This document shows positions 1 to 64,000 of a stretch of DNA of 64,000 bases, one piece after another. Under the pieces are notes generated by a model that was given only the letters and a program-made list of their open reading frames with translations, did no database searches and was not told the DNA's origin. Both the position numbers and the translations under genes were made by a program. Position 1 is the stretch's first letter. The number at the start of each line of letters is the position of its first letter. Source of the DNA: Hoylesella timonensis 4401737 = DSM 22865 = JCM 15640 (GTDB taxonomy: Bacteria; Bacteroidota; Bacteroidia; Bacteroidales; Bacteroidaceae); the NCBI RefSeq assembly GCF_000455445.1, contig NZ_HG417092.1, forward strand, positions 164,529 to 228,528, read 5' to 3'.

Positions 1-5
1 CCAAA

Positions 6-413
6 ATGAAAGTAGACATTTCCCATTCGCAGACGCTGCCTACCAACGACCTGCTCAACCTGCCCGATATAGACGGGGTGTTTAATGAGGTGAAAGGACC
101 ATCTGTTCCACAACCCTCGCAAACTGCACCCAAAACAGCGCAGCCCAACATCCACAAGTCTGATGACAGTTGGCAGCTCTTCCAGCAGTATGCACAACAA
201 TACGGCTACCGTGTCAAGAAGTACGACCGCAAGAACTACGAGATAGACAACGAGGTAGTGGAGCTGCTGAAGCTCTGCAATATCAACAACATGTCGGTTA
301 CCGACATCATCAATGCCGCCCTCCGTGCCTTTATCGGCACCAACAGTGACTACCTCAAAGAGTTTCTACGCAGTAACGATTATATTGTCAATAACCTTCA
401 AAGTCATGTATAG
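6..413 (+). CDS. DUF3408-like conjugative element protein
   Basis: A 135-residue protein with a low-complexity Pro/Gln-rich first half (about residues 28-50) and a compact charged C-terminal half (about 52-125) that resembles the DUF3408 proteins found at the start of Bacteroides transfer operons. Those are thought to be ribbon-helix-helix-like DNA-binding or partitioning accessories; that role is family knowledge and is not visible as a catalytic motif. It overlaps the next gene by 8 bases (stop inside the next ATG region), so the two are probably translationally coupled. The ATG lies 5 bases from the window edge, so an earlier start cannot be excluded. Confidence 0.6.
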   Translation: MKVDISHSQTLPTNDLLNLPDIDGVFNEVKGPSVPQPSQTAPKTAQPNIHKSDDSWQLFQQYAQQYGYRVKKYDRKNYEIDNEVVELLKLCNINNMSVTDIINAALRAFIGTNSDYLKEFLRSNDYIVNNLQSHV

Positions 414-1008
414 GCAAAATATTATCTGGACCGTATCAATGGTGGATTTCCTTATCGACCACCACAAGAAGATGAACAATACCGCTTTAGCTGGACATTT
501 GGGTATTTCTCTGAGCTGCCTACGGCGGAAGTTGCATGAGTTGGGCTTGCGTAAACGTCCTGTCACCAAGGCGATGGCGGCGGCTGACACGGTCAGGCAG
601 TTATATAACAATCACTCTCATAGTGAGATAGCACAGTTTACAGGTATATCTACTAGGTCGGTTTCACGAATCGTTAAGAAGTACCACCTTGAAAGAACGG
701 CAGACGAAATCCGACAGATACGGTCGCGCAGCAGGAAGAGCATCATCAAACGGGAGAAGGCCCGCGTGTTGTTCGGACTACCACAAAAAACAAACATCAA
801 GGTGGTGGGCAACAAGAAACGTGTAGTCTTGAAGAGCATCCTGAAATCGTATGGCTATCTGGCCATTCCTGGCCATAACACCTTATATTATAATGAACAG
901 CTGAAGCGCAGACCGATCCGTGAGAGCAATGGGCAGAAGCTGGGATTGCAGTTTCAGCCAATGAGTGTCTATCTTGCCATGCCGGTTCAATGTCCATCGT
1001 TCACTTAA
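406..1008 (+). CDS. double helix-turn-helix DNA-binding protein
   Basis: About 200 residues. Two helix-turn-helix-like segments are visible: LAGHLGISLSCLRRKL near residues 28-44 and EIAQFTGISTRSVSRIV near residues 66-84, followed by a basic C-terminal half rich in Lys/Arg. The arrangement suggests a sequence-specific regulator or an accessory of the relaxosome; the actual target is unknown. I chose the ATG at 406 because it overlaps the preceding stop codon; an in-frame ATG at 439 is a fair alternative. An open frame continues upstream to 313, but that part lies inside the preceding gene and is unlikely to be used. Confidence 0.55.
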   Translation: MYRQNIIWTVSMVDFLIDHHKKMNNTALAGHLGISLSCLRRKLHELGLRKRPVTKAMAAADTVRQLYNNHSHSEIAQFTGISTRSVSRIVKKYHLERTADEIRQIRSRSRKSIIKREKARVLFGLPQKTNIKVVGNKKRVVLKSILKSYGYLAIPGHNTLYYNEQLKRRPIRESNGQKLGLQFQPMSVYLAMPVQCPSFT

Positions 1009-1020
1009 TGCCAATTGCGT

Positions 1021-1401
1021 ATGAGTTTTCAAATATTCCTTGGTTTTATTGTGGCTTGCTACCTCTGCTATTACTTGGGTACGGTGGCCTACGACCTGCT
1101 GGCAAACAGAAAGCGTGCTACCAGCGAAGACGATAAGGTACAGGAGGAAGCCATTGACATCTCCGATGAAGTAAGGGAATTTACGCCTATCCTTATCACT
1201 CGCCCCATCATCAAGAAACAGAAGACGGCTGCCCTGAAACGGAAGCAGACAGCAGAGCTCTTGATGACTGGCGGTATTGAAGTAAACAACCTGCTGGTCA
1301 AGGTGGAAGACCTGTCGAAAGACGGTGAGAACAGCGAACTGGGCAGCTTGCTTGCCAAATGGAAGGAGTTTGATCCCGAAAGAGGAGACCTTTCTCCATA
1401 A
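1021..1401 (+). CDS. single-pass membrane protein of the transfer operon
   Basis: A 126-residue protein with one N-terminal hydrophobic segment (residues about 3-24, FLGFIVACYLCYYLG) followed by a charged cytoplasmic or periplasmic domain of about 100 residues. Its place directly before the TraE-F-G genes matches the small membrane protein often called TraD in Bacteroides elements, but the sequence alone does not prove that name. A TTG six bases upstream is in frame; ATG 1021 is preferred. A gap of about 100 bases separates it from traE. Confidence 0.5.
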   Translation: MSFQIFLGFIVACYLCYYLGTVAYDLLANRKRATSEDDKVQEEAIDISDEVREFTPILITRPIIKKQKTAALKRKQTAELLMTGGIEVNNLLVKVEDLSKDGENSELGSLLAKWKEFDPERGDLSP

Positions 1402-1504
1402 AACATACCAACCTTTTATCTTTAATATTTCTGACCTAGCACTTTAACTTGTTTGACTTTCGGCTTTAACATGGAATTGAATTTCAAATTTAATCCATTC
1501 GATT

Positions 1505-1867
1505 ATGTCGCAATTGAGAAAACAAGCAGTAAAATGCGTGGGACGTGCTTGGAGTTTTGCGAAGTGTCAGTCTTTGAAATTAGCAGTAAGCGTGGGAATG
1601 TTCGCCATGAGTACTGGAACAATGCTGGCCAACAGCAAGGGTGCTGGCGGATTTTCCAAAGCTACCACGGAAATCTCTTCGTACCAGACCCCAGTTTCCA
1701 ACCTGATGAAGGCCATCGCAGCCGTCATCGTGTTAGTAGGAGCGTTCAATGTGTATTTCAAGATGCAGAACGGCGACCAGGACGTGAAAAAGACTATCAT
1801 GCTCACCATCGGTGGCTGTGTGGCTTTCATCGCCATGTCGGAAGCTCTTCCGCTCTTCTTCAAGTAA
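1505..1867 (+). CDS. traE: TraE-like (DUF4134) conjugation protein
   Basis: A 120-residue protein with a hydrophobic leader ending near ANSKGAGG and two transmembrane helices (about residues 67-85 and 97-117). Length, the GAGG segment and the position immediately before TraF and TraG match the DUF4134/TraE family of Bacteroides conjugative elements, which is considered the VirB2-pilin-like component of the transfer machine. The gene lies at the head of a tight run of tra genes. An alternative longer frame read from 1453 is a shadow. The pilin role is inferred from family knowledge. Confidence 0.85.
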   Translation: MSQLRKQAVKCVGRAWSFAKCQSLKLAVSVGMFAMSTGTMLANSKGAGGFSKATTEISSYQTPVSNLMKAIAAVIVLVGAFNVYFKMQNGDQDVKKTIMLTIGGCVAFIAMSEALPLFFK

Positions 1868-1928
1868 TCAATCGGTGGGAGCCGGACCTGCAACCAAGCG
1901 TCTGGCTCCTACCAAATTTCAAAGTTTT

Positions 1929-2207
1929 ATGGAAGATTTCTTTCCTATATACAAAGGCATACAGAAACCGTTGGAGTTCATGGGCATCAGAGGGCGTTTC
2001 CTAACCTTTGCCGCCATTGCCATCGGTGTATCCTTTCTCGGTTTCATCCTTTTTTCCATCATCCTGGGCAAGCTGGCTGGCTTTATTGCCATGATTGTTC
2101 TTGCCCTTGTCGGACTGGCCACCATCTACATACGGCAGCGCAATGGGCTTCACGCCAAGCATCGGAATAAGGGTATTTACATCTATCATGGGATTTTCAA
2201 ACACTAA
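1929..2207 (+). CDS. traF: TraF-like (DUF4133) inner-membrane conjugation protein
   Basis: A 92-residue protein starting MEDFFPIYKGI with two closely spaced transmembrane helices (about residues 24-46 and 49-68) and a basic tail. This matches the TraF/DUF4133 family, the VirB3-like partner of the TraG ATPase. The ATG at 1929 is preceded by an A/T-rich leader. The frame is open further upstream, but the preceding part overlaps traE out of frame. The stop is five bases before the traG start, which indicates one operon. Confidence 0.85.
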   Translation: MEDFFPIYKGIQKPLEFMGIRGRFLTFAAIAIGVSFLGFILFSIILGKLAGFIAMIVLALVGLATIYIRQRNGLHAKHRNKGIYIYHGIFKH

Positions 2208-2212
2208 CGGTT

Positions 2213-5092
2213 ATGGTACAGCAAAGAAAACCTTTCGATAAACTTTTCTCCCAGTTGCAGGACATCAGGGATAAGGACGGGAAACTGCTCAATACGGTGC
2301 TCTGGTCCCAGAAGGGAAATCCGTCCGTACTCTTCGAGATTGAGAATCCCGTGCAGCAATATTGTACCGATGCTGACCTATATTGCCTCTTCCAGGACGT
2401 ACTGGCCAACATTATAAAGACACTCGGTGAGGGGTATGCCCTACAAAAACAGGACATCTTCTGCAAGCAGGAGTATCACCATGAGCCGGAGGGAGGACAG
2501 GAGTTCTTGACCGAAAGCTACTTCAACTACTTCGAGGGACGGGAATATACCGACATACGCACCTTCCTCATCGTTACGCAGGAGTGTGCGCACAATGCCT
2601 TCGTGAAATACGACGCCAAACGATGGGAGGACTTCCACGTCAAAGTAGCCAAGATAGCTGACATTCTGCAAGAGAAAGGTATCGCCCACCGCAAGCTGAG
2701 CAAGTCGGAGATAGACGAGTATCTTCACCGCTTTATGGCATTCCAGTTCAAGCAGGGTCCATTCTCCATGACCAATTTCAAGTGTTCTGATGAGAACCTG
2801 AAGATAGGCGACCGGACGGTAAAGTCTTTTCCCTTGGTGGATATAGATGAAATCAATATGCCTAACTTCGTGAGGCCGTTCCTTTCGGTCAACATCAACG
2901 GCACCTACATTGCCACCGACCTCTTCTCTTTCCTAACGGAGATACCTTATACTGACTGCGTCATCTACAATCAGGTCATACAAATACCTGCCCAGCGCAG
3001 GCTTATGCGCAAGCTGCAAAGCAAAGCGAAGCGCCACGGCTCCATGCCCGATCCGTCGAACCGCATCGCCAAAGAAGATATAGAACGACTGTTGGACACA
3101 CTGGCTGTGGATAGCAAACTGATGGTTTATACCAATTTCAATATCCTCGTCAGTTGTCCGCACGACAAGATAACGCCGGTTACATCGTACATCGAGACAA
3201 AGCTCTACGACTGTGCCATCATGCCCTCTCGATCGGCATATAACCAGCTGGAGCTCTTCACGTGTAGCTTTCCCGGCAATGGCTATGCCTTCAATCCTGA
3301 TTACGACCTTTTTCTTACGCTGTCGGATGCGGCGCTCTGCCTATGCTTTAAGGAGCATCTGAAACATTCTGAGGAGACGCCGCTCAAAACCTACTATACA
3401 GACAGGCAGGGACTTCCTGTGGCGATAGACATTACCGGTAAGGAGGGAGTACACAAGTACACTGACAATGCTAATTTCTTCTGTATCGGACCCAGTGGCA
3501 GCGGTAAGAGCTTCCACATGAATAGTGTGGTGCGCCAGCTTCTGGAGCAGAATACGGATGTGGTGATGGTAGATACTGGAGATAGCTACGAGGGTATATG
3601 CAGCTACTTCGGTGGCACCTATATCACCTACTCCAAAGAGCATCCCATCTCCATGAATCCGTTTAAGATTACGAAGACGGAATACCGACAGAACTTCGGG
3701 GAGAAGAAGAACTTTCTCAAATCGCTTATCTTCCTCATCTTCAAGGGAAGCGAGATGCCTTCAAAGATTGAAGATGCTATCATCAATCAGGTCATCGTGG
3801 AGTATTATGACGCTTTCTTCCACCCCTTCCGTGGTTTTTCCGCAGAAGAAAAAGATAGGTTGCGCCACCGGCTCTTGCTGGAGGATAAAAAGAACGGTGA
3901 GTATGAGAAGTATGGTGAGAAGGTGGAGCATAGCTACTATCAAGATTTTGAGGGATATCAGGGAAACACTTCTGCAAGTGTAAATGCAGAAAGCAGAGAT
4001 ACCATCTTTTCTGAAGCCGAGGTTGCGCATCACATCAAGGCAAAGCGCCAGGTAGAAAAGCTGCATGCTCTGGTCAATGACCAGGCTGCGACGGAGGGTG
4101 AGAAGGTGGCTGCCAACCGTCAACTCATGCGCCTCATGGCTGAGGTTATCGAAGGCAGCTACCTCATGCGCATCGAACAGAAAATCGAGAAGATGGAGCA
4201 GCGCAGACGTAAGATGACGGTCAGGAAGCTGTCCTTCAACACTTTCTATGAATATGCGCTGGAACGTATTCCACAGCTGATGACCGAAAAGAAGATAGCC
4301 TTCGACATTGACAACTTTGCTGCTATTCTCGAACAGTTCTACCGTGGTGGCGAGCTGGAGTGCACGCTGAACAACGATCTGGAACAGTCACTCTTCGATG
4401 AACGGTTTATTGTCTTCGAGATTGACAAGATCAAAGATGACCCTGTGCTGTTCCCTATCGTGGTGCTCATCATCATGGATGTGTTTCTCCAGAAGATGCG
4501 TATCAAGAAAGGCCGAAAAGCTCTCATCATCGAAGAGGCATGGAAAGCTATCGCCTCGCCTACGATGGCAGAATATATCAAGTATCTCTACAAGACGGTG
4601 CGTAAGTTCCACGGCATCGCCGGAGTAGTGACACAGGAACTGAACGACGTGATTGATTCTCCCATTGTCAAGGAGGCTATCATCAACAACAGCGACGTGA
4701 AAATTCTGCTTGACCAGGCCAAATTCAAGGATCGGTACGATGACATCGCGGCTATCCTCGGACTGACAGCGGTTCAACGACAGCAGATCTTCACCATCAA
4801 CAGTCTTAACAACCACGAGGGGCGGAATTACTTCAAGGAGGTATGGATATGCCGTGGACAGGTATCGGATGTGTATGGTGTGGAAGAACCGCCTGAATGT
4901 TACTGGGCCTACACCACGGAACGGGCGGAAAAGGAAGCCCTCAAGATTTACACGAAGCATTATGGTGGTAACATCCAACGGGCCATCACAGAGATAGAGA
5001 AAGACCGCAGAAAGGCAGGGATAAGCAAATATCTCGATTTCGCGCGGCATGTCAACGAACATCAAAACATTATGAGCTTATGGAAAAGTTAA
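2213..5092 (+). CDS. traG: TraG, VirB4-type conjugation ATPase
   Basis: A 959-residue ATPase powering the mating-pair apparatus. The Walker A motif GPSGSGKSFHMN lies near residues 426-437, and the Walker B region LIIEEAWK near residues 771-778. The N-terminal half carries the CagE/TrbE/VirB4-like domain. A long charged insert around residues 560-690 (helical, Glu/Lys-rich) separates the two ATPase halves, which is usual for Bacteroides TraG. It overlaps the next gene by 13 bases, consistent with coupled translation. Length and motifs are intact, so the protein is probably functional. Confidence 0.93.
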   Translation: MVQQRKPFDKLFSQLQDIRDKDGKLLNTVLWSQKGNPSVLFEIENPVQQYCTDADLYCLFQDVLANIIKTLGEGYALQKQDIFCKQEYHHEPEGGQEFLTESYFNYFEGREYTDIRTFLIVTQECAHNAFVKYDAKRWEDFHVKVAKIADILQEKGIAHRKLSKSEIDEYLHRFMAFQFKQGPFSMTNFKCSDENLKIGDRTVKSFPLVDIDEINMPNFVRPFLSVNINGTYIATDLFSFLTEIPYTDCVIYNQVIQIPAQRRLMRKLQSKAKRHGSMPDPSNRIAKEDIERLLDTLAVDSKLMVYTNFNILVSCPHDKITPVTSYIETKLYDCAIMPSRSAYNQLELFTCSFPGNGYAFNPDYDLFLTLSDAALCLCFKEHLKHSEETPLKTYYTDRQGLPVAIDITGKEGVHKYTDNANFFCIGPSGSGKSFHMNSVVRQLLEQNTDVVMVDTGDSYEGICSYFGGTYITYSKEHPISMNPFKITKTEYRQNFGEKKNFLKSLIFLIFKGSEMPSKIEDAIINQVIVEYYDAFFHPFRGFSAEEKDRLRHRLLLEDKKNGEYEKYGEKVEHSYYQDFEGYQGNTSASVNAESRDTIFSEAEVAHHIKAKRQVEKLHALVNDQAATEGEKVAANRQLMRLMAEVIEGSYLMRIEQKIEKMEQRRRKMTVRKLSFNTFYEYALERIPQLMTEKKIAFDIDNFAAILEQFYRGGELECTLNNDLEQSLFDERFIVFEIDKIKDDPVLFPIVVLIIMDVFLQKMRIKKGRKALIIEEAWKAIASPTMAEYIKYLYKTVRKFHGIAGVVTQELNDVIDSPIVKEAIINNSDVKILLDQAKFKDRYDDIAAILGLTAVQRQQIFTINSLNNHEGRNYFKEVWICRGQVSDVYGVEEPPECYWAYTTERAEKEALKIYTKHYGGNIQRAITEIEKDRRKAGISKYLDFARHVNEHQNIMSLWKS

Positions 5093-5808
5093 GGTTAATT
5101 TTCGTTCTGGCGATGCTCCTTGCCTCGCTGAACATTCGGGCTGGCTGGCGTGTGGTGATAGACAAGAAAACCACGGCCGCCGTTATGTCCAACGCTGCTT
5201 CGCAGAAACTCATAGAGGACAGGCACAACGGGCGTCTGGATTCCATCAATACCAAGCAAGAGAAGCTGATGAAATATACAGCTACGATGGCAAGCATCAA
5301 GGAACTTTACCAACTCTCCATGCAGAACATCACTGGTTTTGGGGAAGAAAGCAGATACTACGGTGAAATCGTCTCGCTCACAGCCAGCATCTTCAAGGAT
5401 GTGCCCATCGTGCTGAAACAGCTCGGCAAGTCACCGGGCAAGAACTATGTGGTATGCCTCAATGAGATGACCAATCTCGTGTCCGAGACGCAAGGACTGG
5501 TACACGACTTTGTGGATATTGTAAACAACGGCAAGGTACGCAATCCTTTGGGCACGGCCAAAGATGACGGCAAGGACGACGGATATAACCTGCTCAACCG
5601 CTATGAGCGGCTGACGATGGCCAACAAGATCTACAGTCGTCTGCTTGAAATCCACTATAAGCTGGAGGTTATGGTGATGATGTGCCAATTCGGTAACAAC
5701 TGGGGGGATGTGCTCATGGCCATTGACGTGGAGTCGTGGGCTGCCTATATCACGGCTCAAAACTCCGTTGACGGGTTGATTGATAACTGGAACGGCTTGG
5801 GTGTCTAA
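5080..5808 (+). CDS. secreted helical transfer protein (TraI-position), paralog 1
   Basis: A 242-residue protein with a signal peptide (residues 1-21, ending IRA) and a predominantly helical body. It occupies the place normally held by TraI (DUF4141) between TraG and TraJ. Its C-terminus, DVESWAAYITAQNSVDGLI followed by a Trp, closely resembles the C-terminus of the protein encoded at 23942-24664 and more loosely that of the next gene, so these appear to be paralogs. A periplasmic VirB5-like role is plausible but is an inference. It starts inside the traG 3' end. Confidence 0.6.
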   Translation: MEKLRLIFVLAMLLASLNIRAGWRVVIDKKTTAAVMSNAASQKLIEDRHNGRLDSINTKQEKLMKYTATMASIKELYQLSMQNITGFGEESRYYGEIVSLTASIFKDVPIVLKQLGKSPGKNYVVCLNEMTNLVSETQGLVHDFVDIVNNGKVRNPLGTAKDDGKDDGYNLLNRYERLTMANKIYSRLLEIHYKLEVMVMMCQFGNNWGDVLMAIDVESWAAYITAQNSVDGLIDNWNGLGV

Positions 5809-5821
5809 AAATGTTTGGCTT

Positions 5822-6517
5822 ATGAAAAAGGCATGGAATATAAAAAGATATGGGCTGTTGTTATGGTGCTTCATGGTAGCAGCTCCCATCTTTGCCGATG
5901 TTATACCGACGCCGAGGGATCCGCTAACCATTGAAGCCCTTATCAGTCTGCATAAACTCATCAAGGGTGAAGAAGACAAGGCCTTGGCAAAGGTGGCAAC
6001 GAGTTTTGGTGAACAGAGCATCATCACAAAGGGTGCTACCAAGTTCAATGATGTCAGAACGATCTTGGACAGCAAATTGAATAATGGCTATTCCTACGTC
6101 ATCTTAGCCAGCGCATTGGGTTCGACAGTCAACAGCATGTATCGCCTGATACAGGAGTACTCCCAGTTTACACGCTCCACTTTTCAATATACCTCCAAGA
6201 AACCGATGGTGGCATGGTACTATACAGAAGCGAATATGGCTTGTGCAAGAGAAATCAAAAACATCAAAGCCCTTTATGCATCACTTGCCGCCAGCGGTGT
6301 CAATGTAATGAAGGCCTCAATGGACGAGAAGCTTCACCTTATCATGGAGTTGAAGACTTCCATAGAGAACATGAGAGGTATCATCGACGGTGCCAACGTC
6401 TGGTGTAGCATCATTACCGTCGGCGGGGTCAGATACGATTATATTTGGGACATCCTCAACAGTGAGGTGACAGACAAAATAGCAGAAGGAGTAATTAACA
6501 AATGGAACAGTATTTGA
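5822..6517 (+). CDS. secreted helical transfer protein, paralog 2
   Basis: About 231 residues. The start at ATG 5822 gives a clean signal peptide (MKKAWNIKRYGLL to IFA, about residues 1-23); the frame is open further upstream, but that part overlaps the previous gene. The mature part is helical with no recognisable catalytic motif. It ends in AEGVINKWNSI, a weak version of the VDGLI-xx-W tail shared by the genes at 5080 and 23942. It overlaps the next gene by 16 bases. Probably a periplasmic subunit of the transfer apparatus; function unknown. Confidence 0.5.
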   Translation: MKKAWNIKRYGLLLWCFMVAAPIFADVIPTPRDPLTIEALISLHKLIKGEEDKALAKVATSFGEQSIITKGATKFNDVRTILDSKLNNGYSYVILASALGSTVNSMYRLIQEYSQFTRSTFQYTSKKPMVAWYYTEANMACAREIKNIKALYASLAASGVNVMKASMDEKLHLIMELKTSIENMRGIIDGANVWCSIITVGGVRYDYIWDILNSEVTDKIAEGVINKWNSI

Positions 6518-7194
6518 GAAAATTTCTATTCATCATGACAGGGTTACTTAATCTTTCCCTGTCCACATTTGCACAGCATCCGACCTACGATGACCAGAAG
6601 GAAAAGCAGTGGAAGTCAATGGAGAACGGACCATGGGACTTTGCTCCTGCATGGTATTATTACTTATTACACAAGAAATATAGCGGCGGTGAGGCTTACT
6701 GGCAATGGAGATTTCTCAAATCTGGCTGGAGAGTTAGGTTTAAGGAAAGTAAGTCCAGCGTGAAACGCATCATGCCCACTCGTATCACCGCCGAAGAGAC
6801 GCAACGACAGAAGATGAAGGAAACCGAACAGGAACGTGCGAAGATAGAAGAACTCTACAAGGAGGAAGTGGCGCGTGCCGCTGACAGGAATGTCGATCTG
6901 GTTTATTCCTCCTTCAAAGCCGACTTCGAACGCATGCAGAATTCTATTTCCGACGGACTGCTCTTCTGTATGCAGAGGAGCAGCGGCAAACTGAAATTTC
7001 AGGTCGATGAGCTGACCCGGCAGAACGAAATGATTTGCCAGGATATAGCCTATATCCATCAGACGGGTGTGGGATATGAACTTGAAAACGCCAAACGGCA
7101 GAAAGCCTACCAACAATATAAGAAACAGATGGAGGAAATTGTCAGTCGCGTGGCGCATCTTGTAGGCATGGCGCAAAACTATTACAAACGATAA
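6502..7194 (+). CDS. secreted coiled-coil protein of the transfer operon
   Basis: A 230-residue protein with an N-terminal signal peptide (to about residue 24, STFAQ), an aromatic-rich stretch (WDFAPAWYYYLL, about residues 45-57) and a long Glu/Lys/Arg-rich helical region (about 95-135) typical of coiled coils. The C-terminal third is also helical. It sits between paralog 2 and TraJ. Small secreted proteins with this layout occur in some Bacteroidales conjugative elements (possibly the DUF5045 family, recalled and unverified). Role unknown. Confidence 0.5.
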   Translation: MEQYLRKFLFIMTGLLNLSLSTFAQHPTYDDQKEKQWKSMENGPWDFAPAWYYYLLHKKYSGGEAYWQWRFLKSGWRVRFKESKSSVKRIMPTRITAEETQRQKMKETEQERAKIEELYKEEVARAADRNVDLVYSSFKADFERMQNSISDGLLFCMQRSSGKLKFQVDELTRQNEMICQDIAYIHQTGVGYELENAKRQKAYQQYKKQMEEIVSRVAHLVGMAQNYYKR

Positions 7195-7198
7195 GATT

Positions 7199-8557
7199 AT
7201 GGTTACAGATATTTTGATGAATATTGCTAGTCAGCTACTCACCATGGGACTGCCCTCTATCGACCAAAGCCTTGAGAAGCTGCTGGTGGCGATGGAGACT
7301 TTTCCGAAGTCGGCGGTGCTGGGCAACACCGTGGGCTACGCCCGTGTCATAGGCTTGTGCCTCGCCCTTTGTGTGGGTTCCTACGAGTGCTGGATGATGA
7401 TGCTTGGGCGTAGGGCGATGGACGTAATGAAACTTCTCCGCATCGTGGGACTGTCCATCTGCATCACTTACAGTTCTTGGATCTGTCAGGAACTGGCCCG
7501 ACCGGGCAAAGCGTTGGAGGCGACCACCAAACAGATGGCGAGCAGCAAGAACAAGGAAGTGGCTGCGCTGGAACTCAAAGTAGCACAGAAGCAGTCGGAC
7601 TATCTCAAACGACTCCGCCAAGTGCAGGACAGTATTGAGACAGCGAAGCAGGTACAGACCATCGGGGAGGATGCCCATTGGTGGGATAAGCTCATCTACA
7701 ACATGGAAAATCTGGGCACGACCATCAACAACTATGCGCAGCGAGCCACCGTAGCCGCTGAGACAAAAGTGTCGGAATGGATAAACGACGTGATACGTTT
7801 CATCGGTGAACTGATATTCCAGATGTCGTATTATGGCATCTTGGTAGCTCAGCGTATTTTCATGGCTATACTGGCCACATTTGCCCCCATCATGTTCGCC
7901 CTCTCGATAGTACCGCCATGGAGCAGTGCATGGTCGCAATGGATCAGCAAATATCTGTCCTTGTCGCTATGGGGATTTGTCACCTATATGTGCCTGTACT
8001 ATATCGACTTCATCCTGATGTATAACCTCGGAGAGGACCTCAATGCCTATGGCAGGCTTCTGCAGGGGCAGGTGAACTCTTGGGGACAGATAGGCGCTTT
8101 GGGCATTCAGGGCATCGGCTCCAACTGCATGTATGCTATGGGTATGCTGGTGGGTGCCTATATCATCCGTTTCGTCCCTGAAGTGGCATCATGGCTAATT
8201 CCAGGGGGTGTGAGTTCAAGTGCTGGCAGTGCAGCTGGAGCTGTCGTGGCAGGAGCCGTGGGCGGAGCTGTGGGCAGTGCCGCTTCTACTGGAGTGGGTA
8301 TCGCTTCAGTGGCTACACCAATGGCGGGCGCGGCAGTCTCTGGTGCGGCGCATCTTGGCGCGGCTGGTATGGCAGGAGCTGTGAGCGGTGCAAGTGGCTA
8401 TTCCGATGGCGGAGTGGCTACTATGGCTGGAGTCATGGGAGGCGCTGCCTCAGGTGTGGCGAAAGAGGCCAAACACATGTTCAAAGAAAGCTCTGCTGGC
8501 AAGGCGGCATCGAAGATGGGCAACTCCATGAGAGATTCTTATAACAGAGGAAAATAA
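7199..8557 (+). CDS. traJ: TraJ, polytopic VirB6/TrbL-like conjugation protein
   Basis: A 452-residue membrane protein. Hydrophobic segments lie near residues 40-60, 80-98, 200-235, 245-285 and 305-330. A Gly/Ala/Ser-rich tail (about residues 340-425) follows, which is the usual signature of TraJ of Bacteroides elements and of VirB6/TrbL proteins. A charged stretch around residues 115-150 may be coiled coil. It forms the inner-membrane channel component in this family. The gene follows the previous stop by four bases and is followed by traK after 17 bases. Confidence 0.85.
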   Translation: MVTDILMNIASQLLTMGLPSIDQSLEKLLVAMETFPKSAVLGNTVGYARVIGLCLALCVGSYECWMMMLGRRAMDVMKLLRIVGLSICITYSSWICQELARPGKALEATTKQMASSKNKEVAALELKVAQKQSDYLKRLRQVQDSIETAKQVQTIGEDAHWWDKLIYNMENLGTTINNYAQRATVAAETKVSEWINDVIRFIGELIFQMSYYGILVAQRIFMAILATFAPIMFALSIVPPWSSAWSQWISKYLSLSLWGFVTYMCLYYIDFILMYNLGEDLNAYGRLLQGQVNSWGQIGALGIQGIGSNCMYAMGMLVGAYIIRFVPEVASWLIPGGVSSSAGSAAGAVVAGAVGGAVGSAASTGVGIASVATPMAGAAVSGAAHLGAAGMAGAVSGASGYSDGGVATMAGVMGGAASGVAKEAKHMFKESSAGKAASKMGNSMRDSYNRGK

Positions 8558-8574
8558 ACTAAAAACGACAGGAT

Positions 8575-9171
8575 ATGTTAATACAAAGTTTGGAACAGAA
8601 AACAAGGCTCGCGCTGACAACTGTACTGCTGACCATCATCGGCAGTACGGTGGTCTGTGCCTGCTGCATCTTCTACTGTGCCAAGTTGGTAACGGAAGAG
8701 CGTAATCAGATTTATGTCCTCGATGGCGACATTCCTTTCCTCGCTGAAAGGAGTAAGCAAGAGGCGAATTTTGTCATGGAGGCAAAAGCACACATCCAGC
8801 TCTTCCATCAGTATTTCTTCAATCTGCCGCCCGATGACGACTATATCAAATGGACACTGTCCAAAGCCATTTATATGGCGGACGGTACGGCTCTCAAACA
8901 GAAACAGGCGATGGAGGAAAACGGTTTTTACTCGGACATCGTCTCTTCTTCGGCCGTGTGCATGATCATCTGTGACTCCATCAAGCTGGACGAACACACT
9001 CGAAAGTTCAAATACTACGGTACGCAGATTATTAAACGTCGTTCACGCGACATGAAACGCTCTCTTATTACGGTGGGCAGCATTGAGAATGTACCTCGGA
9101 CAAGGAACAATCCGCACGGTCTGCTGATTACCAACTGGAGAACATTGGAGAACAAGGATTTAGACTACTAA
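8575..9171 (+). CDS. traK: TraK, VirB8-like conjugation protein
   Basis: A 198-residue protein with a short cytoplasmic N-terminus, one transmembrane helix (about residues 12-36, LALTTVLLTIIGSTVVCACC) and a periplasmic domain. Length, topology and place between TraJ and TraL fit TraK of the Bacteroides conjugative transposon family, which is regarded as the VirB8-like scaffold. The reading frame is intact and separated from its neighbours by a few bases only. No cysteine or catalytic motif of note in the periplasmic part. Confidence 0.85.
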   Translation: MLIQSLEQKTRLALTTVLLTIIGSTVVCACCIFYCAKLVTEERNQIYVLDGDIPFLAERSKQEANFVMEAKAHIQLFHQYFFNLPPDDDYIKWTLSKAIYMADGTALKQKQAMEENGFYSDIVSSSAVCMIICDSIKLDEHTRKFKYYGTQIIKRRSRDMKRSLITVGSIENVPRTRNNPHGLLITNWRTLENKDLDY

Positions 9172-9175
9172 GGGT

Positions 9176-9652
9176 ATGAGGAAGAAAATGAAACGTGCGA
9201 AAGAGGCCAAGGCCAGATGGGAACAGGAAACCAAGGGGAAACTGGAGTCCTTTGTAAGGAAGCTCTCTTTGCAATGGAAGATACGGGAACGGATAGATGC
9301 TGCCAACGCATGGGCTGTGAAACACCCGAAGCGTACGGCGGCCATAACCATCGGTGCGCTGGTCTGTTCGCTCTGCTTGGGGATAGTCGTGTCACTCTAT
9401 ACTCCGCAACCCAGCAAGGATATTGTGGGGGAGATAGAGAATGTGCAGCCTATGTTCGCCGGACTGCAGAGCATACAGAACGGCAAGAACGTACAGGTTC
9501 GAGAGATCGGACAACTGGCTCTGCGAGGACAGCGGCTGAAATGGGAACTGGATTCCTTGGTACGTATTCCTATCAAGACGCATCAGGATTCCACGCTTAT
9601 CATCTATAAATATAGGCAGCTCGAAATGATAGTGACAAACTTAAAACATTAA
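9176..9652 (+). CDS. TraL-position single-pass membrane protein
   Basis: A 158-residue protein with a very basic N-terminal cytoplasmic segment (Lys/Arg-rich, residues 1-55), one transmembrane helix (about residues 60-80, TAAITIGALVCSLCLGIVVSLY) and a C-terminal periplasmic domain. It lies exactly between traK and traM, where small membrane protein TraL is normally found, but is somewhat longer than the TraL proteins I recall. I therefore give the position-based name only. It is in the same operon, four bases after traK and four bases before traM. Confidence 0.6.
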   Translation: MRKKMKRAKEAKARWEQETKGKLESFVRKLSLQWKIRERIDAANAWAVKHPKRTAAITIGALVCSLCLGIVVSLYTPQPSKDIVGEIENVQPMFAGLQSIQNGKNVQVREIGQLALRGQRLKWELDSLVRIPIKTHQDSTLIIYKYRQLEMIVTNLKH

Positions 9653-9656
9653 TGAT

Positions 9657-11045
9657 ATGAAAGAACTGATTAAGAAATTCTTGCTTAAAGCTGGACTGAG
9701 AAAGGAGGATGATCCGTCGGACGCTGCACGGACGGAGGCTAATGCAGAAGCGCAGGGCGAAAATAAGGAAGAGTCCGACGAAAGGGAAAAGACAAGTCCG
9801 AAAGAACCTCCAGTGGTGAAGCCCTTGTCACAGGGCAAGAGTTGGTGGCGCATCGATTTCAAGCAGCCCAAGTATATCTTTCCATTGGCCATTCTCCTGC
9901 CCATCTTGTTCTTAGGCTATGAGCTGATAGGTGTGTTCGGAGGTCAGGACGATGCCAAGAAGGGCGTTGCCACCGACAGTATCAACGCTTCGCTGCCCAC
10001 AGCAGCCAATGATGAAATGGGGGACAAGATGGCGGAGATGAACAAACGTTATAACGAGGAAGATGCGGCATCGGCAGTGAACGGCATCGGTGAGGACCAG
10101 CCACAGCAGGACTCGCTCAGCAACAGTTATCAAGAGCATGAGCTGGACGATATAGACCGGCAGAATGCTATCAATGCACAGCGGCAGAAGGACATGGAAG
10201 CCTTGCAACAACGACTGGAACAGTCTCGGAAGCACATCAATGCCTATGAGGGTGGAAATTACGGCGGTGCATCCAGATACGGTTCTGGCAGCAGCTACGG
10301 CCGTAGATCCCGACAAACGGAGATGGATGACTATGCAAGGGAGGTGGAAGCGATTCAGAAGAGAAGCCTTGCCAGGCAAAAATCCTTGGAGAGGAGCATG
10401 GGCATCGGCGATGAGGATGAAAGTGTCAAAGAATCAAAAGTGTCACAGTCCTTCAATGCACCTAATCGTAAGCCCAAAGAGAAACCAGCCATTGTCAAGA
10501 AGGTAATAGAGGGTAATGCGGATAAGTTCAACACCGTCAGTGCCGAGTCTACGGCGGAGGTTCCGTTGATCCGTGCCATGATAGACAAGACGACCAAAGC
10601 ACACGATGGTACGCGCCTCCGCTTCAAACTCCTCGATGATGTGACGCTCAAGGGGACAAAACTGAAAAAAGGCACCTATCTCTACGGTACGGTGACGGGA
10701 TTCGGTCAGCAGCGTGTCATGGCTTCCATTACCAGCATCTTGGTTAAGGATAAGTTCATCAAGGTGGGACTATCCGTCTATGACAATGACGGCATGGAGG
10801 GCTTTTATGTGCCGGAATCGGCATTCCGTGACTTGATGAAGGATGCCAAGGCGAACGCCTTGCAGAGCAATATCAACTTCGACGGTGGGTATGGCGGCGG
10901 ACTGAGTTCTGAGGCAGTGGCTCTGCAGGCCCTACAGAACATGTACCAATCAGCAACCTCTGCCGTATCTGCCAATATCAGAAAGAACAAGGCACGAATC
11001 AAGTACAACACCATCGTCTATCTGGTCAATACCAATGCTGAGTAG
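9657..11045 (+). CDS. traM: TraM, VirB10-like conjugation protein
   Basis: A 462-residue protein with an acidic/basic cytoplasmic N-terminus, one transmembrane helix (about residues 74-91), a long low-complexity linker rich in Gln, Gly and Tyr (about residues 110-270), and a conserved C-terminal beta domain (about residues 290-450, including TRLRFKLLDDVTLKGTKLKK). This architecture is characteristic of TraM of Bacteroides elements, equivalent to VirB10, which spans the envelope and links inner and outer membrane parts of the channel. Frame intact. Confidence 0.88.
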   Translation: MKELIKKFLLKAGLRKEDDPSDAARTEANAEAQGENKEESDEREKTSPKEPPVVKPLSQGKSWWRIDFKQPKYIFPLAILLPILFLGYELIGVFGGQDDAKKGVATDSINASLPTAANDEMGDKMAEMNKRYNEEDAASAVNGIGEDQPQQDSLSNSYQEHELDDIDRQNAINAQRQKDMEALQQRLEQSRKHINAYEGGNYGGASRYGSGSSYGRRSRQTEMDDYAREVEAIQKRSLARQKSLERSMGIGDEDESVKESKVSQSFNAPNRKPKEKPAIVKKVIEGNADKFNTVSAESTAEVPLIRAMIDKTTKAHDGTRLRFKLLDDVTLKGTKLKKGTYLYGTVTGFGQQRVMASITSILVKDKFIKVGLSVYDNDGMEGFYVPESAFRDLMKDAKANALQSNINFDGGYGGGLSSEAVALQALQNMYQSATSAVSANIRKNKARIKYNTIVYLVNTNAE

Positions 11046-11075
11046 CATTCAACAATTCATCAAACATTAGAAAAT

Positions 11076-12011
11076 ATGAAGCAGTTTTTAGTTATCTTGG
11101 TTGCCCTCATGGGATTGTGTGGCAGCCTTCAGGCACAGAAAATGTATAAGAACATTGAGGCAGACTCGGTTTCGGTGAGATATATCCGCAACGCAAGGCT
11201 CACGGACAGCTACATCTTTGACGAGAACAGACGCAAGGATGTGGTGTTTGTCAACGAAGAGGTGACAACGCATCTGCTGATGCCAGAGAATATCAAGCTC
11301 GTGGACATTTCGACGAACAAGATTGTAGGTAACCAGTGTACGGACAATATCGTGCGTATTAAACCCTCCAGGAGAATGTACGACAATGAGTTGGTAGGTA
11401 CAGTTACCGTTATCGGTGAGCGGCATATCGTACAACTCAACGTGGTTTATACTGCCGGACCAGCGAAAGCCAACTCCATCTATCGCATCAAGACCAGGGA
11501 TATGGGCAGATATGAGAATCCCGACGTGACGATGCCACGTAAAGAAATGGCAGCCTACGCCTGGGCTATCTTTGCCAGTAAACCGCAAAAGCATATCCGT
11601 TCCCATGAGTATGGCATTAGGGCAAGAGTGAACAACATTTTCAGCATCGGTGATTATTTCTTCATCGATTATTCACTCTACAATGCCACCAAAATCAAGT
11701 ATGACATCAGTGAGGTACGCATCAAACTCACGGACAAGAAGGAGCTGAAGGCCACCAATTCGCAGACAATTGAGCTGACTCCAGTCTATTCCCTGAACAG
11801 TGCCAAGAGCTTCAAGAAGGCATATCGTAACGTGCTGGTACTCGACAAGCTGACCTTTCCTGAAGAAAAGGTGCTGAAACTGGAGATTTCGGAGGAACAG
11901 ATTTCTGGTCGTGTCGTCACACTCAACATTGACTATAAGGATATTCTTCATGCCGACGGCATTGGTGAACAGATAATGGCGTTCCTCCCGGTTCTTAATT
12001 CTCAAAAGTAG
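11076..12011 (+). CDS. traN: TraN, VirB9-like (DUF4138) conjugation protein
   Basis: A 311-residue exported protein with a signal peptide (residues 1-20, ending LQAQ) and a beta-rich body. The order after TraM, the length and the domain character fit TraN/DUF4138 of Bacteroides conjugative elements, the VirB9-like outer part of the channel. A 30-base gap separates it from traM and a 4-base gap from the coupling-protein gene, so transcription is probably continuous. The position and family resemblance make the call strong although no short catalytic motif exists in this family. Confidence 0.87.
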   Translation: MKQFLVILVALMGLCGSLQAQKMYKNIEADSVSVRYIRNARLTDSYIFDENRRKDVVFVNEEVTTHLLMPENIKLVDISTNKIVGNQCTDNIVRIKPSRRMYDNELVGTVTVIGERHIVQLNVVYTAGPAKANSIYRIKTRDMGRYENPDVTMPRKEMAAYAWAIFASKPQKHIRSHEYGIRARVNNIFSIGDYFFIDYSLYNATKIKYDISEVRIKLTDKKELKATNSQTIELTPVYSLNSAKSFKKAYRNVLVLDKLTFPEEKVLKLEISEEQISGRVVTLNIDYKDILHADGIGEQIMAFLPVLNSQK

Positions 12012-12015
12012 CATC

Positions 12016-14334
12016 ATGGCAGTAGAAGAGACAAGGGAACAACAACAGATGTACAACACGTTCAGGAGTTGCATCTACCTTTTCTTGATTGTAGAGCTAA
12101 TCATGAATCTCCCCATCACGGCGGACAACCGTGTGACGGGATTTATCCTGGAACTCATCACACGCTTCAAGGTTTTCAACAATGTAGCATCGTGTAAGCT
12201 CATCGAACTGATATGTATTGGTGTGACCTGCATCGGTACACGTCCACAGAAGGCGTTGAAGTTCAACGTCAAGACAATGGTGCTTTACCCTATCGGCATC
12301 GGCATTACGTTCATCGCGCTCTGCATGATGCTTCATAAAGGCGTCTGGGGCGGAGTTTCATTTGGCTTCCCTACCAATCGCGTGCTCTACGCCATGACTT
12401 CCATTATCGGTACGATGCTTCTGCATCAGGGGTTAGATGGTATCTCTCGCTACTACAATTACAAATTGGGTGAAGACCGTTTCAACTTTGAGAATGAGTC
12501 GTTCCAGCAGTCGGAGGAACTGAATGAGAATCCTTATTCTGTCAATATCCCGATGATCTACTATTTCAAGGGACGCATGCACAAGGGATGGATTAACATC
12601 ATCAATCCGTTCCGTGGAACCATTGTACTGGGAACGCCCGGTTCTGGCAAGTCGTTTGGCATCATCGACCCATTTATCCGTCAGCATGCGGCCAAAGGCT
12701 TTGCCATGATGGTGTATGACTATAAGTTCCCGACATTGGGAAAGACGCTGTTCTATCAATACTGCAAAAACAAGAAGCTGGGCAGGTTGCCGGAAAACTG
12801 TGGGTTCCACATCGTGAACTTTACCGATGTGGAGTACTCCAACCGTATCAACCCTATACAACGGAAGTATATCCCTGACTTGGCAGCAGCGGCTGAAACA
12901 GCTGCAACGTTGCTTGAATCGCTTAACAAGGGGGGCGACAAGAAAGGCGGCTCGGAGGCGTTTTTTCAGAACTCGGCCATCAATTTCCTTTCGGCTATCA
13001 TCTATTTCTTTGTCAACTTCCATCCGACGGGGTTCAAGGACGGCAAGAAACTTACTCGTTACATCAAATACAAGGGGAAGAAACTAAGGCTGATGACAAA
13101 GAACTGGCATGACTATCGGGCTGTCGACAAGAACGGTAACATGATTCTTGACTTTGTGGATGAGCTGAGCCACGATGTGTCGGTGGATGAGGATGGCATG
13201 TTCGTGGATCTGAATGATTTCACTTATATCAGCCGTAACGGACAGAAAGTGCATATCGCTTCGTCCTGGTATGAGGATGAGCAGGGGCAGGTAGTGGAGC
13301 CTGACACCATTACAGGAGAATATTCGGATATGCCACATGTACTATCCTTCTTAGGTAAGCAGTACAGTGACGTATTTGACATCCTGATGCAGGATCAGAA
13401 AATACTCTCGCTCATGGCTCCGTTCCAGTCGGCTTATACCAACAAAGCGATGGACCAACTCGAAGGTATGGTGGGTACGCTCCGTGTCAATGCAGCTCGC
13501 TTGGTTTCACCGGAAGCCTACTGGATATTTACGGGGGATGACTTCGACCTGAAGATTTCAGACCCTGCCAGCCCTTCCTATCTCGTGATTGCCAACGACC
13601 CGGAGAAAGAGCAGATTGTGGGGGCACTGAATGCGTTGGTGCTCAACCGTCTCGTGACCCGTGTGAACAGCAGAGGGAATATCCCTGTTTCCATCATCGT
13701 GGATGAGCTGCCAACCTTGTACTTTCATAAGATTGACCGACTGATCGGCACGGCGCGAAGCAACAAGGTAGCAGTGACGCTTGGTTTTCAAGAGTTGCCA
13801 CAGCTGGAGGCGGACTATGGCAAGAATGGGATGCAGAAGATTATTACCACCTGTGGTAACATTTTTATGGGTGCCGCCCGCAACAAGGAAACGCTTGAAT
13901 GGGCGCAGAATGACGTGTTCGGTAAGGCGAAGCAGACGTCCAAGTCTATTACCATCAATGACCAGAAGGTTTCCACGTCTATCTCGGAGCGGTTGGACTT
14001 CCTAGTCCCTGCTGCTAAGATAGCGGACATGGCGACTGGTTGGCTCGCTGGTCAGTCAGCTCGTGACTTCACACCTACGGAGGGCAGCATGATGCAGGGG
14101 TTTGACATAGAGAAGTCGGAGGAGTTCAAGACCTCGAAGTATTTCTGTAAGACCCACTTTGATATGGAACAAATCAAACAGGAGGAAAGTCTGTATGCCG
14201 ACCTGCCAAAGATTTATCAGTTTGCCTCCAACCGTGAGAAGGAAATCATGCTGGGGCGTAACTTCAAGCGTGTCAATGACGAGGTGGATGCGATGATTGC
14301 GGAGTTATTGGGCAAAGAAAAGAAAACAAAGTGA
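12016..14334 (+). CDS. VirD4-type coupling protein (T4CP)
   Basis: A 772-residue membrane ATPase that brings the relaxase-DNA complex to the channel. Hydrophobic helices lie in the first 140 residues (about 18-38, 95-112, 122-140). Walker A GTPGSGKSFG is at about residues 206-215, and Walker B SIIVDELPTLYF at about residues 559-570. The family is the TraG/TraD/VirD4 group, called MobC in CTnDOT-type elements. There the gene sits beside the mobilisation genes; here it follows TraN by four bases and joins the tra operon. No relaxase gene is in the window. Confidence 0.88.
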   Translation: MAVEETREQQQMYNTFRSCIYLFLIVELIMNLPITADNRVTGFILELITRFKVFNNVASCKLIELICIGVTCIGTRPQKALKFNVKTMVLYPIGIGITFIALCMMLHKGVWGGVSFGFPTNRVLYAMTSIIGTMLLHQGLDGISRYYNYKLGEDRFNFENESFQQSEELNENPYSVNIPMIYYFKGRMHKGWINIINPFRGTIVLGTPGSGKSFGIIDPFIRQHAAKGFAMMVYDYKFPTLGKTLFYQYCKNKKLGRLPENCGFHIVNFTDVEYSNRINPIQRKYIPDLAAAAETAATLLESLNKGGDKKGGSEAFFQNSAINFLSAIIYFFVNFHPTGFKDGKKLTRYIKYKGKKLRLMTKNWHDYRAVDKNGNMILDFVDELSHDVSVDEDGMFVDLNDFTYISRNGQKVHIASSWYEDEQGQVVEPDTITGEYSDMPHVLSFLGKQYSDVFDILMQDQKILSLMAPFQSAYTNKAMDQLEGMVGTLRVNAARLVSPEAYWIFTGDDFDLKISDPASPSYLVIANDPEKEQIVGALNALVLNRLVTRVNSRGNIPVSIIVDELPTLYFHKIDRLIGTARSNKVAVTLGFQELPQLEADYGKNGMQKIITTCGNIFMGAARNKETLEWAQNDVFGKAKQTSKSITINDQKVSTSISERLDFLVPAAKIADMATGWLAGQSARDFTPTEGSMMQGFDIEKSEEFKTSKYFCKTHFDMEQIKQEESLYADLPKIYQFASNREKEIMLGRNFKRVNDEVDAMIAELLGKEKKTK

Positions 14335-14335
14335 C

Positions 14336-14974
14336 ATGATCCTCGTTCAAGGTAAAGGGTTGTCAGGAAGCGCATTGAAGGTAATTGCATTGGTGTCCAT
14401 GACATTAGACCACATAGCCTATTATCTGATGGACAAAAGCATTGCCTACGATGCCATGCGAACGGTGGGTAGGATGGCTTTCCCCATCTTCGCATTTCTG
14501 CTGGTGGAGGGATATGTGCATACCCGTTCCGTAAGGAAATATGCGCTGAGTCTTTTCATTTTTGCTCTTGTGTCGGATATTCCGTGGTGGCTACTGAATC
14601 ATGACAATACACATAATGTGTTCTTCACCCTGCTGTTGGGACTGGTGGCAATAGAGGGGTTAAGCAATATTGGTAAGAAGTTTTTGCCCTGTTGCGTCTT
14701 GATAGTTGCAGTCTGTGGCATCGCTATGTGGCTACACGTCGATTATGAATATTCAGGAATACTGCTGGTTTGTACGTTTTACGTGTTTCGCAAACACAAT
14801 GTAGCGAAATGTCTTTTGGCCTCCCTTTTTATGTACCAGTACAATGTGATTGGGGTTTGGCTGGGATTGGCTGCTATCCTTTGCTATAATGGGCAGAGGG
14901 GGTTTATTAGTGGACAATATGCGAAGTATTTGTGCTATACGTATTACCCCATACATATAGCATTATTACAGTAA
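14336..14974 (+). CDS. traX: TraX-like membrane acyltransferase
   Basis: A 212-residue polytopic membrane protein. The start at ATG 14336 lies one base after the coupling-protein stop. The sequence LKVIALVSMTLDHIAYY near the N-terminus and the alternating hydrophobic helices are typical of the TraX family, whose F-plasmid member N-acetylates pilin. It is the last gene before the strand switch. The C-terminal tail YYPIHIALLQ is close to the expected end; a few residues may have been lost when the neighbouring restriction-gene stump was joined here. Confidence 0.8.
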   Translation: MILVQGKGLSGSALKVIALVSMTLDHIAYYLMDKSIAYDAMRTVGRMAFPIFAFLLVEGYVHTRSVRKYALSLFIFALVSDIPWWLLNHDNTHNVFFTLLLGLVAIEGLSNIGKKFLPCCVLIVAVCGIAMWLHVDYEYSGILLVCTFYVFRKHNVAKCLLASLFMYQYNVIGVWLGLAAILCYNGQRGFISGQYAKYLCYTYYPIHIALLQ

Positions 14975-15017
14975 CATTGTATCTTACTTGAGCAAATTGA
15001 AAGAACTATGTTACCCG

Positions 15018-15342
15018 TGTTGTAGGGCGGGTCGATATAGAATACGTCTATTTTCCCAGCATGGGTGTAGCTGAGGGCGGTGAGGGCGTGCAGATTGTCG
15101 CCCTCTATCAGGATGTGGTTGGGATAATGCTCGGTTTCCGTGTCACCCACAATAGCACGCTCTTTCACCTCGGTAAGCGCAGGTAGTTTCTCTTCGAGTT
15201 GCGCCTCCACGGCCTCGGGCTTGTCCTCCCACACCAGCCCATATTTCTTGTGGCTCCGAAGCAGCCCTATAAGCGCCGCCTTCTCGTCGTCGGTCAGCCC
15301 CTGCAGGGTTTTCAGCTTCTTCACCAGTTCGTATTTGTCCAT
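15018..15342 (-). pseudogene. type III restriction-modification methyltransferase (Mod), 5' stump
   Basis: About 108 residues of Mod remain, starting MDKYELVKKLKTLQGL and running through EGDNLHALTALSYTHAGK to the catalytic adenine methyltransferase motif DPPYNTG. After GN the similarity to Mod proteins stops abruptly and the frame runs on for about 24 unrelated residues to a stop at 14944. Everything downstream of motif IV, including the target-recognition domain and the Res subunit, is absent. The breakpoint lies about 45 bases from the end of traX. The fragment cannot methylate DNA. Confidence 0.75.
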
Positions 15343-15371
15343 ATATTGGTTTGATGTTTTAAGTTCTGTTC

Positions 15372-16433
15372 TTATCTTCTTAAAGATACTACTTTTAGTT
15401 GTGGAGCATTTCCACAAAAACGTTGGATAACATCTATTGGTAATTGGAAAGCTCGTGACAAATCAAAGTCTGTGTAGCCCAACTCTGTCTTGAAGAGTTG
15501 ATAAGCTTGCGTGAAACTTTGAGGTAAGTCTAAGAAAACCATACCCGGCTCATGTTTTTTATAATGGTGTCGGCTCAACTCAATGTTAAGATATTGATAT
15601 CTATTTTTATCTATACATCCCAACGACCATGCCCGCCTGATAATAGCAGCCATAGATGTAAGCCAATGTAGCTTAAGAGGCATCAGACTGGAGAGACGAA
15701 GGCCATAGAGAGAGTTGCGGATTTCTTTTTCAGGCATCAAAAACTCGGAAGCAAATCGGAAAGCTTCGTCTTCCTTGTCCCGATATTCGGGTATGGCAAA
15801 TTCTCTGGATAGGTGCATCACAATATGCCCTAACTCGTGTGCAATGGTGAGTCGCTTCCGATCATTACTGAAATCTCGATTGATCACCATCACAGGTATG
15901 CCCTTGTCGGTAAGGAAGGACACGCCGTCAAAATTTTCCTTATCGTAAGTTTGTTCCACAATGATGATACCATATCGTTCGAGCATGGTACAAATTTCTT
16001 TGACCGTTCCTTGTATAATGCCCATATATCTACGAGTGAACTGAGCAGCATATTCAGGAGTGAAGTCATCCTCCAAGTCAATTGTCTTGAGTGTAAAAGT
16101 TGGAAAATCTATAGAATCAGCCATTTGGTCTACAATATACCCTATCAGCTTGTTAGATTTCTCTATATCTTCTTTCGTTCTTTTAGTCATGCCTGATTTG
16201 CGCCTGTAGTGGGCATTCTCCACGTTATTGGATATAGATAATGTGTAAAATCCTTCAGGGAAACCTAAAAATTCTATGATTCTCTTTAAAACTTCATCAG
16301 AGAGTACTTCTATACCTTTCTCAAATTTAGATAAGTTGGATTGGGATAAACCTACGATACGAGAAGCCAGCTCACTTTGGGTGTACCCTCGGTATTCCCT
16401 TGCAAATGTTAGTTGTTTTGGACTTATGTTCAT
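15372..16433 (-). CDS. XRE-family HTH plus ImmA/IrrE metallopeptidase protein
   Basis: A 353-residue protein with an N-terminal XRE helix-turn-helix (about residues 8-62, GYTQSELASRIVGLSQSNLS) and an ImmA/IrrE-type zinc protease domain whose HELGH motif is at residues 199-203, with a downstream Glu in the EDEAFRFASEFLMP segment. Proteins of this shape act as antitoxins or derepressors that cleave a partner. It is the second gene of a two-gene unit, 53 bases after the 213-residue gene, and is oriented against the tra operon. The operator-like repeats upstream of the pair would suit autoregulation. Confidence 0.8.
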   Translation of the reverse strand: MNISPKQLTFAREYRGYTQSELASRIVGLSQSNLSKFEKGIEVLSDEVLKRIIEFLGFPEGFYTLSISNNVENAHYRRKSGMTKRTKEDIEKSNKLIGYIVDQMADSIDFPTFTLKTIDLEDDFTPEYAAQFTRRYMGIIQGTVKEICTMLERYGIIIVEQTYDKENFDGVSFLTDKGIPVMVINRDFSNDRKRLTIAHELGHIVMHLSREFAIPEYRDKEDEAFRFASEFLMPEKEIRNSLYGLRLSSLMPLKLHWLTSMAAIIRRAWSLGCIDKNRYQYLNIELSRHHYKKHEPGMVFLDLPQSFTQAYQLFKTELGYTDFDLSRAFQLPIDVIQRFCGNAPQLKVVSLRR

Positions 16434-16486
16434 ATCGTTTTATTATTAATATAAAGTATATGACAAGAGTAAGGTGTCTCTATCTA

Positions 16487-17128
16487 TTATTCTGCTTTCT
16501 TGATAAGGGCCTTTGCACTTTTCTTTACAGAGACTCCACCTGTAGGCGGTGTCGGTGCAAAGTCTAATTGGGGAAGCGTATTATCTTGAATACCTTCTTC
16601 ATCAATGATCCACTTCACCTTCTCCTCGTCTATGTAAACAATGCGTGGATGAACAATAACACCAAAATCGTTAGTAGTATAACCAAAAAACAAAATGGGC
16701 GAGTTTCCATCCTCATCTGGGCCAAACAGGTTCCCCTGATATTGGTTTCCAATACTCGTGGAATTCTTGGTCTTGATATTCATCGGCATACCGTTTCTAC
16801 CCAACTTCTTAAACAAAATGACATAGCCCTTGTTAAACAAAAAGAGTCTATCGTATTTGCCACGTTTGACATTGTCCCCAAAATGTCTACGCCAGCACTG
16901 CATCACCTTCGACTGTAGAGTAACAGCAGCTTGTGTCCTCACTCTGTCTTCGGGTGCAGTCAAACCTAACTCCTGCTGGTACAAGGGTAGGGCTTCATGG
17001 AAGCCCATAAACAACTTGGTGATGTCATCGCCAAGATCGAATTTGCATTCATCTGGGTTAGTTACTCTTTTTCGTTTTGCTTTCTCAGGTAAATTGTTTA
17101 CCTTTGCATCGAAATTATTATGCTTCAT
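16487..17128 (-). CDS. unknown protein paired with the ImmA/IrrE regulator (possible toxin)
   Basis: A 213-residue soluble protein, basic at both ends (residues 15-22 and 200-213), with no signal peptide or membrane segment. I do not recognise the family. It is the first gene of a short operon with the XRE-ImmA gene. In such pairs the partner is often a toxin or the protease target, so a toxin-antitoxin or phage-defence module is a reasonable guess and no more. Directly upstream lie a TAnnTTTG -7 box, an 8-base inverted repeat and a pair of 19-base direct repeats. Confidence 0.5.
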   Translation of the reverse strand: MKHNNFDAKVNNLPEKAKRKRVTNPDECKFDLGDDITKLFMGFHEALPLYQQELGLTAPEDRVRTQAAVTLQSKVMQCWRRHFGDNVKRGKYDRLFLFNKGYVILFKKLGRNGMPMNIKTKNSTSIGNQYQGNLFGPDEDGNSPILFFGYTTNDFGVIVHPRIVYIDEEKVKWIIDEEGIQDNTLPQLDFAPTPPTGGVSVKKSAKALIKKAE

Positions 17129-17164
17129 ACTTAATAATTTTATGAGTCATCTGACTCGGTTAGT

Positions 17165-17186
17165 AATCTCTGTTGCCGCAGAGATT
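17165..17186. promoter_or_regulatory. inverted repeat in the leader of the ImmA-type operon
   Basis: AATCTCTG-ttgccg-CAGAGATT is a perfect 8-base inverted repeat with a 6-base spacer. It lies between the predicted -7 box and the start codon at 17128, about where a repressor would sit. It could also form an RNA hairpin, but there is no T-tract after it on the minus strand, so an operator is favoured over a terminator. Confidence 0.5.
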
Positions 17187-17196
17187 ATTTTCTGTG

Positions 17197-17204
17197 CAAA
17201 GATA
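17197..17204 (-). promoter_or_regulatory. -7 promoter box of the ImmA-type operon
   Basis: On the minus strand the sequence reads TATCTTTG, an exact match to the Bacteroidetes -7 consensus TAnnTTTG, about 70 bases upstream of the start codon at 17128. No convincing -33 TTTG is found at 19-20 bases, so the promoter may be weak or regulator-dependent. Confidence 0.4.
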
Positions 17205-17254
17205 TATATTTTTTTAGAAAAGTTGTAGTTTTGACTATATATTTTTTTAGAAAA
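17203..17254. repeat. two 19-base direct repeats, 33 bases apart
   Basis: TATATATTTTTTTAGAAAA occurs at 17203-17221 and again, identical, at 17236-17254. The 33-base period is about three helical turns, so two regulator dimers would bind the same face of the DNA. The first copy overlaps the -7 box of the ImmA-type operon. This is the natural place for binding by the XRE domain of that operon (inference). Confidence 0.6.
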
Positions 17255-17304
17255 AATGTATTTCAATGCTCGACCATTCAAAATTTTTTCTGTGGTCACA
17301 AAAA

Positions 17305-18366
17305 TTATAAGCTATAAGCAACCTGCTTCACTTTATTTATATATTCACAATCTTCCGAATACCCGATTCTGTTCAGGAAATCGTAGTAGTTGCCGCCCTT
17401 ATATTTGTACTGCACATAGTCTTTATAGGCTTTGACGCTCTCTTCCCATGAGCTGAATGTGTAGTAGTTGCCGTTGCTGGGACGACGTAGTCCAAAGAGG
17501 TTATTGTTTTCAAGACAGACTCTGGAAGTGAAGTAACCTGTTTCAAGCAGGGCTTGTGCCACTACGATTTGGGGGAACTTCACATCATACTGACGGAGAA
17601 CGGCCATCAGGTTTTTGATGTTCAACGCTCGGTCTGGCTTTGTGCCGAAGCGGAGATATGCCATTTTATCTTGTAATTCAGTGATGTAGACTTTGAGATA
17701 ATCAACGAAGTGGTTAGGGTCCACACTTCTGCCTTCCTTTCGTAGTCTGATGTGTAGATGTGGTCCTGTAGTTTTACCTGTATTCCCTGATATTGCCACG
17801 ATGGTTCCTGCCGTCACCGCATCGCCCTCATGGACGGTTATCATGCTAAGGTGTCCGTACAGACATTCAAAGATGCCATGCTCCAACACGATATAGTTGC
17901 CGTAGCCTTTGTTCCCATAGTGTACTTTCTTGATGATACCAGGCAGCATAGCATAGACATGGGCATGGTTGCATTGCAGGTCGATGCCGTTATGAAAGAC
18001 AGTGCAGTTGCTCACAGGGTCTTTTCTATAACCATAGGCAGAAGTGAGTTTCAGGAAGTCAAGAGGTAAGCAAACATTCATACGCTGACTAATCAAGCCA
18101 AAAAGCAGGGAGTCCTTCACGTTGACAAACAGTGGTACATCCTTTTCGATACTCACTTCCATGCCGTTTCCTGTCTGGAACGAAATATCCATAGGACGAA
18201 CCTTTATAGTGTCCTTTTGTTGTGTCGTAACTCTTTGTTTTACAGCCATTTTCTGCTTTGTAACTATCTGTGGTCTGAGGGTAAAGAACTGTGCTGCCAT
18301 ATCACTACTAAAAAACATGGCAGCAGTGACAATCAGAAATAATCGGTATCGTTGTCTTATATTCAT
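17305..18366 (-). CDS. cell-wall hydrolase: M23 endopeptidase plus glucosaminidase
   Basis: A 353-residue exported protein with a signal peptide (to about residue 25). An M23/LytM-type domain follows with zinc ligands H125 and D129 (HNGIDL), H172 and the HLH motif at residues 203-205. A C-terminal glucosaminidase domain (about residues 250-340) has the probable catalytic Glu in QALLETGYF (E275). Both activities cut peptidoglycan, as needed to pass a conjugation channel through the wall. It is divergent from the gene at 18447 and probably belongs to the conjugative element. Confidence 0.85.
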   Translation of the reverse strand: MNIRQRYRLFLIVTAAMFFSSDMAAQFFTLRPQIVTKQKMAVKQRVTTQQKDTIKVRPMDISFQTGNGMEVSIEKDVPLFVNVKDSLLFGLISQRMNVCLPLDFLKLTSAYGYRKDPVSNCTVFHNGIDLQCNHAHVYAMLPGIIKKVHYGNKGYGNYIVLEHGIFECLYGHLSMITVHEGDAVTAGTIVAISGNTGKTTGPHLHIRLRKEGRSVDPNHFVDYLKVYITELQDKMAYLRFGTKPDRALNIKNLMAVLRQYDVKFPQIVVAQALLETGYFTSRVCLENNNLFGLRRPSNGNYYTFSSWEESVKAYKDYVQYKYKGGNYYDFLNRIGYSEDCEYINKVKQVAYSL

Positions 18367-18446
18367 CTTCTTTTGATAATTTTGTTCAGTGCGGTGCCCT
18401 CTTTTCGGGTTTTTCGTTTACAAATTTACCTTCAAACATTTAACGT

Positions 18447-19214
18447 ATGGAAGATGTGATTACTTTTCAAGCCCAAGAAACTGTTTTAGACAAATTGAAG
18501 CAGTTGGGTATCAACGAGGAGAAACTGGCGTTGATGCCTGATGCTCTGAAAGTTCCGCTGCTTTGTGGAGAGGTAACGCCTGTTTTCATAGCCAACACGG
18601 AAACATCAAATGGCAAGGTGATACAGTTACCGATGAAAGCCCAATTCGTACTGGATGATAACGAAGAAGTGTTACTGATGACTTACCCACTCCGTAGAGA
18701 GGTTGCCAATGAATTAGGACTTAACCAAAATGAGCTCCAACGAGTGCTGTCTGGCGAGGTAATACGCAAGGAAGTGGACGTGGAGGGAGAAAGGAAAGTA
18801 AGATTTGTTCAGCTGGATAAGGAAACGAACTCGCTCATGCACCGTAATGTGACCAGCATTCCTATCGAGACAGAACTACAAACACGAGATAAAGTGAAGG
18901 ACATCGAGCTGGGTGCCAATCAAAAGGAGGCTTTGCAGAAAGGTAAACCTGTGGAATTGGATCTCGGCGACACCAAGGTAACGGTGGGCGTTGACCTACG
19001 TGAGCCACAAGGCTTCAAAATTGTCAACGGCGACATGAGGGAGTGGGAACAATTGCAAAAGATGCGCTACGATGATGCTCACGAGGATTTTATGGGTTAT
19101 GTGATGACCGACGAAAACCGCTGGGAATACCAGAAAGTGGTGGAACGCCAAGCCATGACCAACAACCCCTCGGAGTCTATCGAAAAGAAACAGCATACTG
19201 GCTTGATTCGATAG
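18447..19214 (+). CDS. DUF4099/DUF3945-like conjugative element protein
   Basis: A 255-residue soluble protein. The N-terminal half (DVITFQAQETVLDKLKQLGI and onwards) resembles DUF4099 and the C-terminal half resembles the DUF3945-type repeats found in accessory proteins of Bacteroidales conjugative elements. No enzymatic motif is visible; function unknown. It opens the plus-strand run that continues to 26099 and is separated from the next gene by about 160 bases with no clear signal. Confidence 0.65.
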   Translation: MEDVITFQAQETVLDKLKQLGINEEKLALMPDALKVPLLCGEVTPVFIANTETSNGKVIQLPMKAQFVLDDNEEVLLMTYPLRREVANELGLNQNELQRVLSGEVIRKEVDVEGERKVRFVQLDKETNSLMHRNVTSIPIETELQTRDKVKDIELGANQKEALQKGKPVELDLGDTKVTVGVDLREPQGFKIVNGDMREWEQLQKMRYDDAHEDFMGYVMTDENRWEYQKVVERQAMTNNPSESIEKKQHTGLIR

Positions 19215-19372
19215 CACAAGACGAATAACCATCCTCCCAACAAGGGATTCTTTAATATTCTGCTCCCGGCTTGTCACTTTCATAAGAGCCAGTGAGTGCT
19301 TTAACATTCCTCTCTATTGGCGAGTTCTTCTGTTGTAGAACTGTAGCGTTAAAGCATATCACGACAAGCAAG

Positions 19373-21145
19373 GTGGGTAGAAAGAAATATAAAAATCTTG
19401 ATTTCGACTACATCGTCAGCTCCGTGGCTGGCTATGCCAAAGTTGCTCCTATTGCCCGAAAGGTGAAAGCTGGGGACGACATGGCCATTGCCAAGGCTGC
19501 GGCGATGATGACTGCGGCAGTCAGGAATGTCATGCCTAAAGACAAGCAGGTGGTACTGGTACCTATCCCAAACCGCACCGGCAGGGCCGGTTACACCAAG
19601 ACGCTGGCCGAGAAAATAAGCGAAGCACTGCATCTGCCTGTCATCGACGCGCTGGCAAGCAATACCCACGATCCGCTTTATCTGGTGAAGAAGGCCAATG
19701 GCTCGCTCGATGAGGTGCCGCTCTATTTTTATCGCATCCGCAGGCTACCCAGGAACAAGATACCCATACTCATTGACAATGTACTCGACACCGGGCATAC
19801 GGCAATGGCCGCATATGAAGCAATGGGCAGACAGGACACGCTGATGGCGGTACTCGGTGATACGCATAAATTCACGCCCAACAAATGGAAGTCGGATATT
19901 TACCCTTTAATTGACAACAATATGGCAAGTAAGAAAAAAGAAGAGGTGCAGCAGCAAGCTACCCTGAAGGAAGAGCCGACGGCTCAAACCGAGAAAAAAG
20001 CTGCAAAGAAAACGACAAAGCTCCCGAAGTCAAAGACGCTGGCAGAGCTGTACGAGAACATGAAGGAGATGCACCCTGATGCCATCCTGCTCTTCAGAAC
20101 GGGAGACTTCTACACAACCTTGAACGCTGATGCCTCCAAGGTGGCTGACACATTGGGGCTCAAAGCGAACAAGCCTGCCAAGGCAGAAGACGGCTCTCTG
20201 CAGGTTACATTTCCCCATCATGCGCTGGACACGAATCTGCCCAAACTCATCCGGGCTGGTCTTCGTGTGGCTATCGTGGACAGTCTGGAGAAGAAGCAAA
20301 ATGTGGAGAAAGCCGTGTCTGAGAAAACGGAAACGACAGCACAGGAAAAGAAAGAGGAAGGAAAATCGGTGGAAAAAACGGAAACCGTCAAGCAGGAGCA
20401 TCAGCCGCGTGAGCCGCAGATGGTTACGGTCAATGGCGACAAGGTTTCCCATGCCCATGCCTTCCAGTCCAAGGTGAATCCAGCCGACTGGTTCTATGTG
20501 GCGCAGCTCAATGGGAAGCAGCTCAACCCCATGAAGATGGACGCTGTCGACATCGCTGCCTATCAGAAACGGGAAGCGAAGGTGGAGAATATGATGCAGA
20601 AATATTATCCCACAAAGCTGGCACCCAAAGTATCTGCCGAGGAGTACAAGGCCGCCAACATCCTATCTGACGGCAGGGTGATTGACAAGATGACAGTGTA
20701 TAAGGAGAAAGATGAGCAGCGGGCTGACTATGGCAAGTACAAGCTCTATGCCCAGGTGAGCGACCAGCGAATGTCGGCTCCTATGACCAAAGAAGACCAG
20801 AGTGCTTTCTTCGACCGCGTGACGACACCGGCGGCATTGGTGGAAAAGAACTTTGGCGAACGGCTGCACCTGGCATCGGCCTACGCCGTCTATCAGCTCC
20901 CTGCCAACATCAAAGTGGAGGATATTCGGGTGGCAAAGGACAACATGGACGGCAAGTGGAAGATTTCAGCAGCCGTGGGCGAGAACGGACGCACGGACAA
21001 GAAGGCGATTTCCTTTGACGACGGCTTTTCTCTCTTCCAAGCCAAGACCGTCACTCGTGAACAGCTGGCAGCCAAATATCTCTCAGATGACATCAAAGTA
21101 CTGTCGGGTCAGAAGCAGGCTATCAGCAATGGACTGAAGATGTAG
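19373..21145 (+). CDS. phosphoribosyltransferase-like / MutS-I-like fusion protein
   Basis: About 590 residues from the GTG at 19373. An N-terminal ComF-like phosphoribosyltransferase domain carries the PRPP-binding loop ILIDNVLDTGHTA (about residues 133-145). After a Lys/Glu-rich linker, residues about 222-310 match the mismatch-binding domain I of MutS, with LLFRTGDFY and FPHHALDTNLPKLIRAGLRV as landmarks. The C-terminal 250 residues are unrecognised. The rest of MutS, including the ATPase, is absent. GTG 19373 is chosen because similarity to the fold starts there; a GTG at 19292 is in frame. Function unknown; it sits among DNA-metabolism genes of the element. Confidence 0.65.
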   Translation: MGRKKYKNLDFDYIVSSVAGYAKVAPIARKVKAGDDMAIAKAAAMMTAAVRNVMPKDKQVVLVPIPNRTGRAGYTKTLAEKISEALHLPVIDALASNTHDPLYLVKKANGSLDEVPLYFYRIRRLPRNKIPILIDNVLDTGHTAMAAYEAMGRQDTLMAVLGDTHKFTPNKWKSDIYPLIDNNMASKKKEEVQQQATLKEEPTAQTEKKAAKKTTKLPKSKTLAELYENMKEMHPDAILLFRTGDFYTTLNADASKVADTLGLKANKPAKAEDGSLQVTFPHHALDTNLPKLIRAGLRVAIVDSLEKKQNVEKAVSEKTETTAQEKKEEGKSVEKTETVKQEHQPREPQMVTVNGDKVSHAHAFQSKVNPADWFYVAQLNGKQLNPMKMDAVDIAAYQKREAKVENMMQKYYPTKLAPKVSAEEYKAANILSDGRVIDKMTVYKEKDEQRADYGKYKLYAQVSDQRMSAPMTKEDQSAFFDRVTTPAALVEKNFGERLHLASAYAVYQLPANIKVEDIRVAKDNMDGKWKISAAVGENGRTDKKAISFDDGFSLFQAKTVTREQLAAKYLSDDIKVLSGQKQAISNGLKM

Positions 21146-21165
21146 CCCTTGGGGGGATTTCTATA

Positions 21166-21423
21166 ATGAACACAGATAACATAAATTTAAAGAAAATGGC
21201 ATATAGTTTTGAAGAGCTGGTCCAGCTCAAACAGGACAGACGGATAGGATGGCTGCAGTTCACGCTTGAAGGTGAACATGCGGACGACTTCATGCAGTGG
21301 TGCAAGGAACACAACATCCATCCCAGCGAAGATACCGCAGAGTTCTATATGGAGTCGGTGGAACTGAGTATGCAGGATAAGCAAATCTTGGCGGAGGACG
21401 ACTATGACTACAGCTGGAACTGA
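21166..21423 (+). CDS. small acidic conserved protein
   Basis: An 85-residue protein (75 if ATG 21196 is used) rich in Asp/Glu with no recognised domain. A G-run about eight bases before 21166 could act in initiation; the start at 21196 is preceded by an A-rich leader more typical of this phylum, so the start is undecided. The 3' end overlaps the ArdC-like gene by 20 bases, which suggests coupled translation. Confidence 0.5.
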   Translation: MNTDNINLKKMAYSFEELVQLKQDRRIGWLQFTLEGEHADDFMQWCKEHNIHPSEDTAEFYMESVELSMQDKQILAEDDYDYSWN

Positions 21424-22723
21424 AACAAAGACGCTCGGTCAGAAAGCCGTGGACAGGTTCACGGAGATGATGATTGAGCGCATGGAACAGATGAAGTCCG
21501 TTGGCTGGCATAAGGGGTGGATTGGCAGTGCTACTGCCCCTGGTGCCATGCCGCAGAATGTATCTGGGCGTGGATATTCGGGAAGTAACTCTTTCTTCCT
21601 CCAACTGGACACGGCTCTCCGTGGCTACTCCATGCCCGTGTACCTCACTTTCAAGCAGGCCAACGACATGGGAGCACATGTGAAGAAAGGTGAGTCGGCT
21701 ATGCCAGTGCTCTACTGGGATATCATGGCAAGGGACAAGGATGGTAAGAAAGTTTCTAAAGAGGCCTACCGCAAGATGAGCCTTGCAGAGCGGATGCAGG
21801 TGCAGACCATTCCTTTCCTGAAAGCCTTCAATGTGTTCAATGTCGATCAGACCAATCTGGTTGAGGTGAAGCCTGACAAGATGGAAGCTCTCAAAAAGCT
21901 GTTTGCCCCACCGGAGCTGCGTGATGCCGAGGGGATGTTTACCAGCAAGGCTCTCGACCGTATGTTTGAGAAGCAGGAGTGGATTTGTCCTATCCAATAT
22001 GACAAGCAGGTACCCGGTGCATACTTCTCTCCCTCCAAGGATATCATCGTCATTCCAAAGAAAGAGCAGTTCAACATCGGCAAGACACTGGAAGAGGTCT
22101 ATAAGGACGGTATGGAATACTACTCCACGGCCCTGCACGAGATGGCTCACTCCACCGGTACGGAACCTCGGCTGAACAGGGGCAGCCATGAGAAGTTCGG
22201 CGATGCGAAATATGCCAAGGAGGAACTGGTGGCTGAGCTGACGGCAGCGATGGTAGGCAACTCAATGGGCTTTGACAAGCGTATTCTGGACAACAATGCG
22301 GCTTACCTCGATAGTTGGATCTCCACTCTCAAGGAAAATCCTAAGTTCATCGTGTCGGTGATGGCCGACGTGAACAAGGCTGCTAACATGGTACTGGAAG
22401 AGGTGGACAAGCAGAAAATGGCGTTGGGTGAAGAGCCTTTACTCGGTAAAAACAGAAACCTTTCTACCGACATTCCCAAGGACAAGGTCGTTTTTGAGAA
22501 CGCCTCCATCATCAAGCAAAATGATGGCGACTATGCGGTGCGAGCCTCATTCCAAGGTCAAGATTTGGGACTCAAACCGATTGACCGAAATTTGGGCATC
22601 CTTTATTTCTCTCTCTCGGAAGAAACGGAGAAGGCGCGTCTGCTCTCCCATACGCTGGAAAAAAGTTTTGGCGATGTGGTCATGGCACAGACACAGCAGC
22701 ATGCTCATCGTATGAAAATATAA
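21404..22723 (+). CDS. ArdC-like antirestriction protein (ssDNA-binding plus zincin)
   Basis: A 439-residue protein with an ArdC N-terminal (DUF1738-like) domain, recognised by GRGYSGSNSFFLQL and VYLTFKQANDMGAHVKKGE near residues 50-95. A zincin domain follows with HEMAH at residues 245-249, and an additional C-terminal segment of about 110 residues. ArdC-type proteins bind single-stranded DNA and protect incoming plasmid strands from host restriction. The presence on a conjugative element fits that job. The start overlaps the preceding small gene. Confidence 0.8.
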   Translation: MTTAGTETKTLGQKAVDRFTEMMIERMEQMKSVGWHKGWIGSATAPGAMPQNVSGRGYSGSNSFFLQLDTALRGYSMPVYLTFKQANDMGAHVKKGESAMPVLYWDIMARDKDGKKVSKEAYRKMSLAERMQVQTIPFLKAFNVFNVDQTNLVEVKPDKMEALKKLFAPPELRDAEGMFTSKALDRMFEKQEWICPIQYDKQVPGAYFSPSKDIIVIPKKEQFNIGKTLEEVYKDGMEYYSTALHEMAHSTGTEPRLNRGSHEKFGDAKYAKEELVAELTAAMVGNSMGFDKRILDNNAAYLDSWISTLKENPKFIVSVMADVNKAANMVLEEVDKQKMALGEEPLLGKNRNLSTDIPKDKVVFENASIIKQNDGDYAVRASFQGQDLGLKPIDRNLGILYFSLSEETEKARLLSHTLEKSFGDVVMAQTQQHAHRMKI

Positions 22724-22745
22724 CCCTTTATACTTGTAGGCAGTT

Positions 22746-23945
22746 ATGAAACAGAGTGTAAACTACAAAGACCTGAAAACAAAGGTAGGCGTAGATGATA
22801 TTGCCTATTATCTGGGCTATCGTCTCGACCGCTCGGCTGGTGTGGGAAGATACATTGAAATGGTCTTGTCTGACTCCACGGGTCATCAGGACAAGCTCAT
22901 CATCAAGAACCCGAAGGAGAAGGCGGCGCAGACTTATTTCCGGCGTAACGGGGCAAGAGGCGGTGATGTGGTATCTTTGATACGTGAGAACCTTAGCAGC
23001 TTCCACGAGTCTGGAAGAAACGAGTGGGAAATCATCGGCAAGGTGATGGCCCACTTCGCCAATGAGCCGATTCCTGACTATGGGGATAGCCAGTATCTTA
23101 CGAAAGCTGGGTACACGGGTAGTATCGTGTTTGATCCGAAACGCTATGAAACGAAGGATGTTAATGGTGCGCCTTCTGAAGTGATGGCATTCTTTGCCCA
23201 GCGTGGCATCAACGAGGAGACGGTGAGTGCCTTCGCACCATTTATCAAGCAAATAAGGGACAACAGCCATACCACCTACAAGCAGTTCAACATCGGCTTC
23301 CCTTATACGGAGGCTGGCAAGGACAAGGTGGTGGGCTATGAAATCCGTGGCTTTGGCTCATTCAAGAGTAAGGCAGCTGGTACTAACTCGACGACGGGGG
23401 CATGGATTGCTGATCTCTCACAAGGTGGAGAGCCTACAGACATCAGACATGTCTATTTCGCTGAAAGTGCCTACGACATCATGGCGTTCTATCAGCTGAA
23501 TCACCTTCGCTTAGATGGTACTCATTCGGCATTCGTATCGCTGGGAGGCACTTTCTCCGACAGTCAGATCAAGGGTATCATGGCGCATTACCCGGAAGCT
23601 AAGGCGATGGACTGTTTTGATAATGACCTTGCCGGGCGTATCTATGGCATCCGCATGGCTGCCTTGCTGGAGGGCATCCGCTTGAATGTGCATAAGGAAG
23701 AGGACAAGGTGATGATTACTGTTGGCGCGAAGAACTTTGCCATTGCTAATGAACAGCTGTCTATCCGTGAGCTTCGCAAGCATATCCACATCCGCTATAA
23801 TGTAGGTGAATGGAAGGCTGCTGCGAACTACAAGGACTGGAACGACCAGCTGATGGGTAAACAGATGGAAGTTGTGGCGGTAGAAAACAAGTTTGCAAGA
23901 GATCGGAATCTGGCTGACCGCCGTGAGAAAGGGGTGGGCTTATGA
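22746..23945 (+). CDS. Toprim domain protein (DUF3991-like primase relative)
   Basis: A 399-residue soluble protein. The N-terminal part (DIAYYLGYRLDRS, RNGARGGDVVSLIRENL) resembles DUF3991, and the middle carries Toprim elements: YFAESAYDIMAFYQ with its Glu near residue 241 and the FDNDLAG acidic motif near residue 297. There is no CHC2 zinc finger. Such proteins accompany conjugative elements and probably act in DNA replication or repair after transfer. It overlaps the next gene by four bases (ATGA-type). Confidence 0.75.
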   Translation: MKQSVNYKDLKTKVGVDDIAYYLGYRLDRSAGVGRYIEMVLSDSTGHQDKLIIKNPKEKAAQTYFRRNGARGGDVVSLIRENLSSFHESGRNEWEIIGKVMAHFANEPIPDYGDSQYLTKAGYTGSIVFDPKRYETKDVNGAPSEVMAFFAQRGINEETVSAFAPFIKQIRDNSHTTYKQFNIGFPYTEAGKDKVVGYEIRGFGSFKSKAAGTNSTTGAWIADLSQGGEPTDIRHVYFAESAYDIMAFYQLNHLRLDGTHSAFVSLGGTFSDSQIKGIMAHYPEAKAMDCFDNDLAGRIYGIRMAALLEGIRLNVHKEEDKVMITVGAKNFAIANEQLSIRELRKHIHIRYNVGEWKAAANYKDWNDQLMGKQMEVVAVENKFARDRNLADRREKGVGL

Positions 23946-24664
23946 AACGAATCTTCATCATATTATTGTTGGGTAGTTTAACCTTCTGCCCTATGATGGC
24001 ACAACAGACGGACCCGACGCTGACGGGTGCAGTGATAGCGCAGAGCGGAATGCTGAAAAAGATTTTCAAGGACCGCGAGAAGACACAGAAAAAAATCATT
24101 GCTGCGGAAACGGCAGTCACTGTGGCGATGGACAGAATGCACAAGGTGGAGGACAAGATGCTGGCGTATCTCTCCAATGCACAAGGAGCCATGCAGAACC
24201 TTTATCAGATCAAGCGAGCGGCAGAACTGACAACAGTAGAGATTCCACGAAACATGAACCTGTTGCGCCAGTCGCTGCCCGGTCATCTGAAAGGAACGGC
24301 CATTGCTCTCTTGGTGTCTGATGAACTGACGGATGCTGCCACGCAAATGGCTTCGCTCTATCCGTTCATGAAACAACTGGTAACGAGCGGCACATACAAC
24401 GTGAGTGGCTATGATGCCACCGGCAAGTCTGTGAATGAGAAGCATAAGGTAAACCTACTGTCCTCAGCGGAACGGTATTACATTGCCAATGAGGTGGTGA
24501 CGAAACTGGAGACGATCAACACCGATCTGTGGCTGCTGGCATGGCAGGTAAGGACGTACTCGTGGAATGACCTGTGGTTTGGGCTTGATCCTGAAGGTTG
24601 GGCCACGGTGATGTCAGGAAAGGCGATTGTGGATGGACTAATCTATGAGTGGAAATATATTTGA
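23942..24664 (+). CDS. secreted helical transfer protein, paralog 3
   Basis: A 240-residue protein with a signal peptide (residues 1-20, ending MMAQQ) and a helical body with heptad-like charged stretches (residues 35-75). Its last 25 residues, DPEGWATVMSGKAIVDGLI then a Trp, align with the end of the TraI-position protein at 5080-5808, so the two are very likely paralogs though 18 kb apart. A periplasmic transfer-apparatus role is inferred. The start overlaps the Toprim gene, so it is co-expressed with DNA-processing genes and not with the tra operon. Confidence 0.6.
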   Translation: MKRIFIILLLGSLTFCPMMAQQTDPTLTGAVIAQSGMLKKIFKDREKTQKKIIAAETAVTVAMDRMHKVEDKMLAYLSNAQGAMQNLYQIKRAAELTTVEIPRNMNLLRQSLPGHLKGTAIALLVSDELTDAATQMASLYPFMKQLVTSGTYNVSGYDATGKSVNEKHKVNLLSSAERYYIANEVVTKLETINTDLWLLAWQVRTYSWNDLWFGLDPEGWATVMSGKAIVDGLIYEWKYI

Positions 24665-24690
24665 GAGGTCTGAATATGGGCATTTTTCTG

Positions 24691-24698
24691 TACTTTTG
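24691..24698 (+). promoter_or_regulatory. possible -7 box upstream of the zinc-ribbon gene
   Basis: TACTTTTG matches the TAnnTTTG consensus and lies about 87 bases upstream of the start at 24785, in the only gap of this gene run. No TTTG is present at the right distance upstream, so this is a weak candidate. Confidence 0.3.
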
Positions 24699-24784
24699 CA
24701 TGGCGACACTTTGTTATTTCGAGGAAGAGCAGTGCAAACAACGGATTTGCCTGGTAATCATTAAACTTTAAGAAATGCAAAGAT

Positions 24785-25582
24785 ATGAGTGATACAAATA
24801 ACTTAATGATTTGCCCCGTTTGTGGCAGAGGTACAATGGTGCACGACGAGCAGGACTGGAAGTGCAGTGAGCAGTCCTGTGGATTCGTTATCCCTAATCG
24901 TTTGTTTAATTTGGAGGTAACGGAGGAACTGGTGGCGCCACTTGTCAAGCATGGTCATACGGGGGTGCTCTCGCTGCAAAACAAGGACGGACAGTATTTT
25001 AAGGCGGCTCTCGTCATCCGTAATGGAAAGGTGGAGGTATCATCAGGTGTACATTATATCGACGGAGTATGTCCTATCTGTGGAGGTAAGATGCGCAAGA
25101 CTTCAAAGGGCTACCGATGTGAAAATTCCATCGGTGAGCATCCATCGTGTGACTTTATGATTCCGGGTATTATCTGCAACCGTAGGATTATGGAGCAGGA
25201 TGCCGTGGCGTTCTTGAATGGCAAGCATATCGCCCTGGAGGGCTTTGCCTCAAATGAGTGGAAGATGTTTGCCTCGTCGTTGTCGATAGCCGAAGGCAAG
25301 GTGAAGCTGGAATCGCGCATCGCAAAGTGTCCGCATTGCGGCGGCGACCTGCATGTTGGACTGAAGGCCTACAACTGTGCCAACTATCGCAATGCCGAAC
25401 ATCCATGCAAGTTCTCTATCTGGCGTAACATCAGCGGTCATGCCGTATCGGTGGAGGAGGTGAAGCAAATTTGCGAACAGGGCGTAACCAGAGACTGCAT
25501 CGAATTTTACAAGGAAGACGGTACGGTGTACTACAAGCGGCTGCAACTGACACCTGAAAAAGACAGAATAATCATGATTTAA
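24785..25582 (+). CDS. three-repeat zinc-ribbon protein (topoisomerase I C-terminal-like)
   Basis: A 265-residue soluble protein made of three similar modules, each with CPxCG near its start and a second Cys pair closer to its middle. They start with CPVCGRG (about residue 10), CPICGGK (about 98) and CPHCGGD (about 182). Each is followed by a beta-rich stretch and a C-x-F-x-I type motif. The pattern resembles the C-terminal zinc-binding repeats of type IA topoisomerases, here without the catalytic part. A single-stranded DNA-binding role is inferred. Confidence 0.6.
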   Translation: MSDTNNLMICPVCGRGTMVHDEQDWKCSEQSCGFVIPNRLFNLEVTEELVAPLVKHGHTGVLSLQNKDGQYFKAALVIRNGKVEVSSGVHYIDGVCPICGGKMRKTSKGYRCENSIGEHPSCDFMIPGIICNRRIMEQDAVAFLNGKHIALEGFASNEWKMFASSLSIAEGKVKLESRIAKCPHCGGDLHVGLKAYNCANYRNAEHPCKFSIWRNISGHAVSVEEVKQICEQGVTRDCIEFYKEDGTVYYKRLQLTPEKDRIIMI

Positions 25583-25595
25583 GCAGTTATTAGTG

Positions 25596-26099
25596 ATGAA
25601 AAGAAAAAGTATTATATATGTAGTGGTGGCATTGTTATGCCTCACTGGTTGTAAAAATAAGCGTCATGCGTTGAAGCAGTTGGCTGTGGAGAATCTGAAA
25701 CAGTCAGTGGAATATCCTAAGCAGTTGCAGATGTTGGCGATATCAGAGCCTGATTCGGCTTTTGGGTTCAGCTACTTCTCGCAACAAGAGAAGGCGGGCA
25801 TCATCCGTATCATGAAGTCGGTCACGGACAGTATTATGAAACGTACCAACAATATGCAGTCGCTGGACATCAATGACTTCTACGTGATGGATCTCGCCGA
25901 AAGACAGATGCGTGCCAACTCGGACATTCGACAGATGCTCAGTCAGGCAACTGGCAAAAAGGAATGGACGGGTTGGAAAGTGAAGATCGACTATCAGGCG
26001 GTAACGCATCATGGCATGAAATACAATGCTGAACGGTGGTTCTTCATCAGTAAGGACGGCAAGTCAGTGGTGAGGACGTTTGAACTACCGCTGCCATAA
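25596..26099 (+). CDS. lipoprotein of unknown function
   Basis: A 167-residue protein with a clear lipoprotein signal (LLCLTGC, acylated Cys near residue 19). The mature part is helical at first and ends with a beta-rich stretch, with no recognised domain. ATG 25596 is chosen over the GTG one codon before. It closes the plus-strand run and is followed by a terminator hairpin. Lipoproteins at this point of conjugative elements may act in entry exclusion or surface assembly, but nothing here proves it. Confidence 0.55.
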   Translation: MKRKSIIYVVVALLCLTGCKNKRHALKQLAVENLKQSVEYPKQLQMLAISEPDSAFGFSYFSQQEKAGIIRIMKSVTDSIMKRTNNMQSLDINDFYVMDLAERQMRANSDIRQMLSQATGKKEWTGWKVKIDYQAVTHHGMKYNAERWFFISKDGKSVVRTFELPLP

Positions 26100-26134
26100 A
26101 AGTTCTTTCATGAAGATACATGGTAAAAAAGTAG

Positions 26135-26166
26135 CAGGGGAAGTTATCTGTAGCTTCCCCTGTTTC
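26135..26166. terminator. intrinsic terminator between convergent genes
   Basis: CAGGGGAAG and CTTCCCCTG form a perfect 9-base stem around a 10-base loop, followed by TTTCTT. It lies between the lipoprotein stop and the stop of the convergent DUF4143 ATPase gene, so it may serve both directions. Confidence 0.7.
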
Positions 26167-26197
26167 TTCCTTGAGTATTATAGACTTGCTGTTTATA

Positions 26198-27451
26198 CTA
26201 TTTCCAGATATTCGCTTTCTCCAACAGAAAATCGTAAAGTCCAATTACCAAGATGCCATTCTCATTATAACCAGTACTGTAATGATCACCGGCAATGATA
26301 ATCTTGCGGAAGCCGTCTGACACTTGCAAGAGTGAGGCTTGTTCCTGATCAACTTTCTCCTTTGAAGGTAAAGCATAGGCAGACTGAATGTATAATCGTT
26401 CATCATGTCGATTGACGACAAAATCTATTTCGAGGTTTCGTCTTGTGAGTTTGCCATTATTATCGCGTTTGAAACTTTCAACTAATCCGACATCAACCGA
26501 GAAACCAATGCGACATAAGTCGTTATATACAACATTCTCCATAATATGGGTTGGCTCAAATTGGCGGAATTCAACAACGGCATTCCTTATCCCTACATCC
26601 TCGAAATAATACTTGGTTTCTGTGCCGATATATTTCCTACCCTTGACATCATAGCGTAATGCTTCGCTGATGATGAATGCATCTTGCAGACACGCGATGT
26701 ATTTGGCTATCGTTGCAGGGGCAACATCTATGCCTGCGGCAGTCTTGAAAGTATTTGAAATTCGTCGCACGTTGGTACTCGCCCCCATAGTAGAGGCAAG
26801 AATACGAACCAGCTCCCGTAAGCCGTCTGCATTCTTTAGATGGTTGCGGTCAATAACGTCTCTTAGATACACCGTCTCAAAAATCTCGCGGAGGTAATTC
26901 TGCTTGTCTTTAGCTCGTTTCATTCCTGCCACAGCTGGCAGGCCACCATATTTATAGTATTGATCCAGGGCTTCTGCCTTTTCACCACCTATCACCTCAT
27001 AATATTCTGCAAAACTAAGTGGGTGGATGCGTACTTCCCATCCTCGTCCACGAAATTCCGTTATAATGTCTCTTGAAAGGAATTTTGCATTTGAGCCGGT
27101 AACATACACTTCTGCATTGGGTACGCCAAGGTAAGAGTTAAGAACATCCTCAAACTCACTGACCAACTGCACCTCATCCAACAGAATGTAATACTTCTCT
27201 GCATCTGTCATCAATTTATCGATATGTTCAAGAAGTGCATCTGGATTACGTAGCTTCTTATTTCGGCGATCCTCCAAATTGACTTTAATAATGTGATCTT
27301 CGTGAATGCCCCTTTCAAGAAGACTCTTTCGGAAGATATTGAAAAGGAGGAATGACTTGCCACAGCGTCGCATCCCGGTGATGATTTTGATCATACCGTT
27401 TCCATCAGCATTCTGTAGCTGGCTTAGGTAATACTTCCGTTCAAATAGCAT
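26198..27451 (-). CDS. DUF4143-type AAA+ ATPase
   Basis: A 417-residue protein with an AAA ATPase domain at the N-terminus: Walker A GMRRCGKS at residues 26-33 and Walker B ILLDEVQ at 89-95. A DUF4143-like C-terminal domain follows (nuclease-fold-like, with EIDFVV near residue 345). Such ATPases are common cargo in Bacteroidales genomes with poorly known function. It runs opposite to its neighbours, has its own promoter (27492-27523) and a palindrome between promoter and start, so it is probably an independent acquisition. Confidence 0.75.
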   Translation of the reverse strand: MLFERKYYLSQLQNADGNGMIKIITGMRRCGKSFLLFNIFRKSLLERGIHEDHIIKVNLEDRRNKKLRNPDALLEHIDKLMTDAEKYYILLDEVQLVSEFEDVLNSYLGVPNAEVYVTGSNAKFLSRDIITEFRGRGWEVRIHPLSFAEYYEVIGGEKAEALDQYYKYGGLPAVAGMKRAKDKQNYLREIFETVYLRDVIDRNHLKNADGLRELVRILASTMGASTNVRRISNTFKTAAGIDVAPATIAKYIACLQDAFIISEALRYDVKGRKYIGTETKYYFEDVGIRNAVVEFRQFEPTHIMENVVYNDLCRIGFSVDVGLVESFKRDNNGKLTRRNLEIDFVVNRHDERLYIQSAYALPSKEKVDQEQASLLQVSDGFRKIIIAGDHYSTGYNENGILVIGLYDFLLEKANIWK

Positions 27452-27466
27452 TTTAGAATATATTTT

Positions 27467-27480
27467 TGTGTCACGACACA
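27467..27480. promoter_or_regulatory. palindromic operator-like site before the DUF4143 gene
   Basis: TGTGTCACGACACA is a perfect 14-base palindrome between the predicted transcription start (about 27486) and the start codon at 27451. Its position suits a repressor binding site. Confidence 0.45.
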
Positions 27481-27491
27481 GATTTATGCAG

Positions 27492-27523
27492 CAAATATAA
27501 CTATTTCATGTCATTTAAGCAAA
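27492..27523 (-). promoter_or_regulatory. Bacteroidetes-type promoter of the DUF4143 gene
   Basis: On the minus strand TTTG (27520-27523), 20 bases, then TATATTTG (27492-27499). Both boxes match the consensus for the primary sigma factor of Bacteroidetes, and the start codon lies 41 bases downstream. Confidence 0.65.
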
Positions 27524-27823
27524 AAAACAGTAATTATTTTCTTGTTTTCCTTATTATCAGAGAAAGGTACGTCATGATGTGCGGTATTTACTGTCTATCA
27601 TTTCCATGTTTGCGGTTGCCTCCTTGCTGCAAGTACTCATTTTCTTTGCAAAGTTACGGCATAGGAAAGAGCGGCAAGCACCGCTGGGGGCTATGCGCAG
27701 AAAAATAGACGGCAGCCTTCCTCAAATCAAGATTTGGGTATTCCGTCAATTTTTCCGTGCATTGCTTGCCTTATTTTTCCCGCTTATGCCGTCCTGTTTT
27801 GCTCGAAAATCAAGTACCTGCAA

Positions 27824-27855
27824 GAAGTCTGAAGACTTCACAAAAGGGAAAAGAT
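27824..27855 (+). repeat. leader element shared with 51914-51945 (copy 1)
   Basis: GAAGTCT-ga-AGACTTC is a perfect hairpin followed by ACAAAAGGGAAAA, about 30 bases before the gene at 27887. Nearly the same arrangement precedes the DUF2958-like gene near 51998. The rest of the 430-base gap before it (27452-27823) shows no gene. Confidence 0.5.
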
Positions 27856-27886
27856 TAAGATTGATAACCTCTTAAAATGATAAGTT

Positions 27887-28366
27887 ATGCACGCATGGAT
27901 TTTTCAATTATCGGAAGAACGCATCGAGGGCTATCTCTGTGAAGATACCTTGTTGCAGGGTGATGGCAGCGATTATGACTATTGTGCCGCCATATCAGAA
28001 GAAGAACGGAAGAGAGCCGTTTACTCGCTCATGACTCATATTCTGCCATTGGGCATGTTTCGCCTGAAAGATGAAACGACCTTGGTGTATCAAGGCGATT
28101 TTGGACAGTGGAAACGTGAGTGGGTGGAGCGTATTCAGACGAAAGCGGCAAAGGTAAACACGGAAAACGTGATGAACTTTTGCGGTGAGGTATACCAGTT
28201 GGAGACCGAGCTGCAAAATCCGCTGGACACTGATGCCCAATTCTACCTATGTAATGACGACTATCAGACCTTTGCGGAAAAGTCGGCGGAGTTGATGCGC
28301 ATGGTGGAGCATCTGACGGAGGGTGACGAACTTTATATCGGTGGTATCATTGATTTTCATTTCTAA
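27887..28366 (+). CDS. conserved hypothetical acidic protein of mobile elements
   Basis: A 159-residue acidic soluble protein with no signal peptide, no membrane segment and no recognised motif. The gene has a long leader with a hairpin shared with another element-borne gene. It is followed after four bases by the next small gene, so the two form an operon. Function unknown. Confidence 0.55.
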   Translation: MHAWIFQLSEERIEGYLCEDTLLQGDGSDYDYCAAISEEERKRAVYSLMTHILPLGMFRLKDETTLVYQGDFGQWKREWVERIQTKAAKVNTENVMNFCGEVYQLETELQNPLDTDAQFYLCNDDYQTFAEKSAELMRMVEHLTEGDELYIGGIIDFHF

Positions 28367-28370
28367 AAGC

Positions 28371-28592
28371 ATGGAGAATATCAGTATTTTTTCGATAGAG
28401 GGCGTTGATGCAAGAGAGATTTGCAATGCGCAGTTGGGCGATGCACTATTTGCACCCTGTAGTGTGTGCGACAAGTGGAAAGAAGATTTTCCATCAGTGG
28501 ACAATCTATTTTACGGATATGTGGAAGATGACATCTTCTACAGCTATTCAGACGACGAGTTTGAAACCCACGTCAATGCGATGTTTGACTAA
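28371..28592 (+). CDS. small acidic hypothetical protein
   Basis: A 73-residue acidic protein (MENISIFSIEGVDAREI at its start, ending in a DDEFETHVNAMF stretch). ATG 28371 is chosen because it follows the upstream stop by four bases; the frame is open earlier but lies inside the previous gene. One CxxC-like pair (CSVC) is present near the middle. No known domain. Confidence 0.5.
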   Translation: MENISIFSIEGVDAREICNAQLGDALFAPCSVCDKWKEDFPSVDNLFYGYVEDDIFYSYSDDEFETHVNAMFD

Positions 28593-28645
28593 GTAGAACC
28601 AGGAGTGTGCCGAGTTTCAGGCATACTCCTTCAAAAGGAAATACA

Positions 28646-28887
28646 ATGAAGAAGATTTATAGCGCACCGGCTCGATACATCTTCGAGGGTACTTTCAAGG
28701 TAGAAGCAAAGCGCAGCGAGGAAGCCAAGTGTTATGCAAAATCCTAAAACACTGTGGAATGGTCATGGACAGTGGCATACAGACCACTTTGTCATACCGT
28801 GAGATTGATTTAGCGCTCTGCAACCATCCTTGTAAGCAGGTGGGCAGAATAAGCAGGGAGGAGCGAGCATGGCTGGGGTATATCTGA
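28646..28887 (+). pseudogene. small conserved gene broken by a one-base deletion
   Basis: ATG 28646 opens a 33-codon frame (MKKIYSAPARYIFEGTF...) that stops at 28747. From 28744 the -1 frame continues without a break for 47 codons, including HCGMVMDSGIQTTLSYREID, to a stop at 28885-28887. Adding a single C in the TCC-TAA context at 28742-28745 restores one frame of about 80 residues with KSLKHCGM at the junction. This matches small proteins that carry an N-terminal EGTFxVEA segment. It is either a pseudogene or a sequencing error. It is third in the run with the genes at 27887 and 28371. Confidence 0.6.
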
Positions 28888-28976
28888 CAAGGTATGCCCA
28901 GCTTTCAAAATCGGGCAGCGGTCACAGTCCGCTGCCTGTTTGGGAGAAAGATGCTTAGCTGAATAATGCTTGGTTA

Positions 28977-29023
28977 AAATAAAAGTCTTGTTTTTTGATT
29001 CAAAAAAAACAAGACTTTTATTT
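28977..29023. terminator. strong bidirectional terminator-like hairpin
   Basis: A perfect 20-base inverted repeat with a 7-base loop (28997-29003). The left arm ends in TTTTTT and the right arm begins with AAAAAA, so either strand yields a U-rich hairpin. It sits at the end of the three-gene run and directly before the RNA-like region. Confidence 0.75.
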
Positions 29024-29036
29024 GGGAGTACTTAAT

Positions 29037-29232
29037 TTCCCTGAAAGCCGTATTTCGCTATCACGTCATAAATGAGTGTGATGACTCCACACCGCTTTCA
29101 TCGCTCCGTTGGGACACAGAGCAACAAGGGAGAGCGGTAATCCATTATGTGCTGGATGGAGTGCATAGCATGGTACAGAAAGGATAGGCTGCCGCTGTTA
29201 CGCTGGTGATGGATTGTCGCCCATGACCGCTC
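29037..29232 (+). ncRNA. structured RNA candidate, copy 1
   Basis: No gene is present. The sequence folds into a layout shared with copy 2. CCCT(29039-42)/AGGG(29127-30) and GAAAGC(29043-48)/GCTTTC(29094-99) enclose a hairpin ATCAC-TCAT/ATGA-GTGAT (29060-82). A further hairpin is GCTC(29103-06)/GAGC(29119-22) with GGGAC in its loop. Then GAGCGGT(29132-38)/ACCGCTC(29226-32) and AATCCAT(29139-45)/ATGGATT(29209-15) close the 3' domain. The two hairpins differ in sequence from copy 2 yet keep their pairing. Strand is chosen from the order of the motifs and is not certain. Confidence 0.55.
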
Positions 29233-29317
29233 CACGGCTCCGCCCATCTTACTTCCTGCTCCGTGCCTATGCCCACCATATCGCACATTTTTCCTGTGTG
29301 ACGTCAGTGCATCTCCA

Positions 29318-29353
29318 GTGTAACCCAACTCTTGTGTTGCATTGGGGTTACAC
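29318..29353. other. 9-base inverted repeat between the RNA copies
   Basis: GTGTAACCC (29318-29326) and GGGTTACAC (29345-29353) form a perfect stem around an 18-base loop that contains a smaller CAAC/GTTG stem. There is no T-tract, so it could be a protein-binding site or part of the RNA region. Confidence 0.4.
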
Positions 29354-29392
29354 AGACTACCTATGTGGTTTTACCTATATTTCAGAAGGCTT

Positions 29393-29650
29393 TTTCCCTG
29401 AAAGCCGTATCTCCATTCATTGCGCATAAAGCAGCAACCATTACAATACCGCTTTCATCATTCTTCAGGGACGTAGAATGACAAGGGAGAGAGGTTAGGT
29501 CATTTCGTGCGCTACAAGGCCAGTGATGAGTTGAAGATGCCACATTCCATTTCAAACTTGCAGCAAGATGCCCAAGCATCCTTGCATGCAGTTCTTCCAT
29601 TCCATTTCCGGCTCTCTTCAACTCATTACCTGCCATGGCGCTCTCTTTTT
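29393..29650 (+). ncRNA. structured RNA candidate, copy 2
   Basis: The same layout as copy 1. CCCT(29396-99)/AGGG(29484-87) and GAAAGC(29400-05)/GCTTTC(29451-56) enclose a hairpin TTGC-GC/GC-GCAA (29420-37) with an ATAAA loop. ATTCT(29460-64)/AGAAT(29475-79) again has GGGAC in the loop. The 3' domain is closed by AGAGAG(29488-93)/CTCTCT(29641-46) and a 12-base stem ATGAGTTGAAGA(29526-37)/TCTTCAACTCAT(29615-26). A nested GCAAG-ATGC hairpin lies at 29563-29585. The closing stem is followed by a T-run, as at the end of a transcript. Confidence 0.55.
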
Positions 29651-29945
29651 TGTTGCGAGAAACTAAACTTCTTCGGTGTTCATCCATTTTCTTCGCGAAG
29701 TTAGCTATTGGCACATTATGATCAAGTACCAGTGCCTTATTTGTCAGGTTTTTATGGGCCGCTCTTTATTTTATCATGGTATGTGAATAAAAACTTGAAG
29801 AATTGCGCAATCTTATAAAGTTTGGTTTACAAAGTTAGACCTTTTCTATAAAACAAAATTAATAACCTTCGATTTTTTTATAATATTTTACCCTCTTCCA
29901 TTAAGGTATAGAGTCAACCAGCAAGTGCAAAATTAGTCAATCCTT
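29651..29945. other. gene-free A/T-rich stretch
   Basis: No supported gene. It holds a CTTCGCGAAG palindrome (29691-29700), a 17-base match to 51598-51614 (ACCCTCTTCCATTAAGG at 29890-29906) and, at its right end, the first copy of a 39-base direct repeat. It ends at the inverted repeat of the IS4-type element. Confidence 0.4.
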
Positions 29946-29947
29946 TT
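29909..29947. repeat. 39-base direct repeat, copy 1
   Basis: Starts TAGAGTCAACCAGCAAG and ends AATCCTTTT. An identical copy lies at 34488-34526, where it follows the truncated M6-like protease gene. It borders the left end of the IS4-type element. Confidence 0.65.
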
Positions 29948-31260
29948 CACTAGTGTCCGGTTAAAATTTCCAGACTATCATTCATTTCGTTAATATTCAA
30001 TGAGATACATCGATTTAAAAATTTTCCGATTTGATTACTTATCTTTGTACTGCCTCATATATAAGATAGCACAGGATATGAATGTCGGAAACACTGTACT
30101 CTCGCAACTGATGTCTCTCATCCCTGATTACGAGCTCGGGAAATGTGTTGACAAATATCGAGGGGATTTTCATGCAAGACGTTTCACTTGCCGTGATCAG
30201 TTTCTTGTCATGAGTTATGCTCAATTTACTAGCAGTGCAAGTCTTCGAAGTATAGAAGCTCAACTTACCGCATTCAACTCCAAATTGTACCATGCGGGGT
30301 TGAAAATCATGCCAAAATCTACTCTTGCTGATATGAACGAAAAGAAAAACTGGCGTATTTATCAAGACTATGCAATGATATTTGTCGATAGAGCTAAGGC
30401 CCTTTATAAGGATAATTATTACCGTCTGAACATCGACAACATGGTCTATGCTTTTGACAGCAGTACCATTAATCTTTGTCTGCAACTTTGTCCTTGGGCA
30501 AAGTTCCACCATGATAAAGGGGCGTTCAAAATGCATACCTTGGTTGATGTTAAGAACAGTATACCTAACTTTGTTCTCCTTACTCCCGGCAATGTACATG
30601 ATAGCCAAGCTATGGATATGCTGCCAATCGAAACAGGCGCCTATTACCTTATGGATAAAGGATATGTCGATTTTGATCGGCTGTTCCGAATCCTTCAACA
30701 ACAACATGCATACTTTGTTACCCGAGCAAAGGATAATATGAAGTACAATGTTTTCGAGACAAGAGTGGTTGATAGGCAGACTGGTGTCATCTCTGTTGAA
30801 ACTATCAGTCTCTCTGGTCTCTTGACTGCCAAGAAACATCCAGACGTGTTGCGATTGGTTACATATGAAGACTATGCTCAGAACGTTGTGTATCGATTCT
30901 TGACTAATGATTTCATCCTTCCAGCAATTACCATTGCAGAACTCTACCGAGAGCGTTGGACTATCGAGACGTTCTTCAAATGGATTAAGCAGCACTTGCA
31001 TATCAAGTCGTTCTATGGAACAACCCAGAATGCAGTCTTTACGCAAATATGGATAGCTATCTGCGATTATCTGCTTCTTACTATTGCTTTGAAGATGTAT
31101 CATATTAAGCAAAATCTTTACATATTCTCTAACGTCATCGGACAAGTTCTCTTTGAGAGGACTCCGTTGAATGAACTATTTGATAAAACAATTATTAATC
31201 AAAATCCAGAAAATGACCGCCAACTTTCGCTTTGGTGAAATTTAACCGGACAGTAGTGAA
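29946..31260 (+). mobile_element. IS4-family insertion sequence
   Basis: About 1.3 kb bounded by imperfect terminal inverted repeats. The left end reads TTCACTAGTGTCCGGTTAAA and the right end, reversed, TTCACTACTGTCCGGTTAAA, with one extra A further in on the left. It holds one complete transposase gene. I see no target duplication at the flanks, and the right side abuts a group II intron fragment, so the flanks were probably rearranged after insertion. Confidence 0.75.
30078..31238 (+). CDS. IS4-family transposase
   Basis: About 386 residues from ATG 30078 (the frame is open back to 30000). The DDE fold is visible: AFDSSTINL supplies the first Asp, LTPGNVHDSQAMD lies near the second, and YRERWTIETFFKWIKQ carries the complete Y-x2-R-x3-E-x6-K signature of the IS4 family. 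No frameshift or stop, so it may still be active. The start at 30078 is preferred because the usual IS4-type N-terminus (NVGNTVLSQLMSLIP) begins there. Confidence 0.85.
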   Translation: MNVGNTVLSQLMSLIPDYELGKCVDKYRGDFHARRFTCRDQFLVMSYAQFTSSASLRSIEAQLTAFNSKLYHAGLKIMPKSTLADMNEKKNWRIYQDYAMIFVDRAKALYKDNYYRLNIDNMVYAFDSSTINLCLQLCPWAKFHHDKGAFKMHTLVDVKNSIPNFVLLTPGNVHDSQAMDMLPIETGAYYLMDKGYVDFDRLFRILQQQHAYFVTRAKDNMKYNVFETRVVDRQTGVISVETISLSGLLTAKKHPDVLRLVTYEDYAQNVVYRFLTNDFILPAITIAELYRERWTIETFFKWIKQHLHIKSFYGTTQNAVFTQIWIAICDYLLLTIALKMYHIKQNLYIFSNVIGQVLFERTPLNELFDKTIINQNPENDRQLSLW

Positions 31261-31441
31261 GGGCGATAGATAACTATAGACTACGCTCTGCAGGGTATGC
31301 AACTTTAATGGGGTCGTATCTCGAATGCCACCCAAAATAGGAACCGCCGTATGCGGAACCGCATGTACGGTGGTGTGAGAGGTCGGTGAACACGAAAGTA
31401 GGAAATAAACACCTATGATTAGTGTTTACCTCCTACTCGAT
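31261..31441 (+). mobile_element. group II intron 3' fragment (domains V-VI)
   Basis: GAACCGCCGTATGCGG and CATGTACGGTGGTGTGAG (within 31341-31379) form the domain V hairpin of bacterial group II introns. A domain VI-like stem follows and the 3' end is CCTACTCGAT, nearly the same as in the two introns at 34637 and 50294. Only the 3' end remains; the IS4-type element abuts its 5' side. It lies on the plus strand, opposite to the other two copies. Confidence 0.65.
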
Positions 31442-31529
31442 TGCTTAATTCAGCAAAATTTCAATGAGAAAGTATTGAGCATTCATGATTAATTGATGGG
31501 ATTTTAACAGGTTTGTAATATGATATAAT

Positions 31530-31537
31530 TATTTTTG
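31530..31537 (+). promoter_or_regulatory. -7 promoter box of the TonB receptor gene
   Basis: TATTTTTG matches TAnnTTTG and lies 25 bases before the start codon at 31563. A TTTG is present at 31512 but only 14 bases upstream, shorter than the usual 19-20. Confidence 0.35.
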
Positions 31538-31562
31538 CGCGAACAAATCTTATAACTATCGT

Positions 31563-33944
31563 ATGATGAAAAGGTGGATTGGCACTTGTATGCTGTTGTT
31601 AGTTGTTTCCATGTCCATCATGGCACAAGGAAACAGAACGCAAAAGGTATTGGGTAGGGTGACGGACATTCATGGAAACCCGTTGGCTGATGTTAGTTTG
31701 AGCATTGTAAACGCGGAGCCTTCAATCACCCAAACGACAGATAAAGCGGGTCGTTTTGAACTACAAGTACCGTTGGGTAGGCAAGTTTTGCGGGCCAGTT
31801 CAGTGGGCTACCAGGACAAGGAGATCAGTTTGTTGTTGGTTATGGGTGAAGAAGTGTCACTTGATGTCAAACTGGAGTCTGCCACTTATAATCTCAAGGG
31901 CGTAGAGGTGAAGCGATATTACAACAAAGCTCGGCCCCTACAGCCGCTTGCCTATGCGGGCGCTCGAAGCTTTAGTGTGGAAGAAACAGAGCGTTATGCG
32001 GGTTCGTTAGGCGATCCAAGCAGGATGGTGAGGAGCTTTGCAGGCGTGATGCCCATCAATGATTCGCGTAATGAGATTGTGGTGAGAGGCAACTCATCAT
32101 TAGGCGTGCAATATCGATTGGATGGGATTGAAATTCCAAATCCTAACCATTTCAACGCCGGACTGGGAATGACGGCTGGACAGGTAACTGCCCTTAATAT
32201 GAATGTTGTTACCAACTCTGATTTTTTGTTGGGCGGTTGGCAGGCAACAAAAGGCAATGCACTTGCGGCAATCTTTGATTTGAATCTGAGAAAAGGCAAT
32301 CCCAACAACCATCAAATGCGCTTCCAGATGGGCTATAATGGGGCCGAACTCATGACAGAGGGGCCGATGATCAAGGACGGTTCGATGACCTATCTTGCCT
32401 CCTATCGTTATTCCATCCCAGAGTTGGCAAGCTATGCCATGAAGATTTTCGGCAAATCCATGGCCGTTGTGCCAAGATATCAAGACCTAACAACCAAGAT
32501 AGATTGGCGCATCCACGAGGGTCACACGCTTTCATTGATTGGCATTGTAGGTACTAGTAGCATTCATCTCAAGACATCAGAACTCTCCGGGGCGGGTACG
32601 ACCGTGCAAGTTGACAATCTATCGTTTGACCAAAAGGTTAACTTACGCAGTGGCTTGGCATTGTTAGGTATGGTCTATCATGGCCAACTGGCTGCTCGGA
32701 CCGATCTTCATGCCACACTTTCTTGGAACTACAATGATATAAAGATGAGAGTGTACAATAAGGAAATGGCCAATCAGGAAGACTTTAAAATGATTTTTAC
32801 GGATCTAACCAAGGAACATAAACTCTCGTTTTCGGCCGACATCCGTCATCGATTATCCACGCATCACGACAATCTTTATGTGGGTACGGTTGTCGATCAA
32901 TATTTTCTCAATATGTTCAATGAGGTGGAAGATATACCCTATCCCCTCAATGACGATACAAGCACATTATCCCTTTATCGCGCTTATGCGCAGTATCAGC
33001 ATTTGTTCAGCGATGCTTTTACTGTCACTGCAGGCGTACATGGTAGTTATTTGCCCCTGAATGGTAACTATGCTTTGGAACCACGCGCTGCTGCTGAGTT
33101 GAAACTTGGTACCCATCACACCATTGGCCTCGCAGGAGGCCTTTACAGTCAGTTGCCTCCGCACACTTTTTTCTTTGTCAGAGAGGCCGATGGTCATTAT
33201 TCGGACAGCAATCATCACTTGGGTTTTTCCAAGAGTTGGCATGCAAACCTCTCGCACAACTACCAAATTAACAAGGATTGGCGTGTGCATACAGAACTTT
33301 ATTATCAATGGCTTTTTGATATTGCGGCTGAGAACAAAGCCTATGGAGTGTCGCTACTCAATTATGGAGCAGGCGAAAACTCCATGGAACGCATCGCCGG
33401 ACTTCGCAATATTGGCAAGGGACGAAACTATGGACTTGAACTGACGGTGGAAAAATTCTTCAGCAAAAATTATTTCTTCTTGATGTCCGGCACCCTCTAT
33501 CGCTCACGCTATACCGACCCAGTACTCAACCATGAATTCAGCACAGTGTTTGATGGTGGTTACATCCTCAATGTCACTGGTGGGTTTGAATGGCCTGTGA
33601 GCAGCAAGTGGACCCTCTTTGCCTCACCTCAGTTGGCGCTCTCGGGTGGCTTGAGATACACGCCTGTTGACGAGGTGGCATCTCAAGCGACTCACGACCA
33701 GGTGTACCAATACGATAAGTGGTATCAAGAACAAATGCCTGTTTACTTCAGATTGGACACTCGTTTGGGCGGCAGACTGAATGGTAAGAAGGTCTCACAG
33801 GAGTGGGGAATTGACTTAATTAACCTCACCGATCGAAAAAATATAGCATACATATTTTATGATATTGACAAAGGTGCGTATGTGTCACAATATCATTTCT
33901 CCTTTTTCCCCATGGTAGTCTACCGCCTACATTTTGGTCTGTAA
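31563..33944 (+). CDS. TonB-dependent receptor with carboxypeptidase-like N-terminal domain
   Basis: A 793-residue outer-membrane protein: signal peptide (to about residue 21), carboxypeptidase regulatory-like beta domain (about 28-112), plug domain (about 130-260, with IVVRGNSSLGVQYRLDGIEIPNPNHF), then a beta barrel ending in an aromatic residue region (YRLHFGL). It takes up a large ligand with TonB energy. The ligand is unknown; the neighbouring M6-like protease fragment hints at a peptide or protein. The frame is intact. Confidence 0.85.
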   Translation: MMKRWIGTCMLLLVVSMSIMAQGNRTQKVLGRVTDIHGNPLADVSLSIVNAEPSITQTTDKAGRFELQVPLGRQVLRASSVGYQDKEISLLLVMGEEVSLDVKLESATYNLKGVEVKRYYNKARPLQPLAYAGARSFSVEETERYAGSLGDPSRMVRSFAGVMPINDSRNEIVVRGNSSLGVQYRLDGIEIPNPNHFNAGLGMTAGQVTALNMNVVTNSDFLLGGWQATKGNALAAIFDLNLRKGNPNNHQMRFQMGYNGAELMTEGPMIKDGSMTYLASYRYSIPELASYAMKIFGKSMAVVPRYQDLTTKIDWRIHEGHTLSLIGIVGTSSIHLKTSELSGAGTTVQVDNLSFDQKVNLRSGLALLGMVYHGQLAARTDLHATLSWNYNDIKMRVYNKEMANQEDFKMIFTDLTKEHKLSFSADIRHRLSTHHDNLYVGTVVDQYFLNMFNEVEDIPYPLNDDTSTLSLYRAYAQYQHLFSDAFTVTAGVHGSYLPLNGNYALEPRAAAELKLGTHHTIGLAGGLYSQLPPHTFFFVREADGHYSDSNHHLGFSKSWHANLSHNYQINKDWRVHTELYYQWLFDIAAENKAYGVSLLNYGAGENSMERIAGLRNIGKGRNYGLELTVEKFFSKNYFFLMSGTLYRSRYTDPVLNHEFSTVFDGGYILNVTGGFEWPVSSKWTLFASPQLALSGGLRYTPVDEVASQATHDQVYQYDKWYQEQMPVYFRLDTRLGGRLNGKKVSQEWGIDLINLTDRKNIAYIFYDIDKGAYVSQYHFSFFPMVVYRLHFGL

Positions 33945-34110
33945 GCTCAACAGATGTCCATTGGTGAGCGTGCATGATGCTCTTGTCACGGTTTTGAAAG
34001 CACAAAGCATGTGAACGTACGTGCTTAATGGTTATGTACTTCTTATTTGAATCTTCGCGATGATTTTAAAAATCTTTTCATTATTTTTGTCATCAAATAG
34101 AAAGTATGGC

Positions 34111-34515
34111 ATGAAAAGATTATTCTCCGTTTTATTATTTATATGGATGACGCAGTGGGTTGTTGCCATACCAGTCAAAAAGAACGGGTGGAAAATCATT
34201 CATCTTGCGAGTGGAGTGGAGGTAAGAGCAATGTTCAAAGGCGATGAACACTTGCATTACATGGAGGCAGAAGATGGTCAGAAATACGTTTTTAACGAAC
34301 AACTTCAAGCTTATCGACCTGCCGATTTCACAACTTTAGCTAGAAAAGCCGTTGCAAAAAGACGCAGAGCCGCTGCTCGTAGATACACAAAGACACGGGC
34401 TTCCTTGGGCGAAAAGCACGCTGGCTATGAAGGAAAGAGAAAAGGCTTGATGATTTTGGTAGATTTTGATGATGCCAAATTCAACCGTAGAGTCAACCAG
34501 CAAGTGCAAAATTAG
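34111..34515 (+). pseudogene. M6-like metalloprotease, N-terminal fragment
   Basis: A signal peptide (to about residue 19) and a propeptide-like region with MEAEDGQKYVFNEQLQAYRPAD, ending in KGLMILVDFDDAKF, where M6-type (immune-inhibitor A-like) protease domains begin. After that the frame enters the 39-base repeat and stops (FNRRVNQQVQN). The catalytic HExxH part is missing. Start chosen at ATG 34111; the frame is open 17 codons earlier. The gene probably formed a pair with the TonB receptor before it was cut. Confidence 0.55.
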
Positions 34516-34526
34516 TCAATCCTTTT
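34488..34526. repeat. 39-base direct repeat, copy 2
   Basis: Identical to 29909-29947. Here it forms the point at which the M6-like protease gene is cut, so it probably marks the end of an inserted or deleted segment. About 110 bases of gene-free sequence follow up to the intron, including a short minus-strand frame beginning MNIRERFGTLRS that may be a relic of an element gene. Confidence 0.6.
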
Positions 34527-34636
34527 ATAAAACTCTTGTTTAGTGTTGAAAACTTGAGTTTTTCACTTCCAATCTGGAGCGTAAAGTGCCGAAGCGTTCT
34601 CGTATATTCATTTTTCTTTGTTTGGGGTTACAAATA

Positions 34637-35298
34637 ATCGGGTAGGAGGTAAATGTTATTCATAAAAGGCATTTACCTCCTACTTTCACATTTACCGACC
34701 TCCCACACCACCGTACGTGCCGTTCGGCATACGGCGGTTTCGTACTTTTACACCTCACGGTGTGTGGCAAGTTGTTTTCAGCTATCCCTTTGAGTAACGT
34801 CACTTCTATCCTATTGTCGGATTCCGTCCTATCGTCTTGGATAGAGAGCTCCTTTCGGACATCTGACGAAGAAATTCGCAGGGTAGCATTCATTTACTAT
34901 TGCACTGCACGATTCGGTCCTTCCCTGTAGGCACACGTACCTTGGGTACTATGACCTCTGCTGACTTCTCACGGCAAGCTTTACTCCGCTTCTTTCGTAA
35001 AAACAACTATTTGAAACGTCCGTAAGACCTCCTCGGATAAGAACATTATCTTTCCATCTTATACCTACTTCATTTACACCGACCATTCCGAATAGCTATG
35101 GGACTTTGATTTGTCTGGCAATCTTATCCATGGTCATATGCCTTATATGAAGTTTCTGTTCGTTAGGCCAGATGTTTGCCGCCGGCTTCCTTCAGATTTC
35201 ACCTCACGATGAACACCCTTGCCTTTGGCTATGTAATTCCCGCTATTAGGGCTTACTCGGGACTTCCACCCGTTAGATAATGCTCATGCCGAGCGTAC
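34637..35298 (-). mobile_element. ORF-less group II intron, copy A
   Basis: Read on the minus strand it begins GTACGCTCGGCATGAG and holds the conserved domain I-III stretches (CGGACGTTTCAAATAG, GTCAGCAGAGGTCATAG). It ends with a domain V hairpin (GAAACCGCCGTATGCCG / CACGTACGGTGGTGTGGG) and CCTACCCGAT. Only a 77-codon remnant frame sits where the reverse transcriptase would be, so it needs help in trans to move. The 5' end lies just after the hairpin and T-run of a terminator, the usual target of class C introns. It is about 22 bases shorter than copy B near 35070. Confidence 0.75.
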
Positions 35299-35302
35299 TA
35301 GC

Positions 35303-35328
35303 AAAAGGCAGAGAATTTATCCCTGCCT
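35303..35328 (-). terminator. terminator hairpin serving as intron A target
   Basis: On the minus strand AGGCAG / CTGCCT closes an 11-base loop and is followed by TTTT, four bases before the intron 5' end. The 86 bases from here to the ankyrin fragment stop hold nothing else. Confidence 0.6.
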
Positions 35329-35414
35329 CTACACCTAATCTTTAGAAATCCATTGATAGCCAGACGATTATTTTGATAATTCCAAATTTGGAGTATTACC
35401 TATCCTCTACAATA

Positions 35415-35874
35415 CTATTTGTATATTTCTAAAATCTCTTTTTGTAAAATATAATATTTACTATTAGGTTTAAAATTCCATTCTCTTACAATATCAATAA
35501 GTTTTCTTGAATCTTTCCCATATGTTTTTAATGGTGCCATTAGTGATTGTCTCTTAGACACACATAGATAATATACAATATCTACCTTATCCTGAATAGC
35601 AGCAGCTTCCAACATACTGATCTCATTTGTTGTAAATTGAGGTGGTACTTTCCCTTTCTCTATAAGCTCTTTAATGTATAGCAAGGAGCTTCCCGCAGCC
35701 TTATAAGGAGCACTCCTCTCTAGCCCTGTAGCTGGGTCGATAGCTTTTATTGTAGGGTCTGCACCTGCGTCTAAAAGATCTATTAAATAGCGCTTATCAA
35801 TATTATAATTTTTGTCTAAATAGCCAGAAGCTAATATCAATGGGGTCGTACCGTCTTTTCGGCAAATATAATTA
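35415..35874 (-). pseudogene. ankyrin-repeat protein, 3' part
   Basis: About 150 residues with two ankyrin-like repeats (DGTTPLILASGYLD, then DLLDAGADPTIKA) and a helical end. The 5' part is cut by the IS5-type element; the first eight apparent codons come from the insertion sequence. No upstream continuation is found on the other side of the element. Probably an immunity or effector-like relic; function unknown. Confidence 0.55.
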
Positions 35875-37469
35875 GGGTCTACTAAATAAATATAATCCAC
35901 TGATATTCAATAATATATACCTTATATTATTTGTGTAATTCACCAAAAATGACTACCTTTGGTTGTTAAAACATTAACGACGTAAAATGAAATACTACTC
36001 TCAATATCGTAGTCACGACTTGTTTGAACTCCAAGAGTCCCTCTCAGGATTGAGCAAGTTGAACCGCTGGGTCAAACTTGCAGACAACCTTCCATGGGAC
36101 AGGATTGAGAAGGAATATAACAAGCACCTGAAGAACAGTCATTGCGGCGCAAGCAACAAGCCCGCCCGCATGGTGGTAGGTGCCTTGATAGTGAAGCATG
36201 TGGAGAATTTGAGTGACGAGAAGACCATTTAGGCCATTCAGGAGAACCCTTACATGCAATATCTGCTCGGTCTTGACAAGTTCATGGAAAAGCCGGTTTT
36301 CGTTCCCGAGTTGTTCGTCCTTGTCCGCAAGCGTCTTGACCATGATTTCTTCAACATGCTTACCTTGATGCTGGCGGAGGTGGATGGAAGCAAGCCGAAG
36401 AGGGAGCGCACGGACGAGGACGGCAACGACCATGGCGGTACGATGAGAGTTGACGCCACCTGCTGCGATGCCGAGGTTCGCTATCCGACCGACTCAAACC
36501 TTTTGGAGGACGGCAGCAGACTGATAGACCGCCTTCTTGACAAATTCTGTACCCGCCACAATATAAAGAAGCCGCAGATCCACCGTGCGGAAGCCCGCCA
36601 GGCTTTCATCTGCTTGATTAAGAAAAAGCGCAAGGGGAAGAAGCTCATAGACAAGACCAGGCTGATCCAGATACGTTGCTTGAAGGCTGATTTCCAGACG
36701 TTTCTTGATTTTCTCGGCAGACATACAAGTGACCTTCTCTCATGTTTCAGTCGGCATGACTTCAAATGCCTCAATGCAGCATTCAAGATGTACGAACAGC
36801 AGAAAATGATGTTCGAGCAGAATGTCCGCAAATGTGCCGACCGCATCATCAGTATCTACCAACCTCATCTCTGTCCCATCGTCAGGGGCAAGGCAAAGGC
36901 CAAGATCGAGTTTGGGGCAAAGGTTGGTGCCATCATCGTCAACGGCTACACTTATGTGGATCATCTCAGCTGGGACGCATACAACGAGTCGTCCGACCTC
37001 GTTACCCAGATGGAACTCTACAAAAAGCGTTTCGGCATGCTCCCGCGGGAAGTTCAGGCCGACAAGCTCTACCTTGGAAAGGAGAACAGAAAGTATATCA
37101 AGGCATGCCACGTCGACTGTTACAACCATCCGCTTGGCCGGCCACCGAAAGAAGAAAACGATGAGCATGCGGAGGACAAGAGAAGGGCTGTCGGTGAGAG
37201 GAACTGGATTGAAGCCACGTTTGGAACCTCCAAGAGAGTTTACCGGGCAAACGACATCCGGGCGAAACTAAACGATACGGCTGACACATGGATAGGAGCT
37301 TGCTTCTTCGCTAAAAACATAATGAAGTTCCTAAGGGGACTTCTTTGTTTCTTTTTTGAAAAAACAGGGTCGAGAGACTTCAAAAAGAGTATTATCGTCA
37401 AATTCGATGGACTTGCAGGAGTTTTTGCCATACCACGAGCTTGCATGGTTACTATTGGTTAGCAGACCC
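35875..37469 (+). mobile_element. IS5-type insertion sequence with disabled transposase
   Basis: Ends in GGGTCTACTAA (35875-35885) and, inverted at the right end, GGGTCTGCTAA (37459-37469), with TA on both outer sides as a possible 2-base target duplication. It interrupts an ankyrin gene. The single transposase frame carries a premature stop. Confidence 0.65.
35987..37462 (+). pseudogene. IS5-type transposase with in-frame amber codon
   Basis: The frame of about 490 codons is continuous except for TAG at 36230-36232, between DEKTI and AIQENPYMQYLLG, where related transposases usually have Gln or Glu. One base change (C to T or G to T) explains it. The catalytic parts are otherwise present: MRVDATCCDAEVRYP for the first Asp, EVQADKLYLG for the second and GERNWIEATFGTSKR for the Glu. 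A protein restarting at ATG 36254 would lack the DNA-binding N-terminus. Confidence 0.7.
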
Positions 37470-37484
37470 TAAATTAGAAACGAA

Positions 37485-37643
37485 ATGAGTAATATGATAC
37501 ATAAATTAGAAATGCTCAAAAATAGCCGTTTTGAATACCAAGAGAAAGAAGGTACAAACTGGATAAGATGGGACACATACTCCAAATTTCAAATGTACAA
37601 GGACAAAGCCTTGCATCTAGTTATATTTAAGTCGGATATATAA
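37485..37643 (+). CDS. 52-codon orphan frame after the IS5-type element
   Basis: MSNMIHKLEMLKNSRFEYQE at the start and two Trp residues in the middle; no known domain. It may be the end of a gene cut by the insertion or chance. Low confidence. Confidence 0.25.
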   Translation: MSNMIHKLEMLKNSRFEYQEKEGTNWIRWDTYSKFQMYKDKALHLVIFKSDI

Positions 37644-37844
37644 GCAAAATCAGATCTCGTATATGCTCACGTTATCACTAAAGTTTCAAGATCATACCGG
37701 TGGATAGATCTATAACCTTAAACTCACAGAATGAACTGTCCGATCTCATTAGCACGAACTAATATCAAGTAGAACTCAAAAGCACTTCTGTATTGCTAAA
37801 AAATTTAAAAAGTCATTGTTACAAAAGTTTAACCTACAGCAAAA

Positions 37845-37882
37845 TGAACTCATCGCTTTGCAAGTGAAAGCGGTGAGTTTCA
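37845..37882. terminator. hairpin at the end of the RiPP export genes
   Basis: TGAACTCATCGCTTT and AAAGCGGTGAGTTTCA pair over about 15 bases with a 7-base loop. It lies 43 bases after the stop of the last export gene on the minus strand, with A/T-rich flanks. The rest of 37644-37925 is empty. Confidence 0.6.
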
Positions 37883-37925
37883 CCATTGATTATCAAGAGA
37901 GAGAGATAAAAAATGTGCTATGGGA

Positions 37926-38408
37926 TTATATACCCCCAAGCATTTTTTGCAGCATATTTCCCGATGAACACACTATCTGAAAATCTACCGTTTGGTTTTC
38001 TATGGGTTTTATGTCTGTTGACTTAAAACGGCATTTGGCTTCCTGGCGCTCCAATGTGTCACGGACTGAGGAAAGGCTTCGTATCTGCCCTGCAAATGTT
38101 CCGTCAAGCGATTGCAGATAGAGCATTTGTCCGTTTACATTATTAGGACGACTGTTATCAAACTTGAGAAAAATAGTTAAAACGGTGCTATCGTTTGGCG
38201 TGATTATCGTTTTGTGTATAGTAGCTGTTCCCGAATAAACCTGTTTATAAGGTAGGAAATAGGCTACTGCCAAAAGGCAAAGCAAGACCAATCCAATAGC
38301 TGTAATCCCATAGCGGACAAGTGAAGAGGGTATCTGCCCTACGATACTACGGACTTTCTCGCTACGAAGGTCAAAAAATTGTTCCTGTTTCTTTTCCTGT
38401 TCTTCCAT
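37926..38408 (-). CDS. accessory membrane protein of the peptide exporter
   Basis: A 160-residue protein: cytoplasmic N-terminus (residues 1-32), one transmembrane helix (about 33-52, ITAIGLVLLCLLAVAYFLPY) and a beta-rich periplasmic domain with a YSGTATI start, like a very short HlyD-type membrane-fusion protein. Its start lies one base after the stop of the ABC exporter gene, so the two are made together. It probably links the exporter to the outer envelope; this is inferred from context. Confidence 0.6.
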   Translation of the reverse strand: MEEQEKKQEQFFDLRSEKVRSIVGQIPSSLVRYGITAIGLVLLCLLAVAYFLPYKQVYSGTATIHKTIITPNDSTVLTIFLKFDNSRPNNVNGQMLYLQSLDGTFAGQIRSLSSVRDTLERQEAKCRFKSTDIKPIENQTVDFQIVCSSGNMLQKMLGGI

Positions 38409-38409
38409 T

Positions 38410-40620
38410 TCAGTTTCCCAATTCTAATTGATTCTTCACCAAGGCAAAGTATTTGCCACGTTTGGCAGTCAGTTCCTCGTGTGTACCCACTTCTGCAATT
38501 TTACCCTCATCCAAGACTACTATCTGGTCGGCACTGCGAACAGTGGAAAGACGGTGCGCCACTATTACCACGGTTTTTTCCTTGTAGAACTCTGAGAGGT
38601 TTTCTGTAATGGCACGTTCATTGGTGGCATCGAGGGCATTGGTGGCTTCATCCAAGAAAACAAACATCGGATTCTTGTAAACGACCCTTGCAATAAGAAT
38701 TCGTTGCCGTTGTCCCTGACTGATGCCCTGCCCATCCTGTCCTATCATCGTATTGTAAGCCAAAGGCAAGTCTTCGATGTAATCGGCAATGTTTGCCACT
38801 CGGGCTACGTGGCGGATACGCTCTAAATCGGGTTCATCACCAGATATGGCAATGTTTCTCGCAATGGTATCGGAGAAGAGATAGCCCTCTTGCATCACAG
38901 CTCCGCATTGGCTTCGCCACCAACCGAGATTATATTCATTCAGATTGGCATTGCCTATCCGGATACTACCATTCAATGGCTCATAAAAGCCTAACAGGAG
39001 CTTTACAAGCGTGGTTTTCCCGCTTCCGCTCGCTCCGACAATTGCCGTAACCTTGCCGTTGGGGATGGAGAGATTGATGTCCGAGAGAATATCTTTCGAA
39101 CTATATATATCGTATTTGAAAGTGATGTTTTTTATCGTGAGAGAATGTCCTTCGGTTGTTTCTTCCGAATATGTGTTTTGTGTCCGTTCGACATTCTCCT
39201 CATTGGTTTCGGTATGGATTTCGTTCATGCGATCAAGACTGATGCTTACGTCTTGCCACGAGTAAATGAATTGTATGAGTTGCTCCACGGGGCTGTTAAG
39301 CTGTCCGATGATATATTGCACCGCCAGCATCATACCGAGGGTCATATTGCCATGTATCACGGCAGTGGCAGCAAGAACGGTAATCAGAATATTCTTTACT
39401 TCATTGATGGTAATACTCCCGGCCTGTTGTACTTGTTGGAGGTTCAGAGATTGCAGATTGACCTTGAAAAGGTCAGCTTGCACGTCTTCCCATTCCCACC
39501 GTTTACGCTGCTCGCATCCCTGCAACTTGATTTCCTGCATACCGCCTATGAGTTGGTAGGTAACGTTGCGGTTGCGCCCGGCTTGCTCGAAATACTTGTA
39601 GTCTAGCTGTCTACGCTTTTTTAGAAAGAGGATTATCCAGCCTGCATAAAGCGATGTGCCCAATAGGAACACGAGGAAGATACCGAGATTGTAGACTGCA
39701 AGGACGATGCCGAACACAAGAAATGTTATAAACGAGAACAGCAGACTTAGACTGCTTGATGTAAGGAACTGCTCCACACGTCGGTGATCTTCAATGCGTT
39801 GCAGAAGGTCACCCATCAGTTTGGTGTCGAAGAATTTCATCGGAAGTTTCATCAGTTTGATGAAAAAGTCCGAGATGAGCGAGATATTGATGCGTGTGGA
39901 GATGTGCAGAAGAATCTTTGAACGGATAAAGTCGATGGCAGTACGGCTGAATAGGAGCATCATTTCAGCTAAAAGTACTAACCATACAAAGCCGATGTTC
40001 TTTCCTCCGATACCCGTATCAACGATGGCTTGAGTGAGGAACGGGAAAACGAGTTGTAGCAGTGAACTGAGCAACAGGCCAAGTACCAGTTGCGTGAAGA
40101 ATCGCTTGTATTTCTTGAGGTAATTCCAAAGGAATTTCATTCGATTTTGAATTGGCGCTGTTTCTGTTTTTTTTTGAGAACAGAATCGTCCCATCGGCTC
40201 GAGGAGCAGAGCAACTCCCTTCTCTTCGCCGTTGGACTTGGTGCTCACCCAATGCTCGCAAAATTCTCGCTTGTTGTATGTCACTAAGCCTCTTGCTGGA
40301 TCTGCCACATAGATAGTAATTTCCCCTTTTTTGTGCTTCTTTATCTTATAAACAACGGTAAAATGATTTTGGTCCCAGTGCGCAATACAAGGAAGGGGAA
40401 CTTCGGAAGTAAGTGTTTCTAAGGAGAAGTATCCCCCAATCGTCTTGAATCCAATACTTTCTGCAGCCTTACTAATACCCCACAATGAAACGCCATCCCT
40501 ACTTAACGCGCAAGTTCGTCGTATCGCCTCAATATCAGGTTGTAACTTATTGTATTGGGCAATCATCGCCAAACAAGACGGACCGCAGTCCATTGCATCT
40601 TTTTGTTTATAAAACTTCAT
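38410..40620 (-). CDS. peptidase-containing ABC exporter (C39 PCAT)
   Basis: A 736-residue protein with three parts. A C39 cysteine protease domain has the DCGPSCLAMI motif, catalytic C12 and a His in the WDQNHFTVVY segment. A six-helix membrane domain spans about residues 160-450. The ATPase domain has Walker A GASGSGKTTL, signature ISQGQRQRI, Walker B MFVFLDEATNALD and the H-loop VAHRLST. It cuts double-glycine leaders and exports the mature peptide. The precursor at 44653-44871 has such a leader. All catalytic residues are present. Confidence 0.92.
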   Translation of the reverse strand: MKFYKQKDAMDCGPSCLAMIAQYNKLQPDIEAIRRTCALSRDGVSLWGISKAAESIGFKTIGGYFSLETLTSEVPLPCIAHWDQNHFTVVYKIKKHKKGEITIYVADPARGLVTYNKREFCEHWVSTKSNGEEKGVALLLEPMGRFCSQKKTETAPIQNRMKFLWNYLKKYKRFFTQLVLGLLLSSLLQLVFPFLTQAIVDTGIGGKNIGFVWLVLLAEMMLLFSRTAIDFIRSKILLHISTRINISLISDFFIKLMKLPMKFFDTKLMGDLLQRIEDHRRVEQFLTSSSLSLLFSFITFLVFGIVLAVYNLGIFLVFLLGTSLYAGWIILFLKKRRQLDYKYFEQAGRNRNVTYQLIGGMQEIKLQGCEQRKRWEWEDVQADLFKVNLQSLNLQQVQQAGSITINEVKNILITVLAATAVIHGNMTLGMMLAVQYIIGQLNSPVEQLIQFIYSWQDVSISLDRMNEIHTETNEENVERTQNTYSEETTEGHSLTIKNITFKYDIYSSKDILSDINLSIPNGKVTAIVGASGSGKTTLVKLLLGFYEPLNGSIRIGNANLNEYNLGWWRSQCGAVMQEGYLFSDTIARNIAISGDEPDLERIRHVARVANIADYIEDLPLAYNTMIGQDGQGISQGQRQRILIARVVYKNPMFVFLDEATNALDATNERAITENLSEFYKEKTVVIVAHRLSTVRSADQIVVLDEGKIAEVGTHEELTAKRGKYFALVKNQLELGN

Positions 40621-40639
40621 TCTATTTGGTTGGTATTGA

Positions 40640-41245
40640 AGAAATACATAGATTATTCTACTACTCTTGCACTTTTACTATACTTTCATTATTATCATAG
40701 TTATTGAGTCTCCTATTTATCTTGTTATTCCGCTTGCCAAAGTCGAGATTCCAAACAAATCCCAAAGTCAGCATATTCCCATTCTCAGGTATTTTTACAA
40801 CAGATTTATAAGGATTAACCTTAGAGTAATTTGTAGTAAATTAAGTATCTCCATCCCCAAGCCCAACATACATCATCTGAGCATAGAGCGTGCAACTAGC
40901 CTTATTCCACATTAGAGTAACGCCTGTATTGATACCCGTGCAATGACAGTTTCATTCTAAAGAGACTTTCCTGTTTTTTTGTAGAACATAGCCAACGCAA
41001 AGTCTCTGTACGACATTTGTGCTGACACATTCCAATAGAAGCTATTAAGATGGAGAGGAATGTTAGCAAATTCTCTGTGACCCATAGTGGCATGAAAAGA
41101 AGGCAGATTATCGGATGTACTTGTTTCACAAGTTAATTGCTTTAGATTATTTCATTTTTTTACAAATTATCTGCAGGCAAATCATGCCACAAAGCATGCT
41201 ATCGTCCTGTCTTATAAAAATTACTCCATCTACATTCAAAGATTC
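40640..41245 (-). pseudogene. decayed C-terminal end of a TonB-dependent receptor
   Basis: Reading the minus strand gives barrel-like strands: EFANIPLHLNSFYWN, then AQMSYRDFALAMFYKK, and a C-terminus MLTLGFVWNLDFGKRNN, typical of the last barrel strand of outer-membrane receptors. In-frame stops follow KKTGKSL and GLGDGDT, and the upstream part is gone. It lies between the SPASM-like gene and the exporter, which suggests that the cluster once had its own receptor here. Confidence 0.6.
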
Positions 41246-42439
41246 CTATTTAAAACAGATTTTAGGTACCCTAAAATTGCATTCAAAGGATGTAATTGAA
41301 GGACATAAAAATCTTTTAATGCAATTTTTACATGTTCCCTTATCACGTGTTAATCTCCATCTGTGATTTTCTATAAGTTCTTTCTTCACTGCTTTCTGCA
41401 AATTATTTTGTTCGTAGCTACATTGGCCAACTATTGCATCAGAAAGGTAAGGAGTTATGTCCCCAGAGGGATGAATCATCAATGCACCAAAAAAGTTAGC
41501 ATTTATTTTTTTATGCCGAAATATATCATCAAAAGTATACTTTGATGAGAGAATTTCATTACTTTCTAAAAATACATTCTCCCGGAAGAAAACTTGATTT
41601 GTATCATTCCATACTGGGAGAAGTCTATCATAAGTTTCGGAATTCTCTATTTCTTTTTCCACAAGTCCAATATATTCTACACTAATATTAGCTATCTCTT
41701 GTGAATTAAAATGACGAATTGTTGTAATATCCTCACAGTAACAAGAAATTAATATCTTCTTTTGAGAATTTAAACTTCTAATCAGAGTCTCAAAATCTTG
41801 ATTATAAACATGAAAATGATAGTTAAAACGATGTTGTTCCAACACATTTAGATATTCTTTTGAAAGACCTTCAGAAGCAATCAAAATGTCAATATTTGTT
41901 AATTGCGTAAAACGAGCCTCGGAAAGAATGCTATTCAATAAAGTAGGAGAAAGTACATTTTGCGTATTGTGGTATGATGGAGTACTGTATTGCTTAGCTA
42001 CCCTATTTCTACTAGCAGCAACATCTCCATAAGCATAGCCATCCGTGAGTTGAAAATATAAAGCTGTTACTAGATTAAGTGTATTTCTAAATTTCTTTAA
42101 CTGCTCTATACCCGTAGTATTCTCTTTTTCCAAGTCATATTGAATATTAGGAATAGGCAAAAAATTAACAGGTCGCTTCCCTATAGGTAGGCTTTTTTCC
42201 ACAAGAAAACCTTCATTAAACGCTTTCCTTATATCTTCTGATTCACAATTATGAATTTGTTCTTTTCTTAATACTCCCATATTCATAGGTTCATATAATT
42301 GATGAATTAGAGAAATTAGGTCATCATCTCCTGATATAAAATAAGTCGATTTTTCTGTGTCGTATAAGAGGATCTCATTATTAGTAAAGTCTACAAAGAC
42401 CTGAGGCTGGACAACTACCCATTTCATTATTTGCACCAT
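41246..42439 (-). CDS. pseudo-rSAM/SPASM-like partner of the RiPP maturase
   Basis: A 397-residue protein with no N-terminal CxxxCxxC, so it cannot be a normal radical SAM enzyme. The C-terminus has SPASM-like cysteines: GTCKNCIKRFLCPS, then FECNF and PKICFK. It matches the pseudo-rSAM proteins that accompany GG-Bacteroidales maturases (TIGR04150, recalled and unverified). It probably holds or hands over the precursor. It lies 10 bases after the maturase gene in the same operon. Confidence 0.75.
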   Translation of the reverse strand: MVQIMKWVVVQPQVFVDFTNNEILLYDTEKSTYFISGDDDLISLIHQLYEPMNMGVLRKEQIHNCESEDIRKAFNEGFLVEKSLPIGKRPVNFLPIPNIQYDLEKENTTGIEQLKKFRNTLNLVTALYFQLTDGYAYGDVAASRNRVAKQYSTPSYHNTQNVLSPTLLNSILSEARFTQLTNIDILIASEGLSKEYLNVLEQHRFNYHFHVYNQDFETLIRSLNSQKKILISCYCEDITTIRHFNSQEIANISVEYIGLVEKEIENSETYDRLLPVWNDTNQVFFRENVFLESNEILSSKYTFDDIFRHKKINANFFGALMIHPSGDITPYLSDAIVGQCSYEQNNLQKAVKKELIENHRWRLTRDKGTCKNCIKRFLCPSITSFECNFRVPKICFK

Positions 42440-42449
42440 AGTAAATAAT

Positions 42450-43682
42450 TTATATTGTTTCGTAATATTTCTGAATATAACTATATGCTTCAGGGTAAAT
42501 CATAAAAAAGTCTTCTACGTCCCTACTTCTTACATCCGCTTCTGTTTGGGTAACGAAATAGCTGCATTTATCCTTTCTATTATCTACAATACCATTATTA
42601 AACATGCAGCACAAACATGTTCTTCTATCAGCGCAGCATTGGCAGTTCTTTTCTGCTCTTGTATAGTACTCATTATACTTTTGGGCAATAGCTTCAAAGT
42701 CAATATTAATTTCTCCATCTTTGACCATCCCTAAGTAGTACTGATAGCCTATTCTTTCACAAGGCATTATTTTTCCACCAACAGTTATAAAGACTTTTTT
42801 TCCAAATGGCAAACATGTACCCGTCGGAATGAATTTTCTCTGCTTCTTCCCAAAAAACAGCTCTTCATACCCCAAATAAAAGAAAGGTGAATGCATTTGC
42901 ATATAACGAGCAATGCCGTCAAAACGAGGATCATTCAAGAAATTATCCATTTTATTAACACGCACCATTGAGTCTTCCTTATTTCGGTACATCGCCATAA
43001 ACTCATCTTTATAATCAGGGTTGATACCCGTATCGTTAATTTCGCTAATACTTGGAACCTTACCAAACTCCAACAAAATAAACCTATTGATAGATTCTAC
43101 TGTACTTCTATTGCTAAGGACTGAGTTGAAGTTAACACAATCTTTGTAATAGATAGGATATTTCTCTCTCAATTTATTTACCGCTGCAACAATATCTTTG
43201 AAAGCTGGTTTCTCAGTATGATATTGCCTATAAGAAGAACCTTGTTCGTCGCCATCCAAACTGATTAGCAATCTAAAATTCTTCTCTGCAAAGTAATCCA
43301 TATATTTTGGTAAAAGTAGAGCATTTGTTGTAAGTGAAAAAACGAAGGTTTTATTAAAACCACATAGGTGTTCTTCAATATATGAAACACATGACTGAAT
43401 AAAATCCATGTTTAATAGGGGTTCTCCACCATAAAAACTAATGTATATTATATCATCTCCTGTTGTACTATAACCAGTTTCCCACAAGCCCTTAATATAC
43501 ATAAGAAAAGCGTAGGCATCTTTAGGCCTCAAACTTCTATTACTCCTGGGATCTTTGTTATTGTATATCTTTCCATAGCCACAATAACTACACGAAAGGT
43601 TACATTTCTCCGTAATCTCAAATGTAATTTGAGGAGTATTAGCCAAACAATGTTTTACTATTTCTGCATTAATAAAGTTCAT
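42450..43682 (-). CDS. radical SAM peptide maturase, GG-Bacteroidales type
   Basis: A 410-residue enzyme. The radical SAM cluster CNLSCSYC (C27, C31, C34) lies near the N-terminus, followed by the SAM-binding ISFYGGEPLL near residues 80-90. The C-terminus has a SPASM-like set of cysteines (GTCLPFG, IMPCERIGY, CQCCADRRTCLCC) for auxiliary iron-sulfur clusters. It probably makes a crosslink or epimer in the core of the precursor at 44653; the exact reaction cannot be read from the sequence. The cluster order matches TIGR04148-type systems (recalled). Confidence 0.85.
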   Translation of the reverse strand: MNFINAEIVKHCLANTPQITFEITEKCNLSCSYCGYGKIYNNKDPRSNRSLRPKDAYAFLMYIKGLWETGYSTTGDDIIYISFYGGEPLLNMDFIQSCVSYIEEHLCGFNKTFVFSLTTNALLLPKYMDYFAEKNFRLLISLDGDEQGSSYRQYHTEKPAFKDIVAAVNKLREKYPIYYKDCVNFNSVLSNRSTVESINRFILLEFGKVPSISEINDTGINPDYKDEFMAMYRNKEDSMVRVNKMDNFLNDPRFDGIARYMQMHSPFFYLGYEELFFGKKQRKFIPTGTCLPFGKKVFITVGGKIMPCERIGYQYYLGMVKDGEINIDFEAIAQKYNEYYTRAEKNCQCCADRRTCLCCMFNNGIVDNRKDKCSYFVTQTEADVRSRDVEDFFMIYPEAYSYIQKYYETI

Positions 43683-43686
43683 ATCT

Positions 43687-44538
43687 TTACTCCCTTTCTA
43701 TTCGTTCATAATCAATGGGATAATCATCGGCTTTACCCGCCACTCGATACGATCCATCCTTATTCTGATACATTGTATCGTAGCCTGTTAAAAGTTTATA
43801 CATCACAATAGGAGAAGCAAATATTTTATCCATCAGCGCCCGTGTCTTTTCTCTCGTTGTTTTCGTCAACTTTGGATAAGTATATGTGTAATAGTAAATC
43901 GGATAATTGACAATTTCAAGTCCTTTTATTTCCCAATAGTATTTATGCTCACTTTCTTCTACCTGCATGATAAGTCCTGGCAAACCTGAAAATTTAAAAG
44001 GGCCTGCATTTAAGGGGAGCTCTAATGCATACCATGCAGTATAGTTCCTTCCAGCATATGTTGTAGTTGCTTTATTACAAATGTATCCAAGTATGGCTTT
44101 ATGCTCATCGGGACTTAGCTTCCAATTTATACTTGGCGTTGGCTCTTCATATTGATAATTACCCATATTGAGAATGGCACGATACACTATTAAATTATGC
44201 CCTGCAGAGTAGTTGTTATAAATCTCGTATGGAAAGATCTGTCCCTTTAACCCTTTATAAGAATCTGCACCACGCCTAACTTTTTGGGTAGCTAGTGAAT
44301 CACTAATAAACATCTTATAACTATAATCTTTTACGAGATGCCCACCTATTAAAATTACTCGGATATCATCGTTCAAAGAGTCTCCCTTTACTATAGGAAA
44401 CTTCATTTGATATGTTATTTTATACTTTGCCGTATCCAGTACAATCTGCTTAGAAAAAATTTGGGTCAACGTATTAATTTGAGCGTTAGCATATAGGGCA
44501 ATCAAACAACAAAAAAATATCAAAGATTCTTTTTTCAT
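43687..44538 (-). CDS. GLPGLI family secreted protein
   Basis: About 283 residues from ATG 44538 with a signal peptide (MKKESLIFFCCLIALYANA). The family hallmark is present as FSGLPGLIMQVEE near residue 190. GLPGLI proteins are common secreted or envelope proteins of Bacteroidetes, often next to TonB receptors or RiPP clusters, with no proven function. The gene lies between the precursor and the maturase and ends four bases before the maturase start, so it is part of the operon. Confidence 0.85.
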   Translation of the reverse strand: MKKESLIFFCCLIALYANAQINTLTQIFSKQIVLDTAKYKITYQMKFPIVKGDSLNDDIRVILIGGHLVKDYSYKMFISDSLATQKVRRGADSYKGLKGQIFPYEIYNNYSAGHNLIVYRAILNMGNYQYEEPTPSINWKLSPDEHKAILGYICNKATTTYAGRNYTAWYALELPLNAGPFKFSGLPGLIMQVEESEHKYYWEIKGLEIVNYPIYYYTYTYPKLTKTTREKTRALMDKIFASPIVMYKLLTGYDTMYQNKDGSYRVAGKADDYPIDYERIERE

Positions 44539-44558
44539 ATAAAAATAGTTAATTAATT

Positions 44559-44601
44559 GCATGGGAAGAATAGAAAATAACCATTTTCTTCCTACCCATG
44601 C
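44559..44601 (-). promoter_or_regulatory. hairpin between precursor and GLPGLI genes
   Basis: GCATG (44559-63)/CATGC (44597-44601) and GGAAGAA (44564-70)/TTCTTCC (44586-92) stack with a 4-base bulge. No T-tract follows on the minus strand, so an attenuator or stability hairpin that favours precursor mRNA over downstream genes is more likely than a full stop. Confidence 0.5.
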
Positions 44602-44652
44602 ATTTTTAGTTTAACAGAATAGAGTAACAATCATAGTTACAAACAAACTTGT

Positions 44653-44871
44653 TTATGGGTATGCTGTTCCTCCACCCGGTGATTGTAGACCTCCCTTTTT
44701 ATTGGCGCACCCATTATCATGGTTCGATGAAGCACCAATACATCCACATAAACAAAGATCACCAATAGCAGAAGCACTACTGCTACTTGCAGAAACGGAA
44801 CCACCTGTGATTCTGTTCTGTTCACGATCGGTAAGAACCTCACGTGATAAAGAATTAATTTTTAATTTCAT
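44653..44871 (-). CDS. RiPP precursor peptide, GG-Bacteroidales family
   Basis: A 72-residue peptide. The leader (residues 1-24) ends in the double-glycine site RITGG, the usual cut site of C39 peptidase exporters. The 48-residue core starts with a Ser/Ala-rich stretch (SVSASSSSASAIGD), continues with CLCGC (Cys 16, 18 and 20 of the core) and one more Cys at 31, and ends in Gly-rich GGGTAYP. This matches the natural product precursors linked to GG-Bacteroidales maturases (TIGR04149, recalled). It starts 40 bases after the upstream TonB receptor stop. Confidence 0.85.
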   Translation of the reverse strand: MKLKINSLSREVLTDREQNRITGGSVSASSSSASAIGDLCLCGCIGASSNHDNGCANKKGGLQSPGGGTAYP

Positions 44872-44911
44872 AGAAATTGTTTTTTGTTATTATTATGTTC
44901 CGGAACTTTAT

Positions 44912-47601
44912 TCAAATTATTCTGAACCTTATCTTCAGCATGATGGTGCGCCCATGTATCGGGAATGATGCCGTGGACGTGTTGAGGGCTGAGCGGGTGG
45001 TGAAAACATACTCTTGGCGGTTGAAGATGTTATCACAAGACAAGGTAAGCTGTATTCGCTTGATGATGATCTTCGCACTTGCCGAAGACACCACAAACGA
45101 CTGATGGTCGGCATTGCGATTGTTGTAATACTGGTAAACGTCACCTTCAAGGGAAATGTTCTTATTCAAGCTGACATTCAACTTCATGGTATTCGTCATT
45201 TGCCGCATGGTGGGCACGGGCTCCCCACCCTTCAGCCTTGACCACGTCTGACCGTAGTTGCCTTCGTACAATATGTTGAACGCCGGGCATGGTTCCATGT
45301 AGACCGTTGCGCCCCAGTTCATTGCCTGTGAACTGTATCTTTCCACGGCGTCCTGTATCAGCAATGGCGACTCGTTGCAGAAGTAATTGCCAGACAGGGT
45401 GAACTTGGACTTCCACCAGGTAAATCCCTGGCTGAGGGTAAATCCTGCAGAAGCATTGTCGGCATGCTCGTTCACCTCCTTACTGATATATCTCTCCACC
45501 GTGCCGTCGTAACTGCTTCCATACAGCACCTTGGGCGAATCGTGGGTATAGTTCAGCGTGATGCTCAGGAAGCGCATGGCGAAAACATTCTTCCATTTCC
45601 ATTCCAGTCCGCCATACTCCGAATACGCCTCATACAAGGTTGGCGTCTGATAGGCCGAGAGGATGCGATAAGTGGCCAGGAGCGGATGGGTGTACAATTG
45701 TTCGATGTTGGGTTCGGTCGTCTTGATGCCTGCCTTAAGCGTGATGTCGTGAGCGGACGTGGGCGTGAACTTCACCGAGGCATTGGGAGTGAACAGCAAC
45801 CAATTGCGGTGCTGCTTGATGGCGTCCATTCGGTTGTTCAACTGGGTGTAGTGATTGTTCAGTGGCAGCGTGAAATAGAAATTCCAGTAAGGTGTCAGCT
45901 TGTTGATGTAGAGTGCCAGCTTGGTGTCGAGGGTGCTGTACGACAAGTCGTTCTCCAGTCTTCCCAAGGCACTCGTCAGCCCGTCACGCCTGTAGGTCAA
46001 CGTGACATAGGGATGAAAGCTCAGACCTCCTATCACGAAGGCAGACAACCATTCTATGCTGTTGTCAAACAGAACGCTGGTGCGGTGTACCTGCTGAGAA
46101 AGCGATGTGCCGTCGATGTATTTTTCGAATAGGTTGGGCAGTACGCTGAGATGCTGTGGCGATTTCTCAAGATTGATTTTGGAGCTGATGTTATAACCTC
46201 TCATTTCGGACGAACGCCCGATCAAAGAGAAAATATCGGTGAGCCGGTAGTTCTCCATGAAGGCATTTTCTGCTATGGGCTGTGAGGAAGTCACCGATCC
46301 ATCGGTCTTCTGTCTGGTGTAGTTGAACAGGATCTGATTCTTGAGATAGTTCTTGTCCTGATTGCCGATGTAGGAGATGTCGCCATAGGCTGCGTCCGTA
46401 TGTTGCACATGGTGATTGTCCTCAGACACCACATTGTAAGTGTTGTCGGGCAGCAGATGGCTCATGGTCTGGCTGCTGCGGAGCAAACTCCGGTCGGTGT
46501 AGTAAGCGGCATTGATACCCAGTTCGCCCTCCTTGCCCACACGATACACATTGTTGTAGGTAACAGAGTGTGAGCGGTTGAAATCATACTTGCTGCGATC
46601 GAGCCCCACGGCCGTAGTGGATGCTATACCCGTGAGCACGGGCGTGTAAGAAGGGGCGCCGTTGTCGCCGGTATGCAATTCGCTCGACAGATCTATTCCC
46701 ACGTCATTCGTGGAATAGGTGGCAAACCACTGCGCCTTGCGTTTAAAGTAGGTCGCAATCAGCGAGTTGTCCCAAACGGCTTTGGTCTTCTGGTCATCGG
46801 TTTTGCTTTCAACTCCCGCGCCTAAGTCAGCGATGAGGTTGAACACACCCTTGGCGCTCGCCTTCAATTTGAGGTTGATATTCACCTTGTCGGTTTCCTG
46901 AAGCCCCTGTGTGCCTTGATGTCCTGGTCGTTGTCCATCACCTGCACCGTGGCGATGTTGTTGGGATCCAGATTGTTGGTGGCGACGCCATAGTGGCCTT
47001 TCATCATGTCCATGCCCTCGATCTTCATCTTGCTGACAGCCTTGCCGTTGTAGGAGATGGCCCCGCTCTTCTCCACCTGAATGCCCGGCATCTTCTTGAG
47101 TACATCCGCCAGCGATTTGTCGTTGGGATTGACAAAGGAGGCCACATTATAGTTCACGGTATCTTTGTTGGCGAAAATCCTGTCGGCCTTTACAATGACC
47201 TCTTTCAGCACCTTCGCTTCCTCTTTCACGCGAATGGTATAGTTGGCCGACCGAACCGCGACTTTCTGCTTGTTCGTGGCGATCGACATGCCCGATACGA
47301 TGAGCATCAGGCTGTCTTTGTCGCTGTTGACCTGAAGTTTAAACAATCCTTTGTCGTCTGTCATCGTATAGCTGACGATTTGAGTTATATCGTTCGGGTC
47401 CGTGGCATATACATTGGCATCAGAGATGGGTGAGGAATTGGACGCATTGACAACCTTACCCGAAATAACCGTATCTGGCCCTATCGTGGCCTGCACAACC
47501 AGAACATGAAATGCAAGACACAGTAGAGTAATCAATCTACTGTGGGAGGCGTCGTGCAATATTCTGCGTAATTCATTGAATGCATCCATAGATGAAGTCA
47601 T
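44912..47601 (-). pseudogene. TonB-dependent receptor of the RiPP cluster, frameshifted
   Basis: Two frames make one receptor of about 890 residues. 47601-46882 gives a signal-like N-terminus, a carboxypeptidase-like domain and a plug (LADVLKKMPGIQVEKSGAI, SKMKIEGMD). 46885-44912 gives the barrel, from VNINLKLKASAKG to MLKIRFRII. The switch lies in GCACACAGGGG near 46907; one added base restores the expected IKA-xx-QGLQETDKVNINLKL. The downstream frame has only a GTG to start from. It is a recent mutation or a sequencing error. The precursor gene follows in the same direction. Confidence 0.75.
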
Positions 47602-47665
47602 TACTGCTTGTCAAAAACTGTGTTTTATACCATACAGAAAGTAAAATATTAATTGGGGGGTTATA

Positions 47666-48061
47666 CTAAAGCGCTATTACCTCTATTAACACACCAATTG
47701 AATAGACCTCTATACTAACTTCACCCGAATTATACGACAGAATAACAGGAATTTCGTTGCCGGATAAAATATCTCCACCTGTAATTGTTTTTGTATTCTG
47801 GCCTGATACGTTTATTACGATAGTTACATCATCAACATCTTGTAAGAATTCTAAATAGACTGTTTTAGTATTTCTATCCTTTGGAGCATGTCTCGGTCCT
47901 GAAGTTGTTGTTGATGATTTTGGAGTATCTGTGTGTACAACTACGACTTCTCCCTCTGAGTTCAAAGGCGCAGCGGATAAGTTAAGTAAACATCCACTTA
48001 ACATCAAGCATACCAATACGAGTTTGAACTTTAATTTTTCAGGATTTAATAATCTTACCAT
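47666..48061 (-). CDS. small secreted DUF3244-like protein
   Basis: A 131-residue protein with a signal peptide (to about residue 31, ending SAAPL), a Thr/Ser-rich linker and a beta-rich domain with VTIVINVSGQNTKTI, similar to DUF3244 proteins of Bacteroides. It is the first gene downstream of a consensus promoter and precedes the frameshifted receptor by 64 bases, so it probably leads the RiPP operon. Function unknown. Confidence 0.55.
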   Translation of the reverse strand: MVRLLNPEKLKFKLVLVCLMLSGCLLNLSAAPLNSEGEVVVVHTDTPKSSTTTSGPRHAPKDRNTKTVYLEFLQDVDDVTIVINVSGQNTKTITGGDILSGNEIPVILSYNSGEVSIEVYSIGVLIEVIAL

Positions 48062-48085
48062 GATAATTTAAGTTTTGGTTTGTTT

Positions 48086-48116
48086 CAAAATTAGAAGATT
48101 GAACAGTGGATTCAAA
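48086..48116 (-). promoter_or_regulatory. consensus promoter of the RiPP operon
   Basis: On the minus strand TTTG (48113-48116), exactly 19 bases, then TAATTTTG (48086-48093). Both boxes match the Bacteroidetes consensus, and the start codon at 48061 follows after 24 bases. This is the best promoter in the window. Confidence 0.75.
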
Positions 48117-48280
48117 ATTATTTTGGATTTATTTTTTTAACATTGTTACATTATGAAAACAAGAAACTATCTTACTATTAACGATTTATAAAAATTTACC
48201 ATCAAAAAATCTCATAAAATGTAACAAGGATATTCATGGTTTTCAGCAATGTATTAGAAAATATTTGTATTTTTGCAACT

Positions 48281-49879
48281 ATGAGGAAGAAAACTAAAAT
48301 CCAATTTCTTGTCATAATAATATGTTGTGCAATTACACTTTTAGGATGTACAAATTCTTCTACAGAAAAGCAATTAGCAAATGTTGATTCGCTCTTGGCT
48401 GTAGACAAGCTAAATGATGCCGAAAAAGAATTGTACCAGTTGAGAGGAATTAGCATGAATGAAAGTGAGCGTGCTAAATATAATTTTCTTTCTATCTTGA
48501 CCGCATGGAGGCTATTTCAACCTATTAAAAAAGAGATTGATTTAGATAAAAGTATTTCTTACTACGAACATCAGGATAAAGATGGTCTCTTGGCACGCTG
48601 CTTCTTTCTGAAAGGGGAGCTCTTGGCTGACAAAGGAAAAATAAAAGAGGCAATACTATTTTACAAAAAGGCAGAGCAACGTGTTGCAAAATCAGATCTT
48701 ATGACACAACACCATATCTATGAGAGTCTTTCACTGAACAATATGCGGAATGAGGCAATGGGAATTGCCATAGTATATGCGCTAAAAGCATTGCCTTTAG
48801 CTCAGCAGTTGCATAAGCCAGACTGGGAGGGATACGAGTATTACTTGCTTACTTTAAGCTATAATAGCTTAGGAAAAACAAAGGAAGCTCAGTTATATAT
48901 GCAACGACTTTTACAACTCTTGCCTCGCATGAGCGAGAAAGGGCAGATGGATGTCTTAGAGGTTCTTGGGCAACATTATCAATTACAAGACCCAAAACTG
49001 ATGGAACAATTTATGCATAAGGCTTTGAGCGTTAAGAGTAATATTACCCCATATCTATATATGGCAGCCCGCAGATATAATCAAGGAAGAAAAGAAGAAG
49101 CCTATCAATTTCTTAACATAGCCGACAAACAATGTAACGGGAAACACTGTTATGCTCTCATTGAACTTAGGCGAGATATGAAATTGCATGATAAAGATTA
49201 TAAATCGGCAAATCTACTATCCATGCAGCTAGTACAGCTCGAAGATAGTATTTTAAAAGCAGATAATCGGAAAGACGTGGAAGCTGTGCAGAATAACTTT
49301 GAGCAGCAATTGAGAGAACAAAAGCAACAACGAATTTACGCTTATATCTTAACGGCAGTCTTAGCTCTTATACTAAGTATTGGTTTACTTATTATATATC
49401 TTAGATTGAGAGTCCATAAGATGAAGTCTATGCTATCTGATGATCAATTAGAAATTTCCATTTTAAACAAGCAGATTGGTGAGGTAGAAAAAAACTTGGC
49501 CGATACTGACACGTTACGTCTCAAGCAGAAAAACGAAATAAACAAACTGAAACAAGAAATAGCCAAAGTGGAAGAACACCATAATGGCTTTCTTGCTGAT
49601 GGCCGTCAATGTTATGAAAATATCTTAAAAGAAAAAACAATTATTACTTGGGAAAAATATCATTTTCATGCTTTCATTGAATATTATAAACTTGTTGATG
49701 CTGAGTATCTCTATGAACTCGATAAAGAATTTCAACACCTTACAGACAGGAATAAGCTCATTTATATTCTCCTGCATTTAGGATTATCGCAAACTAAAAT
49801 TGCAGAAAGATTAGGCGTAAGTGAGGGTGCTATAAGAACAGCACTTTCAAGAAATCAGAAAAAGCGCAATAAAGAGTAG
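48281..49879 (+). CDS. TPR lipoprotein-anchored regulator with C-terminal HTH
   Basis: About 532 residues from ATG 48281. The N-terminus has a lipobox-like LLGCTNSS. TPR-type helices follow (about residues 30-330), then a transmembrane helix (about 350-372, YILTAVLALILSIGLLIIYL), a coiled coil and a C-terminal LuxR-like HTH (LGLSQTKIAERLGVSEGAIR). This layout is known from Bacteroidetes regulators that sense signals outside and bind DNA inside. It is divergent from the RiPP operon, with the promoter of that operon in between, so it is the likely regulator of the cluster. Start 48281 fits the signal; the frame is open 15 codons earlier. Confidence 0.75.
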   Translation: MRKKTKIQFLVIIICCAITLLGCTNSSTEKQLANVDSLLAVDKLNDAEKELYQLRGISMNESERAKYNFLSILTAWRLFQPIKKEIDLDKSISYYEHQDKDGLLARCFFLKGELLADKGKIKEAILFYKKAEQRVAKSDLMTQHHIYESLSLNNMRNEAMGIAIVYALKALPLAQQLHKPDWEGYEYYLLTLSYNSLGKTKEAQLYMQRLLQLLPRMSEKGQMDVLEVLGQHYQLQDPKLMEQFMHKALSVKSNITPYLYMAARRYNQGRKEEAYQFLNIADKQCNGKHCYALIELRRDMKLHDKDYKSANLLSMQLVQLEDSILKADNRKDVEAVQNNFEQQLREQKQQRIYAYILTAVLALILSIGLLIIYLRLRVHKMKSMLSDDQLEISILNKQIGEVEKNLADTDTLRLKQKNEINKLKQEIAKVEEHHNGFLADGRQCYENILKEKTIITWEKYHFHAFIEYYKLVDAEYLYELDKEFQHLTDRNKLIYILLHLGLSQTKIAERLGVSEGAIRTALSRNQKKRNKE

Positions 49880-49915
49880 TCAAATCAAGTATTCATTATA
49901 CAAAAAAACAAATCC

Positions 49916-49945
49916 AAAGAGAGGGTGTGGCTTTGTCCCTTTTTT
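49916..49945 (+). terminator. terminator of the TPR regulator gene
   Basis: AAAGAGAGGG and CCCTTTTTT can pair over about 8 bases with one wobble and an 11-base loop, 36 bases after the stop. The stem is weak, but it ends in six T. The following 350 bases to the intron hold no gene. Confidence 0.45.
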
Positions 49946-50293
49946 AGAATTCTTAGATACCCTTCAAAAAAAATAGCTTTAAAGATCTCCTTCCCTTCAA
50001 ACTACGTATAAGGAATAATCTCCTATGCCAATTTATTATTAGTCCTCTTTGCTTAAGAATTATCGAAATATAATCATGAAAACAATAAGGAAGAACTGGG
50101 ATAATACCATATATATTCCTCGCTAGTACCACTTAACAAGCACACTTCTAGCGTTTCTTTTTGTATTCGCCCCACTAAATTACTTGTTATGATACTCTAT
50201 TATGGTAATTTATTATACTGATTTGAGCAGATAGAAAATAACGTATCATACACTTAACAGAACCTCAACGTGTTCGCATGGTGTTCGCAATCA

Positions 50294-50977
50294 ATCGGGT
50301 AGGAGGTAAATGTTATTCATAAAAGGCATTTACCTCCTACTTTCACATTTACCGACCTCCCACACCACCGTACGTGCCGTTCGGCATACGGCGGTTTCGT
50401 ACTTTTACACCTCACGGTGTGTGGCAAGTTGTTTTCAGCTATCCCTTTGAGTAACGTCACTTCTACCCTATTGTCGGATTCCGTCCTATCGTCTTGGATA
50501 GAGAGCTCCTTTCGGACATCTGACGAAGAATTTCGCAGGGTAGCATTCATTTACTATTGCACTGCACGATTCGGTCCTTCCCTGTAGGCACACGTACCTT
50601 GGGTACTATGACCTCTGCTGACTTCTCACGGCAAGCTTTACTCCGCTTCTTTCGTAAAAACAACTATTTGAAACGTCCGTGAGACCTCCTCGGATAAGAA
50701 CATTATCTTTCCATCTTATACCTACTTCATTTTTTCGCTAAGCTCAAGGAAACTCCACCGACCATTCCGAATAGCTATGGGACTTTGATTTGTCTGGCAA
50801 TCTTATCCATGGTCATATGCCTTATATGAAGTTTCTGTTCGTTAGGCCAGATGTTTGCCGCCGGCTTCCTTCAGATTTCACCTCACGATGAACACCCTTG
50901 CCTTTGGCTATGTAATTCCCGCTATTAGGGTTTACTCGGGACTTCCACCCGTTAGAAAATGCTCATGCCGAGCGTAC
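50294..50977 (-). mobile_element. ORF-less group II intron, copy B
   Basis: Almost identical to copy A (34637-35298) with the same ends (GTACGCTCGG and CCTACCCGAT), the same domain V hairpin and the same short remnant frame without reverse transcriptase. It keeps about 22 bases near 50735-50756 that copy A has lost. It too sits directly after the hairpin and T-run of a terminator. The sequence on either side differs from copy A, so these are separate insertions. Confidence 0.75.
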
Positions 50978-50980
50978 AAG

Positions 50981-51010
50981 AAAAAGGAGTTGCGGAAATT
51001 TCCGTAACTC
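50981..51010 (-). terminator. terminator hairpin serving as intron B target
   Basis: GAGTTACGGAAA / TTTCCGCAACTC pair almost perfectly (one mismatch) on the minus strand, followed by CTTTTTCTT, then the intron 5' end. It follows the tRNA-like relic and may have been its terminator. Confidence 0.7.
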
Positions 51011-51027
51011 ATTGATAATCAGTGTAT

Positions 51028-51074
51028 CTTTGGTGGGACCCGAACCCACGACCTCTGGATTTATGGAATCCGTT
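51028..51074 (-). other. tRNA-Met-like 3' relic
   Basis: On the minus strand a T-arm (GTGGG-TTCGGGT-CCCAC), an AGGTC variable loop and a near-complete anticodon arm ACGGATTCCATAAATCCA, with CAT in the loop, resemble the 3' half of elongator tRNA-Met. There is one extra C in the loop and a G where A58 is expected. The 5' half is absent. Such fragments form when an integrase inserts an element into a tRNA gene. Confidence 0.4.
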
Positions 51075-51271
51075 AGAATCTGCAAATGTTGCCAAGGCCC
51101 AATTGTCGTACTTCTATAATGAAATTTATTTGTGAAATCTATTAAATCAGGGTAACATCCATATTTATCTATCGGTAGTTTCCTCAATGTGTCTTGTACA
51201 AAAATAGGTAATTCTTGAAGAGATAGGACGGCCATCTTTCTATTATTTACATAACTACAACCTGCAAACAA
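51075..51271 (-). pseudogene. lipoprotein gene fragment
   Basis: The minus-strand frame reads a lipobox (LFAGCSYVN) and about 60 residues of mature protein (LQELPIFVQDTLRKLP), then runs into the tRNA-like relic, where protein-like character ends. Only TTG is available as a start; the upstream codons (AAA ATA GCT ATT) fit a signal peptide whose ATG was lost. No recognised family. Confidence 0.35.
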
Positions 51272-51517
51272 AAAAATAGCTATTTTATAACAAAAAAAGT
51301 ATTCTTATTCATTTGTGATGACTTTTATTTCAAAATAGTTATTAAAAATGTGTGATATTTTGGGTTGATTGGGAGTAAACCTTTTATTCTTTAACTCGTT
51401 GGCGGAATTAATTTAAGTTGATAAACATGAGTAAAAAGTTGTACACGTCGTTAACTTTTTAGTAACTTAGTGGTACAAACCCAATTAGGTCATAAAATCT
51501 TTGTGATGCACAACCTC
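51272..51517. other. gene-free A/T-rich gap
   Basis: I see no gene, hairpin or promoter pair that can be supported in this stretch, which lies between divergent fragments. Confidence 0.4.
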
Positions 51518-51691
51518 ATGGCAAAGTTCAAAAAAATACTTGAAATCTGCAAGCAATATGCTGGAAATCAAGTCAACGGGAAAAGAAAAGTTCCTCAACC
51601 CTCTTCCATTAAGGCGGCACGCTCTGCTGGACGCATTCTTTTTAACAAGTCAGTCTTTCTGTCTTCTTGTTTCGGCTCTTTGAGCAGGTAG
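51518..51691 (+). CDS. 57-codon frame, possible element leader peptide
   Basis: A basic peptide starting MAKFKKILEICKQYAG. It contains the 17-base stretch ACCCTCTTCCATTAAGG also found at 29890. No known domain; it might be a true small gene of mobile elements or chance. The following 220 bases hold no other gene. Confidence 0.25.
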   Translation: MAKFKKILEICKQYAGNQVNGKRKVPQPSSIKAARSAGRILFNKSVFLSSCFGSLSR

Positions 51692-51913
51692 GCATTGTCT
51701 GCCTATCGCTGGGATTCATAAAAAGAAAAGCCCAAGATTACGAGACAATGCACGTTTGTCCTTTGGAATAAAAAGCTCGTCACCATTCTTATCCTTTGGC
51801 CTTGCTTATACATCTCCAGTCAATTGTTCCAAGTACATTTTGCGCCAATAGGCAGATAAAGCCGCTTAGATTCCTTGATTTCTCTTATCCCGAACTCAGG
51901 TTCGTTCCCCCGA

Positions 51914-51945
51914 AGAAGTCATTAGATTTCACAAGAGGGAAACTA
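51914..51945 (+). repeat. leader element shared with 27824-27855 (copy 2)
   Basis: GAAGTC-atta-GATTTC, then ACAAGAGGGAAAC. Compared with copy 1, about five of six positions agree, and the hairpin persists with a G-T pair. It lies about 50 bases before the DUF2958-like gene. Confidence 0.45.
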
Positions 51946-51997
51946 AACAAAGTTAGGTAATGGGGTGGCTCACCACTGCTCCACTATAGCATTTTAT

Positions 51998-52397
51998 ATG
52001 GCAAATCGTTTGATGACGGCAAAACCCGCCGAACAGCAGAAAGACTTTCCTCTTTATTTTCAGGATGGGAAGCAGAAGAACGCCACTTGCGTCTGTTTTG
52101 TTTGAATTTGGACTCATCCGCTGGTATGTACTGGAGGGGCAACCAAAAGGCAACGACTTTACTTTGTTCTGTATCGTAGTGGGGATAGCTGAAACGGAGT
52201 ATGGCTACGCCTCTGTAAAGGAGATGGAAGGCATCAAAGTGGCTGGATCTCGGTATGGACTGGACATATTGAGCATTAGGCAGATATTAGACTTTAAGCC
52301 CTGTCCAATTGCCGAGATACAGGACAAACGACTACGGACTTCCTGTCAAGGCTATATGATGAGCAGTAACGAAAGACTTTTCAAGCGAGAGCCATGA
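51998..52397 (+). pseudogene. DUF2958-like gene with frameshift
   Basis: From ATG 51998 one frame gives LYFQDGKQKNATCVC and soon stops. The frame from 52065 continues with RWYVLEGQPKGNDFTLF, ETEYGYASVKEMEG and LDFKPCPIAEI. Together these match the DUF2958-like proteins of mobile elements: a short strand region, W-x-V-x-E-G, and a GY-x-S motif. A one-base insertion or deletion in the TGTTTTGTTTG stretch near 52090-52100 explains the break. The 110-codon second frame alone would lack the N-terminus. Confidence 0.5.
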
Positions 52398-52562
52398 AAG
52401 CTCGCTTTCAAATGGCCGAGTGCAGCTAAGCGTTATAGAATAGGCGAAGCTTCCGCCTTTGTATTTTTTGTAGGACACATATATTTTGGCTGTCTTTTCT
52501 GTCTTATTTGTCATAAACACATAAAGTATTGATATACAATAATATAATATTCTTTGTTATTA

Positions 52563-52707
52563 GACAAGACTTATATTATTTGACTAAAATAGAAAGATTC
52601 TCCACTTCGACCATTTTCTAAGACAAGCGATGACAAGTCAAGACAACATCAGAGTCATATAATTTATTGATACTCAACGACAAGACATATAAGACAAGCA
52701 AGACAAG
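52563..52707. repeat. iteron-like GACAAG cluster
   Basis: GACAAG occurs at 52563, 52622, 52632, 52679, 52693 and 52702, with a variant GACAAC at 52642, all on one strand and often as AAGACAAG. A TATTGATATACAATA palindrome lies just upstream (52527-52541) in a very A/T-rich stretch. The rest of 52398-52855 holds no gene. A binding array for a replication or recombination protein is a plausible reading. Confidence 0.5.
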
Positions 52708-52855
52708 CATTTTCGGGGTTTACTGAGATTTTTTTAGGGTAAAAATGAAGTCGCCATTACCAGGACAAATTACCTGAGAATGGCGGGTAGCCTATCATGA
52801 CTCACAAGCAGTTCTTAAGGTATACAGAGTGAGTCTTGTTACTTCTCTTTTTTGC

Positions 52856-52981
52856 TCAATGAGCGTCTTTTATCTTTTTCAAGAAGCGATTCGTTTTCTG
52901 CTCGTAAGCATTACGGGCAGGCGTGTTTTTGCTGCCCAACACTCGGTTGAGCATCTCGTCATGTGAGTATAACTTCATCAT
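52856..52981 (-). CDS. 41-residue protein coupled to an XRE regulator
   Basis: MMKLYSHDEMLNRVLG starts it, followed by a basic tail. The N-terminal residues resemble the start of HigA-type antitoxins (GSKNTPARNAYEQ), but no HTH follows, so it is either a truncated second regulator or a small partner protein. The ATG overlaps the stop of the XRE gene. Confidence 0.45.
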   Translation of the reverse strand: MMKLYSHDEMLNRVLGSKNTPARNAYEQKTNRFLKKIKDAH

Positions 52982-53286
52982 ACCGTTTCTACCTCGCTGG
53001 GGAGTAAGTGGAGTGAGAGGGCATCTTCTATCTTGCAAAGCGTCTCGATGGAGAGATTCTCTTTCCCTCGGAGTATCTTTGACACATACTGCTGCGAACA
53101 GCCCATACGCTGGGCAAGTTCTGTCTGGGTGAGATGGAGTTCGTCCATCTTGTCGAGCATAAGCATCGCAATACGCTGCGAGTGGCGAAGCCACGACTTG
53201 TTGGCCTGTCGGTATTCGGCAGCCTCACGCCAGCGAGAGGGTGTCTTGCTCTCGTGCGCCTCCAGTTTGCTTATAATTCGGTTCAT
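52978..53286 (-). CDS. XRE-family HTH regulator (HigA-like)
   Basis: About 102 residues from ATG 53286. A helical N-terminus is followed by a standard XRE domain (LTQTELAQRMGCSQQYVSKI, then GKENLSIETLCKIEDAL). It probably acts as antitoxin or repressor. It is the middle gene of a three-gene minus-strand run with tiny neighbours on both sides. An in-frame ATG ten codons earlier exists but lies in the upstream gene's end. Confidence 0.7.
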   Translation of the reverse strand: MNRIISKLEAHESKTPSRWREAAEYRQANKSWLRHSQRIAMLMLDKMDELHLTQTELAQRMGCSQQYVSKILRGKENLSIETLCKIEDALSLHLLPSEVETV

Positions 53287-53299
53287 ACTTATCTCCTTT

Positions 53300-53419
53300 T
53301 TATATTGTGGTAACATAATCTATGAAAGAATCGTCGTCGATAATATCCTCATTCAGGAGAAAACGGCGGACGTTTTCCAGTTTCACCAGCTTCGCCGTTG
53401 TATGGCTTCGTTCTTCCAT
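53300..53419 (-). CDS. 39-residue protein at the head of the XRE operon
   Basis: MEERSHTTAKLVKLENVRRF and then an acidic end (NEDIIDDDSFIDYV). The ATG follows an AAAAAAGAAAGA leader typical of this phylum, and the stop lies 13 bases before the XRE start. It is short enough to be missed by most gene callers. It may be the toxin-side partner or a leader peptide; unknown. Confidence 0.4.
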   Translation of the reverse strand: MEERSHTTAKLVKLENVRRFLLNEDIIDDDSFIDYVTTI

Positions 53420-53482
53420 TCTTTCTTTTTTATATTGCAAAGATAAGTTATAGAGATGAGTCCTACAACTCATAGGTTGTAT

Positions 53483-56400
53483 TTAACTATTATTTTCTTC
53501 CCTTGTCATCTCCAGATTGATGTCAAACGCCTCGACGAGCTTCTCATAATCAAAGCAATAGGAACGTTGTTGGACGGACATTTTGGTGGGCTGCCCCTTG
53601 GCATCACGGTGATCGAAGTCAAGGACCTGGTTACCCTTTTTGACAACATGATACGTCATGCGCTGCTCGCCCAGATACTCTTTGCTGTTTTCTAAATAGT
53701 AACGGAGCGACTCTTCGGGCAGTGAGGTCTCTCCGTTGCGGTGGGCATTGAGCTTATAGAGCATGAAGATGCGGGTCTTCTGAAGATAGAGTATCTTGTG
53801 CGGCTCTGCCCATTCCGTTTCATTGATGATACTGGAATGGAACCGGCTGACAGATCTAATTCTAAAGTCGGCATCTTCGTAAATTTCACCCTCACTATTG
53901 AGAAACTGCACCATGCGCCAGAAGCTACCCAACTCGTCATTTGTCTTACATTCCATGTTTTGGTGTATAATGCCTTCAACCGTGATATTCAATACTTCTG
54001 AATACGAGAGAGGCAGATCCAATTTGCCTTCCAAACATCGGAAGGCTGTAAGTGGGACCACCCAGTTTTGCACAATGCGGTCGATGACATTCCTACTGCC
54101 TAACCGTTTGTTTACATCATCCAATATCAAATGATACTGATCATAAAAGGCTTTGACAAACAGTTCCCTATGAGTCAAAAGCTGTAGGGTTAAGTGCGTC
54201 ATTCCTTTGGAACGCATCATGAGCAATCTTTGGTAGTTCTTCTTTTCATCATCTGTAAAGTCTGACTTGGGAAACGAGAGGAAGATAAGCCGGCTGAAGA
54301 GTGCGATGTCGGTCGTAGGCATCTCTTGTCCGGAGATAATCACGCCTGCATCTACGGCGGTGGTCTCCTTCTTCTTGTCGGTGGTCATGTTCATGCGGGT
54401 GCGACCAGTACCGTCCCAAAGGCCTTTGATAAACTCTATCTTGGCAGTGTCGATGCCGTTCTTGTATTCGTCGATGTGCACCAGAGCATTGGCAGCGGCA
54501 GCTACCGTGTCGTTGAGGGCGGGAATGGTGGAGTTCTGTATGTTAGGCGGTATGTTGTCAATCACGAAGAACGACATCAAGGTGTGTCCTAACTCACTCT
54601 TGCCAGAACCCTTCGGACCGAAGAGATCGAGGATGGGGAATGAGCGTGTGGTGAGGGTGATGATGTCACGGAAAAGGGTGGCAAGATAAAAGCAGAAGCC
54701 TATCTTGCCATTGTCGCCAAAGACGAGGAAGAGCTGACGGGTGAAGTCACGGAGCAAAATCATTGAGAAATTGAAATGCACAAACTGACGCTCGAAACGG
54801 AAATAGTCGGTGTTTTCCTTATAAATCTGAGAGAAGGCTGGCAGGTAGTAGTTGCCCTTCTCGTCCAGGTGCACGATACCGTATTCGTTGACTTCACTGA
54901 ACTTCCCTCCATAATAGATGCCGTTGCCAAAGGCATAGAAGCCTTTCTTGTTCCAGCCGAGTTGCTTGATTTGGGCTGCTGTCTCGGTCTTTTCGTAAAG
55001 GAAGCACTTCAGCTTAATGAGTTCCTTCTCGCCAGCCTTCCAGATGAAGTTGCCGAGAGATTCAAGTTTTTGGCGGAACTTTTGTAACGAGATAAGGTCT
55101 TCCTGCTCCATCTCTATAATTTCCTTGATACCTAACTCGTTGGTGAGCAAGAAGAGTCGTTTGGCCATGAGCGGGTCCTTGATGTGGAAGAGTGGTGTCA
55201 GCGTAAAATTGCTCCATTCAATCACTCCTCCCTTCTCGGTGGTGGAGAAGTATTTGCCGTGGTCTATCCAAAAACCGTACTGACGGTTTAGGTCGATTTC
55301 GTCCTCCTTTGGGCTGTCGCGCCTCGTCCTCTCGTTCTCAACGGCTTTCTGCCAGAAGAGTTTTCCTCGGTGATATTTGGTGAGGGCATCAATGAACATG
55401 GTGAGCTTGGTGTCGTCATCGATAAAGGACAAGAGGTGGGCTATCTGCTTCACGGCATCACTCTTTTGCTCAGTGTTGCCGCTCGTCTCAAATAGTTTGG
55501 CGGCCAGCCACAGGATAAAGTCCTCTTCCTCTACAGCCTTGAAGAGCGCTTGATTCTTGAAATAGGTATCGGGATCTTCCTTCTTACCTTCCTTGGAGGT
55601 GGGGATTTCCTTGACCGATACGATAAGGTGCTGTTCAGTGGCGAGCTTCCCTGCCTTCATTACGGCTTCGATACCCGTACCATAATCGGCGCCGCCCTTG
55701 GGTGGGTCGTTGTCGGGAATGAAGCACACCTTACTGGCTGCCCTCTTGATGAGTTGAAACTGCTCCGCTGTCCATGCCGAACCAAGGTCGGCCACGGCGT
55801 TCTGCACACCAATGGCATGCAGACGCATACAGTCGGGGGCTCCCTCCACAAGGTACATCTGCTCGGTCTTTCCTGCCGCCCGCCATGCCACGTCCAAACC
55901 AAAGACAGTGTTACGCTTATTGTAAAGAAACGACTCCTTGCTATTGAGATACTTGGGCTGACTGTCGTCCATCACCCTGGCCGTGAAGCCGATGATGTGC
56001 TGGTAGCGATCTTTGATGGGGATGACGATACGGTCCTGGAAGAAGTCGTAGCCCTGCTTGTTAATGAGTCCCAACTCCTGGAGAAATTCCTTTTGCAAGG
56101 GCAGATGAGCGAGGGCTTTGCCGTCGATGGACGCAAAACCGATCTCTATCTCATCGCAATACTTCTGCCCCCAGCGGTGATAGGCATAGTCCTGGGCAGG
56201 CTTGTAGCGCAGAAACACCTCACGGTAATGTTTATGTACGGTGGCATTGACAATCAGTAGCGACTCACGTTTCAGGCGCTGCTGCTTCTCATCGATGGTT
56301 TCCTCACGTTCCTCCACCTCTATGCCGTACTTCCTGCCCAGCCACTTCACGGCCTCTGGGTAGGTCATGTTCTCATGCTCCATCAGGAAGGTAATCGCAT

Positions 56401-56596
56401 TACCTCCTTTATGGCACCCGAAACAGTAGAACATGCTGCGGTTGGGCGTAACTGTAAACGACGGTGTCTTCTCCTGATGGAAAGGACACAGCGCACGATA
56501 GATGATGCCTCGCTTCTGGAGTGACAAGAATTCGCCCACCACCTCTTCTATATGCGCCGCATCAAGTACCTTTTCTATAATGGCCTTGGGTATCAT
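53483..56596 (-). CDS. DnaG-type primase fused to an ATPase/helicase
   Basis: A 1037-residue replication protein. A CHC2 zinc finger has C37, H40, C58 and C61 (CPFHQEKTPSF, then FYCFGCHKGGN). The Toprim core follows, with its Glu in YLVEGAPD (E251) and acidic pair in IPDNDPP (D295, D297). A C-terminal ATPase has Walker A FGPKGSGKSE near residues 659-668. Such primase-helicases copy mobile elements. A terminator hairpin separates it from the excisionase-like gene upstream. The frame is intact. Confidence 0.8.
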   Translation of the reverse strand: MIPKAIIEKVLDAAHIEEVVGEFLSLQKRGIIYRALCPFHQEKTPSFTVTPNRSMFYCFGCHKGGNAITFLMEHENMTYPEAVKWLGRKYGIEVEEREETIDEKQQRLKRESLLIVNATVHKHYREVFLRYKPAQDYAYHRWGQKYCDEIEIGFASIDGKALAHLPLQKEFLQELGLINKQGYDFFQDRIVIPIKDRYQHIIGFTARVMDDSQPKYLNSKESFLYNKRNTVFGLDVAWRAAGKTEQMYLVEGAPDCMRLHAIGVQNAVADLGSAWTAEQFQLIKRAASKVCFIPDNDPPKGGADYGTGIEAVMKAGKLATEQHLIVSVKEIPTSKEGKKEDPDTYFKNQALFKAVEEEDFILWLAAKLFETSGNTEQKSDAVKQIAHLLSFIDDDTKLTMFIDALTKYHRGKLFWQKAVENERTRRDSPKEDEIDLNRQYGFWIDHGKYFSTTEKGGVIEWSNFTLTPLFHIKDPLMAKRLFLLTNELGIKEIIEMEQEDLISLQKFRQKLESLGNFIWKAGEKELIKLKCFLYEKTETAAQIKQLGWNKKGFYAFGNGIYYGGKFSEVNEYGIVHLDEKGNYYLPAFSQIYKENTDYFRFERQFVHFNFSMILLRDFTRQLFLVFGDNGKIGFCFYLATLFRDIITLTTRSFPILDLFGPKGSGKSELGHTLMSFFVIDNIPPNIQNSTIPALNDTVAAAANALVHIDEYKNGIDTAKIEFIKGLWDGTGRTRMNMTTDKKKETTAVDAGVIISGQEMPTTDIALFSRLIFLSFPKSDFTDDEKKNYQRLLMMRSKGMTHLTLQLLTHRELFVKAFYDQYHLILDDVNKRLGSRNVIDRIVQNWVVPLTAFRCLEGKLDLPLSYSEVLNITVEGIIHQNMECKTNDELGSFWRMVQFLNSEGEIYEDADFRIRSVSRFHSSIINETEWAEPHKILYLQKTRIFMLYKLNAHRNGETSLPEESLRYYLENSKEYLGEQRMTYHVVKKGNQVLDFDHRDAKGQPTKMSVQQRSYCFDYEKLVEAFDINLEMTREENNS

Positions 56597-56611
56597 TTCA
56601 TCCTCTAATCA

Positions 56612-56627
56612 TGTTTGGGGTTACAAA
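56612..56627. repeat. 16-base match to 34619-34634
   Basis: TGTTTGGGGTTACAAA occurs here, just before the primase gene, and at 34619, next to intron A and a short element-like frame. It may be a trace of a shared element end or leader. Confidence 0.35.
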
Positions 56628-56664
56628 AAAATGCCTCAGCCGACTGGCTTCTCAGCGGGTCGGC
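56625..56664 (-). terminator. terminator or attenuator before the primase gene
   Basis: GCCGAC (56659-64 read in reverse) and GTCGGC (56639-44) pair on the minus strand with a 14-base loop, followed by TGAGGCATTTTTTT. It ends transcripts coming from the excisionase-like gene or adjusts how many reach the primase. Confidence 0.6.
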
Positions 56665-56704
56665 CAAGGGCTTCTACTTAGTCACTTGTTATTTAGAGGA
56701 TTTG

Positions 56705-56908
56705 CTAAGTATCTCTTAATTCTGCAATGAACTCCGATTTCAGAACATACCAACAACGACCCATCTTATGAGCTGGGATAAGGCCTTTTTCGATGCGCTT
56801 CCTGATGGTACACTCCTTGCGTCCGAGCATAAGGGCGATGTCGGGCACGGTATAGACCGTGTCCGAGGTGTTAAGTACTCCATGACTGGCAGCCATGAAA
56901 TCAGTCAT
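56705..56908 (-). CDS. excisionase-like MerR-type HTH protein
   Basis: About 67 residues from ATG 56908, which overlaps the stop of the upstream gene. The core VPDIALMLGRKECTIRKRI then GLIPAHKMGRCWYVLKSE is the winged-helix pattern of excisionase and helix_turn_helix_17 proteins. It may direct excision of the element or activate the primase gene. A start 24 codons earlier (56980) is in frame but would overlap the upstream gene by 80 bases. Confidence 0.7.
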   Translation of the reverse strand: MTDFMAASHGVLNTSDTVYTVPDIALMLGRKECTIRKRIEKGLIPAHKMGRCWYVLKSEFIAELRDT

Positions 56909-57230
56909 GCTCGCTTTCCGTTTCCCATTCTTTCTTTCCGTAGAAATCAATGGGGAGTTTTTCTTTCCATTTTCCTTCATCTGTTTCCTTGTTTAATTCC
57001 TGTTTACGTTCTTCTGATGATACTGCATAGATGGCCAGCCGGCAGCCATAGCTGTTGTAGCTGTAATGGATGAACTTACCAGCGATGGCTCCCCAAGAGC
57101 GGTTGTAGTCGCTGATCATGTTCACAAAGCTGTGACGCTTGTCCAGTGATACATTGGTGATCTTCAACTGGCCCACATGAATTTCCCTAATCCATGTCGT
57201 TGGATGGATAACTCTTTCTACTTTTGGCAT
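56901..57230 (-). CDS. hypothetical protein upstream of the excisionase-like gene
   Basis: A 109-residue soluble protein (MPKVERVIHPTTWIREIHVG at the start, a Lys/Glu-rich acidic end). No known domain. The gene overlaps the excisionase-like gene by eight bases, so they form an operon. It is the last gene that looks like part of the mobile element; upstream lies about 300 bases of A/T-rich sequence without a gene. Confidence 0.5.
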   Translation of the reverse strand: MPKVERVIHPTTWIREIHVGQLKITNVSLDKRHSFVNMISDYNRSWGAIAGKFIHYSYNSYGCRLAIYAVSSEERKQELNKETDEGKWKEKLPIDFYGKKEWETESEHD

Positions 57231-57634
57231 AATCTTCTGATTTTAAATGAGGGCAATATTGCACTGAGATCCAAAAGAGAATGAGCATCTATCTTGCTGA
57301 GGGAATATCAAAAATGCAAAAAATCCTTCCATGGCTTCCGTTTCATCGAATGTAGAATTTCTGGTTTCCTTTCTTGGGTCAAAATGGTTTGACAGGAAAT
57401 AGAAATTAAATTTTTGCTACAAAAATATAAGCAAAAATGGTGGAAAACGAAAACCAATCAGTTTAAATCGACCAACCAACCAAGTATTTAACGTTACCCA
57501 ACGCTTCCTATGAAGAAGGAGTGAGACTGCTTTTGTCAATCATCTGACGGACACGGATGGAATATGCATACTCAACAGGAATTTTTGATAAGGTTCAGGA
57601 TTTTCTCCGCCATCGAGACTACAAGGCAAACAAA

Positions 57635-57683
57635 AACGCCTGTGGACGACCGCAGGGGTAAGTTGCGGTGCGCCACAAGCGTT
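57635..57683. other. 49-base composite hairpin near the element border
   Basis: AACGC/GCGTT, TGTGG/CCACA and CCGCA/TGCGG pair in order, with a C-A mismatch and a 4-by-4 inner loop. There is no T-tract. The 57231-57768 gap also holds an ATGAGGA/TCCTCAT repeat (57711-57725), but no supported gene. The hairpin may be a recombination site, a binding site or an RNA structure. Confidence 0.4.
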
Positions 57684-57768
57684 CACGTTATGAAGAATAA
57701 AAAAGATTTCATGAGGAGTCCTCATGAGGGGATGTTTCTGTTGAGGATGCCAAAGAGGCAGGGGGGAG

Positions 57769-58833
57769 CTATTTCATCTTCTTGCCCTCATACGTCATGC
57801 TGTCCAGCAGGCGTGCGGCGGCAGCAGCGGTGCGGGTGGGCAGTGGCGAGTAGAGCAGACGGGTGGTCAGCTCTTGTGCCTCTGGACTGAGCAGCCAGCG
57901 CAGCACGCTCACCGTCTCCTGTGCTTCATGATATGACCGCAAGGCGTAGCTCTGCTCCTGATACACCAACACCCAGGTGTAGCAGCTGATGGGGTATGCC
58001 CCGGCAGCGGTGGCGTTGGTGATGTCGGTGGCATTGCCCTCCTGTTCGGCAGCGGCCATGATGCTCTCCTGCGTGGGCAGCACAAACGTGCCGGCGGCAT
58101 TGCGCAGCCATGCCCGTTGCGTGTCGAAGGCGGTGGTGTATTCCGTCGCCACATAGCCGATGCTTCCCGGTATGCGTTCCACCAGGCCTGCCACGCCAGT
58201 GTTGCCATTGGCAGCCACGCCCACCTTGCAGCCTATCTTCTTGCCCACGCCCATAGCGTTTTTCCATGCGTCGCTCACCTTTGAGAGATACTGGGAGAAC
58301 ACGTAGGTGGTGCCGCTGCCGTCGAGACGGAACACGGGGGTAATCTCCCGGTCGGGCAGTGATAGCTTGGGGTTCACCGCTGCAATGCGGGCATCGTTCC
58401 ACTTCACGATTTTACCCATGAAGATGTCGGCCAGCAGTTCGCCCGTCAGTCGCAGGTTGTCCGTACCCTTCAGGTTGTAGGCCACGGTCACCGCCCCCAT
58501 ACAGGTGGGCAGTGCCAGCACCTTTCCCGGCAGGCTGTCGCGCTCTGCTTTGGTGGGCAGCACGTCCACGCCCGCAAAGTCGATCTGTCGGCGTTGCAGA
58601 GCTTTCAGACCCCGCTCCGAGCCGATACCGGCATAGGTCACGGGTACGTCGTTTTTCTCCCAGTACAACTCGAACGCTTTGTTGTAGAAAGGCAGGGGCA
58701 GCGTTGCTCCGGCTGCCGTCACCACCGTCTTGCGCGAGGCAGCCGATGGAGCCTTCACCACGCTCCCGTTCTCCGCATGAGTGGTGATGGAGAACATACA
58801 GAGCAACAATAAGATATTTTTTACTTTGAACAT
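57769..58833 (-). CDS. PstS-like phosphate-binding periplasmic protein
   Basis: About 354 residues from ATG 58833, which gives a normal signal peptide (MFKVKNILLLLCMFSITTHA). The frame is open through the heptamer repeats to 58998, but that part is repeat-encoded. PstS hallmarks are GATLPLPFYNKAFELYW at the start of the mature part, FAGVDVLPT, and the phosphate-binding DGSGTTYVFSQYLSK. It binds phosphate in the periplasm. No Pst permease genes are in the window; its neighbours are surface proteins and a TonB receptor. Confidence 0.8.
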   Translation of the reverse strand: MFKVKNILLLLCMFSITTHAENGSVVKAPSAASRKTVVTAAGATLPLPFYNKAFELYWEKNDVPVTYAGIGSERGLKALQRRQIDFAGVDVLPTKAERDSLPGKVLALPTCMGAVTVAYNLKGTDNLRLTGELLADIFMGKIVKWNDARIAAVNPKLSLPDREITPVFRLDGSGTTYVFSQYLSKVSDAWKNAMGVGKKIGCKVGVAANGNTGVAGLVERIPGSIGYVATEYTTAFDTQRAWLRNAAGTFVLPTQESIMAAAEQEGNATDITNATAAGAYPISCYTWVLVYQEQSYALRSYHEAQETVSVLRWLLSPEAQELTTRLLYSPLPTRTAAAAARLLDSMTYEGKKMK

Positions 58834-58936
58834 TGAACTTTGAACTTTGAACTTTGAACTTTGAGGTTTGAACTTTGAGGTTTGAACTTTGAGGTTTGAA
58901 CTTTGAGGTTTGAACTTTGAACTTTGAGGTTTGAAC
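58824..58936. repeat. tandem 7-base repeat (TTTGAAC/TTTGAGG)
   Basis: About 15 units of TTTGAAC and TTTGAGG follow one another directly upstream of the PstS-like start. As copy number can change by slippage, it could vary the distance to the upstream gene. It contains no independent gene. Confidence 0.8.
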
Positions 58937-58998
58937 CGAAGGTCACCGACCAACGGAAAGTAATGAGCATGATGAATTATGAATTGTGCATTGTTCAT
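58935..58998. repeat. dispersed intergenic repeat, copy 1
   Basis: GAACCGAAGGTCACCGACC, then AACGGAAAGTAAT and an A/T-rich tail with ATGAATTATGAATTGTGCAT. A very similar stretch lies at 59838-59896. Both sit between genes read on the minus strand. Confidence 0.55.
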
Positions 58999-59687
58999 TA
59001 AAACGCATATTCAATATTTCCCGAATGTCCATTCACCTGCAGGGTTTGGCGGGCATCGCTGTCAAACTTCATCAGCGTGGGCATAAAGCCGATACGCTTC
59101 TCGGGTGTCACGTCGGCATTGTACAGGCGAAAATAAAAATTTCCCTGCACAGCCGTGGTGTCTATCTCCACGAACTGCCCCGGCACGTTCTGTTCCAACG
59201 ACACGGATAAGAGCTTCTTGCTGGAAAACGGATTTTTGCCACTGAGTATTTGCACACGCATGTGGTGAATGTCGGGATAGGTCTTGTCTGTGTAGAAGAA
59301 GCGGGCTTTGACGTGTCCCGGCTCTGTAGGCATCGGCTCGCCACCTTCCGACTCGTCGGGTGTCATGAGTTTCTGCCCCGGCAATTGCACGAAGGTGAAG
59401 TCACGCTGCTGGCTCAGGTCCACGTTCATAGAGAAATCGGGCTGGTCGGCTCCTTTGCGAAAGCCCTGCAACACGCCCTTCGCTTCTGCGCGGATGCGGT
59501 AGGTGCTAAATGCTGTCTTACCAGATAAACTCTGACCATCCAGCATGAAATAGCAAGAGTCATACGAATAGGGCTCTGCCACCGTCAGATGATAGTAGCC
59601 GCCGTCCAAGGGCTCGTCGTTATAGCTGCAACCCGCAAGCAGCACCACGGCCGTTGCCGTGAGAAAGATTTGATTGAGTATTTTCAT
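58998..59687 (-). CDS. surface or periplasmic lipoprotein
   Basis: A 229-residue lipoprotein with a lipobox LLAGCSYND (Cys near residue 20) and a beta-rich body (two Ig-like halves by pattern) with no catalytic motif. It lies between the PstS-like gene and the T9SS-tail gene on the same strand. Probably part of one nutrient-acquisition operon; ligand unknown. Confidence 0.6.
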   Translation of the reverse strand: MKILNQIFLTATAVVLLAGCSYNDEPLDGGYYHLTVAEPYSYDSCYFMLDGQSLSGKTAFSTYRIRAEAKGVLQGFRKGADQPDFSMNVDLSQQRDFTFVQLPGQKLMTPDESEGGEPMPTEPGHVKARFFYTDKTYPDIHHMRVQILSGKNPFSSKKLLSVSLEQNVPGQFVEIDTTAVQGNFYFRLYNADVTPEKRIGFMPTLMKFDSDARQTLQVNGHSGNIEYAF

Positions 59688-59837
59688 TCTTTACAATATT
59701 TTGGTAGAAACAAGGCGGAGTTGCCAGCAGAGTGTGCGGCACACCACCTTGTTGTTATAATTCCTCCGACCGATAGCATTTTTATCCAAGTGCATGATAA
59801 CAATTCGGATGGAAATAATGATGCATTGTGCATTGTG

Positions 59838-59896
59838 AACCGCAGGTCACTGACCAACGGAAAGTAATTATGCATTATGCATTATGCATTATGAAT
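59838..59896. repeat. dispersed intergenic repeat, copy 2
   Basis: GAACCGCAGGTCACTGACC, AACGGAAAGTAAT, then several TATGCAT units. It matches 58935-58998 closely over the first 32 bases. Confidence 0.55.
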
Positions 59897-60792
59897 TATC
59901 TCATCATTACCTTCGCCGTCTTATTTCCGGCTTTCACAACCAACAGTTGGTTCTTGGGCAGATTGCCGATGTGGGTGGTTTCGCTGGTTGCCACGGTATT
60001 GGCCACCGTCCTGCCAATGGCGTCGTACACAGTGATGCGGCTGCCTTTCACGCCGCCCACATACAGCTCGCCACCATCTACCTTCACGGGCAAAGGCTGA
60101 TTGGCGGTTGTGGTCTCGATACCGCTCGTGCCACCCTTCACCGTCAGGGAAAAGTCGTCGAGCAAGAGGTCGCCACGAATATTTTGAACTCCTATTCCTA
60201 TATACTTCATCTCACTCTTGTCATGGGCATACTCATTGGATTTCGTGTATTTTGACAAATGGTCTCCAAAATCATAATCGACAGTAGCAAACTTCCAGTC
60301 TCCTTCAGTGGTCTCCCCAGGCGTAATCACTTCTTGTGTTGTTTGCGATAAACAAGTCATGTCCCATAATTCAGTAGCACTGTGCCACATGCCAATGCCA
60401 TAGGACCAGCTGAGAGTCCTCCCTTTATAGTTAGTAGCCTTGACTACTTTGTACCAAAAAGATAATGTGTACACTTTATCCACGCCTGGCGTAGAGATAT
60501 CTATTAATTGTACAATGCTTCCACCTGCTGGATACCCTTGCGAGGCATAAGTCATATAAAGTGCGGCATTACCAGAATGGGCTTCACCAATAATAGTATT
60601 GAAATGAGGGTCATTGTCGTAGTATCTAGTTTGGTCATCTTCCCAACCTTCTGGAGAAATGACTCCATTTTCTTCATTAACAATAATGGTTTCTCCTTCA
60701 AAACCTGGATTTTTCAACAAATTATTTTGTGCTTTTGCGACTATTGCGTTGCCTAACAACAGCATGACAAAAAGTAAATTTTTTGTTTTCAT
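59896..60792 (-). CDS. secreted protein with carbohydrate-binding-like domain and T9SS-like tail
   Basis: A 298-residue exported protein with a signal peptide (to about residue 21, KAQ), a jelly-roll-like domain (LLKNPGFEG near the start, then ISTPGVDKVYTLSFWYKV) and a C-terminal segment of about 70 residues ending with LPKNQLLVVKAGNKTAKVMM. The tail has the look of a type IX secretion sorting domain. It would be placed on the cell surface. The gene follows the beta-helix lipoprotein after a hairpin. Confidence 0.65.
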   Translation of the reverse strand: MKTKNLLFVMLLLGNAIVAKAQNNLLKNPGFEGETIIVNEENGVISPEGWEDDQTRYYDNDPHFNTIIGEAHSGNAALYMTYASQGYPAGGSIVQLIDISTPGVDKVYTLSFWYKVVKATNYKGRTLSWSYGIGMWHSATELWDMTCLSQTTQEVITPGETTEGDWKFATVDYDFGDHLSKYTKSNEYAHDKSEMKYIGIGVQNIRGDLLLDDFSLTVKGGTSGIETTTANQPLPVKVDGGELYVGGVKGSRITVYDAIGRTVANTVATSETTHIGNLPKNQLLVVKAGNKTAKVMMR

Positions 60793-60831
60793 TTGTTTTG
60801 CTTTTTAATTAAACGTGTCAAAGGATGGTAA

Positions 60832-60857
60832 GCCAACCTTGACCAACCTACCATCCT
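60832..60857 (-). terminator. hairpin after the beta-helix lipoprotein gene
   Basis: AGGATGGTA and TACCATCCT form a perfect 9-base stem with an 8-base loop, 16 bases after the stop at 60873 on the minus strand. It has no T-tract, so read-through into the next gene is likely. Confidence 0.5.
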
Positions 60858-60872
60858 AAGAATATTTTATAT

Positions 60873-62213
60873 TTATCTAACCCAAGCCTGGGCTGTCCAA
60901 ACTGTTGTTAATCCGGGTTTAAAAGCACCCTTATAATTTACAGCCTCAATACCGGGGAGAGAATAGGCCCCCGTCATGGCAGGATTGCCAAGCGGTATCA
61001 AAGCCTTAGTCTTATAATTACCCCATGGATTGTTAAGTTCGATGAGGCTATAATCTGTCAGTCCCACATTGGAAGCCGATGGCGTAAAGGTATCATTCGT
61101 AGCTTTGTCGGCACTGAAGTTAATACCAGCTACCTGTCCATTTGAAGCAGCACAAATAACATTGTTTTCTAAAACATAGTTAGAGTTCTTGGTTTCTCTC
61201 AGAATGCCTCTCGGAAAACCATAGACCACGCTGTTGATCAATGTGAATTCACAGTTGCGACGGAAATCTGTGCAAGATTTCAGAGCGGTTCCGCTTTTAC
61301 CAACCTGCGCAACCTGTCCTTTTGTAGTTCCTTTTATCGTCAAATTGCTCAATACGGGATGAGTGAAGGGAGTTAAAGACGAACTGTGACCGTCGTTGTC
61401 ACATTCTACACCATTCGGGTCTTTTGAATATTTCATGGTAGGCTCGATGGTAATCAAACCATATTGGATAGTACCTGTGTAACCCCAGTCGAAGTCTAGA
61501 CCATCGTCGTCGGTGGCAGTGGAAACAAGGTACTTGCCGTTGACGCATCCGCCGAAAAACTCGAAGGCATCGTCGGCACCATGAAATGCCTGGCAGTGGT
61601 CGAGCCGCGTACCACGACCCACGCCACCGAAGGTGAAAGCGTTAAGCTCATTGTCGGCTGCAATGCTGGCACCGGCATATTCCACGCGTACATAGCTCAA
61701 CACGCCAGAATTGTCGTTGTCGTTTGTACCGCCGAAATGGATGTCCACGCCTGCGGGTGCTGTGGATGCGTCGATGCCCTCAATGGCACACTCCGTGCCC
61801 TGATTGACAACAGCCTTGCCAAGAATTACGAGACCGCCCCAGCCACCTTTCTGTCCATTTTGGGCTGTGAACACGATAGGCTTATCGGCTGTACCCTGAG
61901 CCATGATTTTGCACCCACGGGTGATGATTAGAGCAGAAGCCATGGTGTTATCACTGCTGTAAAGACCCTCAATGCGTGTACCCGGCTGAATGGTGAGCGT
62001 GGCACCGTTGGTGACGTAGGTTTTTCCACTGAGCTGATAGGTGACATTGCTGTACAACGTCTTGTCAGCACTGATGATACTCGACAGCGTTTCCGTTGCA
62101 CGTACATTGTTCACTACAGGAATTGTTTCGTCCTCATTTGAACACGAAGTCATTGTGACTCCCACTGCCATGACTGCTACGAGGAGCATGGCGAATTTTT
62201 TAAAATTCTTCAT
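60873..62213 (-). CDS. beta-helix lipoprotein next to a TonB receptor
   Basis: A 446-residue lipoprotein with a lipobox MTSCSNED (Cys near residue 24). The body shows the repeating short strands of a right-handed beta helix (NGATLTIQPGTRIEGL, GGWGGLVILGKAVVN, ALIITRGCKIMAQG). Similar lipoproteins are often paired with TonB receptors in Bacteroidetes. It stands 156 bases downstream of the receptor stop on the same strand, in a gap without other features. Confidence 0.65.
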   Translation of the reverse strand: MKNFKKFAMLLVAVMAVGVTMTSCSNEDETIPVVNNVRATETLSSIISADKTLYSNVTYQLSGKTYVTNGATLTIQPGTRIEGLYSSDNTMASALIITRGCKIMAQGTADKPIVFTAQNGQKGGWGGLVILGKAVVNQGTECAIEGIDASTAPAGVDIHFGGTNDNDNSGVLSYVRVEYAGASIAADNELNAFTFGGVGRGTRLDHCQAFHGADDAFEFFGGCVNGKYLVSTATDDDGLDFDWGYTGTIQYGLITIEPTMKYSKDPNGVECDNDGHSSSLTPFTHPVLSNLTIKGTTKGQVAQVGKSGTALKSCTDFRRNCEFTLINSVVYGFPRGILRETKNSNYVLENNVICAASNGQVAGINFSADKATNDTFTPSASNVGLTDYSLIELNNPWGNYKTKALIPLGNPAMTGAYSLPGIEAVNYKGAFKPGLTTVWTAQAWVR

Positions 62214-62369
62214 AATAGAATGAATTTAGTTAATAAATGATTATTAATAGATGCTTCGGGACCGTCAAGGATGAAAAGTTCCACTGTTGTTATCTTACTT
62301 GGCTGGACTTTCTCGTATCTGGTCCTTTTGCATACTATCTCGAATTGATGTAGTACCCTTACGGGTGAA

Positions 62370-64000
62370 TTAAAGTTGATAACTTACCGTCAGGGAGAGA
62401 TTCACCCCCTTGTTGATGCGGCTGATCACCCAGTCGCCTGGGGTATAGTCCATGCCCTTGTCTGTCAAATCTTGGGGGTAAGTCCGCTGTCCGTCAACAA
62501 ACTCAATATGACAATTGCGGTAGAGAATATGGTCCTCATGAAGCAGGTCGCTGGCATTGAGTTTTACTTCGAGGCGCTCTTTCAGGAACTTGGCGGCGAG
62601 CTGCAGGTCAAGCACATTGCGAGGATTCTCGTAAATATCCCATGCTGCATTTTGAGCAGACAGGAACAGCTTGCGTCCCGTACGCCCATAATTGACTGTA
62701 GCGCTAAGCTGCTTACCGAAGTAGCCCAACCCCACGTTCACGGTGTAGGGCGACATTCCCATTAATGGGCGTCTGCGATTCTTATAACTCTTCTGTATGC
62801 TCTCATCGTAGTTGAGTTTCACTGTACCATCGATAATCGAGAAGTTGCCCGTGAACCAAAGGTCGCGGAGGAAGGAGCCAGGCAGCAGGAATCCTAACGA
62901 CTTGCGCACGTTCAACTCGATGCCCTTGGTGGTGGCTTCGGGCAGATTGGCATGAATCTCGTCGTAGTTGTGACCGTCCTGTCTTAGCCAGGTATAGACC
63001 TCTGCCGGATCTTTGAACTTCTTGTGGAATAGGCTCAATGAGACCACCTCGCCCATGGATGGGTACCACTCGAAGCGCAGGTCCCAGTTGGTGATTTTGG
63101 ACTGCTTGACGTAATCTCCAAATTTTGTATAGGTAATCATGCGGTCTTCCACTCTATAGTATGGGGTGAACGTGAGTTCACGGAACTCAGGGCGGGCAAG
63201 GGTCTTGCTGAAGGCCAGGCGGGCGTTGAGCGTGGGCGTGATGTTATAGACCAAGGTGGCAGCGGGCAGCCAGTCGGTGTTTTTAATGGAAATAGTAGTG
63301 TCGTTCCAGTTAACACTCGTAGAAGTCAGGATGGCTGTTCTCGTGGTGGTGCTTGTTTGGGCATCCTCCATACGCACGCCAGCGGTGAGGTGGAGACGGT
63401 TGAAGAAAGTGAAATCGCCCATCAGGTAGGCGGCATGCACGTCCTGGCTGCCCTCGTAATAGTCAGCGTATGAACCATTGATGCCAGCCGGCGAATATAC
63501 CGCCAAACCCTGCTCGAACCATTTGGGATCGAAGGCATCGTTGAGTGGTATGCCCTCCTCGGGAACATTGCCGGGAATATCGACAAGGAAGGATTTGAGG
63601 TATTGCTGGAAAAAATCGGACCGGCGGAAGATACCCATGTAACCAGCCTTGATACGCTGCTTGTTGCCTGCTACCTCGAAAGGATGCTCCACGTTCATGC
63701 CAAGGGTCTTTTTATTTTCGTTCAGGTCGGAATACATCAGATGACCACTGTTAAGATCAGATTGACTGACGCTGCCACTGGCGGGTCCCCAGCCAAAGAT
63801 ATTCGTCGTATAGCGGTCACCTACCATACCCGCTTCGACCAATGCAGTGTTGGGGTTGGTGCGGTTCACCTTGTTGTAGGAGGCATTCCAGGTGAGGATG
63901 AGCTGATCCTCCCAGAACTTGTGCTCGCCGTCCATCTGTGTCTGGAACATCCACGTGCGCAGCGGGTTGCTGTAGAGCTCTCTGGCCCACCATGCGGTGT
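62370..64000 (-). CDS. TonB-dependent receptor, C-terminal part (runs off the window)
   Basis: At least 543 residues of the barrel domain in one open frame up to the window edge; the signal peptide, the carboxypeptidase-like domain and the plug lie beyond it. The last strands (KGVNLSLTVSYQL, ending in a hydrophobic residue) fit outer-membrane insertion. It probably forms an uptake unit with the beta-helix lipoprotein, the surface proteins and the PstS-like protein downstream. An internal ATG at 63950 is not the real start. Confidence 0.85.
   Translation of the reverse strand, partial: TAWWARELYSNPLRTWMFQTQMDGEHKFWEDQLILTWNASYNKVNRTNPNTALVEAGMVGDRYTTNIFGWGPASGSVSQSDLNSGHLMYSDLNENKKTLGMNVEHPFEVAGNKQRIKAGYMGIFRRSDFFQQYLKSFLVDIPGNVPEEGIPLNDAFDPKWFEQGLAVYSPAGINGSYADYYEGSQDVHAAYLMGDFTFFNRLHLTAGVRMEDAQTSTTTRTAILTSTSVNWNDTTISIKNTDWLPAATLVYNITPTLNARLAFSKTLARPEFRELTFTPYYRVEDRMITYTKFGDYVKQSKITNWDLRFEWYPSMGEVVSLSLFHKKFKDPAEVYTWLRQDGHNYDEIHANLPEATTKGIELNVRKSLGFLLPGSFLRDLWFTGNFSIIDGTVKLNYDESIQKSYKNRRRPLMGMSPYTVNVGLGYFGKQLSATVNYGRTGRKLFLSAQNAAWDIYENPRNVLDLQLAAKFLKERLEVKLNASDLLHEDHILYRNCHIEFVDGQRTYPQDLTDKGMDYTPGDWVISRINKGVNLSLTVSYQL

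Follow-up and report, generated by a model that had tools for sequence, protein, structure and literature searches.

Beyond the conjugation module of a conjugative element of Hoylesella timonensis, the same blocks of sequence occur twice, separated by hairpins that differ between the two copies. Do these copies encode a structured RNA, from which strand would it be read, and what could such an RNA do for the element? A sequence-only reading of the locus had proposed two plus-strand copies of an RNA with covarying stems and no known family. We examined this proposal with homologs from other genomes. Throughout, "the window" is the whole stretch of 64,000 nucleotides that was analysed.

The paired cores and their place in the element

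The blocks were found exactly where that reading had placed them (Table 1). In the window, CCCTGAAAGCCGTAT has a third match with 3 mismatches, CCGCTTTCATC one more match with 1 mismatch and AAGGGAGAG no other exact site; as a set, they occur nowhere else. A composite pattern matched the 3.2-Mb genome of the strain at 2 places, both at this locus and on a single strand, and its reversed control gave 0 matches in the same genome. The two cores are identical at 61/102 positions, grouped in blocks, with compensatory changes, and the compensatory hairpins pointed out by the sequence-only reading are present in both. Copy 2 consists of P1 (UCCCU/AGGGA), a P2 hairpin with a GUCCC loop and P3 (GAAAGC-G-GUAU / AUAC-G-GCUUUC). 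Copy 1 has the same architecture, with other sequence in P2 and in the apical part of P3. The long-range outer closing stems that had also been described are not conserved among the five sequences compared: the stem of copy 1 is disrupted or changed in P. pallens, H. colorans and P. histicola, and that of copy 2 is absent in H. colorans and unchanged in three other relatives, so that it shows no covariation there.

Table 1. Features of the window around the two cores and in the neighbouring stretches.
Feature	Position	Strand	Remarks
TraG-like protein	2213-5089		
3' part of conjugation-side module	21404-26099	+	DUF3991/Toprim_2, Toprim_Crpt, lipoprotein-like ORF; points towards the RNA; Pfam basis, ORFs at 22746 and 24785
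Strong inverted repeat	28977-29023	both directions terminator-like	A/T runs on both sides; from sequence
RNA core, copy 1	29038-29139	-	102 nt; R1 111.9 bits (sequence also in R1 model)
Block CCCTGAAAGCCGTAT, exact	29039 and 29396		
Block CCGCTTTCATC, exact	29092 and 29449		
Block AAGGGAGAG, exact	29126 and 29483		
Hairpin GTGTAACCC/GGGTTACAC	29311-29352		between copies 1 and 2; read by eye
RNA core, copy 2	29395-29496	-	102 nt; R1 115.1 bits (sequence also in R1 model)
TAACTTTG, possible Bacteroidetes -7 box	29830-29837	-	weak candidate without conservation; lies 341 nt upstream of copy 2
22-kb stretch	about 29805-51900		
Lone group II D5/6 match	31342-31441	+	
Group II intron pieces (D1-D4 + D5/6)	34637-35213	-	no long ORF inside
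C39-like ABC transporter	38410-40620		
Radical-SAM-like ORF	42450-43682		
Group II intron pieces (D1-D4 + D5/6)	50294-50892	-	similar to the copy at 34637

The ORFs between 2 and 26 kb are mostly on the plus strand and belong to the conjugation module. Its TraG-like and Toprim_Crpt proteins match Bacteroidales plasmid proteins, near which TraK, TraM and TraN are annotated, and the DNA of its 3' part is similar to that of loci L093, L094, L096 and L099. The RNA is found about 3 kb past this module, at the point of convergence of the element's two arms, and is placed on the opposite strand. The cores are past the tra side and beside a terminator-like hairpin, in agreement with the location given by the sequence-only reading.

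In three related loci (L107, L055 and L059), window position 29804 joins about 51902 with some 50 bases between, hence the 22 kb were either inserted in the window or lost from the three other loci. At least part of this stretch is also found in H. bergensis (L054). It contains a DDE transposase and group II intron pieces, the two copies of which measure about 580-600 bp end to end, and a peptide export cluster was recognised by eye around the transporter and the radical-SAM-like ORF.

On the minus strand, the terminator-like hairpin at 28977 follows copy 1 by about 14 nt, and no ORF but only this hairpin comes directly after the copy. The terminator scan placed a T-run at +155 from the start of copy 1. 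Over 19 sequences the scan returned a sense terminator in the window only; it missed repeats that are visible by eye, and visual inspection shows a similar repeat in six aligned relatives. As a separate observation, P. histicola apparently carries a different long hairpin (by eye) where the window has the one between the copies. The promoter scan gave no conserved promoter. TAACTTTG was called from the consensus TAnnTTTG, which we take to be the Bacteroidetes -7 box, and falls past 29804, outside the part common to the window, L107, L055 and L059. In six type B loci (see below), boxes TACCTTTG were found at -180 to -236, with no -33 TTG at the scanned spacing.

Homologs, fold and strand of the core

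A pattern scan of the genome_contigs collection (one genome per species, 84,980 species, contigs of at least 3 kb) yielded 7 stretches, 6 of them from true relatives: Prevotella brunnea, Hallella bergensis, P. histicola, P. pallens, H. colorans and Prevotella sp. HJM029. In the seventh, L056 (Caldisericota), the pattern matched but the remainder of the motif did not, and it was discarded. A covariance model (R1) was built from 12 sequences of the window's own element type (type A) and run on whole genomes. It found the RNA in 1/393 genomes of the order (E≤0.01), which is the genome of the strain itself, in 3/301 of the family (E≤0.1) and in 20/398 of the genus (E≤0.1), 13 of these 20 not being of type A. 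With a second model built from 22 sequences (R2), 14/279 genomes of the genus were positive at E≤0.01; in the order, 2/295 were positive at E≤0.1, one of which was rejected, and nothing beyond the strain's own genome was convincing. The genome samples of the R1 and R2 searches overlap, and about 10-14 first-look candidates were scored per genome, about 10-13 in the searches of the order. R2 also detected three loci outside its model at E 4e-12 to 5e-10, two of them near type B model sequences and the third (L140) an additional member of type C whose P3 tip, GUGCU...AGCAU, is compensatory. Locus L108 of genome G360 (30 bits), a CCCC/GGGG-rich stretch, was rejected by eye. Altogether, 24 different genomes from the genus-level group of the window contain the RNA, that of the strain included (20 from one genus search and 4 from two further searches), and it was also found in Hallella colorans. 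These data demonstrate a real family with homologs outside the window locus, as obtained by both covariance searches and the pattern scan.

Plasmids and phages gave little. The stretches with a related module from six related Bacteroidales plasmids contained a single match of 13.9 bits (E 0.64), which was not counted; the RNA is therefore not present in all elements of this kind. By blastn, the core and the type A region were unmatched in plasmids, two diverged cores had only short chance matches there, and the whole region had only short chance matches in phages. Forty IMG/VR stretches fitted a pattern in a chance-like manner and were rejected as viral homologs. Two stricter patterns gave 3 stretches with no R2 score and no stretch at all, respectively. 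As a measure of noise, 24 of the 40 viral stretches, preselected with a P3-like pattern, contained 7 R2 matches, the best at 24.2 bits (E 0.0026).

Read from the minus strand, the core is modelled as a compact three-way junction in which P1 closes the junction of P2 and P3. Family members are about 75-118 nt long. P2 is a hairpin of free sequence with the conserved GUCCC loop, and P3 is a stem whose sequence is conserved apart from a variable tip and which contains a G-G mismatch. When 17 sequences were folded singly, P2 and P3 were part of the best structure for 16; P1 was missing in one L090 copy and shifted in L073, and the type F core (L097; L075) did not fold into the consensus.

Pair counts were made on an alignment fitted to the model, in which 35 sequences reduce to 31 when identical ones are counted once; a chance hit at window 60053-60115 is present in alignment A3 and was omitted from A4. 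Among these 31 distinct sequences, standard pairs fill 91.5% of the pair cells, compared with 30-49% when the partners are slid, and changes on both sides were seen in 8/9 pairs of P2, 3/10 of P3 and 0/5 of P1. Cells with both sides changed number 101, against 36.7 in shuffles, while the number of pairs showing such changes (11 versus 10.2) and of pair types (33 versus 31.9) does not exceed the shuffles. We also applied a home-made test resembling R-scape (APC-corrected G statistic; 200 nulls in which substitutions were re-scattered on a FastTree tree). Restricted to the proposed pairs (two-set), it gave 4/24 pairs at E≤0.05 and three more near 0.11; over all pairs, 1/24 of the proposed pairs and 0/4441 of the others reached E≤0.05. 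The covarying stems of the sequence-only reading are borne out by some significant pairs. Since relatives elsewhere keep the fold while the letters change, this is very probably a real and undescribed RNA.

The plus strand assumed by the sequence-only reading was not favoured. RNAalifold, run on type A sequences only, returned -26.1 kcal/mol with 26 pairs for the minus strand and -15.2 kcal/mol with 19 pairs for the plus strand. Summed over groups, distinct G-U states on the minus strand exceeded A-C states by 28 to 13, a near-constant G-U pair included; with this pair removed, G-U was ahead by 29 to 11 cells in the 22-sequence alignment. Copy 1 folds at -39.2 kcal/mol, with z -4.35 on the minus and z -1.00 on the plus strand. 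In single-sequence folding by type, the minus strand was better in types A and C and the two strands were about even in type B, while the other strand folded better in the three type D cores and the type E core (L099) tested. Taken together, the folding models suggest that the RNA is probably read from the minus strand of the window; a plus-strand RNA is less likely, in view of its weaker consensus fold and the surplus of G-U states. The T-run noted at the end of copy 2 does adjoin that copy. If the RNA is on the minus strand, as is probable, this run lies upstream of it. The cores are non-coding. No sense or antisense frame is stop-free across all 14 cores checked, and the 110-aa ORF lying over copy 2 matches no Pfam family and carries a frameshift in P. 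histicola.

Carrier elements and competing explanations

Conjugative transposons of at least three types carry the RNA; in four genomes it is found on contigs with no visible conjugation genes. Type A, the element of the window, was found in 9 genomes or records (seven from the R1 genus search, G1033 and H. colorans L058), with two copies in each; the pair is present in 9/9 of these elements at a spacing of 355-363 nt. In type B (L094, L095, L096, L102, L104, L105, L144 and L145, from 7 genomes), the core lies beyond a radC-like gene (Pfam tested in L094 only) on the opposite strand. Type C (L093, L101 and L143, from 3 genomes) has a short P3, and in L093 and L143 an integrase gene (Pfam tested in L093 only) precedes the core on the same strand by about 660 and 470 nt, respectively. 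The type D cores (L092, L098, L100, L103 and L106, from 4 genomes) are those on contigs where no conjugation genes were seen, four of these contigs being shorter than 6.5 kb. The single type E core (L099) adjoins a chromosomal-looking topoisomerase III gene, with a conjugation module further along the contig, and type F (L097) is a diverged copy. With respect to a related conjugation module, the RNA keeps to one side and to a convergent orientation in types A, B and C as well as on the contig of L099.

Several further features were seen at these loci. A tRNA-Ser(TGA) gene lies within about 400 nt of the type C integrase gene in both L093 (9857-9942) and L143 (6222-6307), and is likely the attachment site of these two elements. 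The type D cores L098, L100, L103 and L106 are in intergenic DNA with repeated blocks common to several genomes, and L098 has two cores 1.4 kb apart plus a weak third match at 3234-3317 (17 bits). L092 carries three identical 36-nt CRISPR-type repeats (6140-7453) with gaps of 414 and 792 bp, one of which holds a hisC fragment (by eye); nearby ORFs resemble Cas1/Cas2, and the core begins 9 nt past the last repeat. A link to CRISPR arrays was dropped, none being seen in the sequences examined around the other cores.

The convergent position, which recurs among loci, is also what would be expected if the core acted in cis within a longer minus-strand transcript, as its folded 3' end or a processing site (the 3' UTR of the right arm, for example), and guarded against convergent transcription. 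The bidirectional terminator-like hairpin just after copy 1 and the integrase genes upstream of the type C cores are consistent with this explanation. It is nevertheless unlikely: beyond L093, L143 and L099, only unassigned ORFs and no recognisable same-strand gene precede the core directly, the scan, although it overlooked repeats visible by eye, gave no sense terminator for the other loci, the conserved sequence of P3 exceeds what an insulator needs, and the tandem copies are left unexplained.

The behaviour of the two strands bears on a second explanation, in which the conserved structure is one of single-stranded DNA, a lagging-strand origin or a recombination or priming site used during single-strand transfer. 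Conjugation transfers single strands, type B folds well on both strands, and the three tested type D cores fold better on the other strand, where, in an alignment read by eye, the C-A oppositions of the type D tips would be G-U (or G-T). A DnaG-type primase gene is present in the same arm in L107. The preponderance of G-U over A-C states on the minus strand, not favoured by DNA, and the six related plasmids, whose stretches hold no convincing copy, make a DNA site quite improbable, and the core probably acts as RNA rather than as folded DNA. A small mobile or repeated (MITE-like) DNA unit hitch-hiking in these genomes would fit the intergenic type D copies, which share several hundred bases of flank and of which three are in genome G593, and the proximity of the L092 core to a CRISPR-type repeat, but is very doubtful given the constant spacing of the type A pair and sequence changes that track base pairing.

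A possible regulator and its known counterparts

The reading that we tentatively prefer, at somewhat less than even confidence, is a minus-strand structured RNA serving as an element-encoded regulator, either trans-acting or derived from a 3' UTR. It is preferred because the RNA mostly accompanies one element family, because its sequence is conserved at potential partner-binding sites and free at those that need only pair, and because types A and B have no recognisable cis-controlled gene. In such a scheme, a Prevotella conjugative transposon would make an RNA beyond the 3' end of its conjugation module, on the opposite strand; the conserved P3 could serve as a platform for binding protein or RNA, and contacts through the C-rich loop and the 5' tail (CUCUCCC, GUCCC) might tune the expression of transfer or maintenance genes. 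We infer every step from the conserved fold to the regulation of transfer, and that the RNA regulates transfer at all is only faintly suggested. The search for targets found none, the 9-base complement of the conserved tail occurring within the window only in the cores themselves. A more elaborate version, in which a dedicated regulator family with a novel three-way junction sits at the meeting point of the arms, as a tandem pair in one type, and has partly been taken over by host chromosomes, is conceivable but rather doubtful. Few RNAs that control conjugation are known in Bacteroidota, and a covariation-backed RNA in Prevotella conjugative transposons is a concrete, deletable target for the question of transfer control. 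Were it to prove nothing more than a DNA fold or the structure of a 3' end, it would still be a conserved element of these transposons that has gone undescribed. We know of no transfer-control RNA with such a three-way-junction fold.

Comparison with Rfam 15 gave no family over the core, in line with the sequence-only reading. With gathering scores as the threshold, 7 matches were obtained in the window, all to group II intron families and none over the core. A permissive search of 28900-29800 gave 16 matches, all below gathering, most on the terminator hairpin and none fitting the core, and six homologous loci gave 2 sub-threshold matches to unrelated families. No report naming this RNA was found in the literature searched, including passages of PMC10994844, PMC9299015, PMC8040213, PMC7160235, PMC2864571 and PMC7366714. 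Two published candidates come near it. The GUCCY-hairpin (Weinberg et al. 2010), which Table 1 of PMC2864571 assigns to Bacteroidetes and Proteobacteria in a row with no Rfam number, has a name that fits the GUCCC loop of P2, but the window RNA is a three-way junction and not a lone hairpin, the comparison being one of name and table row. HMP_4078, among the 3161 candidate structured RNAs from human microbiomes in PMC8040213, is summarised there as a 109-bp "palindromic" candidate, mostly from Bacteroidetes, near D5 N-terminal and phage integrase domains; by this description, it resembles the window RNA in size and kind of neighbourhood. The family is very probably undescribed; the candidate list of PMC8040213 or the GUCCY-hairpin motif may, however, include it.

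Among RNAs with a role in conjugation, the gene of RteR, the trans-encoded small RNA of CTnDOT that lowers tra expression, adjoins the excision gene exc, a topoisomerase III homolog. L099 is the only core beside a topoisomerase III gene, relatives of which are present in 36/119 genomes of the order, and 30 loci around topoisomerase III genes contained no R2 match. For L099, the idea of an RteR/exc-like position was dropped, as its topoisomerase III looks chromosomal. According to PMC7366714 and PMC9299015, RteR and sgm-sRNA are cases of integrative elements that use RNAs in transfer control. The sgm-sRNA of Salmonella Genomic Island 1 is likewise an integrative-element RNA near a mobilization region and is needed for transfer (PMC9299015, in part), but it is from another phylum, is longer (several hundred bases) and adjoins oriT, as far as descriptions can be compared. 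RteR, one of only two sRNAs known in Bacteroides by 2020 according to PMC7366714, is a small RNA of similar size from a Bacteroidales conjugative transposon. The window RNA shares this location in conjugative transposons and differs in that its element type carries two copies; the likeness is drawn by analogy. Our best guess, on this analogy, is that the RNA may work in the manner of RteR.
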